NCBI RefSeq assembly: GCF_900176485.1
Contig: NZ_FWYD01000013.1
Location: forward strand, 1 to 64,000
Direction of reading: 5' to 3'
DNA: 64,000 nucleotides
From: Primorskyibacter flagellatus
Lineage (GTDB): Bacteria > Pseudomonadota > Alphaproteobacteria > Rhodobacterales > Rhodobacteraceae
Below the pieces are notes generated by a model. That model was given only the letters and a program-made list of their open reading frames with translations, made no database searches and was not told the origin of the DNA. This document shows positions 1 to 64,000 of this stretch, piece after piece. Made by a program: the position numbers and the translations under genes. The first letter of the stretch is position 1, and every line of letters starts with the position of its first letter.

Positions 1-890
1 CCCATCATGCCATGCTGCATGTCGATCGTGACAGCGTCGAACCCCTGATGTCCCATCACTTCAGCGGAATACGGGGATGGAATGGCCAGCCATCCGTTCA
101 CTGCGGTTTCACCAGCAGCCCAGATTTCCCTAATTCTATTTTGTCGCATCTTTTTCTACCTTTATGGTTGGACGGTGGGCAAGTCACCAATTTGGGCTCG
201 GTCAGACCCGCGCGTTAAACAAGATAAAACTTGCGCTACGCAAGTTCTTTCCTTGTTTACATTCGAACGCATGATGGGGTGGCCCGCCTAAGAAGACCTG
301 TTTGCATCCGCAAATGCAAATCGAACAGGCCAGCCCAACACCTAAACCAAAGCTGGTCCGACAAGATCCGGATTGCGCGCGGGCGAGCCGAATTTTCGGT
401 CATGTCCATCCCGCCCTCAAAGTCCATACATGTTATGGTGAAACCCATGGCATGGAACATGTCAGCAGCAATTCCCTTCAAGAGATGATCGCGCTTTCGA
501 ACCGCAGCGGTAGACACGATGTTGTTGTCTGGGACCGGTGCAGCGACGTTGGGTTCGTTTCCTCACATCGTGCTTTCAACAATGCCACAGCTCTTGGGCC
601 ATGGACCTATGGTTCGCCACCGGAAAAGAACGGATAAACTGTGATGTGGCCCGCAGTCTGTTCGAAGGCGGACCGGTCACCGAGGAATGGGTGATACCCG
701 ATGTGGTTGAAGTATTCGATGTGGGGCGGGATTGAGCCACGCTCCAAACCGGTGGGTAGAGGAGTCTGCGCAGACCCGTCGCGTCACCGCACCCGACCTG
801 CACGCAGCCTCATTGCCCGAGCGCATCAATGGAAATTCACTCCGGTATCGGCGCAAGGCAACCCTGGCGCGCATGAGTTGACCACGCGCA
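1..890. other. gene-free left edge, no supported gene
   Basis: Only short overlapping open frames occur here, none with a convincing ribosome binding site or recognisable family. The longest plus-strand frame (302-637, 111 codons) has no domain I can name. Base composition at about 120-260 is more AT-rich than the genes that follow. It could be a decayed gene or a control region for something to the left of the window. I see no RNA gene. Confidence 0.4.
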
Positions 891-1814
891 TTATTCCGAA
901 GGAAGGTCGGGCGGACGCACCTTCGATAGCGTTTCATCCGCCTGCGAGATTACCTCTATACGACGGTGAGGGGCGATCGAACCGGCCCGCCGCAATGCGT
1001 CGTCCACCCGAGTAAACACCTCGTCGCGACAGTCTATGTCGCGGTCGAACCGGGATAGCCAATAGCGCAGGGCATAGGTAATCCCTGCTTCCTCATAGGC
1101 CAGAACACGCACATCCGGCGCAGGATCCTTCTGGATCAGGTCCGCCGCTTGAAGCGCCTCCAGCATCACCTCGCGCGCCCGAGAAATCGGCATGCTATGA
1201 TCCAGCGTAATACTGACCTGCGCGCGATATTCCGGTTTTGGCGCGGAATAGTTGGTGATGCGCTGGCGCGCGATTTGGCTGTTGGGCAGGATCATATAGG
1301 TCCGGTCACGGGTCAGCAGACGCGTGGTGCGCCAGCCGATCTCGATCACCTTGCCACGGGCCAACCCGTCTATATCGACCCAATCCCCTATGCGGAACGG
1401 ACCCTCCACGCCAAGCGCGACGCCCGACAGGGTGTCAGCAACCACATTTCGAACCGCAAAACCCAACAGCGCCAGTATCAGGCCCGACCCCGCCAGCGCC
1501 CCGAACGCGCCCTTGCCCATGTAAAGCGATGTCGTTGCAACGAACGCCATCAGGAACAGGAGTGCCGCCACCATATCTTTAAGCAGACGTGGATAGGGTT
1601 TGCGCCGTGCCGCCGCCTGATCCAGCGCCATCGCCGCGATCCGGCTGACAAGCCAGGCCGCCGCAAAATAGGCCAGCGCCGTGACAGCGAGCGGCAGCAT
1701 TTCGCCATCCCCGAAAAGCCCGGCCAGTTGCGATGGAAACAGGACCAGCCCAAGGCTGATAAATGTCAAGATCGTCGGCCATAGAAGCCGACGAAGATGT
1801 TGCTTTGCGCTCAT
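891..1814 (-). CDS. MscS-family mechanosensitive ion channel
   Basis: Small-conductance mechanosensitive channel of the inner membrane that would release solutes on hypo-osmotic shock. The 307-residue protein has hydrophobic segments at about residues 12-32, 42-64 and 80-98. The pore-lining helix and MscS signature run about 106-138 (ending GVALGVEGPF), followed by the beta domain (FRIGDWVDIDG; LPNSQIARQRITNYS). The length matches the short MscS type. The start at 1814 was chosen because AAAGGAG lies 7 bases upstream; a longer frame reaches 1955 but its extra 47 residues look non-coding. It is a single gene, apparently unlinked to the regulators upstream of it. Family call is firm; gating properties are not readable. 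Confidence 0.88.
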   Translation of the reverse strand: MSAKQHLRRLLWPTILTFISLGLVLFPSQLAGLFGDGEMLPLAVTALAYFAAAWLVSRIAAMALDQAAARRKPYPRLLKDMVAALLFLMAFVATTSLYMGKGAFGALAGSGLILALLGFAVRNVVADTLSGVALGVEGPFRIGDWVDIDGLARGKVIEIGWRTTRLLTRDRTYMILPNSQIARQRITNYSAPKPEYRAQVSITLDHSMPISRAREVMLEALQAADLIQKDPAPDVRVLAYEEAGITYALRYWLSRFDRDIDCRDEVFTRVDDALRRAGSIAPHRRIEVISQADETLSKVRPPDLPSE

Positions 1815-2048
1815 TGCCGATCTCCTTTCGTTTGACGCGACTGTGGGCGGTGCAGTTGCCCGCCCTGTACGGACGGACAACTGGCCGAGGCAGCCCTCAA
1901 TCCATGACTGTTGATGCTTCGCACCGGATCCGATGCAGCGGTATTTCGGTGACATTTCCGCAGGTCGCGCGGGTTCGGATGCAAGTCAGATCGCGGATTT
2001 CGAATAATGAGTTGCATCCGTCATCCCGAATCTCGCACGACGACACGC

Positions 2049-2549
2049 TTACGTCGCCGCAGTTTGGTCAGGGGTGATATCATCCTCTTGGCCACGGGGA
2101 TCGTGGGGTTGCCCAAGATCGCCGTCGGACGGCTCTTCGACCCGGATCACCGTCAGCATCCGACGCTGGTTTGCCCGCGTGTCCCAATGAAAAACAGCTC
2201 CCTCGGCCAATCCCAGCAGCGCAACACCGATCGGCGTCACAATCGACACGCGCTGACGCGCGATGTCGGCGTCTTCGGGGAATACCAGCGTCACGGTTTT
2301 GTCCAGCCCGGTGCTTTCATCCCTGTAGGTCACAGAGCGACCGATCGACACGACATTTGCAGGCATCTTGGACGGCGCAACGATCCGCGCGCGCGCGATC
2401 TCATCCAACAGGCGATCGGCGAGCGTTGGATTGCGCTGCATCGCGCCTTCTGCCAGCGCTTCGATATGTGCAAGATCATCGGAATTGATGACAATTTTCG
2501 GTGTCCGGGTACGGCGTTTCTTAACGGTTTCGTTCATATCGGCTAACAT
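2049..2549 (-). CDS. Rnk/GreA-type nucleoside diphosphate kinase regulator-like protein
   Basis: Member of the Rnk branch of the GreA/GreB superfamily, which binds RNA polymerase near the secondary channel; E. coli Rnk alters Ndk levels. The 166-residue protein has a basic N-terminus (KKRRTRTPKIVI), a short helical hairpin region (DLAHIEALAEGA...LLDEIARA), and the C-terminal GreA-like domain (VTYRDESTG; VTLVFPEDADI; SIVTPIGVALLGLAEG). The C-terminal tail of about 30 polar residues is longer than usual. The start at 2549 has AGGAGG 7 bases upstream. A second, divergent copy lies directly upstream on the same strand. Role in transcription is inferred from the family only. Confidence 0.82.
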   Translation of the reverse strand: MLADMNETVKKRRTRTPKIVINSDDLAHIEALAEGAMQRNPTLADRLLDEIARARIVAPSKMPANVVSIGRSVTYRDESTGLDKTVTLVFPEDADIARQRVSIVTPIGVALLGLAEGAVFHWDTRANQRRMLTVIRVEEPSDGDLGQPHDPRGQEDDITPDQTAAT

Positions 2550-2636
2550 CGGTCGGCCTCCTTCCAGGTATGGGGTAAAAGGGCGAATGGCATGGCCCAC
2601 CCGCTTCTCAGTCGTAATTAATTTTTTAGTTCAGCG

Positions 2637-3089
2637 TCAGTTCGGCGGCATAACGTCGAGGACCGATACCGACATGATTGACCCGTCCTCGCACAGAAGC
2701 GGCGCGCGTTGTCCGGCCCGCATGCCAATCAACGTGGCCCCCAACAGAGACGCCACCGGTATCACACCACTGCCCGCTCCCGCTCTCGCACGATGGACCA
2801 GCAGCCCCGTCTGGGACTCTGCATTGCTGACGCAATAGGTTACCCGACACCCACCGGTCACAAGATCGCGCACATGCAGCTTGCTGACAGGATCGGTCAT
2901 CATGATCTTGTCGCGCAACACATATGCAAGCAATCTCCATGCCGGGTGCTGCGTGCCTTCGCACTGTTCCAGATGTCGCTGAAGCTGTGCGTGATCGGCC
3001 TCGGGCAATACCAGATGCCTGCGTTGCCGTTCTCTCGGGCCATGTTGGTTCCGGATGTCGTATGAAAGACTGTTACAGATATTGGTCAT
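2637..3089 (-). CDS. second Rnk/GreA-like protein
   Basis: A 150-residue paralogue of the neighbour at 2049-2549, sharing the GreA-like C-terminal fold: VTYCVSNAESQTGLLVHRA, then SGVIPVASLLGATLIGMRAGQ and a final VSVLDVMPPN. The N-terminal half (about 1-60) is predicted helical and charged and contains HAQLQRHLEQCE, fitting the shortened coiled coil of Rnk. The start has GAGGGG 4-9 bases upstream. The two genes are about 90 bases apart and probably co-transcribed. Sequence similarity between the two is confined to the C-terminal domain, so this is an old duplication or two separate acquisitions. Confidence 0.72.
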   Translation of the reverse strand: MTNICNSLSYDIRNQHGPRERQRRHLVLPEADHAQLQRHLEQCEGTQHPAWRLLAYVLRDKIMMTDPVSKLHVRDLVTGGCRVTYCVSNAESQTGLLVHRARAGAGSGVIPVASLLGATLIGMRAGQRAPLLCEDGSIMSVSVLDVMPPN

Positions 3090-3630
3090 GGTTTCCCCTC
3101 GGGCGACCTTGTCGCCACTTGTTCATTTTTTGACTATGAGGAGGCCCCGGAAGGTTCAGGAAACGCGAACGCGTCTACACCGCCCGGGGAAACGGGCGGT
3201 TCAGCAGGAGAAATCGAAAATGATCTGCATGTACCAACATGACAATAAGATAGGTACGCAAGGTCCCTGCGTCAATCTCATGCGCGATTGAGAACGCGAA
3301 AATAGCAGTGATTGAGCGGTTTCCGGCCAAGATGTCGCGGCCCCGGTCGGCGATCTTGAAAACTTTGGTCGGACGGGCCAGATATAGATCATGTTGATGG
3401 TCATGTTTCATATGAGGTTCCCGCCTAGCGCGGGAAATCTGCTGAACCGCGGGTAGCCCCGAGCGGGGCCGGTTATTGTGCCGGCTCGCGCCTCGGGGCG
3501 GACAGTGATCTTACATCGATCAAATCGAAAGACGAAGACGCTTCTTCCATCGCCGATTGGCCCAATTACGGGAAACCGTGGGCTATTCGGCAGGTAAGGC
3601 GTTGATCGTCGTGGTTTCAACACTCTCGAC
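3090..3630. other. intergenic region with three hairpins
   Basis: No firm gene. One 78-codon minus frame (3175-3411, starting MKHDHQHDLYLARP) has a weak ribosome site and could be a small protein, but its end is encoded inside a hairpin, which argues against it. Hairpins: 3179-3200 (8-bp arms ACCGCCCG/CGGGCGGT), 3418-3436 (7-bp arms TTCCCGC/GCGGGAA) and a nested one at 3457-3498 (outer arms CCCCGAG/CTCGGGG, inner GCCGG/CCGGC). None has a clear T-tract. They may terminate or protect transcripts of the flanking genes. Confidence 0.5.
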
Positions 3631-3936
3631 ATGGAAAATGACATGCAAACTTTCTTGACGCCGGGAAACTTCCTTTCTCCAGCTTTGTCTCGGTCAACTG
3701 CACCGCGCGACCCTGCCAAGACCGCAGGTCGCACGTTGGGCCGATGGGCGCGAACCGCAATTCGTCAATGGCAACGCAACAAGTTGATCGCAACGCTTGA
3801 AGCCATGGATGACTGGGTTCTGCACGATATCGGGATCTATCGCGGTGATATCCGTGACATCGTCAACAGCTTTGACGACCGTGAACTCGGCATGGTGCCT
3901 TTTGCCGCGCCAATCGAATCCCACAGGGGGAAATAA
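3631..3936 (+). CDS. DUF1127 (YjiS-like) small protein
   Basis: A 101-residue protein whose second half carries the DUF1127 signature: WQRNKLIATLEAMDDWVLHDIGIYRGDI, an Arg-rich amphipathic helix followed by the conserved L..(D/S)D..L.DIG(I/L).R.(D/E)I pattern. Small DUF1127 proteins are common in alphaproteobacteria, often stress-induced, and some bind RNA or affect phosphate and carbon metabolism. The N-terminal 35 residues are unconserved-looking. The start may instead be the Met at 3643, which sits after a GGAAAA stretch. A perfect 13-bp hairpin follows at 3978-4007. Confidence 0.75.
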   Translation: MENDMQTFLTPGNFLSPALSRSTAPRDPAKTAGRTLGRWARTAIRQWQRNKLIATLEAMDDWVLHDIGIYRGDIRDIVNSFDDRELGMVPFAAPIESHRGK

Positions 3937-3977
3937 AAGCGTGCTCCGCAAAATGAGGTGATCCCGCCACTTCATAC

Positions 3978-4007
3978 GCTCGCGTCACCGGTCCCGGTGA
4001 CGCGAGC
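3978..4007 (+). terminator. perfect 13-bp hairpin after DUF1127 gene
   Basis: Arms GCTCGCGTCACCG and CGGTGACGCGAGC are perfect complements with a 4-base loop. It lies 42 bases past the DUF1127 stop and before the next gene. There is no T-tract on either side, so it may be an RNA-stabilising or Rho-assisted end rather than a classical terminator. Confidence 0.55.
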
Positions 4008-4052
4008 ACGCCAGCCGCACGATACCCGTTTCGATCAGAGAGGACCGAAGAA

Positions 4053-4391
4053 ATGATGATTTGCAAAGCCGACTTTGAAGAACTGTTCCCTGACCTGTTC
4101 AAACCCGAACCCGTCGCTGAGACGCGCCAAACTGCCAATCCAGCGACTCTGGTAACGTCACCCAGCGCTGGTTGTTTTGCCCGCTGGGAAGATGACGGTG
4201 GCCAAGAAGTACCTGCCAAACTGCGACGCCGGGCTGTATCGAGTGCCAGACCGCAATATGCGGGGGTTTCTCGCCCTGGTCCTTTAGACCTCGCGATGCC
4301 AGTCACAGCAGCCTATGCGGCAGCATGGGCCACGCTATATGATTATGGGCAGCCCAAAACAGACCGGCGCGTTTTGGTCACCAGCTCATAG
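4053..4391 (+). CDS. small hypothetical protein
   Basis: 112 residues, not recognised. The start (double Met, MMICKADFEELFPDLFKPEP) is preceded by AGAGGACC about 8 bases upstream, which supports translation. The N-terminal 20 residues are acidic and amphipathic. The middle is basic (KLRRRAV) and the end contains MPVTAAYAAAWATLYDYGQP. No signal peptide or membrane segment is visible. It lies downstream of the DUF1127 gene with a hairpin between. Coding potential is reasonable but family is unknown. Confidence 0.5.
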   Translation: MMICKADFEELFPDLFKPEPVAETRQTANPATLVTSPSAGCFARWEDDGGQEVPAKLRRRAVSSARPQYAGVSRPGPLDLAMPVTAAYAAAWATLYDYGQPKTDRRVLVTSS

Positions 4392-4417
4392 CCACGACCG
4401 CCTTGATATGAAAAGGT

Positions 4418-4448
4418 GTCACTCGTACATGGATCATGTGCGAGTGAC
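4418..4448. terminator. 14-bp hairpin between convergent genes
   Basis: Left arm GTCACTCGTACATG (4418-4431) and right arm CATGTGCGAGTGAC (4435-4448) pair with one G-U type mismatch around a 3-base loop. It lies between the plus-strand unknown gene and the 3' end of the minus-strand RND pump gene, the usual place for a bidirectional terminator. No T-tract is visible. Confidence 0.5.
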
Positions 4449-4581
4449 GCGGCCACACCGCAATCGTATCGTCCCTGAAAAACGCTGCCGCCGGGACCTG
4501 ATGACCCCAAGACGCAGGACGGGCGTTGAATATTTGCGGCCCCGAACGCGCATCAATCTCCTGCTTCTTTTCCCGGCAAAG

Positions 4582-7500
4582 CTATGCCGTTTCTACAGAC
4601 GGAATGCGCGGCGTCCGCAATGCCCGGCGCGCTTTCTTTTCGCCCAGCATCAGCATGGCGGGGGTGACGATAAGGGTCAGCACTGTTGCTATCACAAGAC
4701 CCCCGGCGATTGCCGACGAAAGTTCGGTCCACCACTGGGTAGAGGGCGCGCCGTAGACAATCTCGCGGGTAAAAAAATTCAGGTTCACGCCAATCACCAT
4801 CGGCATCAGGCCAAGCGCCGTCGTGACCGAGGTCAGCACCACCGGTCGCAGTCGTTGTGCCCCGGTGCGCAATGCCGATTCCAGCGGTGACATCCCGGTT
4901 TTCTTCAGCGCATTATAGGTGTCGATCAGAACGATATTGTTGTTCACCACGATCCCGGCAAGCGCGATCACCCCGATCCCGCCCATGACCACGCCGAAGG
5001 GGCGGCCCGTGACAATCAGACCGAACAGGACACCCGCGATCGAGAACACGATGGCGCTCATCACGACGAAGGCCTGATAGAAGTTGTTGAACTGAAGCAC
5101 GAGGATCACGAACATCAGGAAGATTGCCGTTATGAATGCCCCTACAAGGAAGGTCATCGCGTCGGTCTGGTCCTGCGCCTCGCCAGCAAAGGCCGCTTCG
5201 ACGCCGGCGGGCATATCCATACCGTCGATGGCCGCTTGCAAGGCGATCACCTGGTCGTTGACCAATACGGCGGGGGCTACGTTTGCCTCGATCGTTATGA
5301 CTCGGCGTTGATCGACACGCGTGATGGTGCCGCTGCGCGGGCTTGGCTCAAAGGTTACGAAGTTCGAAATCGGGACAAGGCCCGCCGAGGTCGGCACCCG
5401 CAGCGATTGCAATTCTTCCAGCGTCCGCTCGTCGGCCGGAAAGCGCACATTGATATCGACGGACCCCTCGGCATCTTCAGGGCGATAATCCGCCACGGTG
5501 ATGCCTCGGGTCAGCAGTTGCACCGCCTGCCCGAGGGTCGAGATGTCGGCACCAAAGCGGGCCGCCTCGGACCGGTTCACCGAAATGAGCCATTCGACGC
5601 CCGGCAACGGCCGCGTGTCCGTGACATCGGTAAAGCCGCCAATTCTGGTCATGGCCGCGCGGATGGCCTCGACCGCGTCAGCCTGAGCCTGCGGATCACT
5701 TGCACGGACCCGAAGCGAGATCGGCTTGCCCGCCGACGGGCCCGATGACGCGGTTTGCACCTGAACGTCGATACCGGGGATCGTGGCCATGTCGGCGCGA
5801 ATATCTTCGCCAATTGCGGCCGCCTTGCGACGCGTGTCCCATTCGGTCAGCTCGATCTGGATCGTGCCGATCAGGTCGGCCGCATCCTGATTGCTGCCGC
5901 CGGACCGTGCATAGACCGACGCGATTTCATCATAGGCGAACAGGCGCTCCTCGACCCGGCGCACCAGCGCATCCTTCTCGAAGATCGAGAAATTGTCGCG
6001 CGCCCGGACTTGAACCTGCGCGAATTCGGGCTCGATGGACGGAAAAAAGCTGATGCCATTGCCAAACTGGCCATAGGCACCGAACCCCGCCAACAGGAAC
6101 GAGATCGCCATGATCACCGTGGCCCAGGGCCGCAGGATGGCGAATTGCAATAACTGGACATAGCCACCGGTGAAACCCTTCAGATCGCGCGGGTCCCCCT
6201 TTTCAGCGGCGTATAGCGTCGCCTTGTCCTTCGCCGATTGCGGAGGCCTCTTGCCGATGATGCCGCCGACGACGGGGATGAAGACAAGCGCCATGAACAA
6301 CGAAGCGGTAAGTGTCAGAATAACCGTGATCGGCAGGAATTTCATGAACTCCCCCACGGTGCCGGACCAGAACAGCAACGGAAAGAACACCGAAAGCGTG
6401 GTGGCGGTGGACGCGACGATCGGCCAGGCCATACGCTTGGCGGCGAAGGCATAGGCAACCTTGGGTTGGTCCCCTTCCTGCAAGCGCCGGTCCGCCAGTT
6501 CTGTCGTCACGATGGCACCGTCCACAAGCATCCCGACCACGAGGATCAGCGAGAACAGAACCACCAGATTCATCGTGTAGCCCATCAGAAACAAGGCCGT
6601 GACGCCCGCAAGAAACGCCCCCGGAATGGCAAGGCCCACCAGCAACGCAGAGCGGATACCAAGCGCCCAGACGATGACGATCATCACAAGGATCACGGCG
6701 GCAATCACGTTTGCCTCCAGATCGCTCAGCATGGTTTCTACCTGCTCGCTCTCGTCCTGCATATAATCAATGTGCACACTCTCGGGCCACTCTGCCTGCG
6801 CGGTTTCGATCAGGCCACGCACGGCAGCGACAGTCTCGATGATGTTCGACCCGGACCGCTTCTTGATTTCCAGCGCAAGCGCGGGCTGCCCGTCGATGCG
6901 GGCGAATCCGGTCGGGTCCTCGAAGGTCCGGCGGATGGTGGCCACATCCCCGAAGGTCACGACCGTATCGCCGCGCACCTTGACGGGCAAAGCCATCACA
7001 TCTTCGATCCCCTCGATCAGTCCGGGCACTTTCAGCACGATCCGGCCGGCCCCATTCTCGATGGCCCCCGCCGCGATCAGCCGGTTGTTTCGGTTGATCT
7101 GGCCAATCAGTTCCTCGAAGCTGATATTGTAGGTCTCGAACACGGTGGGGTTGATCAGCACCTCCAGCAATTCGGTCCGCGAACCACCCACATCGACCTC
7201 AAGCACACCTTGAAGCGCCTCAATCCGGTCGGAAAGATCGTCGGACAGGCTGTTGAGCGTCCGCTCAGGCACCGGCCCCGATAGGATCACGGTCAGGATC
7301 GGGAAAAGGGCCGTGTTGATCTCGGTCACGACCGGGTCCCAGGCGTCCTCCGGCAGATCGGGCTGGGCACGGTCCACGCCCTCCTTCACCTTGTCGAGCG
7401 CCTCGACGGCATCGAAACCCGGCTCGAATTCAAGTTGCACGCTGGCATAACCTTCGCCGGCATTGCTGGTCATCTGTTTGAGGCCAGTGATAGAGCTCAG

Positions 7501-7713
7501 CTCGGTTTCCAGCGGCTCGATCAGCAAGCGTTCGGAATCCTGCGGTGAAATACCATCAAGACCCGTGGACACATAAAAGATAGGGATCGGAATCTCGGGC
7601 GAGCTTTCCTTTGGGATCGCCGTATAGGCGTAGGCACCAACCGAAAGAACCATGACCAGTGCCATGACGACCACCCGGCCGCGACTGAAGGCGGCGTCGA
7701 TAAGCGTATTCAT
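4582..7713 (-). CDS. RND-family efflux pump permease
   Basis: Inner-membrane proton-driven pump of the AcrB/MexB superfamily, 1043 residues, normal length. One TM helix near the N-terminus (about 13-31), a large periplasmic loop, six TM helices at about 335-485, a second helix near 535, a second periplasmic loop and the final TM bundle at about 860-1025. In TM4 the usual Asp pair is VDGAIV (second Asp replaced by Gly), and in TM10 the usual Lys is replaced in GIVVNNNIVLID, so its proton relay differs from AcrB and from the other pump in this window. Start overlaps the adaptor stop (ATGA). No outer-membrane channel gene is adjacent. Substrate unknown. Confidence 0.93.
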   Translation of the reverse strand: MNTLIDAAFSRGRVVVMALVMVLSVGAYAYTAIPKESSPEIPIPIFYVSTGLDGISPQDSERLLIEPLETELSSITGLKQMTSNAGEGYASVQLEFEPGFDAVEALDKVKEGVDRAQPDLPEDAWDPVVTEINTALFPILTVILSGPVPERTLNSLSDDLSDRIEALQGVLEVDVGGSRTELLEVLINPTVFETYNISFEELIGQINRNNRLIAAGAIENGAGRIVLKVPGLIEGIEDVMALPVKVRGDTVVTFGDVATIRRTFEDPTGFARIDGQPALALEIKKRSGSNIIETVAAVRGLIETAQAEWPESVHIDYMQDESEQVETMLSDLEANVIAAVILVMIVIVWALGIRSALLVGLAIPGAFLAGVTALFLMGYTMNLVVLFSLILVVGMLVDGAIVTTELADRRLQEGDQPKVAYAFAAKRMAWPIVASTATTLSVFFPLLFWSGTVGEFMKFLPITVILTLTASLFMALVFIPVVGGIIGKRPPQSAKDKATLYAAEKGDPRDLKGFTGGYVQLLQFAILRPWATVIMAISFLLAGFGAYGQFGNGISFFPSIEPEFAQVQVRARDNFSIFEKDALVRRVEERLFAYDEIASVYARSGGSNQDAADLIGTIQIELTEWDTRRKAAAIGEDIRADMATIPGIDVQVQTASSGPSAGKPISLRVRASDPQAQADAVEAIRAAMTRIGGFTDVTDTRPLPGVEWLISVNRSEAARFGADISTLGQAVQLLTRGITVADYRPEDAEGSVDINVRFPADERTLEELQSLRVPTSAGLVPISNFVTFEPSPRSGTITRVDQRRVITIEANVAPAVLVNDQVIALQAAIDGMDMPAGVEAAFAGEAQDQTDAMTFLVGAFITAIFLMFVILVLQFNNFYQAFVVMSAIVFSIAGVLFGLIVTGRPFGVVMGGIGVIALAGIVVNNNIVLIDTYNALKKTGMSPLESALRTGAQRLRPVVLTSVTTALGLMPMVIGVNLNFFTREIVYGAPSTQWWTELSSAIAGGLVIATVLTLIVTPAMLMLGEKKARRALRTPRIPSVETA

Positions 7714-8963
7714 GGGCTCGACTCCCTCGTGGCGGCTGCGGGCAAGTCTGGTTCCGGCCTGGACTTGATGATCTGACCATCCGCATCGGTTTGCGGTTTG
7801 GTTTCCGGGGCACCGGGTACAGGGTTTTGCGCGGTGGTTTCTGCCTCGTTTTCGTCAAGTTGCGGATCGACCGTTTCGCCATCATTGACGAAGCCCTGCC
7901 CGATGGAAATGATTTGCGTCTCAGCCGGCAACCCCGAAATCCAGATGCCGTCTGTCTCGGCCCGGACAATCTCGATCTTGTGAAATTCGACCACATTTTC
8001 GGCGTTTACCGTCTTGATTCCCAATGTCCCGTCGGTGTCCAACGACAGGATCGCCGGCGACACAAAATGTGCAGTCACCTCGCCTGTGGGAATGCGCAGT
8101 TGCGCGCTGATCCCGGCGGGGATCGCGCCGTCGACATTCGGCACCTCGATCTGCGCCATGAACGTCCGGGTTTCCGCATCGGCGCTTGTCGATACAAAGC
8201 GGACCTCACCGGTCGCGGTTTCGCCGGTGATGAACGCGACTTCGGCGGTCTGTCCGACCTTGATGTCACGCAAGGATTGTTGTGGGATCTGAATGCGAAT
8301 GGTCAGGGGCGTGTTGTCGACGATGCGGCCCACATCTGCACCCATCGACACATATTCGCCAGGGTTGATGGTCAGCGATTCCAGCCGACCGGCAAAAGGC
8401 GCGCGGATTTCAGTGTCTCCGATCGCCTCTTGAGCAGTCCTTACGCCTGCCTCCGCCGCTGCCAGCGCCACCTGTGCCTGGGCGACACGGTCGACAGTTG
8501 CAACGCCGCGTTCCACCAGCGCCGAGGCATTGTCAAACTCGCGCTGTGCGCGGTCGCGTTCCTGTTCGGCCCGTTCCAGATCGGCCTGGCGGGCAGCAAC
8601 GTTGATCCGGGAGATGACCTGACCGGCCTCCAGATCAGCGCCCATCTCCACCAGAACTTCGCCGATCTGTCCGGATGTTTCGGCGCGCACGGCGGTATCG
8701 CGGTCCGGCAGGGCCTGCCCTTCGGCAACGAAAACCTGTTCGACCGGTTCGGCAACTGCGCGACGCACCGCAACCGTAACAACGCGCGGAGTAACCGAGG
8801 TTTTCGTGGTCTGGACAGGTTCGTCCGATGGCAGTAGATACCCGCTGCCCATCCAGCCGATGATGGCTATGGCAAGCCCACCCGCGACCCATCTGGACCG
8901 GGTCGATCCCTTATCGTTTTCAAAGCTGAGCGATTTCGGCCCGTCGGTCTGTGTCTCGGTCAC
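7710..8963 (-). CDS. RND efflux periplasmic adaptor (membrane fusion protein)
   Basis: HlyD/AcrA-type adaptor that links the pump at 4582-7713 to an outer-membrane channel. It has a short cytoplasmic N-terminus, one membrane anchor (GGLAIAIIGWMGSGYLL), a lipoyl half-motif (AVRAETSGQIGEVLVEMGADLEAGQVISRI), a coiled-coil hairpin of Ala/Glu/Arg-rich repeats, the second lipoyl half (IGDTEIRAPFAGRLESLTINPGEYV) and beta-barrel domains. The acidic, Pro-rich C-terminal tail (about 55 residues, QLDENEAETTAQNPVPGAPETKP) is unusual. I chose the GTG at 8963 because GAGGAC lies 8 bases upstream; an ATG at 9002 is the alternative, with a poorer ribosome site. Confidence 0.88.
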   Translation of the reverse strand: MTETQTDGPKSLSFENDKGSTRSRWVAGGLAIAIIGWMGSGYLLPSDEPVQTTKTSVTPRVVTVAVRRAVAEPVEQVFVAEGQALPDRDTAVRAETSGQIGEVLVEMGADLEAGQVISRINVAARQADLERAEQERDRAQREFDNASALVERGVATVDRVAQAQVALAAAEAGVRTAQEAIGDTEIRAPFAGRLESLTINPGEYVSMGADVGRIVDNTPLTIRIQIPQQSLRDIKVGQTAEVAFITGETATGEVRFVSTSADAETRTFMAQIEVPNVDGAIPAGISAQLRIPTGEVTAHFVSPAILSLDTDGTLGIKTVNAENVVEFHKIEIVRAETDGIWISGLPAETQIISIGQGFVNDGETVDPQLDENEAETTAQNPVPGAPETKPQTDADGQIIKSRPEPDLPAAATRESSP

Positions 8964-9055
8964 GGTCTTCTGTCCTCGATAATACGCATCAAATCCGGAC
9001 ATTGTCCCGGCAGGGGTTCCGATACCGAAACCTGTTTTGCGTTTCTTCTGAAAAG

Positions 9056-9078
9056 ACCGCCCAGATAAACCGGGCGGT
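9056..9078 (-). terminator. intrinsic terminator-like hairpin between STAS gene and RND adaptor
   Basis: Read on the minus strand, arms ACCGCCC and GGGCGGT enclose a 9-base loop and are followed by CTTTTC. It lies just after the STAS-like gene and before the adaptor gene, so it may partly uncouple the pump genes from the tetR-STAS transcript. Confidence 0.6.
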
Positions 9079-9086
9079 GTGATACC

Positions 9087-9848
9087 TTAGACAGCCCGGA
9101 CCCAGGCCCATGCCGCCGCATCCTCTGACCCGTCGAACATCCGCATCTCGAAAGGCAGCATACCGGCGACCGTGCCCGCCATGGCGGCCATCCATGTCGG
9201 CGCGCCCACAACGGCATAGCGTCTTAGATGCGTGATGGCTTTCATCTTGGTGCCCATAAGTGATCCGTTTGTCAGGATCGCCGGATCAAAACCGTCGAAA
9301 TCCTTGAACCGGACAAGCAGATTGATCTTTTCGTCGCCTTTCATATGCGCTTCGAGAGGGGTCAGCACGCTGTCGACATCCTCTGCGGTGATCCGCCCGT
9401 CGATCTCGTAGGCGATGACACCGTCCGCACCGTCAGACAGAAGCTTTACGCCCGCCCCCGCAGCCGCCGGTTCCTTCAGGGGTAAGTCAAAGGCGAACGC
9501 CTCGGCCGCCGCCACATCCGCAGAACCGAACGCTTTCATATCGATCATCGGCAGGATCGGGTCCATCCACTTCAGCAGCGCGGCGGCGGCCTGAAGGTCG
9601 GTGACCACCGCCATCTTCGCGATTTTCGACCACTGGGCCAGCATCCCGAATTCGAACTTCGCATCCTCGGCCATCGCATCGGCGGTGATGTCTTTCCATT
9701 CCTCTGCACGTACGATCAACCCAAGCGGTCCATCGCCTTGCAGCGCGGGTGTCAATTCACGCTCCATCGTCGCGATATCGCCTTTCTCAAGGACACCAGT
9801 CAGCGTCAGTTCCCAGACGTTGGGCTTCAGTTCCCTTAGTTTCAGCAT
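9087..9848 (-). CDS. tandem SpoIIAA/STAS-like domain protein
   Basis: 253 residues made of two SpoIIAA-like (STAS-fold) domains, about 1-125 and 132-253. Each has the pattern of an N-terminal strand with a short helix, a charged repeat (GDIATMERELTPAL; EDVDSVLTPLEAHM), a strand (LGLIVRAEEWKDI; INLLVRFKDFDGF) and a helix after a Lys/Arg-rich turn (WSKIAKMAVVTD; LRRYAVVGAPTWM). Single-domain relatives are soluble proteins of unclear function that may bind lipids or membranes. The start at 9848 has AAAGGAAA upstream; the longer frame from 9869 lacks support. It sits between tetR and the pump genes and is probably under TetR control. Confidence 0.75.
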   Translation of the reverse strand: MLKLRELKPNVWELTLTGVLEKGDIATMERELTPALQGDGPLGLIVRAEEWKDITADAMAEDAKFEFGMLAQWSKIAKMAVVTDLQAAAALLKWMDPILPMIDMKAFGSADVAAAEAFAFDLPLKEPAAAGAGVKLLSDGADGVIAYEIDGRITAEDVDSVLTPLEAHMKGDEKINLLVRFKDFDGFDPAILTNGSLMGTKMKAITHLRRYAVVGAPTWMAAMAGTVAGMLPFEMRMFDGSEDAAAWAWVRAV

Positions 9849-9898
9849 GAGCTTTCCTTTTCTGTTCAAAAAGAGCGGGCGCGCACCCGATCAATGTC

Positions 9899-10630
9899 TC
9901 AATCGTTCACAATCGCGCGAAGCATGAGGCGATACTCAGTCGGATTGGAGAGCAGGACGCTACCGCGAGGCAGTCCAAGTATTCGGTCGATCAGGGCGGC
10001 CTCGGCCACCATCCGGCGATCAAGACATTCAGTTGCCCGGTCCAGATCACCTTGTTCGGCGGCGTAGAAAGCCTCCTTCAGCACCATGCGGCGCCCCCGC
10101 GACAGCCCCATGATCGTCTCACCGACGAGGGCAATATCGGGGATGTCAAAGATGCCTTCATCGACGCCCTGCCCGATCATTTCCAGCAAGACAGGCATTG
10201 CGGCGGCGTTTGCCGCTGTCGTGATTCTGTCGAACAAAACGTCGTTGCCGGGGCGCAGCATGACGTCGATGAAAAACTTCATCTGCCGCCCCTGCTCTGC
10301 CTTCCAGCGGTTGGATTCAGCAAGAAACGCATTGAAGCGTTGCAGCGCGTTGCCGGATGTCGCGTCCCTTGCGGCTTGCGCTGCCATCAATGCCTGCGTC
10401 GTGAACCGTTCGACCACCCCATCAAGCAGATCCTCCTTGGCCGAAAAATGATGATAAAAACCACCCTTCGAAATCTCCGCTGCGGACAGAACTTCGGCGA
10501 TTGTGACGTCATCCCAACCTCGGGCAAAAAACAGTTTTTGCGCCGCGTCAAGGATGTGTACCCGACGTTCATCCGGTGCCATGCGGACGCGCTTTGGCGT
10601 TTTGTAATTCTCTGTTTTGCTACTGGCGTC
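9899..10630 (-). CDS. TetR-family transcriptional regulator
   Basis: Repressor with an N-terminal helix-turn-helix ([48 protein letters not shown]), the standard TetR pattern, and an all-helical ligand domain of about 150 residues. A longer reading frame starts at 10681 but would overlap the palindromic operator at 10641-10671. I therefore favour the GTG at 10630, which has AGGAT 10 bases upstream; ATG 10582 is another possibility with no visible ribosome site. It leads the operon tetR - STAS protein - adaptor - pump, so it most likely represses itself and the RND pump in response to an unknown compound. Confidence 0.85.
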
Positions 10631-10640
10631 CACGTCTTCA

Positions 10641-10671
10641 ATCCTACAAACCGACGGTCGGTATGTAGGAT
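10641..10671. promoter_or_regulatory. TetR operator palindrome
   Basis: A 31-bp inverted repeat centred on base 10656 with 15-bp arms matching at 14 positions; the inner part is ACCGAC-G-GTCGGT. It lies immediately in front of the tetR gene. Position and symmetry fit autoregulation by the adjacent TetR protein. Confidence 0.82.
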
Positions 10672-10681
10672 TGGCACTCAT

Positions 10682-11066
10682 GTCGTCAAGAGGAGGCCAC
10701 CTTTTTATTGCGTTGGCTCACGCTTACGGGCGACAATCATATCGGTGAAAATCGATCGCTTCACACCGGCGCAGAAACGACAGCTTTTTGAACCTGACCT
10801 CCACATTACTTCGGTGGTCAGCGCATAAGTGGCACTGGCATGCCCGGGCCACAGCTTCTTTGGAAATCCCAAGGCTCACCACATGCGCAAATGTCGTATT
10901 TGTTTTTAAGTAATTGATTTATAAATAATATAATTCAACGATCTCGGGGTTTCGCCGATTTGAAAGTCCATCTTTGCGACAGCTATTGCACTCATGAGCA
11001 TCTTGCTACCATACTAGAGTGTATAACCAGCTTCAGAGTATCGTTTTTCAATCTTGGGAGGATAAT
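10682..11066. other. divergent promoter region, tetR / dctP
   Basis: No gene seen. It contains a strongly AT-rich tract at about 10905-10940 with a TATAAT-like hexamer near 10929, plausible as the promoter of the plus-strand TRAP operon. No operator related to the 10641-10671 palindrome was found on the dctP side. Confidence 0.5.
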
Positions 11067-12047
11067 ATGAAAAACTTTGCAAGCGCAGCCATTGGTTGCG
11101 GTATGTTTGCCTTGTCTGCGGTTCCGGGTTTTGCCACGGAATTGGTGGGCGCAGTTCAGTTCAACGAAGACCACGCCTTCACCAAGGCCTTGCGCGAATT
11201 TGAGCGTTGGGCAGGTGAATGTTCGGGCGGATCGCTGACCTTTGAACTACATTTGAATTCGGAACTCGGACTGGAGAAAGACTATTTCGAGAATATGAGC
11301 CAGGGCATCGCTGTCGATTACGCGATCGTCAGCCCATCGCATATGTCGACCTTCTCTCAGAAGGCACCGCTTATGGATATGCCGTTCCTGTTCCGCGATC
11401 TTGATCACTGGAACGCGGTGATGGAACAGGACGCGCTTGCCCCGCTGGCGCAGGATGTGCTTGAAAAGGCCAATGTCCGCCTGATCGGCTATGCTGGCGG
11501 CGGGACGCGGCAACTGATCGTCAATCGACCGATCACGAACATGGAAGAGCTTGAGGGCCTGCCAATGCGCGTCATGGGCGCGCCGATCCAGACCCGCATC
11601 TTCGAGGCCATCCACGCCGCACCCTCGGTTATCGCCTATGCCGAGGTGTATAACGCGATCCAGACCGGCGTGATCGAAGCCGCCGAAAACGAGGCCGCAG
11701 GCATCGAACAGATGAAGTTCTACGAGGTCGGGCCGCATATCGCATTGACGGCTCATGCCATCACCGTGCGCCCGATTGCCTTTTCAAATGCAACATTCGA
11801 GCGCCTGACACCTGAAGAACAGGAATGCGTTATGTCTGCGGGTGCTGCCGGTGGCAAACTTGGCCGCGACATCGAAAGCAGCCAGGACAGTGAAAAGCTT
11901 GCCGCAATGGAAGAAGCCGGCCTGCTGACCACCCATGCCTTCGAGGAGCGCGACAAGCTGCTGGAACTGGCTGCCCCGGTCAAGAAAGCCTACGCCGAAG
12001 AGCTTGGCGCAACGGATGTGTTGATGGCAATCGAAGCGGTCAAGTAA
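11067..12047 (+). CDS. dctP: TRAP transporter solute-binding protein (DctP family)
   Basis: Periplasmic binding protein of a tripartite ATP-independent transporter, 326 residues. Signal peptide MKNFASAAIGCGMFALSAVPGFA with an Ala-rich cleavage site. DctP-family features: SELGLEKDYFENMSQGIAVDYAIVSPSHM, then PFLFRDLDHWNAVM, a conserved Arg in TRQLIVNRPITNMEELEGLPMRV for carboxylate binding, and AYAEVYNAIQTGVIEAAENE. The start at 11067 has GGGAGG upstream. Followed by dctQ and dctM in order. Ligand unknown; an organic acid is usual for the family. Confidence 0.92.
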   Translation: MKNFASAAIGCGMFALSAVPGFATELVGAVQFNEDHAFTKALREFERWAGECSGGSLTFELHLNSELGLEKDYFENMSQGIAVDYAIVSPSHMSTFSQKAPLMDMPFLFRDLDHWNAVMEQDALAPLAQDVLEKANVRLIGYAGGGTRQLIVNRPITNMEELEGLPMRVMGAPIQTRIFEAIHAAPSVIAYAEVYNAIQTGVIEAAENEAAGIEQMKFYEVGPHIALTAHAITVRPIAFSNATFERLTPEEQECVMSAGAAGGKLGRDIESSQDSEKLAAMEEAGLLTTHAFEERDKLLELAAPVKKAYAEELGATDVLMAIEAVK

Positions 12048-12058
12048 CCAAACCACCA

Positions 12059-12085
12059 GCGGCCTGCGGAAACTCTGCGGGCCGC
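12059..12085 (+). other. intercistronic hairpin dctP-dctQ
   Basis: Arms GCGGCCTGC and GCGGGCCGC pair over 9 bp with one wobble. No T-tract follows. Such hairpins after a binding-protein gene often slow 3' decay and let the binding protein be made in excess of the permease. Confidence 0.5.
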
Positions 12086-12114
12086 ATCTTCACTTTATGT
12101 GATTGAGAGGCGCC

Positions 12115-12606
12115 ATGCGCGTAGTGCTGGAAAGCTATTATCGCTTCCTGAAACTTTTGCTGACCATTTTGATGACTTTGCTGATCATCCCGGTCTCCAT
12201 GCAAATCCTTAGCCGATATACCGGGATCATCCCACGCTTTATCTGGACAGAAGAGATTGCGCGGTTCTGTTTCGTCTGGATCATTATGATCGGCGCGATG
12301 ATCGCGGTGCGTGACGGCACGCATTTCGATGTGGATGTCCTGCCACGAAGCGCCTCGAAATATGTAGAGTTCGCATCGCGGATGTTTGTCCATCTGGCGA
12401 TCCTCTGCATGGCGCTGTCCTTCGTGTATTGGGGCTATGATTTCGGCATTCTGGGATCACGCCAGAGATCGGAAATTTCCGGGTTGCCAATGCTGTCGAT
12501 CTATATCGGCTGGCCGATTGCCGGGGCGACATGGACAGTCTTCACCCTAGAAAAGATATGGGACGAAGTGAAAAACCTCAAAGGAGAACATCATGGGGCC
12601 AGGTGA
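12115..12606 (+). CDS. dctQ: TRAP transporter small permease (DctQ family)
   Basis: Four-helix membrane subunit, 163 residues, of the TRAP system. TM segments at about 10-30, 43-62, 83-105 and 125-148. The family pattern WTEEIARFCFVWIIMIGAMIAVRDGTHFDVD is present. The start at 12115 has GAGAGG upstream; the longer frame from a TTG at 12103 is unlikely. Overlaps dctM by 14 bases, as is common. Confidence 0.9.
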   Translation: MRVVLESYYRFLKLLLTILMTLLIIPVSMQILSRYTGIIPRFIWTEEIARFCFVWIIMIGAMIAVRDGTHFDVDVLPRSASKYVEFASRMFVHLAILCMALSFVYWGYDFGILGSRQRSEISGLPMLSIYIGWPIAGATWTVFTLEKIWDEVKNLKGEHHGAR

Positions 12607-13897
12607 AGTTGCGGCGATCCTGTTCGGGACCTTCGCCGTCCTGGTATTCCTGCGCGTGCCCGTCGCCTTTGCGCTTGGGCTGGCCGTCGTGCCGGTGTTC
12701 TTTATCGACGAGCGTCTGACGCCCGTGCTGCTGATGCGCGAAATGTTCAAAAGCTACAATGCGTTCATCCTGCTTGCGGTGCCGTTCTTTCTGTTGGCGG
12801 CAAACCTGATGAATTCCTCGGGCATCACCGACCGGCTGATCCGTCTGGCGCGTGCGATGGTCGGGCATCTTCCCGGCGGGCTGGGCCATGTGAACGTCGT
12901 CGTGTCGATGCTGTTTGCCGGCATTTCCGGCAGCTCTACGGCGGATGCGGCAGGCATCGGGTCGCTGCTTATCCCGCAAATGGAAAAAGAGGGCTACGAC
13001 AAGTCATTCGCTGTCGCCATAACCGCCAGTTCCAGCGTCATGGGCGTGATCATCCCGCCGTCGATCCTGATGGTCGTCTGGGGCGGGTTGATGTCGGTGT
13101 CTATCGGGGGGTTGTTCCTTGCTGGCGTCTTGCCGGGCATAATGATTGCCGGGTCGCAAATGCTTACTGTCTATATCTACGCCAAAAGACGTGGTTATCC
13201 CGTGCATGACCGATCAAGCCTGATAGAGCTTGCCAAGGCAGCCGCAGGCGCTTCACTGGCGCTGATGACACCGCTGATCATCGTTGGCGGCATTGTCGGC
13301 GGGTTCTTCACCCCGACCGAAGCATCGGTCGTTGCGGTTGTCTATTCCCTGATCCTCGGCCTTTTCGTCTATCGCTCGATCGCGCTTACCAAACTGCCGG
13401 GCATCCTTTATGACAGCGCCCGGTTCGCCTCGATCACCCTGTTCTGCATTGGCACGGCTTCGGCATTCGGCTGGTGCCTTGCCTATTTCAAGATCCCGGC
13501 GGCCCTGGTGGACCAGATCGCCGCCATGGGTCTTGGCGTGATCGGAACCGGGATCATGGTGGCGCTGGCCTTTCTGTTGATCGGCATGTTCATCGACGCC
13601 ATTCCGGCGATCATCATCCTTGGAACGGTGCTGCTTCCGGTGACAGAGCATGTGGGCATGCATCCGATTCATTTCGCCATCATCGGCGTCATAAGCCTGT
13701 CTTTCGGCCTGGTCACGCCGCCTTACGGGCTGTGCTTGCTGATCGCAGCCTCAATCGGGCGCATCCGCGTCGTCGATGCATTGCGGGACGTTGGTGTCAT
13801 CCTGTTGCCGATGGTCGGGATCCTGCTGTTGATCATCCTCCTGCCAGAGTTGATCTTGGCACTGCCACGCTGGATCATGCCGACTTTCGTGCCATAG
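12593..13897 (+). CDS. dctM: TRAP transporter large permease (DctM family)
   Basis: Main sodium-coupled transport subunit, 434 residues with about 12 hydrophobic segments. Recognised by ILLAVPFFLLAANLMNSSGITDRLIRLA, GISGSSTADAAGIGSLLIPQM and the C-terminal GLVTPPYGLCLLIAASI. A strong ribosome site (AAAGGAG) lies inside the end of dctQ. Together with dctP and dctQ it forms a complete TRAP transporter. The substrate cannot be read from sequence; the next gene (convergent) is a phytanoyl-CoA dioxygenase-like enzyme. Confidence 0.93.
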   Translation: MGPGEVAAILFGTFAVLVFLRVPVAFALGLAVVPVFFIDERLTPVLLMREMFKSYNAFILLAVPFFLLAANLMNSSGITDRLIRLARAMVGHLPGGLGHVNVVVSMLFAGISGSSTADAAGIGSLLIPQMEKEGYDKSFAVAITASSSVMGVIIPPSILMVVWGGLMSVSIGGLFLAGVLPGIMIAGSQMLTVYIYAKRRGYPVHDRSSLIELAKAAAGASLALMTPLIIVGGIVGGFFTPTEASVVAVVYSLILGLFVYRSIALTKLPGILYDSARFASITLFCIGTASAFGWCLAYFKIPAALVDQIAAMGLGVIGTGIMVALAFLLIGMFIDAIPAIIILGTVLLPVTEHVGMHPIHFAIIGVISLSFGLVTPPYGLCLLIAASIGRIRVVDALRDVGVILLPMVGILLLIILLPELILALPRWIMPTFVP

Positions 13898-14019
13898 GGG
13901 CCTATGACCGGATCGGGCGGCACCCATTGTCCAGATAGAAGTGGTTCCATTTCTGCGGACGGGTGTGCGGCGCTTGCCAAGGTCAATCCGGTTAGGGTTT
14001 CAATCCGCGTGCCATTGCT

Positions 14020-14832
14020 TCAGGCCCGTGTGTTCCCGGCATCCAGCAGTATTGGAAACCAGTCTTCGCGCAGACGTTGACCGGCTTTCATATCGTGGCC
14101 GGGAAAGGGAGGCGATGTTGGGCCGGGCCTCTCCACATACCGCGCATCATCGCCCAGCAACCGCAGCGAAAACGCGCGCCGGCGTGTGCCGCTGTCATTG
14201 CCACGCGCCCCGTGCAGGGTTTTGTAGTTGAACGCCACGGCATCGCCCGGTTCCATCTCATATTCGCGGATGTCCATGCCTTCGGCGTCCGGATCGGGGA
14301 CTTGCATATAATCATCGTCATTGGGGTAGAAATTCGTCTCGGCCAGCCAGCGCGTCGGCAGCACCGGTTTTTCCCAGCGATGCGACCCAGCCACACAGCG
14401 CAAGGACGCTTCACGCACCGGATCAAGCGGGGACCAGAAGCTGACCGTTTGCTGCCCTTCGACGAAATAATACGGGCTGTCCTGATGCCACGGCGTCGGC
14501 TTGGAGGTGCCGGGTTCTTTGACCAGCACATGATCGTGGAACATCTGGACGGTCTGTGAACCCATCAGCTCTGCTGCGACAGCGGCCGCCGGCGATGTGT
14601 GAATCACGTCCTGAAATTCGGGGATACGAGTCCAATTGCAATAGTCGTCGAAAAAACGCCCCCCTTCCCCGGCTTTCAGATTCTCGGCGGCATATGGGCC
14701 TGGTTCGGCCATGTTTCGTTCCACACCGGCGCGCAGTTGATCCAACTGCTCCTTGAACAGTCCTTTCACAAGAACAACACCGTCGCGTTCGTAAGCGTCA
14801 ATATGATCCTGGGTCAGAAGAGGATGCGCCAT
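14020..14832 (-). CDS. phytanoyl-CoA dioxygenase family protein
   Basis: Non-heme iron, 2-oxoglutarate-dependent oxygenase, 270 residues. The iron ligands are visible as H116 and D118 (TPWHQDSPYYF) and the distal H207 (NYKTLHGARGN), with a downstream Arg (RRRAFSLRLLGDD) for 2-oxoglutarate. Family members hydroxylate or halogenate small molecules, lipids or osmolytes; ectoine hydroxylase is one branch, but no ectoine genes are nearby. It is transcribed toward dctM and divergent from a Dabb gene. Substrate not predictable. Confidence 0.85.
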   Translation of the reverse strand: MAHPLLTQDHIDAYERDGVVLVKGLFKEQLDQLRAGVERNMAEPGPYAAENLKAGEGGRFFDDYCNWTRIPEFQDVIHTSPAAAVAAELMGSQTVQMFHDHVLVKEPGTSKPTPWHQDSPYYFVEGQQTVSFWSPLDPVREASLRCVAGSHRWEKPVLPTRWLAETNFYPNDDDYMQVPDPDAEGMDIREYEMEPGDAVAFNYKTLHGARGNDSGTRRRAFSLRLLGDDARYVERPGPTSPPFPGHDMKAGQRLREDWFPILLDAGNTRA

Positions 14833-15172
14833 GTTCGGTTACCTTGTCAGTTTGGAAGACATGTTGTTTTTTCGGACTCGAAGAAGAAGCTGTCGGTCGG
14901 TTTGCCATTTGTCCGAGCGTCCGCCTGTCCGAATCCCCGGCACGTTTACAACGGACTATATGTTCTGCACTCTTCGAAAATACCATGTCAACGTCGGCAC
15001 CGGGAGTGCCATGGCTCTTGACTTCAGCAGGCCCGTGAATTTCGGCGAACATCTACTCTTCCGGTTGAAAACCTACGCCAAGGCTGTAGAACGGCTTGCA
15101 CATCCAGACCGCCTCCGCAGCCCGTGTTCCGGGTGTATATACTCATCCCCCAAAACGACCGGAATTTTCCTC
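14833..15172. other. divergent intergenic region
   Basis: Lies between the phytanoyl-CoA dioxygenase-like gene and the plus-strand Dabb gene. A frame open from 14831 joins the Dabb gene but its first 114 residues look non-coding (Arg/Ser/Cys-rich). It probably holds both promoters; a TATATAC stretch occurs near 15136. No convincing palindrome seen. Confidence 0.45.
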
Positions 15173-15490
15173 ATGATCCGTCACTTCGTTTTCTTCACCG
15201 CCCAGCATGACGGCAATATCGAGCCTATCAGGAAGGGATTGCAGATCCTGAAACGGATTCCCCACGCTCAGCGACTGGAAATCGCGCTGAATCGCAAATC
15301 AGAGCCGACAAGCCGTGAAGTGGACGTGGTTGTTTACGGTGAATTTGCGGATGATGATGCACTGACCGCCTATAAGGCGCATGAGTTTTACGCTGAATCT
15401 GTCCGGCGCGTGAAACCGCTGCGCGAAATGCGGTGGGCCGCGGATTACGACATGGCACAGGCCGTCAATACCCCCGATGACGACGCCTGA
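15173..15490 (+). CDS. Dabb (stress-responsive alpha/beta barrel) protein
   Basis: 105 residues with the Dabb ferredoxin-like pattern: MIRHFVFFTA at the start, I..GLQILKRIPHAQRLEIALN in the middle and DVVVYGEFADDDALTAYKAHEFYAE toward the end. Dabb proteins are small dimers, some acting as cyclases, isomerases or heme-degrading relatives; most are uncharacterised. Its 3' end overlaps the start of pabB by 14 bases, so the two are translationally coupled. A second Dabb protein occurs in the LacI island at 51201-51515. Confidence 0.78.
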   Translation: MIRHFVFFTAQHDGNIEPIRKGLQILKRIPHAQRLEIALNRKSEPTSREVDVVVYGEFADDDALTAYKAHEFYAESVRRVKPLREMRWAADYDMAQAVNTPDDDA

Positions 15491-16682
15491 TACGCCCTCC
15501 GGCGACAGTCTGGCCGCGCTGGACGAACCATCTGTGCTGCTGCGCGACGACATCGCGGGACAGGAGCTGTGCTTCACTGCGCCCGTTGAGATGATCCGTG
15601 CCGACAGTGCCGGGGACGTCCCCGCAGCACTGGAAAAGATGGAAAGCGCCCGCGCCAATGGCAAATGGTGCGCGGGCTATCTGTCCTATGAGGCCGGATT
15701 TGCGCTGGACCCAAAGCTGCACGGCCAGATGCCCGAAACCCGCGGCGTGCCTTTGGTGCTGATGGGGGTATTCGACGCGCCGGATGCGCGACCCGTCAGC
15801 CAAGGCCACGATGGCACGGCTGGATTGTCAAACTTTCGGCCCATGTGGTCCTTCGAGGACTATGCCCCCCGGTTCAACCGCGTGCATGAACACCTGCGCC
15901 AAGGCGATTGTTATCAGGCGAACCTGACTTTCCCGATCACCGCCGACTGGCAAGGCTCCGCCGCCGCGCTTTTCAACGAGATGACAGAACGTCAGCCGGT
16001 TCGATACGCGGCATTGGTTGATCTGGGTGGCCCGGTCATCCTGTCGCGCTCGCCTGAGCTTTTCTTCGAGGTGGATGACAACCGCTGGATCGAAACGCAC
16101 CCGATGAAGGGCACCATGCGGCGCGGTGCTACCCCCGAGGAAGACGCGGCCCTTGCCGAGGCGCTGCGACAGGACGTCAAGAACCGCGCCGAAAACCTGA
16201 TGATCGTTGACCTGCTGCGCAACGACATCTCCCGCATCTGCGAGCTTGGCTCGCTGCATGTGCCGGAACTGTTTCGCATCGAAAGCTATCCGACGGTGCA
16301 TCAACTGGTCAGCCGCGTCCGGGCGCGTCTTAACCAAGACGTGACGATTGCCGACATCATTACAGCCCTCTTTCCCTGCGGTTCGATCACCGGGGCGCCG
16401 AAATTGCGCGCGATGCAGATCCTGCGCGGGCTGGAAGACCAACCGCGCGATATTTATTGCGGCGCGATCGGCTATACCTCGCCAGCCGGCCGCATGCGGT
16501 TCAACGTGGCGATCCGTACGCTCACGCTGCACGACACCGGCCAAGCAGTGTTCAATGTCGGCGGCGGCATCGTCTACGATTCCGAAGTGCAGGCCGAATA
16601 TGAGGAATGCTTGCTCAAGGCACGCTTTGCGACCGGCAAGGCGTTGCCCGCACCCGATCTTGACCGGGGTGCCGCAGACTAG
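15477..16682 (+). CDS. pabB: aminodeoxychorismate synthase component I
   Basis: Converts chorismate and ammonia to 4-amino-4-deoxychorismate for p-aminobenzoate and folate. 401 residues, a chorismate-binding domain without a fused PabC or PabA part. Signature: HPMKGTMRRGATPEED, VKNRAENLMIVDLLRNDISRI, HQLVSRVRARL, TALFPCGSITGAPKLRAMQI and VGGGIVYDSE. The motif with Lys in HPMKGT is the PabB form (Lys nucleophile), separating it from anthranilate synthase. No pabA or pabC is in the window. It is unusual to find it coupled to a Dabb gene and followed by a TAXI transporter. Confidence 0.88.
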   Translation: MTTPDTPSGDSLAALDEPSVLLRDDIAGQELCFTAPVEMIRADSAGDVPAALEKMESARANGKWCAGYLSYEAGFALDPKLHGQMPETRGVPLVLMGVFDAPDARPVSQGHDGTAGLSNFRPMWSFEDYAPRFNRVHEHLRQGDCYQANLTFPITADWQGSAAALFNEMTERQPVRYAALVDLGGPVILSRSPELFFEVDDNRWIETHPMKGTMRRGATPEEDAALAEALRQDVKNRAENLMIVDLLRNDISRICELGSLHVPELFRIESYPTVHQLVSRVRARLNQDVTIADIITALFPCGSITGAPKLRAMQILRGLEDQPRDIYCGAIGYTSPAGRMRFNVAIRTLTLHDTGQAVFNVGGGIVYDSEVQAEYEECLLKARFATGKALPAPDLDRGAAD

Positions 16683-16825
16683 GTGCGAATTGGCGCTGCG
16701 GCACCATGTGATCGGCGCTGTCCGCGCCTTACGCCACGGGAATTTCCTGCCCTTCCGGACTGGTTCAGCTTGAAATATTTCGGTCGGGATATACGGTGAA
16801 CGCCAATGTAAACCGGGAGGAACCA

Positions 16826-17785
16826 ATGAAACTAACCAAGTATTTTGCTGTCGCGGCGCTTGTGGCCGCCACGCCGGCCATGGCGCAGATGCAGCTTTCC
16901 ATCGCCACCGGCGGCACTGGCGGGGTCTACTATCCCATGGGCGGCGGGCTGGCCGAGGTCATCAACAATAACGTCGAAGGCTACAGCGCCACAGCCGAAG
17001 TCACCGGCGCGTCGGTTGAAAACATGGGGCTTATCGCGACGGGCGATGCCGATCTTGCCATCGGGCTGGCCGACACGGTGCAGCAGGCCTATTCCGGCAC
17101 TGGCCGTTTCGAGGGTCAGGAACTGCCGATGATCCGTGCCGTCGGCTCGCTTTACGCCAACATGGTCCAGATTGTGACCCTTGCTGACAGCGACATTGAG
17201 ACGATCGACGACCTGAAGGGCAAGCGGGTGTCGGTTGGTGCGCCGGGATCGGGCACAGAGGTGAACGCCAAGACCTTGCTGGAGGCCAACGGCATCTCCT
17301 TTGACGACTTCAACGCACAGCGGCTGAACTTCAACGAAACCGCAGACGCGCTCAACAACGGCGATATTGATGCCGGGTTCTGGAGCGTCGGCGCGCCCAC
17401 CTCGTCAATCCTCAACCTTGCGACCACCAACAGCATCCGCATGATCGGCCTGAGCGATGAACAGGTGGAGGCGGCAAAAGCAGCGGACCCGGTCTTTGCC
17501 TCGCTCAGCCTTGCCGGAGGCGTCTATGATGGTGTCGCTGACGCGGTGTCGACGCTCGGCGTTCCCAACGTGCTGGTGGTCTCGTCCGAGATGGATGAAG
17601 ACACCGTCTACATGATCACCAAGGCGATGTATGAAAACATCGCCGACATGCAGGCCGTTCACCCGGCCGCGAACGAGACCACGGTAGAGTTCTCGATGAA
17701 CGCCACCCCAGTGCCGCTGCACCCCGGTGCGCTGCGCTACTACGAAGAGGCAGGGGCCACGATCCCGGACAAACTCCGCCCGTGA
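16826..17785 (+). CDS. TAXI-family TRAP solute-binding protein
   Basis: Periplasmic binding protein of the TAXI branch of TRAP transporters, 319 residues. Signal peptide MKLTKYFAVAALVAATPAMA, then the family start LSIATGGTGGVYYPMGGGLAEVIN. Other signatures: GDADLAIGLADTVQQAYSG, LKGKRVSVGAPGSGTEVNAKTLL and HPGALRYYEEAG. The start at 16826 has GGGAGG upstream; ten further codons in frame are not supported. Its stop overlaps the next gene. Glutamate and other amino or organic acids are known ligands for some TAXI proteins, but the ligand here is not predictable. Confidence 0.92.
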   Translation: MKLTKYFAVAALVAATPAMAQMQLSIATGGTGGVYYPMGGGLAEVINNNVEGYSATAEVTGASVENMGLIATGDADLAIGLADTVQQAYSGTGRFEGQELPMIRAVGSLYANMVQIVTLADSDIETIDDLKGKRVSVGAPGSGTEVNAKTLLEANGISFDDFNAQRLNFNETADALNNGDIDAGFWSVGAPTSSILNLATTNSIRMIGLSDEQVEAAKAADPVFASLSLAGGVYDGVADAVSTLGVPNVLVVSSEMDEDTVYMITKAMYENIADMQAVHPAANETTVEFSMNATPVPLHPGALRYYEEAGATIPDKLRP

Positions 17786-18249
17786 TCCGCACTGTAGGAA
17801 GAGGGCTGCTGGCCCTCTTCCTGACCGCCCTGCCCGCCTTGGCCGAAGACCTGACCGCGACCCTGCCGGACGGTACAGAACTCGCCCGGCTCACCATGCC
17901 TGACGGTGCCGGGTGGTGCGTGTTGTGGCACCACTCGGTGCAGGGTTTCGAAGTTCAGGACTGCTATCGCAACCAAGAGGGGCGCATGGTGCTGGAGCGT
18001 TCGCACCAGCCCGACTTCGCCGCCGGTCTGGGCCATCTTCCGGGCCGGGGACAACAGATCTCGGATGGCGCGGGTGGCTACTGGATTGAGGATATCGGCG
18101 AGCCGGTGCCCGGCGATGCCTATCTGCTGCGGCCCGGCACAATGGCTGTGAACCACAGGATCGTAACCAGCGACCGTGACGTGTCGCTCTCGGCTTTGGC
18201 GCCCCGCGCACGGGTTCTCATCGCATTGCAACCGGGGAAAACCGAATGA
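17782..18249 (+). CDS. DUF1850 protein, TAXI-TRAP accessory
   Basis: 155-residue secreted or membrane-tethered protein with a signal peptide (GLLALFLTALPALA). DUF1850 pattern: WCVLWHHSVQGFEVQDCYRNQEGRMVLERSHQPDFAAGLGH. DUF1850 genes typically sit between the TAXI binding protein and fused permease, so a role as an extra subunit or chaperone is inferred. It starts with GTG overlapping the upstream stop (GTGA) and ends overlapping the next start (ATGA), so the three genes are tightly coupled. Confidence 0.8.
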   Translation: MIRTVGRGLLALFLTALPALAEDLTATLPDGTELARLTMPDGAGWCVLWHHSVQGFEVQDCYRNQEGRMVLERSHQPDFAAGLGHLPGRGQQISDGAGGYWIEDIGEPVPGDAYLLRPGTMAVNHRIVTSDRDVSLSALAPRARVLIALQPGKTE

Positions 18250-20228
18250 CCGACACACATGACGTGCAGGCACCGGGGGTGTTGGGGCAACCGCGCTTCG
18301 TCTTGCGGGCAATTGCCGCAATCGGCATCGCGCTGTCGCTGTTTCAGCTTTACGCCGCCGGCATTCAGCCGCTCGGCCTGTTCTTTCAGCGCCCCATTCA
18401 CCTTGGCTTCATCCTGATCCTCTGCTTCCTGATGTATCCCGTGACCGGCGACCGGGCGCGCGGCGTGATCGGCTGGGCCATCGACGGCACATTGATCGGA
18501 TGCGGTGTGCTGGTAGGCTATTGGGTGCCCGCCAATATCGACGCCATCGCCAATGCCATCATCCCGCGCGACATCGACGTGACCGTGGGGATCATCACAA
18601 CGCTGGTCGTGCTGGAAGCGGCGCGCCGGGCCATCGGCCTTGGCATGACGATCATCGGCGCGGTGTTCATCCTCTACGCCTTTGCCGGCAACCGTGGAGA
18701 GTTGCCCTTTCTGTCCGATTTCCTGCCCGGCATCCTGAACCATCGCGGCTACACGCTGGAACGCCTGTCAAGCCAGATGACACTGGGGGCCGAAGGCCTC
18801 TTCGGCCTGCCGCTGGGGGTTGCGGCCACGTTCATCTTCGTCTTCGTGCTGTTCGGCGCGTTTCTGGAAGTGACCGGCGCGGGCAAGTTCTTCATCGACC
18901 TCGCCTATGCCGCCACCGGACGCCAACGCGGCGGCCCGGCCAAGGCGGCGGTGATCGCCAGCGCGGGCATGGGCTCGATCTCGGGGTCGGCCATCGCCAA
19001 TGTCGTCACGACCGGGGCGTTCACCATCCCGCTGATGAAACGGCTGGGCTACCGTCCCGCGCAGGCCGGCGGGATCGAGGCTGCCGCCTCGACCGGTGGC
19101 CAGATCATGCCGCCTCTGATGGGCGCCGGCGCCTTCCTGATGAGCGAATTCACCCGCGTGCCCTATATCGAGATCGTGCTGGTTTCCATCTTCCCGGCGT
19201 TTCTCTATTTCGGCGCGGTCTATCTGCTGGTTCATATCGCTGCCGTCAAACAGGGGATGACCGGTATCCCGTCCGACGAACTGCCCAAGGTCCGCGACGT
19301 GCTGGCCGAGGGCTGGCACTTCCTGCTGCCGCTGGTCGCGCTGGTCTGGCTGCTGGTCGTGGGCTATTCCCCGATGCGCGTCGGGTTCTATGCCATCGTT
19401 GCCGTGATCGGCGCGGCCATGCTGCGCGGCTTGATGCAATATGTCGCCGCCGGTCCAACGATCCCTGCGCTGATCGCACTGGTCAAAGCCGGGGTCGCCC
19501 GGACATTGGAGGCGCTGGAACTGGGTGCCCGCAACGCCGTCGCCGTGTCGATGGCCTGTGCGGTGGCCGGGATCGTCGTGGGCGTCGTGGGTCTGACCGG
19601 GCTGGGGCTGAAATTCTCGGCGATGATGCTGGCTTTCTCCAACGGCAACTTGCTGTTGGCCTTGCTCCTTGTCGTGCTTGCCAGCCTGATCCTCGGAATG
19701 GGATTGCCGGTCACGGCCGCCTATATCGTGCTGATCATCCTTGTCGGTCCGGCGCTGACCGAACAGTTCGGAATGCCCATTCTGGTCGCGCATCTGGTGG
19801 TTTTCTGGTGGAGCCAGGATTCCAACGTCACGCCACCCGTCGCCCTGGCCGGGTTTGCGGGTGCGGCCATCGCCAACGCCTCGCCGATGGAAACCTCTGT
19901 GCAGGCGTGGAAATACGCCAAGGGCCTGTACCTCATTCCCCTTTTCATGGTGTTCAATCCGTCGATCATTGAGGGCGGCCCCGTCCCGCTTGTGCTGTGG
20001 AACGGCGTAATTGCCATCCTCGCCCTGACAGCCTTTGCCGGCGCGTTGGAAGGATTCCTGTTCGGCCCGATGCCAATCTGGGCGCGGATCTTGGTGCTGC
20101 CCGGCATCGTCGCGATTTTCTGGCCCAGCTTGCAGATCGAAATCGCAGGCGCGGTTTTGATCGCCGCACTGCTGGCCCTCAATTGGGCGACGGCCAAAAA
20201 GCACCGCGAGACGATGACGCCCGCCTGA
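18246..20228 (+). CDS. TAXI TRAP transporter fused permease (4TM/12TM)
   Basis: 660-residue protein in which the small (DctQ-like) and large (DctM-like) permeases are joined. About 4 hydrophobic helices occupy residues 15-120 and a further 12 or more occupy 160-650. Recognisable segments: GSISGSAIANVVTTGAFTIPLM, EAAASTGGQIMPPLMGAGAFLM and GMGLPVTAAYIVLIILVGPAL. The start overlaps the DUF1850 stop. With the TAXI protein and DUF1850 protein it makes a complete uptake system. Confidence 0.93.
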   Translation: MTDTHDVQAPGVLGQPRFVLRAIAAIGIALSLFQLYAAGIQPLGLFFQRPIHLGFILILCFLMYPVTGDRARGVIGWAIDGTLIGCGVLVGYWVPANIDAIANAIIPRDIDVTVGIITTLVVLEAARRAIGLGMTIIGAVFILYAFAGNRGELPFLSDFLPGILNHRGYTLERLSSQMTLGAEGLFGLPLGVAATFIFVFVLFGAFLEVTGAGKFFIDLAYAATGRQRGGPAKAAVIASAGMGSISGSAIANVVTTGAFTIPLMKRLGYRPAQAGGIEAAASTGGQIMPPLMGAGAFLMSEFTRVPYIEIVLVSIFPAFLYFGAVYLLVHIAAVKQGMTGIPSDELPKVRDVLAEGWHFLLPLVALVWLLVVGYSPMRVGFYAIVAVIGAAMLRGLMQYVAAGPTIPALIALVKAGVARTLEALELGARNAVAVSMACAVAGIVVGVVGLTGLGLKFSAMMLAFSNGNLLLALLLVVLASLILGMGLPVTAAYIVLIILVGPALTEQFGMPILVAHLVVFWWSQDSNVTPPVALAGFAGAAIANASPMETSVQAWKYAKGLYLIPLFMVFNPSIIEGGPVPLVLWNGVIAILALTAFAGALEGFLFGPMPIWARILVLPGIVAIFWPSLQIEIAGAVLIAALLALNWATAKKHRETMTPA

Positions 20229-20242
20229 CACTGGCGGGCGTC
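20216..20242 (+). terminator. hairpin at end of TAXI permease gene
   Basis: Perfect 10-bp arms GACGCCCGCC and GGCGGGCGTC with a 7-base loop that contains the permease stop codon. No T-tract follows, so termination strength is uncertain, but it lies at the end of the operon and before a convergent gene. Confidence 0.5.
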
Positions 20243-20327
20243 GGCACCTGACAAAAAGTCATCGGAGGTGGTCAAACAGCAATTGGTCCAGCACCCTGCC
20301 CGCGGATCGTGGCACTGATGGCCACCC

Positions 20328-20609
20328 TCACCGCTTTGCGGCGGCCCATACCGAATGGCGGATACGAGCGGTCTTGTAGGCGTCGTAAATCGCCATCGCA
20401 TAGACAAAGATCCCGCCCGAATACTTGCCGATAAGCGACACGTCCGGGGCCGCTGTCTTCAGCGTGTAGCCGCCCAGAAGCACCACGAAGAACAAGAACA
20501 GCAATCCGCGAACCGGCTGACGGTTCAACACCTGTCCCGACGCGGGCAGGATGATGGCGCTGGCCAGCACCAGATAGGGATTGAAGGGCGCGCGCGTGAC
20601 GATGCTCAT
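20328..20609 (-). CDS. small membrane protein, unknown
   Basis: 93 residues with two or three hydrophobic segments (about 12-25, 34-50, 64-80) and a basic C-terminal end (AYKTARIRHSVWAAAKR). The pattern P(Y/F)L.L..A..LPASGQVLNR..VRGLLFL resembles small TM2/DUF5683-like membrane proteins. Its start overlaps the upstream gene stop (ATGA), so it is coupled to the 232-residue protein at 20606-21304. Function unknown; the pair may be a two-part membrane complex. Confidence 0.65.
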   Translation of the reverse strand: MSIVTRAPFNPYLVLASAIILPASGQVLNRQPVRGLLFLFFVVLLGGYTLKTAAPDVSLIGKYSGGIFVYAMAIYDAYKTARIRHSVWAAAKR

Positions 20610-21304
20610 GCTGGTATTTTCTCTATCTTGTCGGCGGCGGCGTCCAGAATATCCGCGCGCAGCGCCAGAAGCGCGTCCAGTTTCGGGATCACCTGCTGCG
20701 CAGGAAGCGGCGTCCGGCCCATTTCCGCATCGCGGTAAATCAGATAGCGGCTGCGCTGCGCCTCTTCGGCCAGAAACACGATCCGCAGACCATCCGGCGA
20801 AATCACCAGCTCCTTGACCTGTGGATCATCGAAAATGTGCAGATGCCCGCGCACCAGATCCTCTGACGGCATCTGCGCGGGATTGTCGGTGCGGATGGCG
20901 CAGGTTTCGGGAAAGCCCTCGGGCAGATTCACCTGGTTGTGCAATGTCTGAAAGCGCGAGAACGGCTCGATGCCGGTGGACCTGACCATCAGATCCAGCG
21001 TGGCACCCACGGGCAATGGGCCGGGCACTGTCACCAGCACCCACAAGGCGGGCAGTTTGCGGAAGGTCAGCGTATCGGGCATGGCCTGTATATCGACCTC
21101 ATGCCCCTGATAACTGCCCGCCAGCCGCGCAAATCCGGTTGGCGAACGCCCCGTGCGCGGCTGGTCCAGTACAGCCCGACACGCATCCATATAGGCGGCG
21201 CGCGACCGGTGCCGCGCGGCAGTGGCACGGCGAGTGTTGAGCGCGAGGGTCGCCACCAGCGCCCCCAGCACGACGATGATCGCCATGAGCAGAAATCGGT
21301 CCAT
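20606..21304 (-). CDS. single-pass membrane-anchored protein, unknown
   Basis: 232 residues with an N-terminal membrane anchor (FLLMAIIVVLGALVATLAL) and a soluble domain of about 200 residues not recognised. It contains many strand-like stretches (GHEVDIQAMPDTLTFRKLPALWVLVTV; LHIFDDPQVKELVISPDGLRIVFLAE). The ATG at 21304 is preferred; a TTG seven codons earlier also keeps the frame. The downstream small membrane protein overlaps it by 4 bases. A terminator-like hairpin upstream separates it from the permease cluster. Confidence 0.6.
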   Translation of the reverse strand: MDRFLLMAIIVVLGALVATLALNTRRATAARHRSRAAYMDACRAVLDQPRTGRSPTGFARLAGSYQGHEVDIQAMPDTLTFRKLPALWVLVTVPGPLPVGATLDLMVRSTGIEPFSRFQTLHNQVNLPEGFPETCAIRTDNPAQMPSEDLVRGHLHIFDDPQVKELVISPDGLRIVFLAEEAQRSRYLIYRDAEMGRTPLPAQQVIPKLDALLALRADILDAAADKIEKIPA

Positions 21305-21329
21305 CCCGGCAGCCTTCACGAACAAGGAA

Positions 21330-21353
21330 CCGGCCCGCGAGATTGCGGGCCGG
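21330..21353 (-). terminator. terminator-like hairpin after APC permease
   Basis: Read on the minus strand, arms CCGGCCCGC and GCGGGCCGG (9 bp, perfect) enclose a 6-base loop and are followed by TTCCTTGTTC. It lies 10 bases past the permease stop and fits termination of the permease cluster. Confidence 0.65.
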
Positions 21354-21362
21354 TCCGGGGTG

Positions 21363-22778
21363 TCAGTATCCGCGCGGACGTGGCCACGGCATGGTGAACT
21401 GCGCCGCCCGGCGCACGAAGCGATACCGCCAGAAATGGAACCACAAGGATACGATGATGTAGAAAGAGATCATCGCGACCAGCTGCGATCCATAGCCAAG
21501 GAACACCGCAAAGAACGTCACACCGCACAGGCAAAGCAACAGGATCGCCGGGATCGGGTGGAACGGATGCTCATACCCCCGCTTGATCGTGTCGAGCGGC
21601 CATTTGCGACGGAACAGGATCACGTTCAGCGGCATGAAGGTATATCCCAGCAGGCCTGACAGGATCGAGAAGGTGATGACCTGATCCAACGGTGCACCCA
21701 AGGCAAAGATCAGCGCGATCGGGATAAGGAAGATGATCGACCGGTAAGGCGTGCGGAACTTGGGATGCACCGCGCCGAACCATTCCGGCAGATAGTGGTC
21801 ACGTCCCATCGCAAACCAGGCGCGGCTGGCATCATTGATACAGCCATTGGCCGAGGCCAGCGTGGCGAACATGGTGCCGATCCCCAGCAGGATCATCAGT
21901 GTCATCGACCCCGACAGCCGTGCCGCGTCAAACAGCGGAACGCCGGCCTGCCCCAGATATTCCCAAGGCATGAGACCCACGCAGACATACCATGTCAGTG
22001 TGGCGGCGATCAGCAGCGTCATGATCCCCGCAAGCGTGCCGAAGGGCAGCGACCGCGCGGGCGAGCGGACCTCTTCTGCCGCCTGACACGTCCCCTCGAT
22101 CCCCAGATAGTACCAAAGGCCGAAATGCATCGCGGCCAATATGCCCAGCCATCCATAGGGAAGATCGGTCATCAACTGCGCATGACGCAGCGGGCTGTCG
22201 CCCATGAAGACGGCGGTTGACAGGAACAGAATGATGATCGCCGAGAACGCCACAGCCGTGATGATCAGGCTGAATGTCAGCGTCGCCAGAACGCCGCGAT
22301 AGTTCAGCCATGCCAGAAACATGATTGCCAGAACAATGAACGGCCGTTGGTCCAGCCCTTCATGCCCCGTCATGCCGGCCACCGTGTCGATCAGGAAGCC
22401 GAAGGTAATCGCATTCGCAGCCTCCAGCATCGTATAGGCAAAGACCAGATAAAGACCGACATTGAAGGCCATCAACGGCCCGACGATATGCTTGGCCTGG
22501 GTATACTGACCCCCGGCCGCCGCAACGGTCGATGTAACCTCGCTGTCAATCATCGCGACGCAGGAATACAGGATACCGGCAAACCAGCAGGCCAGCAGCG
22601 CGGCATAGGCCCCGCCCTTGCCCACGGCAAAGTTCCATCCCATATATTCGCCCACAAGGACGATCCCGACGCCAAGGCCCCAGATATGTGCCGGTCCCAG
22701 CACCCGTGCCAGGCCCACTTTGGTCCCACCGGGGCCCATTCCATCCATGTCTTTGGACGTGATATCTGTATCAGACAT
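21363..22778 (-). CDS. APC-superfamily amino acid/ethanolamine-type permease
   Basis: 471-residue permease with about 12 hydrophobic helices. Its N-terminus has the APC start pattern LGPAHIWGLGVGIVLVGEYMGWNF, with GGQYTQA shortly after and ANGCINDASRAWFAMGRDHYLPEWFGAVHP in TM8-9, which resembles ethanolamine and related amine permeases. Three genes for small membrane proteins lie directly upstream in the same direction (22792-22959, 22981-23361, 23376-23666) with short spacers, so they are probably one transcript. Substrate uncertain; amines or amino acids are likely. Confidence 0.88.
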   Translation of the reverse strand: MSDTDITSKDMDGMGPGGTKVGLARVLGPAHIWGLGVGIVLVGEYMGWNFAVGKGGAYAALLACWFAGILYSCVAMIDSEVTSTVAAAGGQYTQAKHIVGPLMAFNVGLYLVFAYTMLEAANAITFGFLIDTVAGMTGHEGLDQRPFIVLAIMFLAWLNYRGVLATLTFSLIITAVAFSAIIILFLSTAVFMGDSPLRHAQLMTDLPYGWLGILAAMHFGLWYYLGIEGTCQAAEEVRSPARSLPFGTLAGIMTLLIAATLTWYVCVGLMPWEYLGQAGVPLFDAARLSGSMTLMILLGIGTMFATLASANGCINDASRAWFAMGRDHYLPEWFGAVHPKFRTPYRSIIFLIPIALIFALGAPLDQVITFSILSGLLGYTFMPLNVILFRRKWPLDTIKRGYEHPFHPIPAILLLCLCGVTFFAVFLGYGSQLVAMISFYIIVSLWFHFWRYRFVRRAAQFTMPWPRPRGY

Positions 22779-22791
22779 CCACTTACCCCTC

Positions 22792-22959
22792 TTAAAGTGT
22801 GTGTTCTTCCGTCATCGCCTCAAGCGCGCCCTCGCGTGAGGACATCAGTTCCTCTTCGCTATAGGTGCTGTCGATCCTGAACCAGTCGATGACGATATAA
22901 AGCCCGAAGACGATTGAAAGTCCCCACGCGGCGTATTCAAAGATATTCCAGATATCCAT
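22792..22959 (-). CDS. 55-aa single-pass membrane microprotein
   Basis: A 55-residue protein: one membrane segment near the N-terminus (YAAWGLSIVFGLYIVIDWF), then an acidic tail (STYSEEELMSSREGALEAMTEEH). It begins MDIWNIFE. It lies 13 bases before the permease gene and 21 after the next small gene in the same direction. The clear charge partition and placement support a real product. Such a protein could be a permease subunit or regulator, but I know of no named family. Confidence 0.62.
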   Translation of the reverse strand: MDIWNIFEYAAWGLSIVFGLYIVIDWFRIDSTYSEEELMSSREGALEAMTEEHTL

Positions 22960-22980
22960 GTGTATAATCCGTTCTCTCGT

Positions 22981-23361
22981 CTATTTCTTGCCAAATTTCT
23001 CTGCGATTACATCGCCGTATTCCTTTTCGGAAAAGCGAAGAATAAGCGCGTAGTAACCGACGACGACCACGATCATGACCAGCAGGCTGAGGATCGAAAA
23101 CGAGTAATCAAACCGCGCCGTGATCAGTTCGGCGGCATCGGCCGCTTCGGCGTAGCCAAGCTGGTTCCACTTCTCGATCATCGTCGCATTCTGCCCCAGG
23201 CCTTCCCATGTCGGGTTCTCGGACACATTGGATGTCTGCGAACTGCCTGCGAGGTTCAGCCACAGCGGCAGGTAAAGCGCGCCGATTGCCAGAACCAGAA
23301 GAACGATCACGTCGATGATCTGCCCAAACTTGCTTTGGGTAGGGGGTGTATAATCTGCCAT
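22981..23361 (-). CDS. two-TM small membrane protein
   Basis: 126 residues, start ATG at 23361 with CGGAAG upstream. Two hydrophobic helices: about 14-35 (IIDVIVLLVLAIGALYLPLWLNL) and about 90-112 (ILSLLVMIVVVVGYYALIL), joined by a polar, probably periplasmic, loop of about 50 residues (SSQTSNVSENPTWEGLGQNATMIEKWNQLGYAEAADAAELI). The C-terminal end is charged (RFSEKEYGDVIAEKFGKK). A longer frame to 23589 is unlikely. No family recognised. It is part of the permease cluster. Confidence 0.68.
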   Translation of the reverse strand: MADYTPPTQSKFGQIIDVIVLLVLAIGALYLPLWLNLAGSSQTSNVSENPTWEGLGQNATMIEKWNQLGYAEAADAAELITARFDYSFSILSLLVMIVVVVGYYALILRFSEKEYGDVIAEKFGKK

Positions 23362-23375
23362 ATTTGTACTTCCGT

Positions 23376-23666
23376 TCACTGACGTTTCTGCGCGCGGGCA
23401 ATATCGAGAAACTTGATATCCAGCCCGTACATGAAGTCGCGATCTTCGCGGTAATGGCGCAGCATCGCCAGAATGGCGGCTGTGTTCAGCAGCAAGATCA
23501 TCGCACCGCCGATCAGCAGCATTGTCCGCGCGGCACCATTGGGTGCAAGCGACCATGTCGCGCTGGCGACGAAGATGATCGCAAGCCACAAACCCACAAC
23601 AAAAGCCCAGGCAACGCCGATGTCCTGTCGGTGCATCGATTCGATTCGTTTCGCCATGTCAGGCAT
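23376..23666 (-). CDS. two-TM small membrane protein with charged ends
   Basis: 96 residues, start ATG at 23666 with GGGAG upstream. Two hydrophobic helices (AWAFVVGLWLAIIFVASATW and AARTMLLIGGAMILLLNTAAILAML) separated by a short loop, with a charged C-terminus (RHYREDRDFMYGLDIKFLDIARAQKRQ). First gene of the four-gene permease cluster. A longer frame to 23768 is unlikely because its ribosome site is missing. Not recognised as a named family. Confidence 0.68.
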   Translation of the reverse strand: MPDMAKRIESMHRQDIGVAWAFVVGLWLAIIFVASATWSLAPNGAARTMLLIGGAMILLLNTAAILAMLRHYREDRDFMYGLDIKFLDIARAQKRQ

Positions 23667-24251
23667 ATGTTTTCTCCCATGTTGATGTTTGTTGTAACTT
23701 TCCAGCGCGTTTTGATAATTTTGTTGCCAAAATCCAGCCTGCCTTGAAGTTAACTCTATTTCGCCCATATTAGGTAAAAATTCCCATAGGTAAACAATTT
23801 TTCTCTTAGGGTTAAAAACCGCGCCGGCTACACCGGGTGAAAAGCCTGTGGGAACATCTCGATTTTGACAGTAGGTTCGGCAAAGCCGCCGCGCGCGATG
23901 CCCCGTCAGTGCGGCCCGGAAACCCCTCTGGAACCATCACGTTCATCCATGTCAGCTTTGATGACGACATTTCGGATTTCCGAAGCCCCGCAGCCTAGCA
24001 CCACGCGAAGCAACCTCCACGAAATCGCTATGGCTTAACGCCATGCTCGAAGAACCGGCACACGGTCCTTCTGGTCACTTTCAGACAAGGTAAATTCAGC
24101 GCTGTCAAAGCCACGCGCTTTCGCGACATCAGGGTCGTCGGGCAAGGTTTGAAAATGGGAACGGTCATGCCGCGTGGCATTCAGCCCGGATCGCAGTTTT
24201 GTCCGGGCGCTTGCTGATCGACACGGAAGATGTATCGTCAGGGTCTGGTTT
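23667..24251. other. intergenic region with promoter of permease cluster
   Basis: The part at 23690-23820 is AT-rich. It contains direct repeats TAGGTAAA at 23771-23778 and 23787-23794, 16 bp apart, inside what looks like the minus-strand promoter region. From about 23830 to 24250 only weak frames occur, including an 84-codon minus frame (24035-24289) that overlaps the carbonic anhydrase end and is not supported. Confidence 0.45.
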
Positions 24252-24869
24252 TCAGCTCGGGTCGGCCGATTGAAAATGGCCGGCACCAACCGTGCAATCC
24301 AGATCGCGCAGCCGCCCGTCTTTCAGCCCGTAGATCAGGCCGTGAATGCGTATATCCGCCCCGTGTTGCCACGCCCGGCGAAGGATCGGCGTTTCGGCCA
24401 CGCGCCGGACGCCATCGACCACGTTCAACTCTGCCAGTCTTTCGCGGCGCTTTTCGATGTCCGGCAGCTGGGTCAGTTCCGCGGCATAGCTGCGTGCCAG
24501 CCTTCGGATCGGCTCCAGCCAGTGATCGGCCAGACCATGGGGGAAATCCTCGGTCGCGGCCTTCACACCGCCGCAACCGTAATGGCCGCAAACGATGATC
24601 TCGCGCACATGCAGCGCGTCAACCGCAAATTCCAGCGCCGACAGCAAGTTCATGTCGGAGGAATGAATGACATTGGCAACATTGCGGTGAACAAAGACTT
24701 CGCCGGGATCAAGCCCGGCAACCACATTCGCCGGAACCCGGCTGTTCGAGCAGCCGATCCAGAAATACTCGGGTGCCTGTAACGCGGCGAGCCGGGTGAA
24801 ATAGTCCGGCTCTTGTTCCTGCCGCTCTGCCGACCAGTTCCGATTGCGCGCGAGAAGATCATTCAACAT
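24252..24869 (-). CDS. beta-carbonic anhydrase-like protein with Asn in the catalytic dyad
   Basis: 205 residues, beta-carbonic anhydrase fold that normally hydrates CO2 using zinc. Zinc ligands are visible: C40 (WIGCSNSRVPAN), H96 and C99 (CGHYGCGG). The usual CxDxR motif is CSNSR: the Asp that pairs with Arg44 is Asn42, read directly as codon AAC. In characterised enzymes this Asp contacts the zinc-bound water or caps the zinc, so activity may be changed or lost. Other family features are present (PEYFWIG, FVHRNVANVI, ALEFAVDAL). It lies between the permease cluster and the nar operon, on the same strand as both. A start at 24869 fits the family length. Confidence 0.88.
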   Translation of the reverse strand: MLNDLLARNRNWSAERQEQEPDYFTRLAALQAPEYFWIGCSNSRVPANVVAGLDPGEVFVHRNVANVIHSSDMNLLSALEFAVDALHVREIIVCGHYGCGGVKAATEDFPHGLADHWLEPIRRLARSYAAELTQLPDIEKRRERLAELNVVDGVRRVAETPILRRAWQHGADIRIHGLIYGLKDGRLRDLDCTVGAGHFQSADPS

Positions 24870-24941
24870 GCGATGGCTCCGCTGAAAGGCGAAGGCGCTC
24901 CGCCGGGTCCGGCTGATTCATGTCACGCCCTTTCGCGTGTG

Positions 24942-25736
24942 TCAGATCGGCGCAAGGCTTGCGCCTGCAATGCTTGCCTTGGACGCAAGCGTTTCAATGA
25001 AATCCCGCGATGCGCGTGCCCAGGCGGCCTTTTCCAACGCCTGCGCGATCTTGGGACGAACCGTTTCATAAGGCAGCACCTGCCCCGGTGCCGTGGCGTT
25101 GAGGCGGATGATATGCCAGCCGTGACGTGATAGCACCGGCGCGGACGTGATGCAATTATCGGAAAGGCTGCGCAGCGCCGTCTCGAATTCGGGCACGGTA
25201 TCACCCGGCCCCAACTGACCCAGATGACCGCCCGCCTCTTTCGAGCCGCAATCGCTTTCGCGGGCGGCGCGGGCAAACCCCTTTGCGTCGCCGTCCAGCT
25301 TTGACAACAGCGCGTTTGCGCGGGCCTCGGCCTGCATGCGCGCCTCTTCATCGCGCGGATCGCAGACGCACAGAATATGCGACACATCCCAAAGCGGCGC
25401 AGAGCGGTAGCGGTCGGGATCTTTCGCCCATTCGCGGCGCACCGCCTCCTCTGTCACCGGAGCGATGTCCAGCGCGTCGTCCAGAAGCGCGCGGATCATC
25501 GCCTCATCCTCGGTTTCGACCCGCCCCGGCGCAAGTTCCGCAGGCTCGGGCTGCTGACCGCGCCGCCGCGCCTCTTGCAACAGAAGCGCCCGGATGGTCA
25601 GCGCCTGTGCTGCCTTGCGCCATGCGATGCCGGGCTTTTCCTTGGGTCCTGTATGGTTCTGGGCCTCGGCGGCAATCGCCGCCGGGGGTATTGTTTCGCC
25701 GTTCACCACAACGTCGGGAAAGAGAGAAATATTCAT
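24942..25736 (-). CDS. PpiC/parvulin-type peptidyl-prolyl isomerase, nar-linked
   Basis: 264 residues: an N-terminal helical region of about 115 residues of the NifM/SurA kind, then a parvulin domain (WDVSHILCVC, GFARAARESDCGSKEAGGHLGQLGPGDTVPEFETALRSL, SRHGWHIIRLN) at about 116-215, then a helical tail. Parvulins catalyse prolyl isomerisation and help folding. No signal peptide is apparent, so it is probably cytoplasmic. It is the last gene of the nar operon, overlapping the narI stop, suggesting a role in nitrate reductase assembly, as seen for similar genes after narI in other bacteria. The ATG at 25736 is favoured by an upstream GGGGAG; ATG 25742 and GTG 25745 are alternatives. Confidence 0.8.
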   Translation of the reverse strand: MNISLFPDVVVNGETIPPAAIAAEAQNHTGPKEKPGIAWRKAAQALTIRALLLQEARRRGQQPEPAELAPGRVETEDEAMIRALLDDALDIAPVTEEAVRREWAKDPDRYRSAPLWDVSHILCVCDPRDEEARMQAEARANALLSKLDGDAKGFARAARESDCGSKEAGGHLGQLGPGDTVPEFETALRSLSDNCITSAPVLSRHGWHIIRLNATAPGQVLPYETVRPKIAQALEKAAWARASRDFIETLASKASIAGASLAPI

Positions 25737-25741
25737 TGCCA

Positions 25742-26527
25742 TCACTCCCCTGCTGTCGGGACGGTGGTGCCCGGTTTTGCCTGGCGCGCATCAAACGCAT
25801 CCCGGCGCTCTTCCAGCGGTCGTTGGCGGCGTGACCGGACGATCTGGTATCCCGACCGTCCCAGCAGATACCGAAAAGGTGCCGCAAAGCCCGAGATCAT
25901 GTGAACCAGCCGGGTAAAGGGAAACAGCGCCGTGATGATCAGACCAAGGAAGATGTGAAAGCGGTAGAGCCAGTGAACGTCAACCATATCGCTCCAGGCG
26001 TTGACGTTCCATGTCAGGATGCTTTGTGACCAGTTCATGAAGCGCACCATCTCTGCGCCATCCATATGCTGAAGCGTCTGGGTGATGGTGAACAGACCCA
26101 CGATAAGCTGAAGCCAGATCAGCGCCAGAATTGTGATGTCGGCAAAGCTGGACGTGGCCCGGATGCGGCTGTCCGTCAGCCGCCGGTGCAGCAGGATCGT
26201 GGCCCCGATCAGCGCCGCAAGTCCCGCTGGGCCACCGATCAAAACGGCCATCCACTGTTTCAGCCCATGGGGCACGCCCAGGGCATCCAGCACCCAAACC
26301 GGGGTAAAAAGCCCGATCAGGTGGCCAAAGAACACCGTGATGATTCCGACATGAAACAGGACCGAGCCCCAGAAAAGCTGCTTCTGGCGCAAAAGCTGGC
26401 TCGACGAGCTTTTCCAGGTGAAAGGATCGCGTTCATAGCGCGCGATCGAGCCCACCACGAGAACAGTCAGCGCCGCATAGGGCATGATCCCGAAGATGAT
26501 GAAGTCGATGTCGAGATTGGCAAACAT
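25742..26527 (-). CDS. narI: respiratory nitrate reductase gamma subunit
   Basis: Membrane di-heme b subunit that takes electrons from quinol and passes them to NarH. 261 residues, five membrane helices. The heme-ligating His pairs sit in helices near LFWGSVLFHVGIITVFFGHLIGL (helix 2) and VHWLYRFHIFLGLIITALFPFTRLVHMISG (helix 5). It begins MFANLDIDFIIFGIMPYAALT, a typical NarI start. It follows narJ directly. Confidence 0.96.
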   Translation of the reverse strand: MFANLDIDFIIFGIMPYAALTVLVVGSIARYERDPFTWKSSSSQLLRQKQLFWGSVLFHVGIITVFFGHLIGLFTPVWVLDALGVPHGLKQWMAVLIGGPAGLAALIGATILLHRRLTDSRIRATSSFADITILALIWLQLIVGLFTITQTLQHMDGAEMVRFMNWSQSILTWNVNAWSDMVDVHWLYRFHIFLGLIITALFPFTRLVHMISGFAAPFRYLLGRSGYQIVRSRRQRPLEERRDAFDARQAKPGTTVPTAGE

Positions 26528-26528
26528 G

Positions 26529-27233
26529 TCATGTCCTCCGGTTCAAAGGGGGGGCGGCGGGGCTGTCCATCGCGGCAAGCAGATCGCGGACCTGTGGGCA
26601 TCCACCGTTCGGATCCGGCCCGAACGTGACCTCGGTTTCCTCCCAAACCGCATCCAAAGCGGCCAGATCGGTCGGGTCGTCATCGGGCAGGGCCAGCATT
26701 TCGGCCAGCGTATCGGCATCGGCAGGGCTGCCCGACAGGTGCAGCAGTGCTGCCAATGCGCCGGCATAACCGCTTTCGCGCCGCACCAGTCGCGCCCGCA
26801 GTGCGTCAAGGATATGCGCGGCATCTGCAAGGATCTCCTGCGCCTCGGGCAGTGGCCTTGTGGACAGAAATTCCAGCAGCACTGGCAGGTGATCCGGCAA
26901 TTCCGAGGTGGCGGGTTCGACCCCGCCCGCCCGGTAGGTTTCGATCAGGCTGACCATCGCGCCGCCACGCTCCCGGCTTTCGCCGTGGATATGCTCGAAC
27001 AGGTTCAGCGACAGCGTGCGCGACCGGTCGAACAGCATGACATAGCGCTCTTGCAGATCAACAATATCGTCCTTGGCAAACCTATGCGCAAACTGCCTTA
27101 AAACGGTGCGCAGGCTAAGCGGGATACGCGGATCCGCGCCAAGGATTTCGGCAATATCGGGCATGGCGTCCTGTAGCTCTGCCGTCGGGTAGCTCAGCAC
27201 CAGTGACAAAGCCTTGAATGTGCGGTCCATCAT
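26529..27233 (-). CDS. narJ: nitrate reductase molybdenum cofactor assembly chaperone
   Basis: Soluble TorD-like chaperone of 234 residues that holds NarGH while the cofactors are inserted. It begins MDRTFKALSLVLSYPTAELQDAMPDI, a characteristic NarJ start (one extra Met precedes it), and contains DLQERYVMLFDRSRTLSLNLFEHIHGESRERGGAM, the family core motif. It overlaps the narH stop by one base region and is followed 1 base later by narI. Confidence 0.95.
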   Translation of the reverse strand: MMDRTFKALSLVLSYPTAELQDAMPDIAEILGADPRIPLSLRTVLRQFAHRFAKDDIVDLQERYVMLFDRSRTLSLNLFEHIHGESRERGGAMVSLIETYRAGGVEPATSELPDHLPVLLEFLSTRPLPEAQEILADAAHILDALRARLVRRESGYAGALAALLHLSGSPADADTLAEMLALPDDDPTDLAALDAVWEETEVTFGPDPNGGCPQVRDLLAAMDSPAAPPLNRRT

Positions 27234-28759
27234 CAGAATGTCTCCGTCGGAAGGGCAAACGGCTTTTTCTTGCCGCCGAACAGGGTGGTCTTGCCCGAGT
27301 CGCCGGTGGAACAGCCATTGCCGTCGGTGAAGCCGCAGCCGCCGCGAATGTCGCCGCCCTGCTCGTTCTGTTCGCGGTGCGCCGTGGGGATTGCGAAACG
27401 GTCCTCGTAATCGGCGATGGCCATGATCTTGTACATGTCCTCGATCACGCGGCCCGCCATGCCCACACGGGCGGCAATCGCCTCGTCGCGCACGCCGTCA
27501 ACGCTGAGGGCGCGCATGTAAAGCCGCATCGCCGACATGCGTTCCAGCGCGTGTACGATCGGTTCCTCGTCCCCGGCCGTCAGCATGTTGGCGAGGTATT
27601 TCACCGGGATGCGCAAGGACCGCACGTCGGGCATCTGATCGCTCATGGCGATCTGCCCCGCCTGCGCGGCGTTCTGAATGGGCGACAGCGGTGGGATGTA
27701 CCAGACCATCGGCAGGGTCCGGTATTCGGGATGCAGCGGGAAGGCCACCTTCCAATCCATCGCCATTTTCCAGACCGGGCTGATCTTGGCCGCCTCGATC
27801 CAGTCTTCGGGCACGCCGTCACGCCGGGCCGAAGCGATCACTTCGGGGTCGTTGGGATCCAGAAACACGTCAAGCTGCGCGCCGTACAGATCCGTTTCGC
27901 GCTCCGAACTCGCCGCCGCCTCGATCTTGTCGGCATCGTACAGGATCACGCCCAGATAGCGGATGCGCCCCACGCAGGTTTCCGAACACACTGTCGGCTG
28001 CCCGCTCTCGATCCGCGGATAACAGAAGGTGCATTTTTCGGATTTGCCGGTATCCCAGTTGTAATAGACCTTCTTGTAGGGACAGCCGGAGATGCACATC
28101 CGCCAGCCCCGGCACTTCTCCTGGTCGATCAGGACAATACCGTCCTCCTCGCGCTTGTAGATCGCGCCGGACGGACAAGAGGCCGAGCAGGTCGGGTTGA
28201 GGCAATGCTCGCACAGGCGCGGCAGATACATCATGAAGGTGTTTTCATATTCCCCGTAAATCTCCTTCTGCACATTCTCGAAATTGTAATCCGCCGAGCG
28301 TTTGGAAAATTCGCCGCCCAGGATCTCCTCCCAATTCGGGCCTTTCTCGATCTTCTCCATCCGCTCGCCGGTGATCTTCGACCGGGGCCGCGCGGTGGGA
28401 AAGGCGTCCATATCAGGCGCGGATTTCAGGTGGTCATAGTCGAAATCGAACGGCTCGTAGTAATCGTCGATTTCCGGCATCGCGGGGTTGGCAAAGATAT
28501 TCGCCATGATCCGCCATTTGCTGCCCTGCTTGGGGTGCAGCTTGCCACTGGCCGAACGTGTCCAGCCGCCATTCCAGCGTTTCTGATTTTCCCAATCGGT
28601 CGGATAGCCGGTGCCGGGTTTGGTCTCGACATTGTTGAACCAGGCGTATTCAACGCCGTCGCGGCTGGTCCAGACGTTCTTGCAGGTGACAGAGCAAGTG
28701 TGACACCCGATGCATTTGTCGAGGTTCAGAACCTTGCCGATTTGCGCGCGAACTCTCAT
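27233..28759 (-). CDS. narH: respiratory nitrate reductase beta subunit
   Basis: Iron-sulfur electron-transfer subunit, 508 residues. Cysteine groups for the clusters: C16, C19, C22, C26 near the N-terminus; a CxxxxCxxxC set in CEHCLNPTCSASCPSGAI; the CRGWRMCISGCP set in which Trp takes the place of one Cys, typical for the 3Fe-4S cluster; and KCTFCYPRIESGQPTVCSETC. The start overlaps narG stop (ATGA). Confidence 0.97.
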   Translation of the reverse strand: MRVRAQIGKVLNLDKCIGCHTCSVTCKNVWTSRDGVEYAWFNNVETKPGTGYPTDWENQKRWNGGWTRSASGKLHPKQGSKWRIMANIFANPAMPEIDDYYEPFDFDYDHLKSAPDMDAFPTARPRSKITGERMEKIEKGPNWEEILGGEFSKRSADYNFENVQKEIYGEYENTFMMYLPRLCEHCLNPTCSASCPSGAIYKREEDGIVLIDQEKCRGWRMCISGCPYKKVYYNWDTGKSEKCTFCYPRIESGQPTVCSETCVGRIRYLGVILYDADKIEAAASSERETDLYGAQLDVFLDPNDPEVIASARRDGVPEDWIEAAKISPVWKMAMDWKVAFPLHPEYRTLPMVWYIPPLSPIQNAAQAGQIAMSDQMPDVRSLRIPVKYLANMLTAGDEEPIVHALERMSAMRLYMRALSVDGVRDEAIAARVGMAGRVIEDMYKIMAIADYEDRFAIPTAHREQNEQGGDIRGGCGFTDGNGCSTGDSGKTTLFGGKKKPFALPTETF

Positions 28760-31700
28760 TCTGCTGCCTCCACTTTGTCGGTTGCGGGCTGGTCCAGCCA
28801 GTCGATTTTCTTCATCTTGCGCACGATCACGAATTCGTCGCGGTTGCTGCCCACCGTGCCGTAATAGTTGAAGCCGTAGGACAGCTGCGCATAGCCGCCG
28901 ATCATATGCGTGGGCTTCAGCGTGGTGCGGGTGACAGAGTTGTGGATGCCGCCGCGATTGCCGGTCTTTTCGGAACCGGGCGTGTTCACGATCTTTTCCT
29001 GCGCGTGATACATGAACAGCGTGCCTTGCTTGATCCGCTGGCTGACCACCACCCGCGCGGTCAGCGCGCCGTTGATGTTATAGGCCTCCACCCAGTCGTT
29101 ATCGACCAGCCCGGCCTTCTTCGCGTCCACCTCGGACATCCAGACAACCGGTCCGCCCCGGTTCAGCGTCAGCATCAGCAGGTTGTCGGTATAGGTGCTG
29201 TGGATACCCCATTTCTGGTGGGGCGTGATGAAGTTCAGCACGACATGCGGGCTGCCCTCGGCCGCGTCATTGTTGACGGCCTTGGTGATGGTCTTCAGAT
29301 CCACCGGCGGGCGGTAGCTCACGAAACCTTCGCCGAAGGCCCGCATCCATTCGTGATCCTGATACAGTTGCTGCCGACCGGTCAATGTCCGCCACGGGAT
29401 CAGCTCATGCACGTTGGTATAGCCCGCGTTATAGCAGACCTCCTCACTCTCGATCCCCGACCATGTCGGGCTGGAGATGATCTTGCGCGGCTGCGCCGCG
29501 ATGTCGCGAAAGCGGATCTTGGTGTGATGCGCGCCCTCGGCCAGATGCGCGTGGTGTCGGCCCGTGGGCTTTTCAAGTTCCTCCCACGCCTTCACGGCCA
29601 CCTCGCCATTGGTTTCGGGGGCCAGCATCAGGATCATTTCCGCCGCGTCGATTGCGGTGTTCAGCTTGGGCTGGCCTTTCGAGATACCCTCGTCCAGCAC
29701 CTCGCCGTTCAGGTCCCGCAGATGCCCGACCTCGACCTTGGTGTCCCAGTTGATACCCTTGCCGCCATTGCCCAGCTTTTCCAGAAGCGGCCCGACAGAG
29801 GTGAATTTCTTGTAGAGGTTCGGATAGTCCCTCTCGACCGCGACATAATTCGGCGCGGTCTTGCCGGGGATCAGGTCGCATTCGCCCTTTTTCCAGTCCT
29901 TGACATGGGCCTGCGCCAGCTCGCCGGGCGTGTCGTGCAGCAGCGGAACCTGCACGACGTCCGTCTCCACGCCCAGCACCTCGGGGGCGACTTCGGAAAA
30001 TTTCGCGGCAATCGCCTTGAAGATTTCCCAGTCGGATTTGCTTTCATAGGCGGGGTCCACCGCCGCCTGTAGCGGGTGGATGAACGGGTGCATGTCCGAG
30101 GTGTTCAGATCGTCCTTTTCGTACCAGCTGGCCGTGGGCAGCACGATGTCGGAATAGACGCAGGTGGTGGACATCCGGAAATCAATGGTCACCAGCAGGT
30201 CAAGCTTGCCCTTGGGTGCCTCATCGTGCCAGGCGGCCTCTTTCGGCATCACGCCGCCTTCCTCGCCCAGATCCTTGCCCATCACGCCATGATCGGTGCC
30301 CAGAAGATGCTTGAGGAAATATTCATGCCCCTTGCCGGAGGATCCCAGCAGGTTCGAGCGCCAGACAAACAGGTTGCGCGGCCAGTTCTCCGGCGCGTCC
30401 GGATCCTCGCAGGACATCTGAAGATCACCGGATTTCAGCTGTTCTACGACGTAGTCCCTGATCTCCTTGCCCGCAGTCTTCGCGGCCCTGGACACGTCCA
30501 GAGGGTTGGTCTTCAACTGCGGGGCAGATGGCAGCCAGCCCATACGCTCGGCGCGGATATTGTAGTCGATCAGGCTGACATCCCAATCGCCCTTGGGTGC
30601 CGTCGGCGACAGGATCTCGCCCGCGCTCAGCGTTTCATAGCGCCACTGATCGGTATGCGCATACCATGCGCTGGTCGAGTTCATGTGCCGCGGCGGGCGG
30701 CTCCAATCAAGACCGAAGGCCAGCGGTTGCCAGCCGGTCTGCGGGCGCAGCTTTTCCTGCCCGACGTAATGCGACCAGCCGCCCCCCTCCTTGCCGATAC
30801 AGCCGCACATCACCAGCATGTTGATGATGCCGCGATAGGCCATGTCCATGTGATACCAGTGGTTCAGACCTGCCCCGAGGATGACCATGGACTTGCCTTC
30901 GGTCTTCTCGGCATTCCCCGCGAATTCCCGCGCCACGGCGATGATCTTTTCCCGCTCCACGCCGGTGATCTTTTCGGCCCAGGCGGGTGTATAGGGGCTG
31001 TCATCGTCGAAATTCTTCGACACCCACTGACCGCCCAGGCCCCGGTCGAGTCCGTAATTGGCGCAGAACAGGTCAAACACGGTGGCGACAAGCGCGTCCT
31101 TGCCATCCGCCAGCGTCACAAGGCGCGCGGGGATGTTACGGGTCAGAACCTCCGGGTGGTCGCATTTCACGAAATCACCCGTCGCGGCCCCGCCGAAATA
31201 GGGGAAATCCACCCCGACAACCTCGTCATGGTCTCCGTCAAGGATCTGGCTCAGACGAAGTTGCGCCTCGCCCCCCTTGGCGCGCTGTTCAAGGTTCCAC
31301 TTTCCCTCTTCACCCCAGCGAAACCCGATGGAGCCGTTGGGTGCCACGATCTGGCCCGACGCCTCGTCATAGGCGACGGTTTTCCAGTCGGGATTGTTGG
31401 TCTCGCCCAGCTGGTCGTCGAAGTCCTCGGCCCGAAGCATCCGGCCCGGAATAAGGTGACCGTCCTTTTCGTCCAGCCGGACCAGCATCGGCATGTCGGT
31501 ATATTTGCGGGCGTAATCCTCGAAATACTCGGCCTGCCGGTCAAGGTGGAACTCGCGCAGGATGACATGGCCCAGGGCCATCGCCAGCGCCGCATCCGTG
31601 CCGGCCTGCGGGTTCAACCAGATATCGCCGAACTTGGCCGCTTCGGAATAGTCGGGGCTGACCACGGCAGACTTGGTGCCGCGATACCGGACCTCAGTAT

Positions 31701-32502
31701 AGAAATGCGCGTCAGGCGTGCGGGTCTGCGGCACGTTCGAGCCCCAGAGCATCAGGAAGCCCGCATTGTACCAATCGGCACTTTCGGGCACGTCGGTCTG
31801 CTCTCCCCAAGTTTGTGGCGACGCGGGCGGCAGATCGCAATACCAGTCGTAGAAGGACATGCAGGTGCCGCCCAGCAACGACAGATAGCGCGCGCCGGCC
31901 GCATAGCTGACCATCGACATGGCCGGGATCGGGGAAAACCCGAAGACGCGATCCGGGCCATAGGTCTTGGCGGTATAGGCGTTGGCGGCGGCCACGATCT
32001 CTGTCGCCTCTTCCCATGTGGCGCGCACGAACCCGCCCTTACCACGGGTCTTGGTGTAGGACGCCCGCAGGATCGGATCCTCCTGAATGGCCGCCCATGC
32101 CGCCACCGGCGTCTTCTTTGCGCGCATCTTGCGCCAGATCCGCATCAGGCTGCCCCGGATCAGCGGGTTCTTCACGCGGTTGGCCGAGTACAGATACCAG
32201 CTGTAGGACGCGCCGCGCGCGCAGCCGCGCGGCTCATGGTTGGGCAGGCCCGCACGGGTGCGCGGATAATCGGTTTGCTGGGTCTCCCATGTCACGATGC
32301 CCGACTTGACGTAAATCTTCCACGAGCATGACCCGGTGCAATTCACCCCATGCGTGGACCGCACGATCTTGTCATGCCGCCAGCGGTTTCTGTAGGTCTC
32401 TTCCCAGTCGCGGTTCTCGCGGGTCGTCTGGCCCCACCCGTCCGAGAATGTCTCCAGCTCCTTGCTCTGGAAGAAGTTCAGTCTGTCAAGCAAATGGCTC
32501 AT
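28756..32502 (-). CDS. narG: respiratory nitrate reductase alpha subunit
   Basis: Catalytic molybdenum bis-MGD subunit of membrane-bound, cytoplasm-facing nitrate reductase, 1248 residues. The N-terminal FS0 cluster ligands are H51, C55, C59 (HGVNCTGSCSW) and C94 (RGCARGASYSW); the Mo ligand Asp lies in WYCDLPPASPQTWGEQTD. No twin-arginine signal, as expected for the Nar type rather than Nap. It is preceded by narK and followed by narHJI and a PpiC-like gene, all with close spacing. Electrons come from quinol through NarI and NarH; nitrate becomes nitrite under low oxygen. Confidence 0.98.
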   Translation of the reverse strand: MSHLLDRLNFFQSKELETFSDGWGQTTRENRDWEETYRNRWRHDKIVRSTHGVNCTGSCSWKIYVKSGIVTWETQQTDYPRTRAGLPNHEPRGCARGASYSWYLYSANRVKNPLIRGSLMRIWRKMRAKKTPVAAWAAIQEDPILRASYTKTRGKGGFVRATWEEATEIVAAANAYTAKTYGPDRVFGFSPIPAMSMVSYAAGARYLSLLGGTCMSFYDWYCDLPPASPQTWGEQTDVPESADWYNAGFLMLWGSNVPQTRTPDAHFYTEVRYRGTKSAVVSPDYSEAAKFGDIWLNPQAGTDAALAMALGHVILREFHLDRQAEYFEDYARKYTDMPMLVRLDEKDGHLIPGRMLRAEDFDDQLGETNNPDWKTVAYDEASGQIVAPNGSIGFRWGEEGKWNLEQRAKGGEAQLRLSQILDGDHDEVVGVDFPYFGGAATGDFVKCDHPEVLTRNIPARLVTLADGKDALVATVFDLFCANYGLDRGLGGQWVSKNFDDDSPYTPAWAEKITGVEREKIIAVAREFAGNAEKTEGKSMVILGAGLNHWYHMDMAYRGIINMLVMCGCIGKEGGGWSHYVGQEKLRPQTGWQPLAFGLDWSRPPRHMNSTSAWYAHTDQWRYETLSAGEILSPTAPKGDWDVSLIDYNIRAERMGWLPSAPQLKTNPLDVSRAAKTAGKEIRDYVVEQLKSGDLQMSCEDPDAPENWPRNLFVWRSNLLGSSGKGHEYFLKHLLGTDHGVMGKDLGEEGGVMPKEAAWHDEAPKGKLDLLVTIDFRMSTTCVYSDIVLPTASWYEKDDLNTSDMHPFIHPLQAAVDPAYESKSDWEIFKAIAAKFSEVAPEVLGVETDVVQVPLLHDTPGELAQAHVKDWKKGECDLIPGKTAPNYVAVERDYPNLYKKFTSVGPLLEKLGNGGKGINWDTKVEVGHLRDLNGEVLDEGISKGQPKLNTAIDAAEMILMLAPETNGEVAVKAWEELEKPTGRHHAHLAEGAHHTKIRFRDIAAQPRKIISSPTWSGIESEEVCYNAGYTNVHELIPWRTLTGRQQLYQDHEWMRAFGEGFVSYRPPVDLKTITKAVNNDAAEGSPHVVLNFITPHQKWGIHSTYTDNLLMLTLNRGGPVVWMSEVDAKKAGLVDNDWVEAYNINGALTARVVVSQRIKQGTLFMYHAQEKIVNTPGSEKTGNRGGIHNSVTRTTLKPTHMIGGYAQLSYGFNYYGTVGSNRDEFVIVRKMKKIDWLDQPATDKVEAAE

Positions 32503-32528
32503 CTTGCTGTCCTTTCGGTATTCAGGCT

Positions 32529-32553
32529 GCGGGCGGCGTCACGCGCCGCCCGC
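32529..32553 (-). other. intercistronic hairpin narK-narG
   Basis: Perfect 10-bp arms GCGGGCGGCG and CGCCGCCCGC around a 5-base loop, in the 64-base gap between narK and narG. No T-tract follows on the minus strand, so it is more likely an RNA processing or stabilising element than a full terminator. Confidence 0.55.
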
Positions 32554-32566
32554 TCAAAGGGGTGAC

Positions 32567-35293
32567 TCATTGGGCAGGCTGCGCTGTGGCGCCGCCGATA
32601 CTGCCGCCGCCGCTCTCGATATCGTGCAGCAGACCGCCGGGCCGCGTGTAGACGGCCCAGGTGATGACGACGCAGAGCGCGTAGAAGGCCAAAAACCCCC
32701 AAAGCGCCCCCACCGCCGATCCGGTCATCGCGATGGATGTGCCGTAGGCCTTGGGGATGAAGAATGCGCCATAGGCGGCAATGGCCGAGGTGAAGGCGGT
32801 GATCGCGCCGGATTCCATCGCGATCTGCCGCTTGCGGTCCTCCAGCCCCAGATGCGGCATCAGGCGCGGCACCTCGCGGCCCATGATCACCGGGATCATC
32901 TGGAAGGTGGACGCATTGCCCACGCCGGTCAGGAAGAACAGCGCCATGAAACAGGCGAAGAAGCCCATGAACGACCCGACCCCGAGGAAGAAGATCACGC
33001 CGAACGTGGCGACGATCATGCCGAGGAACGTCCAGAACGTCACCCGCCCGCCGCCGAAACGGTCGCTGATCCAGCCGGTTCCGGCACGGCTGAGCGCACC
33101 CACCAGCGGCCCGAGGAACACATAGTTCAGCGCGTTGATCTCGGGGAAAGCCAGTTTCGTCAGCAGCGGGAAGCCTGCGGAATAGCCGATGAAGCTGCCG
33201 AACGTACCGGTGTAAAGGGCGCACATCAGCCAGTTATGCACACGCCCGAAGATCACCGACTGATCTGCAAAGCTGGCGCGCGCGTCGGCGATGTCATTCA
33301 TGCCCAGCCAGGCCGCGATTGTCGCCGCAAGGATGAACGGCACCCAGACGAAACCGGCATTCTGCATCCACAGCATGCCGCCGTCGGACATGGTCTGCGG
33401 CTGTCCCCCCATGGCTCCGAAGACGCCCGCCGTGATGACGATGGGCACCAGGAACTGCATGACCGACACGCCCAGATTGCCCAGACCCGCGTTCAGCGCC
33501 AGCGCATTGCCCTTCTCGGCCTTCGGGAAGAAATAGCCGATATTGGCCATTGACGACGCAAAGTTGCCGCCGCCCGTGCCGCATAGCAACGCCAGCACAA
33601 GGAAGATCAGATAGGGCGTGTCGGGGTTCTGTACCGCGTATCCGATGCCCGCGGCCGGCAGCAGCAGCGATGCGGTCGAAAGCGTTGTCCAAAGCCGCCC
33701 GCCGAAGATCGGCACCATGAAGCTGTAAAAAATGCGCAGCGTCGCCCCCGACAGGCCCGGCAGCGCCGCCAGCCAGAAAAGCTGGCCCGAGGTGAAGTCG
33801 AACCCGATCGCGGGCAGACGTGCCACAACCATCGACCAGACCATCCAGACCGAAAAAGCCAGAAGCAGCGCCGGGATCGAGATCCACAGGTTGCGCCGCG
33901 CCACGGCCCTGCCCTTGTCGGCCCAGAATGCCGCATCTTCGGGATGCCATTCATCCAGCACGCGCGGAATTTCCATACGCTCTGGATTATGGACATCCTG
34001 CATTTCGGGCAATGCGGGCAACTGGTCCAGCGCGGTGCCGTGGGCGGCACGTTCCATCGCGCGGATCGACAGATGCATCCATGCAAGCGCAATCGCGACC
34101 AACACGAAAAGCAGCGCAAAGCAGGACGTATAGATGCCGGTCAGGTCCAGAAGCGCGCCGAAGATGATCGGCAGGGCAAAGCCCCCCAAACCGCCGATCA
34201 TCCCGACAAGACCGCCGACCGACCCCACATGCTGCGGATAATAGACCGGAATATGCTTGAACACCGCCGCCTTGCCGAGGCTCATGAAAAAGCCAAGCGC
34301 GAACAGCGTGCCGACAAAGGGCCAGAACGCCATGGAGGTGGAAAAGGTGATTGGCCCGTCCTTGCCGTGAACCACATAATCGGTCGGCGGATAAGACAGC
34401 ATGAACAGCAGGATCATGGAAAAGCCGAAGGTCCAGTACATGACCTGACGCGCGCCGAACTTGTCGCTCAGGTGCCCGCCATAGGCCCGGAACAGCGACG
34501 CCGATAGGCTGAACGAAGCCGCGGCCATGCCCGCGGTTTTCACATCCACTTCGTAGACATCGATCAGGTAATGCGGCATCCACAGGGCAAGCGCCACGAA
34601 GGCACCGAACACGAAGAAATAGTAAAGCGAGAACCGCCAGACCTGAAGATTTTTCAGCGGCGCGAATTGCTGCGCCAGCGACGGCGCCTTCGCCCCGGAC
34701 TTGCGGCGCGCAACCAGTTCCGGGTCGTCCTTGGCCAGCACGAAAAACAGCACACCGATGGTGGCAAGGCCGGCCGCCCAGACATAGGCCACACCGTGCC
34801 AGCCGTAAGCGACCATGACGAAAGGCGCGACAAACTTGGTGACCGCCGCGCCGACATTGCCCGCGCCGAAGAGCCCCAGCGCCGTGCCTTGGCGGCCCGC
34901 ATCATACCAACGGCTGACATAGGCGACCCCGATGATGAACGATCCGCCCGCAAGCCCGATGCCAAGCGCCGCAACCAGATACATGATATAGCTGTCCGCC
35001 AGCGTCAGCGCCCATGTCGCCAGCGCCGTCAGGATCATCTGGCTGGAAAACACCAGCCGCCCGCCGTATTTCTCGGCCCAGACGCCCAGAAACAACCGCG
35101 TGACAGAGCCGGTGAGGATGGGCGTCGCCACCAGCAGCCCGAATTGCGTGTCGTTCAGGCCAAGCTCGGCCTGGATCGCGACTCCGATAATGGAAAAGAT
35201 CGTCCAGACCGCGAAACACGCGGTAAAGGCGATCGTACTCAGGCTCAGGGCGCGCGTCTGATCGGCGCGCGAGGCTGTGGCTGCGGTCTGCAT
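32567..35293 (-). CDS. narK: fused NarK1-NarK2 nitrate/nitrite transporter
   Basis: Two complete MFS transporters joined in one 908-residue chain, about 24 hydrophobic helices. The first half (about 1-425) ends near LSIRAMERAAHG; a hydrophilic linker of about 80 residues (LPALPEMQDVHNPERMEIP...WADKGRAVARRN) leads to the second half. Each half has the nitrate signature, for example GNVGAAVTKF and GLVGMIGGLGGFALPI in the first and GTGGGNFASSMANIGYFFP in the second. This fused form is known from Paracoccus, where the first domain acts as a nitrate/proton symporter and the second as a nitrate/nitrite antiporter. The start at 35293 has GGAGA upstream. Confidence 0.94.
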   Translation of the reverse strand: MQTAATASRADQTRALSLSTIAFTACFAVWTIFSIIGVAIQAELGLNDTQFGLLVATPILTGSVTRLFLGVWAEKYGGRLVFSSQMILTALATWALTLADSYIMYLVAALGIGLAGGSFIIGVAYVSRWYDAGRQGTALGLFGAGNVGAAVTKFVAPFVMVAYGWHGVAYVWAAGLATIGVLFFVLAKDDPELVARRKSGAKAPSLAQQFAPLKNLQVWRFSLYYFFVFGAFVALALWMPHYLIDVYEVDVKTAGMAAASFSLSASLFRAYGGHLSDKFGARQVMYWTFGFSMILLFMLSYPPTDYVVHGKDGPITFSTSMAFWPFVGTLFALGFFMSLGKAAVFKHIPVYYPQHVGSVGGLVGMIGGLGGFALPIIFGALLDLTGIYTSCFALLFVLVAIALAWMHLSIRAMERAAHGTALDQLPALPEMQDVHNPERMEIPRVLDEWHPEDAAFWADKGRAVARRNLWISIPALLLAFSVWMVWSMVVARLPAIGFDFTSGQLFWLAALPGLSGATLRIFYSFMVPIFGGRLWTTLSTASLLLPAAGIGYAVQNPDTPYLIFLVLALLCGTGGGNFASSMANIGYFFPKAEKGNALALNAGLGNLGVSVMQFLVPIVITAGVFGAMGGQPQTMSDGGMLWMQNAGFVWVPFILAATIAAWLGMNDIADARASFADQSVIFGRVHNWLMCALYTGTFGSFIGYSAGFPLLTKLAFPEINALNYVFLGPLVGALSRAGTGWISDRFGGGRVTFWTFLGMIVATFGVIFFLGVGSFMGFFACFMALFFLTGVGNASTFQMIPVIMGREVPRLMPHLGLEDRKRQIAMESGAITAFTSAIAAYGAFFIPKAYGTSIAMTGSAVGALWGFLAFYALCVVITWAVYTRPGGLLHDIESGGGSIGGATAQPAQ

Positions 35294-35377
35294 GGCGGCG
35301 TCTCCGGCAAGATAATTGCGACGTCCCCCCTTGAAGGGGATCACTGCCGTATCTGCATGGGCCGCGGGCCAGATGAG

Positions 35378-35391
35378 TTGATCCAGATCAT
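35378..35391 (-). promoter_or_regulatory. FNR/NarR-type box for narK operon
   Basis: TTGATCCAGATCAT matches the FNR-family consensus TTGAT-N4-ATCAA at 9 of 10 positions. It is about 90 bases ahead of the narK start, so a transcript start about 41 bases downstream would leave a normal leader. It probably activates narKGHJI under oxygen limitation or nitrate. Confidence 0.7.
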
Positions 35392-35490
35392 AAAATCGAA
35401 AAAGAATAACAAAATAAGTATGTTAAAAACAAATGTCAGGTCCGGGGCCCGGAAAGGTCAAGCGCTGCTCGACAGGGATCAAACCAAGAA

Positions 35491-35504
35491 TTGACAATTA
35501 TCAA
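35491..35504 (+). promoter_or_regulatory. FNR/NarR-type box near narR
   Basis: TTGACAATTATCAA matches TTGAT-N4-ATCAA at 9 of 10 positions. It lies about 44 bases before the narR start. A standard class-II position would give a very short leader for narR, so it may act instead in autorepression or be shared with the narK side. Confidence 0.65.
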
Positions 35505-35547
35505 TCAACCGGCCGATACTCCGCTGGCTTGGCGGAAGGAGAAGGGC

Positions 35548-36246
35548 ATGTCCGATTCCGAATACCGGGATATTCAAAAACTCGACCTGTTCGCGCAGAT
35601 GACCGATGATCATTTTGCGTCCCTGATGCAGGGCGCCTATGTCCAGAATTTCCCCGCCCAGATCGAATTGATTACCGAAGGCGACCCAAGCGATTTCCTG
35701 CATGTCGTTCTGTCCGGCGCGGTCGATCTGTTTTCGGAATGGAACGGCAGGGCGACCAGCATGGCCACCGTGCGGCCGATCTCTACCTTCATTCTGGCCG
35801 CGACGATCAAGAATGCGCCCTATCTGATGTCCGCGCGCACGTTGGAAAAAAGCCGTATCGCCCTGATACCCAGCCAGGATGTCCGCAGCATTTTCGACAA
35901 GGACAGTGGTTTTGCCCGTGCGATCGTGACAGAGCTTTCGCAATGCTACCGATCCGTCATCAAGGCACAGAAGGACATCAAGCTGCGCAGCTCGCTTGAA
36001 CGGCTCGCCAATTATCTGCTCCGGCAGCAAAAGCATGTCGGCGGCGGCAACGTGTTTACACTGGATTTCGAAAAGCGCCGTCTGGCATCCATATTGGGCA
36101 TGACCCCCGAAAACCTCAGCCGCGCCTTCAAAGGCCTCCAGCCTCATGGTGTCACCGTGAACGGCACCCGCATCACGATCAGCAATCAGATGGGCCTCGA
36201 AGAGTTCGCCAAGCCCAATCCGCTGATCGACGACGCCTCGACCTGA
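35548..36246 (+). CDS. narR: Crp/Fnr-family regulator, NarR-like
   Basis: 232 residues: an effector-binding cNMP-type domain (about 10-120), a dimerisation helix and a C-terminal winged helix with recognition helix TPENLSRAFKGL. The ExxSR pattern there is that of proteins binding TTGAT-N4-ATCAA. It lacks the N-terminal Cys cluster of FNR (only one Cys in the chain), so it does not sense oxygen through an Fe-S cluster. Its position divergent from narK matches narR of Paracoccus, a nitrate- or nitrite-responsive activator of nar genes. The start at 35548 has AAGGAG upstream; the longer TTG frame at 35491 would overlap the box and is rejected. Confidence 0.8.
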   Translation: MSDSEYRDIQKLDLFAQMTDDHFASLMQGAYVQNFPAQIELITEGDPSDFLHVVLSGAVDLFSEWNGRATSMATVRPISTFILAATIKNAPYLMSARTLEKSRIALIPSQDVRSIFDKDSGFARAIVTELSQCYRSVIKAQKDIKLRSSLERLANYLLRQQKHVGGGNVFTLDFEKRRLASILGMTPENLSRAFKGLQPHGVTVNGTRITISNQMGLEEFAKPNPLIDDAST

Positions 36247-36420
36247 CGGCCAGCCAATGTGCAAACCCACGCATGGCGGCACCCGCAACGTTTCCCGGCA
36301 GCGGGTCCTGCTGTACAGCGCCGGCAACGCATGGCTTGCGTGATCGGGCGCGCTTGTTGACGGTGACGGTGGGCGCTATTCATTTCTGGCCCCCTGCCCG
36401 CATGTCAAAGGACGCCTCCC

Positions 36421-37764
36421 ATGCCGATATATGACCGACACTCAATGGGACATCTGCCATCGGCACATGCATCGAAGGATACCATCGCGACATTTCTGGC
36501 ATCGGCGCATGCTGTCGATGTCGCCACCTGGATAGAGCAGTTGCCCGTTGCAGAGAGATCACAACAGCTTTTGGATGTCGATCCGGGGCGCCGGGCGAAT
36601 GTGTTCGGGAAAATGTCACTGGCCGCCCAGACCGATCTGGCCGGAACCGTGGCGGCCGCCGATCTGGCCAGAATCGTGACCCGAATGGATGCCGATGACC
36701 GCGCGGATCTGTTCAACCATCTCGCGCCGGACGACCAGAAGGCATTGATGGCAGAGCTTGACGAGGCGGACCGGGCCGATATTCGCCGCCTTTCCGTCCA
36801 CGGTGACCGCTCTGTCGGTGCGCTGATGACATCGGATTATGCCGTGCTTGCCGAGGATATGACCGCGAAGGACGCCCTGGCCGCATTGGGCAGGCAAGCA
36901 CCGGACACGGAAACGATCTACCGATCCTATGTTCTGGATGAAAGCCGTCATCTGATGGGCTCGATCCGGCTGCATGAACTGGTATTGGCCGACGATATGA
37001 CGCCGGTCGCCGCGTTGATGGAGGCCGACCCCATTTCCGCCTCCTCGGATGCCAGCCGCGAGGACGTCGCGCATTTGATTGCGCGTTATGACCTTCTGGC
37101 GCTGCCCGTCGTCGACGCGGATGGCATATTGCTGGGCATCGTCACCCATGATGACGCGGCCGACGCGATGCAGGCGGAAATGACAGAGGATTTTCAGAAG
37201 ATTTCGACCGTGCTGCCATTTTCGCAAAACATGCGTCAGGCCAGTATCCGGCTGCTCTATTCAAAGCGCATCGTCTGGCTGGCCCTGCTGGTGTTTGGCA
37301 ACCTCTTTTCAGGCGCGGGCATCGCCTATTTCGAAGAAACCATTCTGGCCTATGTCTCGCTGGTGTTCTTCCTGCCGCTTCTGATCGACAGCAGCGGCAA
37401 TGCCGGTGCGCAATCGGCCACATTGATGGTGCGCGCGCTGGCGACGGGCGATGTCGTGCTGAAAGACTGGCGCGACCTGATCGGACGCGAATTGTTCATC
37501 GCCGCCGCGCTTGGGGCGACCATGGCACTGGTCGTCTTTCCCCTGGGGATATGGCGCGGCGGGTCCGATGTTGCGCTGGTTGTCGGCATGACGATGTTTC
37601 TGGTGGTGATCATCGGCAGCCTTGTCGGCATGTCGTTACCGTTCCTGCTCAGCCGTCTGAAGCTGGATCCGGCAACGGCCAGCGGGCCGCTGGTCACGAC
37701 GATTTCCGACGCGCTTGGCGTTCTGATCTACTTTTCAATCGCCACGACGATGCTCTCACTCTGA
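36421..37764 (+). CDS. mgtE: magnesium transporter MgtE
   Basis: 447-residue Mg2+ channel/transporter. Order: N-terminal helical N domain (about 20-130), two CBS domains (about 135-255), connecting helix, and five membrane helices (about 275-447). Recognised by the PLLIDSSGNAGAQSATLMVRALATGDV segment that lines the pore and by the final GPLVTTISDALGVLIYFSIAT. The start has AAAGGAC upstream. Its last codons overlap the end of the convergent MliC-like gene. Confidence 0.93.
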   Translation: MPIYDRHSMGHLPSAHASKDTIATFLASAHAVDVATWIEQLPVAERSQQLLDVDPGRRANVFGKMSLAAQTDLAGTVAAADLARIVTRMDADDRADLFNHLAPDDQKALMAELDEADRADIRRLSVHGDRSVGALMTSDYAVLAEDMTAKDALAALGRQAPDTETIYRSYVLDESRHLMGSIRLHELVLADDMTPVAALMEADPISASSDASREDVAHLIARYDLLALPVVDADGILLGIVTHDDAADAMQAEMTEDFQKISTVLPFSQNMRQASIRLLYSKRIVWLALLVFGNLFSGAGIAYFEETILAYVSLVFFLPLLIDSSGNAGAQSATLMVRALATGDVVLKDWRDLIGRELFIAAALGATMALVVFPLGIWRGGSDVALVVGMTMFLVVIIGSLVGMSLPFLLSRLKLDPATASGPLVTTISDALGVLIYFSIATTMLSL

Positions 37765-38118
37765 GGGTGGGGCATCCTGCACCTGACACTCCAGATCGCC
37801 GCCTTCCGACATCTCGTTCTGCAAGGTTGCGGTATCGCCCTTGGTCCACCAGACATGCGCGCCAGAGGCATAGCGCGCCCCGGATCCAGACACGACATTC
37901 ACGAAAATGCGCTGTTCCCCGTCCACCGGAAGGATCGCAAGCGCATTTGCCCCGGCGTTGACATATTGAACGGCAAAGCTCTGGTCGTCGCCGCAGGTAT
38001 AGTTTTGCGCTGTCACGCTATCCGTTCCACCAAGTTCCAGCGGGATGGACACGGTCACATCCGCCGAAGCGGTTCCTGCCATCAAAAGCACGGCAAATGT
38101 AGAGGCAATATTTCGCAT
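37756..38118 (-). CDS. MliC-family lysozyme inhibitor-like protein
   Basis: 120 residues with a signal peptide (IASTFAVLLMAGTASA) and a C-terminal MliC-type beta barrel: NYTCGDDQSFAVQYVNAGANALAILPVDG, VVSGSGARYASGAHVWWTKGDTATLQN. MliC/PliC proteins inhibit C-type lysozyme in the periplasm. There is no lipobox Cys in the signal peptide, so it looks soluble and periplasmic. The two Cys in the mature part could form the usual disulfide. The start at 38118 has GGAAGGG upstream. Converges with mgtE, overlapping by 9 bases. Confidence 0.78.
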   Translation of the reverse strand: MRNIASTFAVLLMAGTASADVTVSIPLELGGTDSVTAQNYTCGDDQSFAVQYVNAGANALAILPVDGEQRIFVNVVSGSGARYASGAHVWWTKGDTATLQNEMSEGGDLECQVQDAPPSE

Positions 38119-38351
38119 GAAGTACCCTTCCTTTTCCAGATGAGGTCTGTTTGCCAGCCGCTTGTCGTGCAAAGACCCTCACCAATCAATCCCGCATCGG
38201 CCAGACTACCTGATCTGGCAGATCTCGCCGGGTTTTCAACCCGTAAGGCAACAAATACCTGCTGCGCTGCGATAGGCCCGGTACATCGCCGGACCCGGCG
38301 CTAGTTGACGGCGTGGGCACCCCCTGCCCTCTTGGTCCTGCCGGCCGGGGT

Positions 38352-41300
38352 TCAGGCCGCTTGGGCGCGCGCCTCCGAAAGCTCTCGGACCAGCCGCGCC
38401 TCTTCCTCTGCCTTCGGCGTCGAGAACCGCGCCAGCAAAAGATAGGCCACCGGCGTCAGATACAGCGTCGACACCGTGGCCAGCCCCAGCCCGCCGACGA
38501 TCACCCAGCCAAGCGCCTCGCGCGCCTCGGCCCCCGCGCCCGAAGACAGGATCAGCGGCACGCCCCCCAGAACGGTCGAGGTCATGGTCATCATCACCGG
38601 ACGCAGCCGGATCGTCGAGGCGTCGAAAATCGCCGAACGAACGTCCTGCCCCTTGTCACGAAGCTGGTTGGCGAATTCGACGATCAGAATGCCGTTCTTC
38701 GCCATGATCCCGATCAGCATGACCAGCCCGATCTGGCTGTAGACATTCAGGCTTTGCCCGGTCATCAGCAAGGCGAACACCGCACAGGCCAGCCCCAAGG
38801 GCACGGTGGACATGACAACGACGGCCGAGATGAAGCTTTCGAACTGAGCGGACAGCACCAGAAATACCACGAGGATGGCGAAACCGAAGGTGATGAACAA
38901 ACCGTTATTGGTCTGGTCCAGCGTCGCCGCCTCGGCCAGCGGCACGATACGGTTTTGCTCTGCCAACACCTCTTCTCCGATGGACTGTACCGCGGCCAGC
39001 GCGTCGCCCAGCGACATATCGGGCGTCAGCCCCGCCGACAGTTCCACCGAACGGTTCTGCCCTTCCCGGTCCAACTCCGGCGCCACGGCGCGTTCCTCCA
39101 GCGTCACGAAACTGGACATCGGCACCATCTGCCCGTCGCCGGTCTGCACAAAGACATTCTCAAGATCGCCCGGATCGTTCACCGGGTCCGAGGTTGACAC
39201 CATCTGCACGTCATAGCTGGCATCGTCGATGAAAACCGACGCAACCCTGCGCCCGTCCAGCACCGCCTGCAACGCCTGCCCCAGCCCCGAGATGTCGATG
39301 CCCAGATCCGCCGCCAGCGTCCGGTCGATCTGCACGAAAAGCTGCGGTTGCGTCTGTTCGTATTCCAGCCTGACCTGGCCCAGCCCCGGCACCTCCTGCA
39401 TCCGGGCCACCATGGTTTCCGCCACCTCCGCAAGCTGGTCATAGCTGTCGCCGGTGATCGCAAAGGCCAGCCCCCTGCCCGCCCCGCGTATCCCCAAAGA
39501 GTTCGGCTGAATGGCAAAGGCCCGCACCCCGATGATGCTGCGCAGCATGCCGTTGATCTCGCCCACGATCTCTTGCTGGGCGCGGTCCCGATCTTCCCAA
39601 TTGGCCAGCGTGAACACCATGAAACCGCGATTGTCAGAGCCGAACCCGCTGATCGAGAAGATGTTGGTGACCTCGCCGCTTTCCTGAAGCGGTGTAATCA
39701 GATCCTCGATCTGGCGCATCTTCGACTGGGTATAATCCAGCGACACACCCTGCGGGGCGGAAATGCTCAACAACGCCACGGCACGGTCTTCCGGCGGCGT
39801 CACTTCCTGCCGGATCCCACCCGCGACCAGCGCCGCCGTGGCCGCGACGAAAACAGCGATCAGCACGATCACGGCGGGCATGTCCAGCGCCCCGCGCAAG
39901 GTCATTTCATACAGGCGCACCAGCCTGTTGCCCAGCCAGACCATCGGGCCGCGCGGGTCTTTTGCGGGCGGCTTTGTCAACAACCGGCTGGCCAGAACCG
40001 GGCACAGGCTGAGCGCCACCACCGATGACAACAACACCGCCATCGCCAGCGTAAAGCCGAATTCCCGGAACAGCCCGCCCGCCTGCCCCGGCAGAAACGA
40101 CAGCGGCACGAACACCGCCGCAAGCGTCGCCGTGGTGGTCACGACCGCAAAGAACACCTGCGCCGTGCCGTTTACCGCCGCAGCCCGTGGCCCCATGCCG
40201 GCCGCGCGCTGCCGCACGATGTTTTCCAGCACCACGATCGCATCATCGACAACCATCCCCGTGGCCAGCACCAGCGCCAGAAGCGTCAGGATGTTGACCG
40301 AAAACCCGACCAGATAGATCGCCGCCAGCGTGCCGATCAGCGCCACAGGCAAGGTCAGTGTCGGAATCAGCGTCGCACGCACATCGCGCAGAAAGATGAA
40401 AATCACCGCCACCACGATGGCTACGGCAATGCCCAGCGTCTTCAGAACCTCGCTGATCGACCCTGAAATGAACGTCGCATCATCCGAGGTGACAAAAATC
40501 TTCACATCATCCGGCAGGCTCTGGCTGAGATCATCCACAACCGCGCGCACATTGGACGAGATTTCCAGCGTGTTTGACGTGGCCTGCCGGACAATGCCAA
40601 TCCCGATGCCCTGCTGCCCGTTGGCCCGCAAAACCGTTTCGCCCGGCGCTGGTCCCAATGTCACGCGCGCCACATCACCGATGCGGACGTTCTGGCGGAT
40701 TTCCAGCGCCTCGAACGCCGCTTCGGTGGCGACGCTTGCCGTGGTGCGCACATTGATGGATTGCCGGTCCCCCGCCAGATCGCCCGCAGGCGCATCATAG
40801 GCCACATCGGCCAGCGCTCGCTGCACATCGCCCAGCGTCAGCCCCCGGCTGGCCAGCTCCAACTGGTCAATATCAACGCGAAAGACCGGTGTCCGGTCGC
40901 CGTAGATCTGCAAATCGGCCACCCCGTCGACCGAGATCAGCCGATCCTCGATCCGGTCCTCGACAATCGCTGTCAGCTCCTGTGGTGACCGCCCGGCAGA
41001 GGTCACGGCGATCCGCATGACCGCTTGCGCATTGGCATCCGCCTTGACGATTTCGGGATCATCCGCAGCTTCGGGCAGTTGGTTGACGAGCCGCGCCACC
41101 GCGTCGCGCACATCTGTCGCGGCCACGTCAATATCCACGTTGTCGTTGAATTCCAGCGTGACCCGGCTGCGCCCGAACCGCGAATTGGACGCGATGGCCC
41201 GCACGCCCGAAACGCGCCCCACGGCCCCCTCGATGCGCCCGGTCAGTTCCTGATCCACGGTTTCCGGGGCCGCGCCAGAAAATCTGGTCGTGACGGTCAC

Positions 41301-41453
41301 AACCGGCCGGTCCACATTGGGCAGTTCCCGCACCTCGACCCCGACAAGCGCGGCAAGACCCGCCAGCACGATCAACGCGTTCAGGACGAAGGCAAGGATC
41401 GGGCGACGCACGAACAGCGCCGTGCCGGGCGACGAGATGTCAGCGCCGCTCAT
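38352..41453 (-). CDS. RND-family efflux pump permease (AcrB type)
   Basis: Second RND pump in the window, 1033 residues. It keeps the full proton-relay set of AcrB: VVDDAIVVLENIVR in TM4 (two Asp) and GIMAKNGILIVEFANQL in TM10 (Lys). N-terminal TM at about 13-33 and two large periplasmic loops follow the standard layout. Its start overlaps the stop of the adaptor (ATGA) with AAAGGAT just upstream. Likely exports hydrophobic or drug-like compounds. No outer-membrane TolC-like gene is adjacent, so it would use one from elsewhere. Confidence 0.94.
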   Translation of the reverse strand: MSGADISSPGTALFVRRPILAFVLNALIVLAGLAALVGVEVRELPNVDRPVVTVTTRFSGAAPETVDQELTGRIEGAVGRVSGVRAIASNSRFGRSRVTLEFNDNVDIDVAATDVRDAVARLVNQLPEAADDPEIVKADANAQAVMRIAVTSAGRSPQELTAIVEDRIEDRLISVDGVADLQIYGDRTPVFRVDIDQLELASRGLTLGDVQRALADVAYDAPAGDLAGDRQSINVRTTASVATEAAFEALEIRQNVRIGDVARVTLGPAPGETVLRANGQQGIGIGIVRQATSNTLEISSNVRAVVDDLSQSLPDDVKIFVTSDDATFISGSISEVLKTLGIAVAIVVAVIFIFLRDVRATLIPTLTLPVALIGTLAAIYLVGFSVNILTLLALVLATGMVVDDAIVVLENIVRQRAAGMGPRAAAVNGTAQVFFAVVTTTATLAAVFVPLSFLPGQAGGLFREFGFTLAMAVLLSSVVALSLCPVLASRLLTKPPAKDPRGPMVWLGNRLVRLYEMTLRGALDMPAVIVLIAVFVAATAALVAGGIRQEVTPPEDRAVALLSISAPQGVSLDYTQSKMRQIEDLITPLQESGEVTNIFSISGFGSDNRGFMVFTLANWEDRDRAQQEIVGEINGMLRSIIGVRAFAIQPNSLGIRGAGRGLAFAITGDSYDQLAEVAETMVARMQEVPGLGQVRLEYEQTQPQLFVQIDRTLAADLGIDISGLGQALQAVLDGRRVASVFIDDASYDVQMVSTSDPVNDPGDLENVFVQTGDGQMVPMSSFVTLEERAVAPELDREGQNRSVELSAGLTPDMSLGDALAAVQSIGEEVLAEQNRIVPLAEAATLDQTNNGLFITFGFAILVVFLVLSAQFESFISAVVVMSTVPLGLACAVFALLMTGQSLNVYSQIGLVMLIGIMAKNGILIVEFANQLRDKGQDVRSAIFDASTIRLRPVMMTMTSTVLGGVPLILSSGAGAEAREALGWVIVGGLGLATVSTLYLTPVAYLLLARFSTPKAEEEARLVRELSEARAQAA

Positions 41454-42619
41454 AGCGCATCCTTTCGGACGGGGTTCGCCACGGCATTGGCTGTTTCCTG
41501 TGGTCCCACTGGCAAGACTTCGGCCCCGTCACGCAGCGTTTGCACCCCTTCGGTCACAACGGCATCCCCGGCAGCCAGATCGTCGGATTTGACCAGAACG
41601 GAATCGCTGTTGCGCTGTTCGATGGTGACCTCGACCTTTTGCGCCTTGCCGTCCCGCACGACCCAGACAAAAGGACCGTCGCTTGACCATTGCACCGACA
41701 AAGGCGCGATCGACAGCAGCGTTTCGCCGGGAAAGCTGAGGCTGACCGAAAACGCCATCCCGGCGCGCAGACGATCGTCAGCATTCCGCACCTTGCCCCG
41801 CACCAGCAAGGTTCGGCTGGCCCGGTCCACCACCGTGTCAATCGTGGCAATTTCGCCTTTCAGGGTCGTGTTGCGCAGGCCCAGCGGCGTGACATCAACC
41901 CCCTGCCCTTCCGCGATCTTGCCAATCACCCGTTCAGGCACGCGAAAGTCGATCAGGATCTCGGAACGGTCTGTAATCGTTGCAAGAATATCCTGACTGT
42001 TGACCCGGTCGCCCTGCGAGATGTCGATGATTCCGACCCAGCCGGAAATCGGCGCGACCACTTCGCGCTGTGACAGGTTGAACTCTGCCTCCCGCAATCC
42101 AAGTTCGGCGCTGCGCACCGCGTTTTCGGTCTCGCTCAGACGCACCTCGGTGACTGCACCGCGTGTCTGAAGCTGTTTGACGCGCTCTTCTTCCTTGCGG
42201 GCCTCGTCCAGCCGAAGCTGGGCTTGCTCCACCGCAATCTGCTCGGCCTCGTCCTCCAGCCGCGCAATCACGGTTCCCGCCTCCACACGCTGACCCGAGG
42301 CCAACGTCAGATCTGTGATCACCCCGACAGCGTTCGACCGGACCGTGACGGACCGCAGCGCGCGGCCATCCCCGATGGCGGTGATCCGGTCGGCGATGGC
42401 CCGTTCCTCCGCCTCTTCCGTCACCACCTTCGCAGCCCCACCCCCGGACCATCCCGCCCCGGAAGGTGCCGCTTCGGTTTCAGGCATCTCGACCCCCAAA
42501 AGGTCAAGCAATCCCAGCTTGTCCAAAAGCGGTCTGGACTGCGGGACATAGGCCACCCAAAGATAAAGGCCGCCTGCGGCGACGATCAAAACAAGGATGA
42601 GTTGACGAAGAATATGCAT
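41450..42619 (-). CDS. RND efflux periplasmic adaptor
   Basis: 389-residue membrane fusion protein for the pump at 38352-41453. Membrane anchor near the N-terminus (LILVLIVAAGGLYLWVA), lipoyl halves (VRSNAVGVITDLTLASGQRVEAGTVIARL and VVAPISGWVGIIDISQGDRV) flanking a coiled coil rich in Glu/Gln/Arg (about 125-175), then barrel domains. Ribosome site for the start is weak (GAAAG). Confidence 0.9.
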   Translation of the reverse strand: MHILRQLILVLIVAAGGLYLWVAYVPQSRPLLDKLGLLDLLGVEMPETEAAPSGAGWSGGGAAKVVTEEAEERAIADRITAIGDGRALRSVTVRSNAVGVITDLTLASGQRVEAGTVIARLEDEAEQIAVEQAQLRLDEARKEEERVKQLQTRGAVTEVRLSETENAVRSAELGLREAEFNLSQREVVAPISGWVGIIDISQGDRVNSQDILATITDRSEILIDFRVPERVIGKIAEGQGVDVTPLGLRNTTLKGEIATIDTVVDRASRTLLVRGKVRNADDRLRAGMAFSVSLSFPGETLLSIAPLSVQWSSDGPFVWVVRDGKAQKVEVTIEQRNSDSVLVKSDDLAAGDAVVTEGVQTLRDGAEVLPVGPQETANAVANPVRKDAL

Positions 42620-42812
42620 TTAAGGCTTTCATCACTGTTGATGTCTTGCATCATTCAGGACCAGACTGGAAAAAGCACGTCAATTTTGCGTTCCCGCCCA
42701 GCATGCGGCCTTTGTGCAATCTCCACAGTATAGATGATTTCGAACGACTTTGCACCGCGCCCGCGCGCTTTACGCTTTCGCAATCATCCATCATTCCTCG
42801 GACGTGCTGCGA

Positions 42813-44012
42813 TCACTCCAGATCATCGAAAGCCCCCGGCGAAAGCTCCTCCCAAAAGGCCAGAATCGCGTCCGCATTCAGCGCCGACATCCAGCCGTGC
42901 CGCTCGAAATCATCCCTCAATGACCCTTCGAGCCGCGCCAGGAAAAGCAGCTTGTCCGCATCCCTGTGCGTCGGTTTTCGGGCGGCCGCCAGATCCCGTA
43001 TCCGGGCGAGCCGGCGCGCGCGGGGACTGGTCGGAGGCACAGGGTTTCGCGGCGAAACCCCCTGCCCGTCCTTCGGATGCGGATTGCCGTAATCATGTTT
43101 CAGTGCCTTGGAAATATATCCCACAGCATTCTTCACCCCGCCCTGACCAGCCACGTAGTCGAGCTTCTGACCGACATACGCTTCGCCATGTTCGGCCACC
43201 CATTGCCGCGCCAGCCGGTCACTGACGCCCAGCTCTCGCAGGCGGGCGTAGATCTCGCTGTTGCGGATGCCTTCTCCGTCATCGAGATCAAGGATCGCGA
43301 GTTGCGGATTCTCGGCAATCTGGAACCGAATATCCGTCACCGAACGGCCCATCTTGCGCACCTCCGGCGTGACCACGATGTTCGAAGTCTTGTTCACCTC
43401 GGCCACGGCGGGTTTGATGATCTTGGCGTTCAAATGCTTGTAGGTTTCGTAATACGGGCTGTCAGCCACGCCCATCAGACGGCGAAACAGGTCCAGCGAC
43501 CACCAGCCCGTCGAACCTGTCCGGACGAAGCGATAACAATTCTCATACAGAGCGAGTGCATGGCCAGAGGTGAACCGCCGCTGGATGTTGAGGTTGATCA
43601 GGGCAAAGACCTTGGGGTCGTGCAGCTTTTCCGCCAGCGCGGGCGAATAGGCATATTCGCAGATCCCGCCTTTGAGCTTGGCATAGGATAACAGCGCCGA
43701 GACACCCCATTCCTGTTTGCCCTCGGCGTCGAGCATATCCCATTCGGCCACCGTTTCGGCCAGACCGCGAAGCGACGCCTTGAGCGTGTCCATGTCGTTC
43801 GAATTATACCCGATCATCAAACAGAGCGTCCGGGCGTCCATTTGATGAGAGGCCTGCGACGTCAACGTATCGTAGGCGTTGAGCAGCAGCACATTGGACA
43901 ACTTGCGCTGCAACAGCGTCAACTTGCCAGAAACGTGGATTGCCGCCACATGCTTCTTGACCGCACCACGGCGCAACGGGCCGCTGAGCCGATCGCGGGG
44001 GATGTCATCCAT
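42813..44012 (-). CDS. repA: plasmid replication initiator (Rep_3-like, RepA type)
   Basis: 399-residue replication initiator of the Rep_3/winged-helix class. Features: GAVKKHVAAIHVSGKLTLLQRKLSNVLLLNAYDTL near the N-terminus, LSYAKLKGGICEYAYSPALAEKLHDPKVFALINLNIQRRFTSGHALALYENCYRFVRTGSTGWWSLDLFRRLMGV, and KHLNAKIIKPAVAEVNKTSNIVV in the second winged helix. It would bind iterons in the adjacent 600-base region to start replication of the element. It is divergent from parAB. GAGG lies ahead of the start. In Rhodobacterales, RepA-type replicons of this layout are common. Confidence 0.9.
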   Translation of the reverse strand: MDDIPRDRLSGPLRRGAVKKHVAAIHVSGKLTLLQRKLSNVLLLNAYDTLTSQASHQMDARTLCLMIGYNSNDMDTLKASLRGLAETVAEWDMLDAEGKQEWGVSALLSYAKLKGGICEYAYSPALAEKLHDPKVFALINLNIQRRFTSGHALALYENCYRFVRTGSTGWWSLDLFRRLMGVADSPYYETYKHLNAKIIKPAVAEVNKTSNIVVTPEVRKMGRSVTDIRFQIAENPQLAILDLDDGEGIRNSEIYARLRELGVSDRLARQWVAEHGEAYVGQKLDYVAGQGGVKNAVGYISKALKHDYGNPHPKDGQGVSPRNPVPPTSPRARRLARIRDLAAARKPTHRDADKLLFLARLEGSLRDDFERHGWMSALNADAILAFWEELSPGAFDDLE

Positions 44013-44171
44013 ACTGACCTCGCTTGGCGGCAGAACCGCCTATGCCTCATGCACCCGGAAGCGGGCGCTTTATATCCGGATGTCTCGGGCGACTCGCCTT
44101 GCCCCGGTTGCCAATATGATCCGCGAAAAGGTATCCGCGAGCAAGAGTAAACTGGGAACCTGTGCCGGCCT

Positions 44172-44183
44172 CCCGTATACGGG
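44172..44183. repeat. palindrome CCCGTATACGGG, copy 1
   Basis: Perfect 12-bp palindrome in the repA-parA gap, repeated exactly at 44395-44406. Candidate iteron or ParB-binding site. Confidence 0.6.
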
Positions 44184-44350
44184 CACCTATGTTTTGGCAT
44201 ACGATCGGAAAGGTATCCGTTTGCGGGATGCTTCACTTTCATCGGGCGGGCAGGGGCGACCCGATTCGCGCCTATGTGAGCCTATCAAGCCGAAAACCCG
44301 GCATTTCGAGTCGCTTGCGCCCTGTCTGACCGGATAAAGGTTCCTTGCAT

Positions 44351-44362
44351 CCCGTAGATGGG
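44351..44362. repeat. degenerate palindrome CCCGTAGATGGG
   Basis: Differs from the exact copies at two central positions; it lies 33 bases before copy 2 and is preceded by the shared word GCAT. Confidence 0.45.
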
Positions 44363-44394
44363 TCCCACAATTCCCGCATCCAGCCCCCTTTCAT

Positions 44395-44406
44395 CCCGTA
44401 TACGGG
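44395..44406. repeat. palindrome CCCGTATACGGG, copy 2
   Basis: Exact copy of 44172-44183, close to the AT-rich stretch that precedes parA. Confidence 0.6.
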
Positions 44407-44613
44407 CGCTGAAACGCCTCTAATTATCTGTTATAAAACGCATTATTTAACGTCAAACAACTTAAAGAGTCTGAAAGAAACCAAACAGGCCTCGTTTGCT
44501 TCGTCTCTATATAAGGCTTTTGGAAGAGACGGGACTCAAACAGATTCACAATCGTTCCGTCATGTGCCATAGTTCAGCGAATATCGCGGTAAACAGCGGA
44601 CATCCGAGGCAAC

Positions 44614-46017
44614 ATGGCAAAAAAACCTGGACTGTCGGGCAAGCCCGAAATCCCCCCGTATTTCAATATTGACCCGGAGACCGCTGCTGGCAAGCTTGCA
44701 GATCCGATTGATACGGCGCGGTTTGCCAAGGCGGCGGCCTTCGCTACACGCGGGCGGGATGATCTGGCGCGCCGGGGATATGCCCCGGACGGGGCCAAGC
44801 GTCTGCGCAAGTTTTCCACATGGGAAGTCTGTCGCTATCTGATCCCGGTGAATTCGGCGCATCTGCGCCGCGTTCTGCGGCAGAACCCGGAATTGCCACA
44901 GGGCGAGGGCGAGGGTGGGTCGAAATGGTTCACGTTGGAAGAGATCCTGCGCCTGCGCGATTTTTTTGCCAAGGAGGGAGTGAAGGATCGCGATTACCGC
45001 GCATGGCGCCCCGAAGGCCTGCCTGCAAAGGTCGTGGCCGTGGCGAATTTCAAGGGTGGCGTGGGCAAGACCTCGACCTGTGCGCATTTGGCCATGTCGG
45101 CCGCGCTGGATGGCTACAAGGTGCTGGTGATCGATCTGGACAGCCAAGGGTCGATGACGTCGATCATGGGCGGCAAGGTAGAAGATGAATGGCAAACGGT
45201 GTTTCCGCTGCTGGCGCGCGATTATGCGCTGCATCTGACCGAAGAGAACCGGGTGCGCGAAGCCGAAGGGCTGACACCTTTCCAATTCGATGAGACGCTG
45301 ACCGAGGCGTTAGAGGTTTCGCCACGAAACCTGGTACAGAAAACCCACTGGCCCAACATCGACCTGATCGGCGCGCAGCTGAACCTGTATTGGGCGGAGT
45401 TTCAGGTGCCGGTCTGGCGGATGCAGATGCGGTCCTGGCCGCTGTGGAATTCGCTGCTGAACGCGCTGGAAGAAGGCGGCATGCTGGACGAATACGATAT
45501 CGTGTTGCTCGATACCCCGCCGGCACTGGGGTACCTGACGATCAATGCGCTGACCGCCGCCGATATTCTGCTTGTGCCGCTTGGCGCATCGTTTCTGGAA
45601 TTCGACTCGACGGGGCGGTTCTTTGACATGATCTATTCGACCTTCGCCTCGATCGAGGAGGGCGAAAACCGGTTGCGGCGGGCCGAAGGGCTGGACGAGG
45701 TGCGGTTCGAATGGGATGCGGTGCGCGCAATGGTGACCCGTTTCGACGCGAACCAGCAGACCGATCTGGCAAATGTGATCCAGGCCTATTTCGGCGATTT
45801 CATGACGACATATCGGCAGGAAATGACCGCCATGGTCGGGCAGGCCGGAGAGCAGGTTTCGGGTATCTACGAGACCGATTATCGCGATTTCAACCGGGAG
45901 ACCTATGTCCGGGGCCGCGAGACGTTTGACCGGACCTGGGCTGAGGTGAAGGAAGTGATCCTCGGCACATGGTGGCGCGATCAGCAGATGGCAAAGGCCG
46001 AGCAGGAGGACAAGTGA
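44614..46017 (+). CDS. parA: plasmid partition ATPase ParA
   Basis: 467-residue Walker-type partition ATPase with a long N-terminal DNA-binding region (about 1-135; FSTWEVCRYLIPVNSAHLRRVLR is helix-turn-helix-like), as in P1/RepA-type ParA. The deviant Walker A motif KGGVGKTST is at 147-155; Walker A' (VLVIDLDSQGSMT) and Walker B (YDIVLLDTPPALGYLT) follow. It would segregate the replicon and autorepress its operon. GAGG precedes the start. parB follows one base after its stop. Confidence 0.94.
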   Translation: MAKKPGLSGKPEIPPYFNIDPETAAGKLADPIDTARFAKAAAFATRGRDDLARRGYAPDGAKRLRKFSTWEVCRYLIPVNSAHLRRVLRQNPELPQGEGEGGSKWFTLEEILRLRDFFAKEGVKDRDYRAWRPEGLPAKVVAVANFKGGVGKTSTCAHLAMSAALDGYKVLVIDLDSQGSMTSIMGGKVEDEWQTVFPLLARDYALHLTEENRVREAEGLTPFQFDETLTEALEVSPRNLVQKTHWPNIDLIGAQLNLYWAEFQVPVWRMQMRSWPLWNSLLNALEEGGMLDEYDIVLLDTPPALGYLTINALTAADILLVPLGASFLEFDSTGRFFDMIYSTFASIEEGENRLRRAEGLDEVRFEWDAVRAMVTRFDANQQTDLANVIQAYFGDFMTTYRQEMTAMVGQAGEQVSGIYETDYRDFNRETYVRGRETFDRTWAEVKEVILGTWWRDQQMAKAEQEDK

Positions 46018-46018
46018 C

Positions 46019-47110
46019 ATGGCAAAGCGACGCAAGCTGGAGACGCCCTCGGCCGAGGATCTGAGCCGGATCGAGGCGGAACTGAAACTGGATACCGGGG
46101 CAGGGCGGGGCGGGGCGCCAATTGCCCAGGTTGCCGCCGAAAGCGCAGGCGCGTTCGACCCGCGCCCGGCCGAACAGCGGGCCGAGGCGGCGAAGAACCG
46201 GGTTGATGCAGAGCGGCTGCGCGATGCGCAGGGGCGCGGGCTGGTCATGCTTGAGGTGCCGCTGGACGAGATCGACGCCGATGCGCTGGTGCGCGACCGG
46301 GTGGTGCTGGACGTCGAAGAGATGGAGGAGCTGAAAGCCTCTATCGCGAAGGGGGGATTGCGGCTGCCGGTTGAACTGTTCGAATTGCCCGACGATTCGC
46401 GGGGGTTCCGCTACGGGTTGCTGTCGGGCTATCGGCGGCTGAAGGCGTTTCGGGATCTGCATGCGCTGACGAATGAGGACGGCTATGCGCGGATCAAGGC
46501 GGTGCTGCGCGACCCTGATGCGATGGGTGGCACCTTTGCCGCGATGGTCGAGGAAAACGAAATCCGCGCCTCGCTAAGCCATTACGAACGTGGTCGTATC
46601 GCGGTGATCGCGGCGCAACAGGGGGCGTTCGTGAATGCCGAGGAGGCCGTGAATGCGCTGTTCCCGGCGGCGTCGAAAGGCAAGCGGTCGAAGATCCGGT
46701 CCTTCGCGCTGATCTTCGAAGAGCTGGGCGATATGCTGACCTTCCCGGATCTCATCAAGGAAAAGGATGGTCTGAAGATCGCCGCGGCGCTGCGCGATGG
46801 CGGAGAGGCGAAACTGCGCGAGGCCCTGGCGGAACGCGTGCCGGACAGTCCGGCGGAAGAGGCCGATCTGATCGCGGCGGCGCTGGACGGGTTCGAGCGC
46901 AAGGAAGATCCCAAGAGGGGCGGCCGGCCGCGTAAAGCACAGGCGAGGGCGGGACTCAGGACGCTGGGGTCGGGCATCTCATTGCGGGCCGAACAGGACG
47001 GGGCGGGGTGGTTCATCCGGATCGGGGGGAAGCATGTCGACGGTGAACTGGTCGAGGTGGCGATGGCGGAGCTGGAACGGTTGCTCGATGCGCCCGATCG
47101 GCGGGGCTGA
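46019..47110 (+). CDS. parB: plasmid partition protein ParB
   Basis: 363 residues: ParB/Srx nuclease-like domain (MLEVPLDEIDADALVRDRVVLDVEEMEELKASIAKGGLRLPVELFE; GLLSGYRRLKAF), then the central helix-turn-helix (MVEENEIRASLSHYERGRIAVIAAQQ), and a C-terminal part (about 285-363) with the dimerisation region. GYRR replaces the usual GERR of the CTP-binding motif. It binds a centromere-like site, probably in the repA-parA gap or nearby, and contacts ParA. Confidence 0.9.
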   Translation: MAKRRKLETPSAEDLSRIEAELKLDTGAGRGGAPIAQVAAESAGAFDPRPAEQRAEAAKNRVDAERLRDAQGRGLVMLEVPLDEIDADALVRDRVVLDVEEMEELKASIAKGGLRLPVELFELPDDSRGFRYGLLSGYRRLKAFRDLHALTNEDGYARIKAVLRDPDAMGGTFAAMVEENEIRASLSHYERGRIAVIAAQQGAFVNAEEAVNALFPAASKGKRSKIRSFALIFEELGDMLTFPDLIKEKDGLKIAAALRDGGEAKLREALAERVPDSPAEEADLIAAALDGFERKEDPKRGGRPRKAQARAGLRTLGSGISLRAEQDGAGWFIRIGGKHVDGELVEVAMAELERLLDAPDRRG

Positions 47111-47183
47111 TGGATGATGACTTGTCAGATGGGCCGGTGGGGATGTATACTCGTGATATAGGCGTATAATGCGTGAGGGTGCC

Positions 47184-47405
47184 ATGGGCCGTATCAAGGT
47201 CAATCTGACATTGGATGCCGAGGTCGCGGAAACGGCGCGGGCGCTTGGCCTGAACATGTCGCGGCTTGCAGAGGGCGCTATTCTTGAGGCCGCAAAGGTC
47301 GAGCGCAACCGTCTGTGGCGCGAGGAAAACCGGGCCGCGATTGACGCCTATGCCGAGGAGGTGGCCCAGAACGGCCTGCCTCTGGCGCAGTTCAGAAGTT
47401 TTTAG
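47184..47405 (+). CDS. ccdA: CcdA-type antitoxin
   Basis: 73 residues: an N-terminal ribbon-helix-helix-like DNA-binding part (GRIKVNLTLDAEVAETARALGLNMSRLAEGAILEAA), then a C-terminal toxin-binding tail (RNRLWREENRAAIDAYAEEVAQNGLPLAQFRSF) with the CcdA end pattern W..EN..AI..YN..V...G. The start at 47184 has GAGGG upstream; the ORF begins 5 codons earlier. It forms a pair with ccdB 11 bases downstream and follows parB, as expected for a plasmid addiction module. Confidence 0.88.
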   Translation: MGRIKVNLTLDAEVAETARALGLNMSRLAEGAILEAAKVERNRLWREENRAAIDAYAEEVAQNGLPLAQFRSF

Positions 47406-47416
47406 GGCAGGGACGC

Positions 47417-47710
47417 GTGGCGCAGTTCGATGTTTATCGCCTGAATTCAGGCCAGCTTGTCGTCGATTTGCAGACCGATCTGATCGGGATCGAGGCGTCC
47501 CGTATCGTGGCACCTTTGCGCGAAGAGGGCCGGTATGCCGCGTTCCCGGTATTGACGCCAAAGGTGGTGATTGATGGCACGCGGTGGATCGTCCGGGTGC
47601 AAGAGCTTGCCGCCGTGCCGGGGGCCGAGTTGCGCGCGCCGATAGGGTCTTTGGCGGAAGACCGCGACGCGCTCAAGCGGGCGCTGGATGTTCTGATCGA
47701 CGGGGTCTGA
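47417..47710 (+). CDS. ccdB: CcdB-type toxin
   Basis: 97 residues of the CcdB gyrase-poison family: MAQFDVYRLNSGQLVVDLQTDLI at the start, TRIVAPL-like RIVAPLREEGRYAAFPVLTPKVVIDGTRWIVRVQELAAVP, and the C-terminal IGSLAEDRDALKRALDVLIDGV (last residues contact gyrase in the model toxin). It starts with GTG after AGGGCAGGG. Paired with ccdA. Confidence 0.9.
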   Translation: MAQFDVYRLNSGQLVVDLQTDLIGIEASRIVAPLREEGRYAAFPVLTPKVVIDGTRWIVRVQELAAVPGAELRAPIGSLAEDRDALKRALDVLIDGV

Positions 47711-47865
47711 CCGGGGGGTCGGCCCGGTATTCTGGCGGCTTTGAGACCTCTCGCCACATGATCCCCGAGCGCGACAAGTGGCAGGAAGCCGACGCTTGAT
47801 GGCAAAGCCGGACGGGCGCGAGACACAGCCCGTAGCGCAAGAGCAGAGCAGGGCGTGCGTGGCGA

Positions 47866-49962
47866 TCAGGCGCTGGGGTCCGGGGCAGGGGGCAGATCAT
47901 AGATCGCCTTCGTTAGCCATGCGGGCCAGTCGCGTTCGAAGAAGGCTTTGGCCGTGTCGTCGAAAACCCGGTTGGGCCGGGTCGAAATGCCAATGCCCTC
48001 TTTGGTCAAACGCACGAGGATCTGCTGTTCCCCGTCTACGTCCCTTTCACTGCGAAAGCGAAACTCCTCCAATGACCCCGCGCGTGTGTCGGGCAAGCCA
48101 TCGCCGTCGGTGTCGCAAATTGCACGGGCACCCCGGCTGCCGCCGCCCTTGCGGATATAGTGGTCGAGCGCCGCAAGGACCGCCTGCGAGGCCAGCGCCA
48201 TCTGCTGCCATTGCAGGGCGCGGGCAATCTCGGCGGGCCGGTCATAGGCCAGACCGTTTTGGCGAATATCGGCGCAGAGGGCCGTGGCGGCCTTTAGCGC
48301 AGTGCTGACCTGATCGGGGGAGCAGATGATACCTGCGTGATCGCTCATCCTTGCCTGCACGTCGTCGCGGACTTGTCGATAGGGCAGGGGGCTGTCGGGT
48401 TTCAGGATGGCGGCGATCCGGTCCAGAGCATCCGTCACCATATCCGTGATATTGTGCGTCGCTGGGGACGTCGCGCATCCCGTGGCGGCGATATGTTCGG
48501 CCGTGCGGGTGCCAAAGACCTGACCTGCGTTCAGCGCAGCACCGCCCGGACGGGTGGCGCCGTGCGTGCCTGCGGCCTCGCCAATCGCGTAGATGCCGCC
48601 GACAGTGCTGCGGCCCCAGATGTCAACTGCGATGCCGCCATTCATGTGCTGGTTGTTGACGGCAAATTCCAGCGGATCGGCAGCAATATCAACCTTGTAG
48701 CGGCGATAAAGCTCTATCGCGAGCGGGTTCATGTGGCGCAGCCGGTCGATGGGCTGGTCCTGCACCGCGCCTGCTGTGCCCAGATAGGCGCTGACATCTT
48801 CGTCCAGCCGGGTCAGGCTGAACGGCTGATCGCCGGGCACGGGCAGTGGATTGCGGTTGAAGTCCATGAACACGCGCCGCCCCTTCTGGCCCTCGCGAAA
48901 GATGGCAAGGTCAACGAGGCTGGATTTGAAATCCAGCATCCGGCTGGCATGGAACGGCCATTGATAGCCTTTGCGAAAGATGTTCGAGACCATTTCCTGC
49001 GTGGTTCGGAAATACCCGCCAAGGAAATGATGTTCCTGGCCCGCGTCATCGACGGAATAGATATGCGGCATGGATTGCACATAGGTGCCCGACAGGTTCC
49101 ACGGGAAGCCCTCGCGCCTTGTACCGATGCCGAACTGGCTTTCGGTCAGGTTGACCAGATCCAGACCGGCCTCCAGCGCCAGACCCAGCGATCCGAAACA
49201 GCCGTTGGGAAAGACGCTGTCGCGGTAAAGCTCTCCGGGGCCGCCCGCCGCCAGCACCAGCGCGGCGCAGCGAAAGACGACAAGGCCCAGCGGGTTGTCG
49301 GGGGTCTGGGATCTGGGCTGTATCGCAAGGATGCCGACGACATGGCGGGCAGGACCGTCGCCTTGCGTCAGGATCCGGACGGCGGTTGTCTGGTTGAAGA
49401 AGGGAATGCCAAGGCGGATCGCCTCGCGCGCCAGCACCTGCACCATCAGCCGCGATGTGCGCGGCCCGCAGCTTGTGGCGCGGCCAACCTCGTCATGGTC
49501 GGTCTTGTAGCGCAGCGTGCCGCCAAGCGCGTCTTGCGGCAAAGGCAGGCCCAGAAATTGCAGCGACGCCATCGCACGGGTGGAGCCTGTGGCCTCGATA
49601 TAGGCGGTGTCTTCGTCCATCGCGCCGCCCGCGCGGATCGCCCGTGCCATGGCGATGAAATTGTCGCCCTGATCCGAGGTATTGGCGGTGTGCAGCGTCT
49701 GCTTGTCCGACCCGGAACAGGCGGATGTGCCGCCCCAGGCGCTTTGGCTGATGATCGTGACATCGCCGTCCCGGCGGGCCAGCTCGACCGCCGCGCGCAG
49801 GCCCGCGGCGCCACTGCCAACGACGACGCAGCCGCAATTGCGGATCGGGATCGTGTGGCCACTGACCCGGAGGGTTTCAGTAATCTGCGGGGCAGGGGGC
49901 AGGCGCGGCATCTCCACATCGGTCAGCGCGTCAAGAATGTCTTGGGGGATACGGTTGGTCAC
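47866..49962 (-). CDS. FAD-dependent fumarate-reductase-like oxidoreductase
   Basis: About 698 residues with an N-terminal FAD Rossmann motif (CGCVVVGSGAAGLRAAVELARRDGDVTIISQS), the succinate dehydrogenase/fumarate reductase flavoprotein fold through CGPRTSRLMVQVLAREAIRLGIPFFNQT, and HMNGGIAVDIWGRSTVGGIYAIGEAAGTHGATRPGGAALNAGQVFG. Subfamily and substrate unknown. The longest frame starts with TTG at 49998, inside the LacI operator 49985-49998; I favour the GTG at 49962. It is the last gene of the LacI island and has its own operator, so it is under separate control from the main operon. Converges with ccdB. Confidence 0.8.
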   Translation of the reverse strand: MTNRIPQDILDALTDVEMPRLPPAPQITETLRVSGHTIPIRNCGCVVVGSGAAGLRAAVELARRDGDVTIISQSAWGGTSACSGSDKQTLHTANTSDQGDNFIAMARAIRAGGAMDEDTAYIEATGSTRAMASLQFLGLPLPQDALGGTLRYKTDHDEVGRATSCGPRTSRLMVQVLAREAIRLGIPFFNQTTAVRILTQGDGPARHVVGILAIQPRSQTPDNPLGLVVFRCAALVLAAGGPGELYRDSVFPNGCFGSLGLALEAGLDLVNLTESQFGIGTRREGFPWNLSGTYVQSMPHIYSVDDAGQEHHFLGGYFRTTQEMVSNIFRKGYQWPFHASRMLDFKSSLVDLAIFREGQKGRRVFMDFNRNPLPVPGDQPFSLTRLDEDVSAYLGTAGAVQDQPIDRLRHMNPLAIELYRRYKVDIAADPLEFAVNNQHMNGGIAVDIWGRSTVGGIYAIGEAAGTHGATRPGGAALNAGQVFGTRTAEHIAATGCATSPATHNITDMVTDALDRIAAILKPDSPLPYRQVRDDVQARMSDHAGIICSPDQVSTALKAATALCADIRQNGLAYDRPAEIARALQWQQMALASQAVLAALDHYIRKGGGSRGARAICDTDGDGLPDTRAGSLEEFRFRSERDVDGEQQILVRLTKEGIGISTRPNRVFDDTAKAFFERDWPAWLTKAIYDLPPAPDPSA

Positions 49963-49984
49963 AGGGGCAATCCGATCGGGCTTC

Positions 49985-49998
49985 TTGGAACGTTCCAA
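49985..49998. promoter_or_regulatory. LacI-type operator before flavoprotein gene
   Basis: TTGGAACGTTCCAA, perfect 14-bp palindrome. Its 12-bp core TGGAACGTTCCA is identical to the two copies at 63795-63806 and 63815-63826, ahead of the first gene of the island. The size and symmetry fit the LacI protein encoded at 50076-51089, immediately upstream. Confidence 0.85.
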
Positions 49999-50075
49999 TT
50001 ATCGATACACGGCGCGCGGTTTTGCGTCAACCGGGTCGGGATCGGGGTGCTATGCTGCGTGGCGGCGTCTTGACG

Positions 50076-51089
50076 TCATGCGTCCGGGTTGCTGGAGGCG
50101 CGGACCACCAGGTTGACCGGGGTACGGGTCTCGGGCGGGGGCGTCTTGCCGTCTTCGAGCCAGTCGACCACGGTTCTGGCGGCCTGCTGGCCAATCGCGG
50201 CAATGTCGCAACTGACGGAGCTGAGCGCCGGGAAGGTCTGGGCAACCTCTTCGATATCATCAATGCCGACGATGCGAAAATCCGTGCCGACGTTACGCCC
50301 GATTTCATAGCACCCCGACAGCATCCCCAAGGCCACCAGATCGTTGAAGCACAGCGCGGCATCGACGGCAGGATGTTCGTTTGCCAGCGTCTTGGCGGCG
50401 TCTCTGCCGAAGGCGCGCACCGATCGCCCGGTCAGCACGCAAGGCTGCATGTCATGTTCGCGCAACACGTCAAGATAGCCGACCTTGCGCTCTTCGGTGA
50501 CTGTCCGGCCTTCGGGACCGCCGACAAAGGCGATACGGTGCGCGCCCATCCGGATCAGGTGTTCGGTCGCGGCACGGCTGCCCGCGATATAGTCGGGGGC
50601 GGAAAGCGGGAACAGGTCAAACCGTTCGTCCACCCAACGCAGCATTTGCAGGGCAGGGATGCCCGCGCGGGCAATCGCATCGAAGGTCGATGACGGGCCA
50701 TAGGTGGGACACAGGATCAGCGCCGAGACCCCGTGTTCGATCATCGCGCTGACGACCTGTTCCTGCAATTCGGACTTTTCATCGGTATTGGCCATCACGG
50801 CGGAATAGCCACGCTCTGACAGCGCCATCTGAAGCGAGGTGGCGAATTCGGTGAAAAACGGGTTGCGCAGGTCATTGATCACCAGCCCGATCAGGCCCGC
50901 ATTCGAGGAGCGCATATTGGCGGCGGACCGGTTGTAGACATAGCCGATCTGGGCCATCGCGGCGCGCACCTGTTGGCGGGTTTCCTCGCGGACCGAAGGG
51001 CTGTTCTGCAAGACCAGACTGACCGTGGATTTGGACACCCCGGCCTGTTTGGCAACGTCGATGATGGTGGGGCGGCGGGTGACAGTCAT
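50076..51089 (-). CDS. LacI-family transcriptional regulator
   Basis: 337 residues: helix-turn-helix and hinge helix at the N-terminus (PTIIDVAKQAGVSKSTVSLVLQNSPSVREETR; YNRSAANMRSSNA), then the periplasmic-binding-protein-like effector domain (about 60-330: GLIGLVINDLRNPFFTEFATSLQ; RIAFVGGPEGRTVTEER; ALCFNDLVALGMLSGC). It probably represses the island through TGGAACGTTCCA sites and is released by an imported compound or its metabolite. It sits inside the gene run between the Dabb gene and the flavoprotein gene. Confidence 0.92.
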   Translation of the reverse strand: MTVTRRPTIIDVAKQAGVSKSTVSLVLQNSPSVREETRQQVRAAMAQIGYVYNRSAANMRSSNAGLIGLVINDLRNPFFTEFATSLQMALSERGYSAVMANTDEKSELQEQVVSAMIEHGVSALILCPTYGPSSTFDAIARAGIPALQMLRWVDERFDLFPLSAPDYIAGSRAATEHLIRMGAHRIAFVGGPEGRTVTEERKVGYLDVLREHDMQPCVLTGRSVRAFGRDAAKTLANEHPAVDAALCFNDLVALGMLSGCYEIGRNVGTDFRIVGIDDIEEVAQTFPALSSVSCDIAAIGQQAARTVVDWLEDGKTPPPETRTPVNLVVRASSNPDA

Positions 51090-51146
51090 GGTGGTTGGTT
51101 CCCGTAAAGCCCGCCGCCCACCGTCGGGCCCGCCCGGTCAGACGCG

Positions 51147-51165
51147 CCGGGCCTTTGCGGCCCGG
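51147..51165 (-). other. GC-rich hairpin between Dabb and lacI-type genes
   Basis: Perfect 7-bp arms CCGGGCC and GGCCCGG with a 5-base loop, in the 111-base gap after the Dabb gene. No T-tract. It may end the long upstream transcript or protect it. Confidence 0.4.
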
Positions 51166-51200
51166 TCACATTGCCCGATGCGCCGCCCGGCTGCAATTCC

Positions 51201-51515
51201 CTAGTCCGTGACGGGCAGATCGAAGCACAGGATGCCAGCCTTGCCCTGATCCGCATGCTCGGTCAGTTTTGCGCCGATGGCCTGATGGTCGGGGTGATCC
51301 TGATAGGCCTGTAGCCCGTCCCAGTCGCGGAAATCCGCGACAAAGCCGTGCATGTAGCCGCGCTCCATCTGTTCGGGGCTTTCGCTGCGCCCCGAGGTGA
51401 TGCCCAGCAGACCGGGCAGTTTGCCTTCGATCTGGTGAAGCTCTGCAAACAGCTCGGCGATCTTGGCTTCGGTCACGTCAGGGCGGAACCTGATCAATAC
51501 GATATGTCGGATCAT
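51201..51515 (-). CDS. Dabb (stress-responsive alpha/beta barrel) protein
   Basis: 104 residues with the Dabb signature MIRHIVLIRFRPDVTEAKIAELFAELHQI, GITSGRSESPEQMERGYMHGFVADFRDWDGLQAYQDHPDHQAI. Its His-rich HPDHQAI region is typical. Members of the family are small dimers, and some act on keto-acid or polyketide-like substrates; the role here is unknown. It follows the GMC gene by 3 bases, so it is co-transcribed with the island. Confidence 0.86.
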   Translation of the reverse strand: MIRHIVLIRFRPDVTEAKIAELFAELHQIEGKLPGLLGITSGRSESPEQMERGYMHGFVADFRDWDGLQAYQDHPDHQAIGAKLTEHADQGKAGILCFDLPVTD

Positions 51516-51518
51516 CTT

Positions 51519-53108
51519 CTATCCCATTCCATTGTCGGATTTTATCATGTCGGCGGCCTTTTCACCGATCATGATGGCGGCGGCGTTGGTGTTGGACGAA
51601 ATCACCGTTGGCATGATCGAATTGTCAACCACGCGCAGTCCGTCGATCCCGTTGAAGCGCAGCCGCGTATCCACCACGGCGGCGTCATCCGGCCCCATGC
51701 GGCAGGTGCCTGCGCAATGGTGCGAGGTCTTGGCGTGACGGCAGATGAAATCGAAATAGTCCTTGTCGGTCTTCACGTCCGGCCCCGGCAGACGCTCGGC
51801 CAGGATGTATTTGCTCAGCGGCGACTGTGCGAGGATCTCTTGCGTCAGCTTCAGCCCCCGGATCGACATGTCGCGGTCCAGCGGATCTTGCAGGTAGTTC
51901 GGGTCGATCAGCGGGGCCTTGGCCGGATCGGCGCTTTGCAGCCTTACGGTTCCGCGCGAGCGTGGGCGCAGGTAGCAGGAATTCAGCGTGATCCCGCCCT
52001 GCGGCATGGCCGCGACGCCATGTTCGATGCCGGTGCCCAGCCCGAGGTGGAACTGAATATCCGGCGACCGCGCGCTGGGGTCGGCATACCAGAAGCCGCC
52101 GGTTTCAAACAGGGACGAGGCCACCGGCCCCTTGCGCCCAAACAGATATTGCAGCCCGGCAAGCGCCGCCCAGTGCGGCCTGGCGTAGCGGTCATAGCTA
52201 TACGGCCCGCGAAGTTCGCTGATGCAATAGAGGTCCAGATGATCCTGAAGGTTGGCCCCGATCTGCGGCTGATCCTGCACCACGTCGATGCCCAGCGACG
52301 CCAGATGATCCGCCGGACCGATTCCCGAAAGCTGCAACAAGCGCGGCGAGCCGATGGCACCGGAGGACAGGATCACCTCGGCATTTGCAGTCAGGCGCGT
52401 GCCGTCCGCCATTTCAACGCCGGTGGCGCGGCCATTTTCGACGATCAGGCGGCGCACCTGCGCACCCAGCTTCACGGTCAGGTTCGAACGGTGCCGGTTC
52501 GGCGCGACATAGGCCATCGCCGCCGAGGACCGCCGCGCATTGCGTTGCGTCAGTTGGTAATAACAAACACCGTCCTGTTTTTCGCCATTGATGTCCCTGT
52601 TGCGCGGAATACCAAGCTGCGCGGCGGCCTCGAAATAGGCCTCGCAGACCGGCAGGGGCGCGCGCGGTTCGCTGACCCCCAAAGGCCCGCCCTTGCCGTG
52701 AAAGGCGTTGTCATACGTCTCGTTATCCTCGGCCTTGCGGAAATAGGGCAGCACGTCGTCATAGCCCCAGCCGGTGCAACCCATCTGCCGCCAGTCATCG
52801 TAATCCTGAGCATTGCCGCGCGTGTAGATCTGGGCGTTGATCGCCGATCCGCCGCCGATCACCTTGGCCTGCGTGTAGCGAAAGACCTTGTCCTGCATGT
52901 GGCGCTGGGGAACCGTCTCCCAGCCCCAACTGCCAATGCCCTTGGTCATCTTCGCAAACCCGGCGGGCAGGTGGTAGAACGGGTGGCGGTCGCTTCCCCC
53001 CGCGTCCAGCAGCAGCACCTGCGCGGAGGGGTCTTCGGACAGCCGGCCCGCCAGGACGGATCCGGCAGAGCCACCGCCGATGATGATGAAATCGTAGCCT
53101 TTGGGCAT
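51519..53108 (-). CDS. GMC-family FAD oxidoreductase (alcohol/choline dehydrogenase-like)
   Basis: 529 residues, glucose-methanol-choline family. FAD motif at the N-terminus (FIIIGGGSAGSVLAGRLSED), the GMC signature GGGSAINAQIYTRGNAQDYD, SSGAIGSPRLLQLSGIGPADHL, and the catalytic His/Asn region HHCAGTCRMGPDDAAVVDTRLRFNGIDGLRVVDNSIMPTVISSNTNAAAIM. It resembles alcohol and choline dehydrogenases and, like polyethylene-glycol dehydrogenases, would oxidise a primary alcohol to aldehyde. No secretion signal. Second of two unrelated-looking GMC genes in the operon. Confidence 0.92.
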   Translation of the reverse strand: MPKGYDFIIIGGGSAGSVLAGRLSEDPSAQVLLLDAGGSDRHPFYHLPAGFAKMTKGIGSWGWETVPQRHMQDKVFRYTQAKVIGGGSAINAQIYTRGNAQDYDDWRQMGCTGWGYDDVLPYFRKAEDNETYDNAFHGKGGPLGVSEPRAPLPVCEAYFEAAAQLGIPRNRDINGEKQDGVCYYQLTQRNARRSSAAMAYVAPNRHRSNLTVKLGAQVRRLIVENGRATGVEMADGTRLTANAEVILSSGAIGSPRLLQLSGIGPADHLASLGIDVVQDQPQIGANLQDHLDLYCISELRGPYSYDRYARPHWAALAGLQYLFGRKGPVASSLFETGGFWYADPSARSPDIQFHLGLGTGIEHGVAAMPQGGITLNSCYLRPRSRGTVRLQSADPAKAPLIDPNYLQDPLDRDMSIRGLKLTQEILAQSPLSKYILAERLPGPDVKTDKDYFDFICRHAKTSHHCAGTCRMGPDDAAVVDTRLRFNGIDGLRVVDNSIMPTVISSNTNAAAIMIGEKAADMIKSDNGMG

Positions 53109-53156
53109 GTGTCTTTTCCAAAAGAGAGGGCGGCGGGACGGGCAGGGGCCCCGGTG

Positions 53157-54650
53157 TCACGCCGCGAGGTCGGTTTGTGTGATATGCTCTGCCGCGCGGA
53201 TCGCGAGGGCCGCGATGGTCAGCGCAGGGTTGACCGCGCCCGATGTGGGCAGGATCGAGGCGTCCATGACAAACAGGTTGGCGTGGTCATGGCTGCGCCC
53301 GAAACTGTCGGTGACGCTGGTGGCGGGATCATCGCCCATCCGCGCGGTGCCGCATTGGTGCGATGGCGTGCGCCGGTCGAAGGGGCGCGAGACGACGACC
53401 GGATAGCCCGCCTTGCGCAACAGGCGTTTCATCTTGCGCACCAGCGCCACATGGGTGTCCTGGTTCGAGCGTTTCCAATCCAGCACGATCTGGCCGTCTT
53501 TCAGGCTGACACGGCTTTCCGGGTCCGGCAGATCCTCGGACACGGCATATAGATCGACGGACCGTTTTGCGATCCAGTTCGCCAGAACGGCTGGCAGAGC
53601 AGAGGAGGCGCGCAGGATCGGACCCGAGATCTTGCCCAGAAGCTGGATATTGCCAAGCGGTTCGCCACCCGGACCGCCCGTCAGGTAGAAATCGTTTACC
53701 ATCAGTGTCTTCTGGTAAACCGAGGGGTTGGTGCGGAACGGATGCAGGGCCAGGATGGCCGAACTGTTATGGTTCATGAAATTGCGTCCGACCTGATCCG
53801 AGGAATTGGCCAGACCCGTTGGATGCGCCTCATCCGTCGAGGCCAGCAAGAGGGCCGCGCTTTGCACAGCACCTGCGGCAAGGACAACGATCCTGGCAGA
53901 GATCACCTCGCCGGAGGCAAGCTCGACCCCCGTGACCCGGCCCTCTGGTCCGACAAGCACGCGGCTGACCCGGCTATTGGTGCGAAGCGACACGTTGTCA
54001 TGCGCCAGCGCCGCCGCCAGACCGCCGGTTTCGGCGTCCAGCTTGCCGCCGGATGTGTTGGGATAGGCGTCCCAAGGTGTGCTGGCCCGCGACAGCCACC
54101 GGTCAAGATCGACGCCAAGCGGGAGAGAAGCAGGATGCAATCCAACGGCTGACAGCCTGCGTCGCAGATCAGAGATCGCGGGTTCGTCCGGGACGGGGCC
54201 GAAGGAGTAGTCCGTGGAATGGGCAGGCTCTGTCGGGTCGCAGCCTGTCTGGCCGCGCACCGCGTAAAGCTGTTCGGCCTTGCCGTAATAGGGCTCTAGG
54301 TCGTTATAGCGGATCGGCCAGCCCGGCGTGGTGCCGCCAATATGGCGCAGCGGGCTGAAATCCTCGGCGCGGTAGCGCAGCAGCACCGCACCATAGAATT
54401 TGGAATTGCCGCCGACATAGTAGTAATTGCCGGGATTGAACGGCTTGCCAGCGCCGTCCAGCCATTGTTCATCCGGGCGGTAGTGGCCCTTGGCAAAGAT
54501 CGCCTCGGCATCGCGGTCATGGGCAGAGGGGCGCAGGTGATCGCCGCGTTCCAGAATGAGGATACGGCGACCGGACGGTGCGAGCGCAGCCGCAAGCGTG
54601 GCCCCGCCCATGCCGGATCCGACAATGACGATGTCTGCCTGCTGGTGCAT
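53157..54650 (-). CDS. GMC-family oxidoreductase, sugar/glycoside oxidase-like branch
   Basis: 497 residues. N-terminal FAD motif (DIVIVGSGMGGATLAAALAPSGRRILILERGD), then NYYYVGGNSKFYGAVLLRYRAEDF, which is the branch seen in pyranose oxidase-like and glycoside 3-oxidase-like proteins. The C-terminal catalytic His/Asn lie in HQCGTARMGDDPATSV and SGAVNPALTIAALA. It differs clearly from the neighbouring GMC, so the two likely act on different positions or steps. No signal peptide or Tat motif is seen. It starts right after the ATPase stop. Confidence 0.88.
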   Translation of the reverse strand: MHQQADIVIVGSGMGGATLAAALAPSGRRILILERGDHLRPSAHDRDAEAIFAKGHYRPDEQWLDGAGKPFNPGNYYYVGGNSKFYGAVLLRYRAEDFSPLRHIGGTTPGWPIRYNDLEPYYGKAEQLYAVRGQTGCDPTEPAHSTDYSFGPVPDEPAISDLRRRLSAVGLHPASLPLGVDLDRWLSRASTPWDAYPNTSGGKLDAETGGLAAALAHDNVSLRTNSRVSRVLVGPEGRVTGVELASGEVISARIVVLAAGAVQSAALLLASTDEAHPTGLANSSDQVGRNFMNHNSSAILALHPFRTNPSVYQKTLMVNDFYLTGGPGGEPLGNIQLLGKISGPILRASSALPAVLANWIAKRSVDLYAVSEDLPDPESRVSLKDGQIVLDWKRSNQDTHVALVRKMKRLLRKAGYPVVVSRPFDRRTPSHQCGTARMGDDPATSVTDSFGRSHDHANLFVMDASILPTSGAVNPALTIAALAIRAAEHITQTDLAA

Positions 54651-55763
54651 TCACGACACCCGTTCTTCGGTCTTGGGATCGAAGGCCACGGCCTTTTCCA
54701 TGTTGATCGCAAAGGGGAATGTCTGACCGGGATGCACATCCACATCGGCGCGGAAACGACCCGTCACCTCCTTGCCGCCGAGTTGGGTGCTGACGAACGT
54801 GTCGGACCCGGCAGGCTCGGTGATGTCGACATGGGCGTCGATGACATGCACCGACTGGCTGTTGCGGTCGGCGCCGTCGCGATCGGTGATGGCCTCGGGG
54901 CGCAGGCCCAGAATGATTTCGCGGCCATCGTGACGCTCAAAACCGCGTGCATCAGGGAAGGGCAGGGTGGCGTCCTGACCGTCGGCAAGTTTCGCCTTGG
55001 CCACGGCCTTGCCATTTTCGACCGCGATTTTCGCCGGAAACAGGTTCATCGACGGCGAGCCCATGAAGCCCGCGACGAACATGTTGGCGGGGTTGTCATA
55101 GACCTCTTTCGGGGTGCCAAGCTGCTGGACATGGCCGCCAAACATCACCGCGATACGGGTCGACAGGGTCAGCGCCTCGATCTGGTCATGGGTGACATAG
55201 ACGATGGTGGTCTTCAGCTTCTGATGCAGTTTCTTGATCTCGGTGCGCATGTCCACGCGCAGCTTGGCATCGAGGTTGGACAAGGGTTCGTCGAACAGGA
55301 ACACATCCGGATCGCGCACCAGTGCCCGACCCATGGCGACACGTTGGCGCTGGCCGCCCGACAACTGACCGGGTTTGCGGTCCAGCAGATGCTTGATCTG
55401 CAAGAGGTCGGCCACCTTGTTCATCGCCGTGTCGCGCTCTGGCTTGGGGACGCCGTGCATTTCCAGACCGAAAACGATGTTCTGCCCGACATTCATGTTG
55501 GGGTAGAGGGCATAGGACTGGAACACCATCGCGATGTTGCGATCCGCCGGACGGACCCCGGCCATTGACTGGCCCTTGATGGCAATGTCGCCGGTGGTGA
55601 TCTCCTCCAGCCCGGCGATCATGTTCAAAAGCGTGGACTTGCCGCAGCCGGAGGGACCGACCAGCACCAGAAACTCGCCTTCTTCGATCGAGATGTCGGT
55701 TTCATGCAGCACCTTGACCGCGCCGTAGGATTTGGTCGCGTTCTTGATATCGAGAAAACCCAT
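54651..55763 (-). CDS. sugar-type ABC transporter ATP-binding protein (UgpC/MsmK-like)
   Basis: 370 residues. Nucleotide-binding domain with Walker A GPSGCGKST, signature LSGGQRQRVAMGRALV, Walker B VFLFDEPLSNLD, and the long C-terminal regulatory domain (about 240-370) usual for CUT1 ATPases. It powers the importer formed by the permeases at 55768-56649 and 56649-57548 and the binding protein at 57609-58859. Confidence 0.95.
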   Translation of the reverse strand: MGFLDIKNATKSYGAVKVLHETDISIEEGEFLVLVGPSGCGKSTLLNMIAGLEEITTGDIAIKGQSMAGVRPADRNIAMVFQSYALYPNMNVGQNIVFGLEMHGVPKPERDTAMNKVADLLQIKHLLDRKPGQLSGGQRQRVAMGRALVRDPDVFLFDEPLSNLDAKLRVDMRTEIKKLHQKLKTTIVYVTHDQIEALTLSTRIAVMFGGHVQQLGTPKEVYDNPANMFVAGFMGSPSMNLFPAKIAVENGKAVAKAKLADGQDATLPFPDARGFERHDGREIILGLRPEAITDRDGADRNSQSVHVIDAHVDITEPAGSDTFVSTQLGGKEVTGRFRADVDVHPGQTFPFAINMEKAVAFDPKTEERVS

Positions 55764-55767
55764 CGGA

Positions 55768-56649
55768 TTATCCTTTCACAGATCCGGCCATCAGCCCGCG
55801 AACGAAGTAGCGGCCAGCGACGATATAGACGAGGAGGGTGGGCAGGGCGGCCATGATGGCGCCCGCGAAATGCACGTTGTATTCCTTCACACCCGTCGAG
55901 GATTGCACGAGATTGTTCAGCGCCACGGTCATCGGCTGGCTGTCGAAATCCGAGAACGAGGCCCCGAACAGGAAGTCGTTCCAGATATTGGTGAATTGCC
56001 AGATGACGCAGACCACGGCGATCGGCCCGGATGAGGGCAGCATGATGCGCCGGAAGATGGTGAAGAACCCCGCGCCGTCGATCATTGCCGCGCGCACCAG
56101 TTCGGTCGGGAATTGCTGGTAGTAGTTGCGGAAATACAGCGTCGAAAAGCCGATGCCGTAGACGAGGTGGACAAAGACCAGCCCCGGCACGGTGCCCGCA
56201 AGCCCGACAAGGCCCAGCATCCGCGCCATCGGGATCAGCACCATCTGGAACGGGATGAAGCAGCCGAACAGCAGCAGCCCGAAGATGATCGTATCGCCGC
56301 GGAACCGCCATTTGGTCAGCACATAGCCATTGAGCGCGCCCAGCACGGTCGAGATCGCAACCGCCGGGACCACCATGACGATGGAGTTCCAGAAAAACGG
56401 GCGCAGGCCGGTGGCCTCGACCCCGATCTGTGCCGTCGACCAGGCGCTTTTCCAGGGTGCCAGCGTCCAGACGTCGGGCAGGGCCATCATGCCCCCCGCT
56501 TGAATTTCACTAAGCGGTTTGAGCGAGTTGACCACCATCACATAAAGCGGCAGCAGGTAGTACAGGCAGAACAGCGCCAGAAGCGTGTAGATGACAAAGC
56601 GCGATCCGGCGCCGGTGCGGACCACGGTTGCGGTTGCATTGCTGGACAT
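55768..56649 (-). CDS. carbohydrate ABC transporter permease (MalG-like)
   Basis: 293 residues, about six membrane helices. It has the MalG-type EAA loop (QQFPTELVRAAMIDGAGFFTIFRRIMLPSSGP). Start at 56649 overlaps the stop of the upstream permease (TGATG). A frame open much farther upstream (to 57108) is a shadow. Confidence 0.93.
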   Translation of the reverse strand: MSSNATATVVRTGAGSRFVIYTLLALFCLYYLLPLYVMVVNSLKPLSEIQAGGMMALPDVWTLAPWKSAWSTAQIGVEATGLRPFFWNSIVMVVPAVAISTVLGALNGYVLTKWRFRGDTIIFGLLLFGCFIPFQMVLIPMARMLGLVGLAGTVPGLVFVHLVYGIGFSTLYFRNYYQQFPTELVRAAMIDGAGFFTIFRRIMLPSSGPIAVVCVIWQFTNIWNDFLFGASFSDFDSQPMTVALNNLVQSSTGVKEYNVHFAGAIMAALPTLLVYIVAGRYFVRGLMAGSVKG

Positions 56650-57548
56650 CACGACTTCTCCCGCAGTTCGGAGTAGATGTAGGGCACCATGATCGCGGCA
56701 ATCGCCATCAGCATGATCGTGGCCGAGGCCGCACCGATGCCCATCTGGTTGCGCGTGAACGTGTAGGAATACATGAAGGTGGCGGGGACTTCGGTGGACG
56801 TGCCCGGCCCGCCGCCTGTCAGGGCGATGACAAGGTCGTAGGACTTGATCGCCATATGCGCCAGAACCACGAAGGCCGACATGAAGGCGGGGCGCAGTTG
56901 CGGAATGACGATCCGGCGGTAAAGCGCGAAATTCGACGCCCCGTCGATCTGGGCGGCTTTCAGCACCTCGTTGTCGATGCCGCGCAGGCCCGCCAGAAAC
57001 ATCGCCATGACAAAGCCCGAGGTTTGCCAGACGGCCGCGATGACGATGGTATAGATCGCCATGTCGCCATCCTTGATCCAGTCGAAGGTGAAGCTTTCCC
57101 AGCCCCAACTGCGGATGACCGCCTGCAAACCGATGCCCGGATCAAGGAACCACTTCCACGCGGTCCCGGTGACGATGAACGACAGCGCCATCGGGTAGAG
57201 GTAAATGGTGCGGATGAAACCTTCTGCGCGGATTTTCTGATCCAGCAGGATCGCCAAGGCCAGCCCCAGTGCGCAGCAGATCACGATATACAGAGAGCCG
57301 AAAATCAACAGGTTGGTGATCGCCGTGTCCCAAGCGCGGATGCGGAACAGTTTGGAATAGTTTTCCCAGCCCACAAGGTCGAAAGAGGGCAGGATGCGGC
57401 TGTCGGTGAAGGACAGATAGAAGGTGAAGATGATGAAGCCGTAGACGAAAATCAGAACCATCGCCAGACTTGGACTGAGAACCAGTTTCGGCAACGCTTC
57501 ACGCAGCCAGTCATTGCCGCCGCGGCGGTTTCGGGCAACCTGTGCCAT
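56649..57548 (-). CDS. carbohydrate ABC transporter permease (MalF-like)
   Basis: 299 residues, about six membrane helices, EAA loop RGIDNEVLKAAQIDGASNFALYRRIVIPQLRP. GGAGA precedes the start. An UUCG-capped hairpin (57572-57595) lies between it and the binding-protein gene. Confidence 0.93.
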   Translation of the reverse strand: MAQVARNRRGGNDWLREALPKLVLSPSLAMVLIFVYGFIIFTFYLSFTDSRILPSFDLVGWENYSKLFRIRAWDTAITNLLIFGSLYIVICCALGLALAILLDQKIRAEGFIRTIYLYPMALSFIVTGTAWKWFLDPGIGLQAVIRSWGWESFTFDWIKDGDMAIYTIVIAAVWQTSGFVMAMFLAGLRGIDNEVLKAAQIDGASNFALYRRIVIPQLRPAFMSAFVVLAHMAIKSYDLVIALTGGGPGTSTEVPATFMYSYTFTRNQMGIGAASATIMLMAIAAIMVPYIYSELREKS

Positions 57549-57571
57549 GGCACGTCTCCAATTGATTGGAT

Positions 57572-57595
57572 GGGAAAGCGCCGAAGCGCTTTCCC
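57572..57595 (-). other. intercistronic UUCG hairpin
   Basis: Perfect 10-bp arms GGGAAAGCGC and GCGCTTTCCC. Read on the minus strand the loop is UUCG closed by C-G, the extra-stable tetraloop class. It follows the binding-protein gene and precedes the first permease gene, as in many importer operons where it stabilises the upstream message. Confidence 0.7.
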
Positions 57596-57608
57596 GCAGG
57601 CACGTCGA

Positions 57609-58859
57609 TTACTTCGAGATATCGACGGCTGTGACCAGTTCCTCTACCGCTGTCGCGGAGTCGAACTCGCCGTTGAAATGCGCGGTAATCACGTCATACA
57701 TGGCGTTCTTGACCGAGGCCGGGTTGGCATGGCCATGCCCCATCGAGCCAAGAAGGTTGCCGCTGGCATCGGCTGCCTTGAAGTCCTCGTAGGCGCGCTG
57801 GCCGCAAGCATCAAGCTCGCTTGCATCCAGATCTGTCCGCGCCGGAACAGAGCCTTTCACCTTGTTGAAGGCGATCTGGAATTCCGGCGACATGATGGCA
57901 TTGGCCAGTGCGGCCTGCTCGTCCGACACGCCTTCGCCCTGCGAGAACATGGCGAATTGGTCAGAGTTGAAGGTCACCTGATCCTGGCTGCCGGGGAAAC
58001 GGAAGCAGAGAAAATCCTCGCCGGGGACTTTGCCCGCGTTCAGGAATTCGCCCTTGGCCCAGTCGCCCATCAGCTGGAACGCCGCTTCCTTGTTGATCAC
58101 CATCGCGGTCGCAAGGTTCCAGTCTCGGCCCGAGAAGTTGTCATCGACAAAGCTGCGCAGCGTGGCCATGCGGTCGAAGACCTCTTTCATCTGATCGGAA
58201 CCGAGCGCCTCTGCGTCGAGGTCGATCATTGATGCCTGATAGAATTCCGGGCCGCCGACAGCCAGCACGACGCCGTCAAAGAAAGTGGCTTCCTGCCAGG
58301 CCTGACCCCCATGCGCGAGTGCCACGTATCCGGCATCCTTGGCCGCCTGAAGGGCCGCGACGAATTCGTTCCATGTCTGCGGCTCTTCCAGGCCAAGTTC
58401 GTCCATGATGGCCTTGTTCGCCCAGACCCAGTTGGTGGAATGCACGTTCACCGGGGCCGCGACCCACTGGCCGTCATAGGTCGAGAATTTCTGAAGCGCG
58501 GCGGGCACCACATCATTCCATCCGCCTTCTTCGGCGATGTCGTTGAGGTTGGCAAGCGCGCCTTCCTTGGCCCAGTCGGTGATGTCAAAGCCCAGCATCT
58601 GCACGGCTGTGGGCGGGTTGCCGGAGGTGACGCGCGCGCGCAGCACGGTCATTGCCTGCGTGCCGCCGCCACCGGCCACCGGCATGTCCTGCCAGCCGAT
58701 ATCCTGACCCGACAGATCGTCCTTCAGCACGTTCAGCGCCGAGGCTTCGCCACCGGATGTCCACCAGTGCAGCACTTCGACATCCGCCGCCTGCGCCATG
58801 CCGGCCGTGGCCAGAAACGCTGCGGCAAGTGCCGTTTTTCCACCAAAATATTTATGCAT
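57609..58859 (-). CDS. sugar ABC transporter substrate-binding protein
   Basis: 416 residues, CUT1-type periplasmic binding protein. Signal peptide ([14 protein letters not shown]), then [24 protein letters not shown], the start typical of glucose/mannose-type binding proteins of this family, plus [34 protein letters not shown]. The start at 58859 (MHKYFGGK) has GGGAGG upstream; seven more codons to 58880 are not supported. It is probably selective for a sugar or glycoside; exact ligand unknown. Confidence 0.93.
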
Positions 58860-58910
58860 TAGGTAACCTCCCATATTCACTTTTGTTTTCTGACGACCGC
58901 CGCGGCGGTG

Positions 58911-60437
58911 TCAGGCCGTCTTCACCCAAGGTGCCCTGCTGCGTCCGATGCGCATGACCAGTGATTTTACCTCAAGGAATTCTTCAAATCCGTAACGTCC
59001 GATCTCTCTCCCTTGTCCCGACTCCTTCATCCCGCCGAACGCAACTTCAGGAAATCCGTCCATCCATGTGTTGGTCCAGACCGTTCCCGCCTGCGCTTTG
59101 CGGGCAAAGGCAAGACAGGTGTGGACGTTTTCGCTCCAGACGCCCGCAGACAAACCGTAGGTCGAGTCATTTGTCAGAGCAACAGCTTCGTCGAAATCGC
59201 GGAATGTCAGTACGGTCAGGACAGGGCCGAAGACCTCCTCGCGGGCAATTGCCATGTCGGGCGTCACGCCGCGCACAATGGTTGGCTGGTAGAATTGATC
59301 GCCCAGCCCCGGCACATTCAGGATGCCGCCGCCCAGGCAGAGTTCGGCCCCCGCGTCGACGGCGTCCTTGACGTAGCCGTCGATCTTGGCCTGATGATCG
59401 GCGGTCACGATGGCCCCGACCTGGGTGTCAGGATGCATCGGATTGCCGAACACCACCTTGCGCGACAGGGCGACGACACGGGCTATGAAATCACCCGCGA
59501 TGTCTTCGTGCACGATGATCCGGCTGGATGAATTGCAGCACTGGCCGACGTTGAAATACACGCCGAAGGTCACGGCATCGGCAGCAGAGTCCAGTTCGGC
59601 ATCGGCAAAGATCACCTGCGGGTTCTTGCCGCCAAGCTCCAGCGCGACTTTCTTGAGCGTTTCGCCCGCCGATTTGGTGATCGTCTTGCCCACGGCGGTG
59701 GACCCGGTGAACGTCACCATGTCCACATCCCGGTGGGTGCTGAGCAGGCTGCCGACCGGCGTCCCGTAGCCCAGCACAATGTTGCAGACGCCGGCAGGCA
59801 GACCTGCCTCTTGCAGCATCTCGCCCAGCATGGCGGTGGTCGAGGGGGTCATTTCTGACGGTTTGACCACGCAGGTACATCCGGCGGCCAGCGCGAAGGG
59901 CAGTTTCTGGCTGAGGATCCAGAACGGAAAATTCCACGGCGTGATGATCGAGACAACGCCGATTGGCTCCTTGAGGACCATCCCGAGAATATCCTCGCCC
60001 AGCGTGTTGTGGCTGTCGCCATGAGACGTGCGGGCCAGCGAGGCCGCATAGCGCCACAGGTCCGCCGCGCCGCCGCATTCGCCGCGCGATTGCGAAATCG
60101 GTTTGCCGCTTTCCAGCGTTTCGATCACGGCGAGCCGCTCTTCGTTCTGTTCGATCAGGTCGGCGACCTTGTTCAGAACCGCCGCACGATCCTTGGCCGA
60201 CAGGCCGCTCCAGCGGCCATCGTCAAATGCGGTGCGGGCGGCGTTGATCGCGGCCTCGGCCTCGGCCTCTGACCCAACTGCGGCCTGACTGACAACAATG
60301 CCATGCGAGGGCGAGACGCGGTCCGATTTCCGGCCATCGGCGCTGTCGGTGAAGGTGCCGTTGATGAAATGCCGGGCCTGATAGGGCGTTTGCGGCATGT
60401 CGACGGTCTGTTCCGAAAGAATATTGAGATCCAGCAT
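58911..60437 (-). CDS. aldehyde dehydrogenase (betaine-aldehyde-dehydrogenase-like)
   Basis: 508 residues, NAD(P)-dependent aldehyde dehydrogenase. The catalytic Glu motif LELGGKNPQ and Cys motif FNVGQCCNSSSR are present; other signatures are ITPWNFPFWILSQKLPFALAAGCTCVVKPSE and EEVFGPVLTVLTF. It would oxidise the aldehyde made by a GMC enzyme to the acid. It starts 3 bases after the upstream stop; GGGAAG is upstream. Confidence 0.93.
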   Translation of the reverse strand: MLDLNILSEQTVDMPQTPYQARHFINGTFTDSADGRKSDRVSPSHGIVVSQAAVGSEAEAEAAINAARTAFDDGRWSGLSAKDRAAVLNKVADLIEQNEERLAVIETLESGKPISQSRGECGGAADLWRYAASLARTSHGDSHNTLGEDILGMVLKEPIGVVSIITPWNFPFWILSQKLPFALAAGCTCVVKPSEMTPSTTAMLGEMLQEAGLPAGVCNIVLGYGTPVGSLLSTHRDVDMVTFTGSTAVGKTITKSAGETLKKVALELGGKNPQVIFADAELDSAADAVTFGVYFNVGQCCNSSSRIIVHEDIAGDFIARVVALSRKVVFGNPMHPDTQVGAIVTADHQAKIDGYVKDAVDAGAELCLGGGILNVPGLGDQFYQPTIVRGVTPDMAIAREEVFGPVLTVLTFRDFDEAVALTNDSTYGLSAGVWSENVHTCLAFARKAQAGTVWTNTWMDGFPEVAFGGMKESGQGREIGRYGFEEFLEVKSLVMRIGRSRAPWVKTA

Positions 60438-60440
60438 GCG

Positions 60441-61208
60441 TTATCTTCCCGAGAAGTCTGGTTTGCGTTTGGCGCGAAAGGCGGCCACGCCCTCCGCCCG
60501 GTCCTCCGTCGCGGCGATTGCGGCGCTCCCCAAGGCTTCGACCATGGCGGCCCGGTCCTCGTCCTGCGCGGCGTGGATCATCGACTTTGCAATCTCGACC
60601 GCGCGGGGCGACAGGGTGATCGCGCGTTCCAGCAGCGTTTCCGCCACCGTGCGAGGATCAGGGTCCACAGCCGCGACAAAGCCGCAGGCCAGCGCACGGT
60701 CCGCCTTGATGCGGTTGCCGAACAGCGCCATTTCCTTGACCATCGGTTCCGGCAGCAGACGCAACAGACGTTGCGTGCCTGACCATCCGGGGACGATCCC
60801 GACGCCCGCTTCGGGCAGGGCGAGTGCGGCTTTGGGGGCCATCACGCGGATGTCGCAGGCGGCGGCAAGTTCCAGCCCGCCGCCAAAGGCATGGCCTTGC
60901 ATGGCCGCGACGGTGGGTTTTGACAGGCGCGCCAGCCGGTCGAATATCCGGTGGCCGTCGCGTACCCAGTGGCGGGCAAATTCGGCGGAGCCAAGATCGC
61001 CCCATCCGTTGATGTCGGCACCGGTGCAGAAAGCGCGGTCGCCCTCGGCGGTCAGGATTAGGGCGGCAATCGTGGTGTCCCGTTCGATCACCTCAAGATG
61101 CGCGGCCAGTTGGTCCAGCATCTGGACAGTAAAGGCGTTCATCTTGGCGGGATTGTCCAAGCGCAGCTCTGCGATTGCGCCGTGTTGGATGAGGTGAACG
61201 GTGCTCAT
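60441..61208 (-). CDS. enoyl-CoA hydratase/isomerase family protein
   Basis: 255 residues of the crotonase fold. The oxyanion-hole region GHAFGGGLELAAACDIRVM is followed by LPEAGVGIVPGWSGTQRLLRLLP. Both crotonase catalytic Glu positions (GGGLELA and LPEAGVG) are kept, compatible with hydratase activity. Start at 61208 overlaps the CoA-transferase stop. It acts on a CoA thioester, presumably produced by the CoA-transferase upstream. Confidence 0.9.
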   Translation of the reverse strand: MSTVHLIQHGAIAELRLDNPAKMNAFTVQMLDQLAAHLEVIERDTTIAALILTAEGDRAFCTGADINGWGDLGSAEFARHWVRDGHRIFDRLARLSKPTVAAMQGHAFGGGLELAAACDIRVMAPKAALALPEAGVGIVPGWSGTQRLLRLLPEPMVKEMALFGNRIKADRALACGFVAAVDPDPRTVAETLLERAITLSPRAVEIAKSMIHAAQDEDRAAMVEALGSAAIAATEDRAEGVAAFRAKRKPDFSGR

Positions 61209-62776
61209 TGCCCCCATCCCATCGGCGCATCCGCCAGCAGCGAGAGTGGCAACGTGATCGCATCCCCGGCAAGTGTCACGCGGCCGCCGGACGCTTCGAC
61301 AATGTCGCGCGCCGGATCAATACCGGGCATGATTTCGGTGGCGACCAGACCGGTTTCGCCAAGGCGCATGACGCAACGCTCTGTGATATAGAGAACCTCT
61401 TGTCCCAGCTTGCGGGCGCGGGCACCCGAGAAGGTCACATGTTCGACCGCTTCGACCATCTTGGTGAATTTGCCCGGTGCCTCGACCTTGATGCCTTGGT
61501 CGGACAGGGCAATCTGCGCGCCGGCCTCGAACCAGCCCGAGAACACGATTTTCTTCGCGCCAGAGGTGATGTCGACAAAGCCGCCACACCCCGCGGTGAG
61601 GTAAGGTTTCTTGCCCAGTTTCGAGACGTTGACATTGCCTTCCACATCCACCTCCAGGAAGGACAGGAAGGACACGTCAAAGCCGCCGCCCTGAAAATAG
61701 ATGAATTGCTGCGGGGAGGGCACGAAAGCGTCGGCATTCGATGCACAGCCAAAGGCGAAGCCGGTCAGGGGCACGCCGCCCACGGCACCTTGTTCCACCG
61801 CCCATGTCACCGCGTCAGGGTGGCCTTCTTCCAGCAGGATGCGCGGCACCATGGCACTGATCCCGAAGCCGAGATTTGCGGTCATGCCCGGCTTCAGCTC
61901 CATCGCGGCGCGGCGGGCGATGATCTTCTCGACACCGGGTTCGGCATACGCAAAACTGTCCCAAGGACGCATGACCTGACCGGAAATCGCCGGATCGTAG
62001 GGCGTTTCGCAGGTCTGTTTCTGATCGGGGTCGATGACGACCAGATCCACCAGATGCCCCGGCACCCGGACGTCATGCGGACGCAGCGAGCCGCGCTTGG
62101 TGACCTGGCTGACCTGCGCGATGACCAACCCGCCGTGATTGCGCACGCAGATCGCCTGTTCCAGCCCGCCCAGATATGCGCCTTCGTGTTCATAGGTCAG
62201 GTTGCCGTGTTCATCCGCAGTGGTGGCGCGCAGGATCGCCACGTTCGGCACGATATTGGGGAAGTGCAGCCAGGTGTCGCCATCGAACTCCACGCGCCTG
62301 ACGATCGGGGCCTCGGCGCCGCGGTCGTTCATCGCACAGCCTTCGCGGACCGGATCGACAAACGTGTCCATCCCCACCTTGGTCAGCACGCCGGGCCGGT
62401 TGGCCGCCGCTTCGCGGGTCATGTCGAACAGGATGCCGGAAGGCACGTTATAGGCAGCGACGCGGTTTTCGACCACCATGCGCCAGATCTCTGGCATCGG
62501 CTTTGACGACGGGCCGGACGGGTAGGAACCGCCCAGGATACGCGCCAAAAGCCCATCCTTGGCAATATGATCGACGCCTTTCACCCCGTACATGTCGCCC
62601 GCAGCAATCGGATGTATGCTGGTCAGGTTTGTCGGGTGGCCTTCGGCGTCGAAACGCGCGCCGAGCGCCTTCAACACCAGATCCGGGCATCCGAGGGCGG
62701 AGGAGGACGACACTGTCAGCGTGGCGCCGTCGGGGATTTTAGCGGCGGCATGTTCCGCGCTGGTGACCTTGGTCAT
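61205..62776 (-). CDS. acyl-CoA:acid CoA-transferase family I (YdiF-like)
   Basis: 523 residues: alpha and beta halves fused in one chain, as in YdiF-type propionate/acetate CoA-transferases. The catalytic Glu is E328 in the motif AVEQGAVGGVPLTGFAFG. Other signatures are PDGATLTVSSSSALGCPD in the first half and CGGFVDITSGAKKIVFSGWF in the second. It would transfer CoA to an acid made in this pathway. Its start overlaps the oxidoreductase stop (ATGA), so the first three genes are translationally coupled. Confidence 0.92.
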   Translation of the reverse strand: MTKVTSAEHAAAKIPDGATLTVSSSSALGCPDLVLKALGARFDAEGHPTNLTSIHPIAAGDMYGVKGVDHIAKDGLLARILGGSYPSGPSSKPMPEIWRMVVENRVAAYNVPSGILFDMTREAAANRPGVLTKVGMDTFVDPVREGCAMNDRGAEAPIVRRVEFDGDTWLHFPNIVPNVAILRATTADEHGNLTYEHEGAYLGGLEQAICVRNHGGLVIAQVSQVTKRGSLRPHDVRVPGHLVDLVVIDPDQKQTCETPYDPAISGQVMRPWDSFAYAEPGVEKIIARRAAMELKPGMTANLGFGISAMVPRILLEEGHPDAVTWAVEQGAVGGVPLTGFAFGCASNADAFVPSPQQFIYFQGGGFDVSFLSFLEVDVEGNVNVSKLGKKPYLTAGCGGFVDITSGAKKIVFSGWFEAGAQIALSDQGIKVEAPGKFTKMVEAVEHVTFSGARARKLGQEVLYITERCVMRLGETGLVATEIMPGIDPARDIVEASGGRVTLAGDAITLPLSLLADAPMGWGQ

Positions 62777-63777
62777 GCGATTTCCTCGTATTTCAGCGTC
62801 TGGCGTTGGCCAGTACGGGCGGAGGTACGAACGGCCATGGCGACCTGTAGCGATTTTATACCGTCCAGACCCGTGGCCGCAGGCGTGCCATCGCCTGCCA
62901 CGGCCTCACAGAACCGGCGTACGGATTCGTCGTAGAGGTTGTGGTTGTCGAACGGCACGGGTTTGCGTCCGGCGGCTGTGACCATTTCGATTTCGCCCTC
63001 CGGGTCCTGACCCATGACGCCCTTGGCAAAGATCGACCCCTCGGTTCCGTGTATTTCGATGCCCGACCCGGCGAAGGGGTGGGTGAAGCTTTCGTGGCTC
63101 ATCACCATCGCGCCCGACGGCATGGTCCAGACCGACATTGCCGAATCCTCGACCCCCTTGCCCATACCGGACACGCCCATCTGGGCCGCGACATCCTGTG
63201 GGTCTTCGCCGAGGATGAACCGCACGAGGTCGGCGTTATGCACAGTAATATCGGGGATCACCCCGCCGCCTGCGTCCGGATTGTCCAGCCGCCAGCCGCG
63301 CAGCCCTTCGGGCAGATGCACGGCATGAAACACGCGCATGGACAGAACCCGACCGATAGCATTGTCGCGGATCAGGGACCGGATCGCCCGGTGGCTTCCG
63401 GCGCAGCGCAGATGGTGGTTGGTCGCAAAGACGACACCGGCAGCCTTGGCCGCGCGTACCATCGCAGTTGCGCCCTCAATGGTGGTGGACAAGGGCTTTT
63501 CACACAAGACATGCTTGCCGGCGGCAATTGCTGCGATTGCTTGCGACTGGTGTTTTTCGTTCGTGGACGAAATGTAGACAGCGTCAATCGACGGGTCGCG
63601 CAACGCCTCATCCAAATCCGACGTGGCACCGGGGATATCGTTCTGTCGCGCATATTCCGCCGCGCGCTCCTGCGAGCCGCTGACAACCCAGGATACCCGA
63701 CCCGCGCCCTGCGCACGGATGGCGCCTATCATGTAGTCGCGTGCAATGGTGCTTGCGCCGATGAGTACCCAGTTCAC
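62773..63777 (-). CDS. Gfo/Idh/MocA-family oxidoreductase
   Basis: 334 residues, NAD(P)-dependent sugar/inositol-type dehydrogenase. N-terminal Rossmann start (VLIGASTIARDYMIGAI), then DAVYISSTNEKHQSQAIAAIAAGKHVLCEKPLSTT, the family EKP motif, and in the second half GGGVIPDITVHNADLVRFILGEDP. The ORF open from 63807 begins inside the operator; I favour the GTG at 63777, with GGGAGG 6 bases upstream. First gene of the LacI-controlled operon. It would oxidise or reduce a cyclic or open-chain polyol or sugar. Confidence 0.9.
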   Translation of the reverse strand: MNWVLIGASTIARDYMIGAIRAQGAGRVSWVVSGSQERAAEYARQNDIPGATSDLDEALRDPSIDAVYISSTNEKHQSQAIAAIAAGKHVLCEKPLSTTIEGATAMVRAAKAAGVVFATNHHLRCAGSHRAIRSLIRDNAIGRVLSMRVFHAVHLPEGLRGWRLDNPDAGGGVIPDITVHNADLVRFILGEDPQDVAAQMGVSGMGKGVEDSAMSVWTMPSGAMVMSHESFTHPFAGSGIEIHGTEGSIFAKGVMGQDPEGEIEMVTAAGRKPVPFDNHNLYDESVRRFCEAVAGDGTPAATGLDGIKSLQVAMAVRTSARTGQRQTLKYEEIA

Positions 63778-63794
63778 GATAGCCTCCCGCATTT

Positions 63795-63806
63795 TGGAAC
63801 GTTCCA
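63795..63806. promoter_or_regulatory. LacI-type operator, proximal
   Basis: TGGAACGTTCCA, perfect palindrome, 18 bases before the preferred start of the first operon gene. Identical to 63815-63826 and to the core of 49985-49998. Confidence 0.85.
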
Positions 63807-63814
63807 TAAGTTAG

Positions 63815-63826
63815 TGGAACGTTCCA
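63815..63826. promoter_or_regulatory. LacI-type operator, distal
   Basis: TGGAACGTTCCA, exact copy of the neighbour. Centre-to-centre distance is 20 bp, near two helical turns, so two dimers could sit on the same face of the DNA. Confidence 0.85.
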
Positions 63827-63923
63827 GTTTTAGTCAAGAGAGAATCTGATGCCACGCTAATCGGGTGCCGCAGGCTTGCGCGAGGCACTGTCGCGCTTGC
63901 TCAAGCTGTTTGCGAAGTCAGCC

Positions 63924-64000
63924 CTATGTGCGCAGGTCTCTGGCAGCGACCAGCAGAGACGCCAACACCATGAGTGAGATCAATCCGAATCCGACTGTGA
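63924..64000 (-). CDS. possible C-terminal end of a membrane protein, cut by window
   Basis: On the minus strand the last 77 bases read as 24 residues ending at a TAG: VGFGLISLMVLASLLVAARDLRT, a hydrophobic segment followed by a charged tail, as at the end of a transporter. The rest lies beyond the window. An alternative plus-strand start (ATG at 63970, MSEINPNPTV) also runs off the edge with a poor ribosome site. Low confidence either way. Confidence 0.3.
   Translation of the reverse strand, partial: TVGFGLISLMVLASLLVAARDLRT

Follow-up and report, generated by a model that had tools for sequence, protein, structure and literature searches.

Three identical palindromes at two putative promoters point to a local LacI-family regulon of a catabolic gene cluster

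Three identical copies of the palindrome TGGAACGTTCCA frame a run of minus-strand genes that extends from position 63777 down to 47866 of the window, the 64,000-nt stretch of DNA analysed here. Two copies stand in tandem ahead of the first gene of the run, one stands ahead of the last gene, and a LacI-family regulator is encoded in between (Table 1). We consider it very probable, on the basis of the sequence and its relatives, that these copies are the operators of a local, negatively acting regulon, in which the regulator encoded at 50076–51089 would repress both promoters of the cluster. A first-pass annotation of this DNA had taken the three copies as strong evidence of a local regulon. That interpretation is supported here: uniqueness in the genome, co-occurrence with the LacI orthologue, the sites at operon fronts, the layout and a unique recognition helix all agree with it.

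Table 1. Coordinates of the putative promoters, the operators and the genes of the cluster in the window.
Feature	Position	Strand	Remark
-35-like box TTGACT, main operon promoter	63832..63837	-	From sequence and conservation in relatives
Operator 1, TGGAACGTTCCA	63815..63826		Within the 18-bp spacer from -35-like to -10-like box
-10-like box TAACTT, weak (3/6 matches)	63808..63813	-	Between both operators
Operator 2, TGGAACGTTCCA	63795..63806		Over the expected transcription start, upstream of GTG 63777
-35-like box TTGACG, second promoter	50025..50030	-	17-bp spacer; from sequence
-10-like box TATCGA, second promoter	50002..50007	-	3/6 matches; from sequence
Operator 3, TGGAACGTTCCA	49986..49997		Over the expected start of the second promoter
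Gfo/Idh/MocA oxidoreductase, first gene	62773..63777	-	Likely start GTG 63777, GGGAGG ahead; listed ORF starts at 63807
Fused CoA-transferase, FadX/YdiF-like	61205..62776	-	
Enoyl-CoA hydratase family	60441..61217	-	
Aldehyde dehydrogenase	58911..60437	-	
Sugar-type ABC solute-binding protein (SBP_bac_1)	57609..58880	-	
ABC permease 1	56649..57548	-	
Putative ABC permease 2	55768..56670	-	Part of ORF 55768–57108, start approximate; lies between permease 1 and ATPase
ABC ATPase, MalK/UgpC type	54651..55763	-	
GMC oxidoreductase 1	53157..54650	-	Nearest solved chains: bacterial glucose and fructose dehydrogenases
GMC oxidoreductase 2, choline-dehydrogenase-like	51519..53108	-	
Dabb-domain protein	51201..51515	-	
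LacI-family regulator	50076..51089	-	Recognition helix SKSTVSLVLQ, hinge Ala-Asn-Met-Arg
FAD-binding (fumarate-reductase/aspartate-oxidase-like) oxidoreductase, last gene	47866..49962	-	Likely start GTG 49962; lies after operator 3

The observation of three identical palindromes is confirmed. The two tandem copies have their centres at 63800.5 and 63820.5, 20 bp apart as the annotation had reported, and the core ahead of the last gene extends to a perfect 14-bp palindrome at 49985–49998, also as described. The bases that flank the three copies are unlike each other. Many random copies genome-wide had been named as the finding that would speak against a local regulon; scanning the complete genome (4,414,152 bases in 73 contigs), we found exactly three exact copies, all inside the window. 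By chance, 0.01 copies would be expected per window and about 0.2 per genome (the latter from the base composition of the window), and three copies occurred in none of 100 dinucleotide shuffles. When up to one mismatch was allowed, the genome contained ten places including the three exact ones, compared with seven for a reversed control pattern; the remaining seven places, no more numerous than the control matches, therefore look like background, and we rejected them as further members of the regulon in the genome. The one place among these seven whose surroundings were inspected, TGGATCGTTCCA at C26:216593, carries a change that is also seen in relatives and sits within an FtsE-like reading frame (named by eye). 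The operator string TGGAACGTTCCA was absent from the literature searched, a search with RegPrecise and supplements outside its scope.

Analysing a family set of 394 genomes, the window's own included, we detected a close orthologue of the LacI regulator (E ≤ 1e-90) in 52 genomes and the exact 12-mer in 75. The 12-mer was present in 35 of the 52 genomes with the orthologue versus 40 of the 342 without it (Fisher p = 6e-17, or 2e-16 once the window's genome is removed from the cell with both), which leaves 17 genomes with the regulator only and 302 with neither. The rate in genomes without the orthologue is similar to that of the reversed control pattern, which occurred in 41 of the 394. At least two copies were found in 22 of the 52 genomes with the orthologue compared with 3 of the 342 without, and one of these three (G212) has them at the same operon front. 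In the one further genome of the genus that was searched (G001), both the orthologue and the 12-mer are absent. A scan of genome contigs yielded 32 loci, with a regulator 56–71% identical to that of the window in 31 and 36% identical in the remaining one (L033).

Conservation extends to the position of the sites. Out of 59 stretches (the window, 51 others chosen by their regulator and 7 chosen by the motif), 16 had no readable operon front; in the other 43 fronts, a site with at most two mismatches was present in 42 and a pair or more in 35. Four of the 43 (L155, L156, L158 and L159) were motif-chosen. Excluding these, the LacI-anchored fronts, window included, have a site in 38 of 39 cases and a pair in 31 of 39; with the window also excluded, the counts are 37 and 30 of 38. 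By contrast, 179 control palindromes made of the same half-site letters matched a mean of 0.28 of the 43 fronts, two at most, and never formed a pair. The single miss was the front of L112 (genome G255), in which no site was found; the motif-chosen stretch L156 of the same genome has a pair at an operon head. Among the 17 orthologue genomes in which the exact 12-mer is absent, 11 have near matches (at most two mismatches) in the cluster; ten have them at the front of the operon, and G252 has its match ahead of GMC1, its front lying outside the stretch; the stretches of the other six are without a readable front. Single operators at the second promoter are also conserved in relatives. Relatives share the layout of the cluster, and the regulon is found again elsewhere in Rhodobacterales as well as in Hyphomicrobiales. 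Some relatives have an operator between the ATPase and GMC genes as well (at 11662 in L131, 11571 in L128 and 7609 in L135), as if an extra promoter there were under the same regulator.

These data bear on the simplest alternative, namely that the identical palindromes are a coincidence without a regulatory role. The motif comprises merely 12 bases and its flanks differ among the three sites, as such a coincidence might look. However, three copies were found where 0.01 (window) and about 0.2 (whole genome) were expected, and sites occupy the same place in 38 of 39 LacI-anchored fronts. Given genome uniqueness, co-occurrence, the fronts and the shuffles, we rejected a chance origin, the probability of which we regard as negligible.

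Where the operators lie relative to the genes depends on the start codons. In the list of open reading frames, the start codons of the first and the last gene fall within operators; the sequence and the starts of relatives make GTG 63777 and GTG 49962 the likely ones, which places the operators upstream of both genes. Read on the minus strand, the putative main promoter consists of TTGACT, five bases, operator 1, eight bases that include TAACTT, operator 2, GGGAGG and the GTG at 63777. The order at the putative second promoter is TTGACG, 17 bases, TATCGA, four bases and operator 3, with the GTG start at 49962. A strict sigma-70 scan of 47700–64000 called neither promoter and returned two sites elsewhere, with 3.2 expected by chance, so that the predicted boxes rest on their position and conservation.

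Conservation of the boxes was assessed in the 35 paired fronts, four of which were motif-chosen. A -35-like box matching at least five of six bases precedes operator 1 in 27 of the 35 pairs versus 2.9% of 175 shifted controls, and one matching at least four of six does so in 32 of 35 versus 31% of the controls. TTGACN stands 1–7 bp before operator 1 in 25 of the 35 pairs, at 4–5 bp in 16. The spacing between centres is 20–25 bp in 31 pairs (about 21–22 bp in most relatives, 20 bp in the window) and 31–34 bp in four, and no pair falls at 26–30 bp. At the second promoter of L104, neighbouring operators are 26 and 64 bp apart. The placement of operator 1 between the boxes, the two spacing classes of relatives about one helical turn apart and the wider recurrence go beyond the first-pass annotation.

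Tandem sites of this kind have precedent. Ravcheev et al. 2014 (PMC4052901) describe multiple sites before approximately 20% of regulated operons; the spacings between them peak at 13, 22 and 32 bp, and the 22- and 32-bp peaks are taken as co-operative binding. The paired fronts have two sites per promoter at about 22 or 32 bp, with 20 bp in the window; being near these peaks, the arrangement is a known one that is here very consistent. Because identical palindromes are complementary to each other, the pair could also be read as an inverted repeat that acts as a hairpin or terminator, and 63794–63827 is indeed listed as a terminator-like stem on the plus strand with a TTTT tail. This we regard as extremely improbable: terminator-like sites numbered 5 compared with 13.0 expected by chance, the T tail is on the plus strand whereas the cluster and the gene upstream are both on the minus strand, and the conserved sites at the second promoter are single.

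Under the operator reading that we favour, the 50076–51089 regulator would bind each TGGAACGTTCCA palindrome as a dimer. Two dimers at the main promoter would lie adjacent on one face of the DNA, filling the gap between the -35-like and -10-like boxes and covering the transcription start, which would leave RNA polymerase unable to bind or open this promoter. To judge from family knowledge and from their position, binding to the two sites may be co-operative. The second promoter, situated in the gap that separates the last gene from the regulator gene, would be blocked by a third dimer over its start. Family knowledge further leads us to expect that a small effector molecule, formed from the sugar-like compound that is imported, releases the repressor. 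In the 111 bases upstream of the regulator gene (51090–51200), we found no operator-like site at up to two mismatches and no promoter-like site in the sigma-70 scan; the regulator gene is thus probably transcribed from the main promoter and represses itself through it, as its position and the habits of the family suggest. The same 111 bases contain a strong inverted repeat that is rich in G+C and lacks a T run; it could reduce the yield of regulator from the operon message.

Alternatively, the regulator might activate transcription from these sites or play a dual role there. Action in both directions is described or predicted for some members of the LacI family (Ravcheev et al. 2014, PMC4052901), and the -10-like boxes are weak, as where promoters need help. 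However, proteins bound at operator 1, between the boxes, and at operator 2, over the expected start, should block polymerase, and we therefore consider activation improbable and repression the better reading.

The regulator itself is encoded within the island, in agreement with the first-pass annotation. Its LacI-type helix-turn-helix (HTH) matches PF00356 with 63.5 bits against a cut-off of 27 (residues 8–52), and its C-terminal effector domain, which resembles periplasmic binding proteins, matches PF13377 (96.1 bits) and PF00532 (94.7 bits), both over their cut-offs. Helix and base positions are numbered here according to Camas et al. 2010 (PMC2978694), who pair AA-15/16 with NT-5/NT-4 and AA-20 with NT-6, and associate a central CG with a hydrophobic hinge residue. 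The regulator can be compared at the same positions and shares the last feature: its hinge reads AANMR, its orthologues have Met or Leu at that place (read by eye), and TGGAACGTTCCA is an even palindrome with a central CG, which is kept in 69 of the 70 sites of the 35 paired fronts, sites that were chosen for motif likeness. The code of Camas et al. 2010 (PMC2978694) is limited to the TVSR majority, in which an Arg at AA-20 accompanies G at NT-6. The regulator studied here differs from that class in having Leu at AA-20 and T at NT-6. SKSTVS is kept in all 52 orthologue helices; AA-20 is Leu in 51 of them and Asn in one (L149), the operator of which retains T at NT-6.

A recognition helix of this kind also helps to decide which protein reads the operators. 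The genome encodes 14 LacI-type HTHs (E ≤ 0.001), and in several relatives another LacI gene lies within the cluster or close to it, so the operators could be real but mainly bound by a different LacI-family paralogue, with the LacI of the cluster acting elsewhere. However, Lys-Ser at AA-15/16 together with Leu at AA-20 occurs in one of the 14 HTHs, that of the 50076–51089 regulator, and in none of the other 13. Moreover, the 12-mer tracks the cluster's LacI over the 394 genomes, and the few relatives whose helices are changed have different operators. A paralogue as the main binder is thus quite improbable, and we retain the cluster's own regulator as the candidate.

More distant clusters that carry similar enzyme kinds bear on the link between helix and operator. 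Regulators 39–40% identical to that of the window, with the Lys-Ser helix, go with exact TGGAACGTTCCA in two cases, Sinorhizobium meliloti pSymB (L182) and Rhizobium sp. ACO-34A (L198); in a third, L191, the helix goes with TGGAACGTTCTA, one mismatch away. Helix RAAVSL (L033) goes with TAGATCGTTCTA, found twice, helix KATVSL (L195) with TAGACCGTTCTA and helix ATTVSF (L196) with TAAATCGTTTTA. The operators of the changed helices were picked by eye among CG-centred palindromes, from five candidates in L033, eight in L195 and one in L196, and a perfect palindrome of another kind in L033 was left unpicked. Since these cases are three single genomes with eye-picked operators, the link between helix change and operator change is suggestive only. 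L206 has the Lys-Ser helix, and no matching palindrome was found within its available flank. A search for changed helices in 39 genomes of one family found only a regulator that was already included, and a class-wide search of 385 genomes returned 13 regulators, four of them from genomes already represented.

A broader reading is tentative and, in our estimate, may well prove wrong: the regulator would belong to a separate LacI recognition class, with Leu at AA-20 and Lys-Ser at AA-15/16, that reads TGGAAC with T at NT-6 and in which AA-16 sets NT-5 (Ser with G, Ala with A), and it would govern an undescribed CoA-dependent sugar-like catabolic pathway on plasmids and chromosomes of Rhodobacterales and Hyphomicrobiales.

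Some relatives have a second, distant LacI gene with Arg at AA-20 and VT, VA or IT at AA-15/16, mostly beside transporter genes (16947–17999 in L198, 16865–17914 in L197 and 16960–17895 in L203, with hits also in L114, L128, L130, L131, L135, L145 and L147). Different palindromes, TGCAACGTTACA, TGAAACGTTACA and TGTAACGTTTCA, lie ahead of the binding-protein gene in L197, L198 and L203. The window has no room for a second LacI gene between the aldehyde dehydrogenase and binding-protein genes.

The regulation is ordinary in kind, that of a local regulon of the LacI family that is well conserved and has phased tandem operators. Among the systems in Ravcheev et al. 2014 (PMC4052901), the tandem-operator regulons of RafR (Enterobacteriales) and ScrR (Burkholderiales) are alike by description: they share the even palindrome with central CG, paired sites (spaced about 21–22 bp in most relatives here) and a sugar-type operon that is controlled locally, its regulator being encoded in the cluster, as is the case for the regulator gene here, in or beside the operon that it is predicted to control. 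The present cluster differs in its CoA-transferase, enoyl-CoA hydratase and GMC oxidoreductases. GapR, a regulator of central carbohydrate metabolism described in the same source (PMC4052901), is likewise a LacI-family protein of Rhodobacteraceae; going by that description, it is set apart as global, with 5–13 operons, whereas the exact sites of the regulator studied here number three and are confined to two places of a single cluster. The cluster and its regulator offer a testable operator–regulator pair for a catabolic cluster that recurs in Rhodobacterales and Hyphomicrobiales. A promoter–reporter fusion would allow a screen for the inducer, and the inducer in turn would give a lead on the pathway. 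As a helix without Arg at AA-20, that of the regulator also adds a case to the LacI recognition code beyond the class that has been studied well.

The gene content suggests sugar-type import and breakdown, that is, a catabolic cluster. It is plausible that the GMC enzymes oxidise an alcohol, that the aldehyde dehydrogenase continues to the acid and that CoA activation and a beta-oxidation-like step follow. Among the best 25 NCBIfam matches listed for each of ten cluster proteins, none reached its cut-off, relatives of the cluster proteins in the PDB were general only, and our literature search on the gene combinations of the cluster and on DUF993 found no matching paper. Permease 2 occupies the position of an annotated carbohydrate permease in relatives. 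Additional genes in the clusters of relatives encode a short-chain dehydrogenase, a DUF993 protein, a glycerate kinase and another protein of the Gfo/Idh/MocA type. On the four plasmids inspected (S. meliloti, Sinorhizobium, Rhizobium and Sagittula), the CoA-transferase/hydratase core is accompanied by other transporters and a regulator of the TetR type. In these (L199, L200, L201 and L202), the core is joined by GMC and aldehyde dehydrogenase genes and another sugar ABC importer, with the TetR-type regulator replacing LacI, and in most of them by glycerate kinase or DHDPS-family genes. The cluster adjoins two genes at 44614–47110, of which the first encodes a ParA-like ATPase domain and the next, without a Pfam match, reads like a ParB/RepB partner; the contig may be a plasmid or chromid. 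Directly upstream of the operon lies an MFS-transporter-like gene on the same strand, past which are sarcosine-oxidase-like and serine-hydroxymethyltransferase-like genes, named by reading their translations (L163, contig C34 from position 60000; intervals 3925–5505 and 6593–13104).
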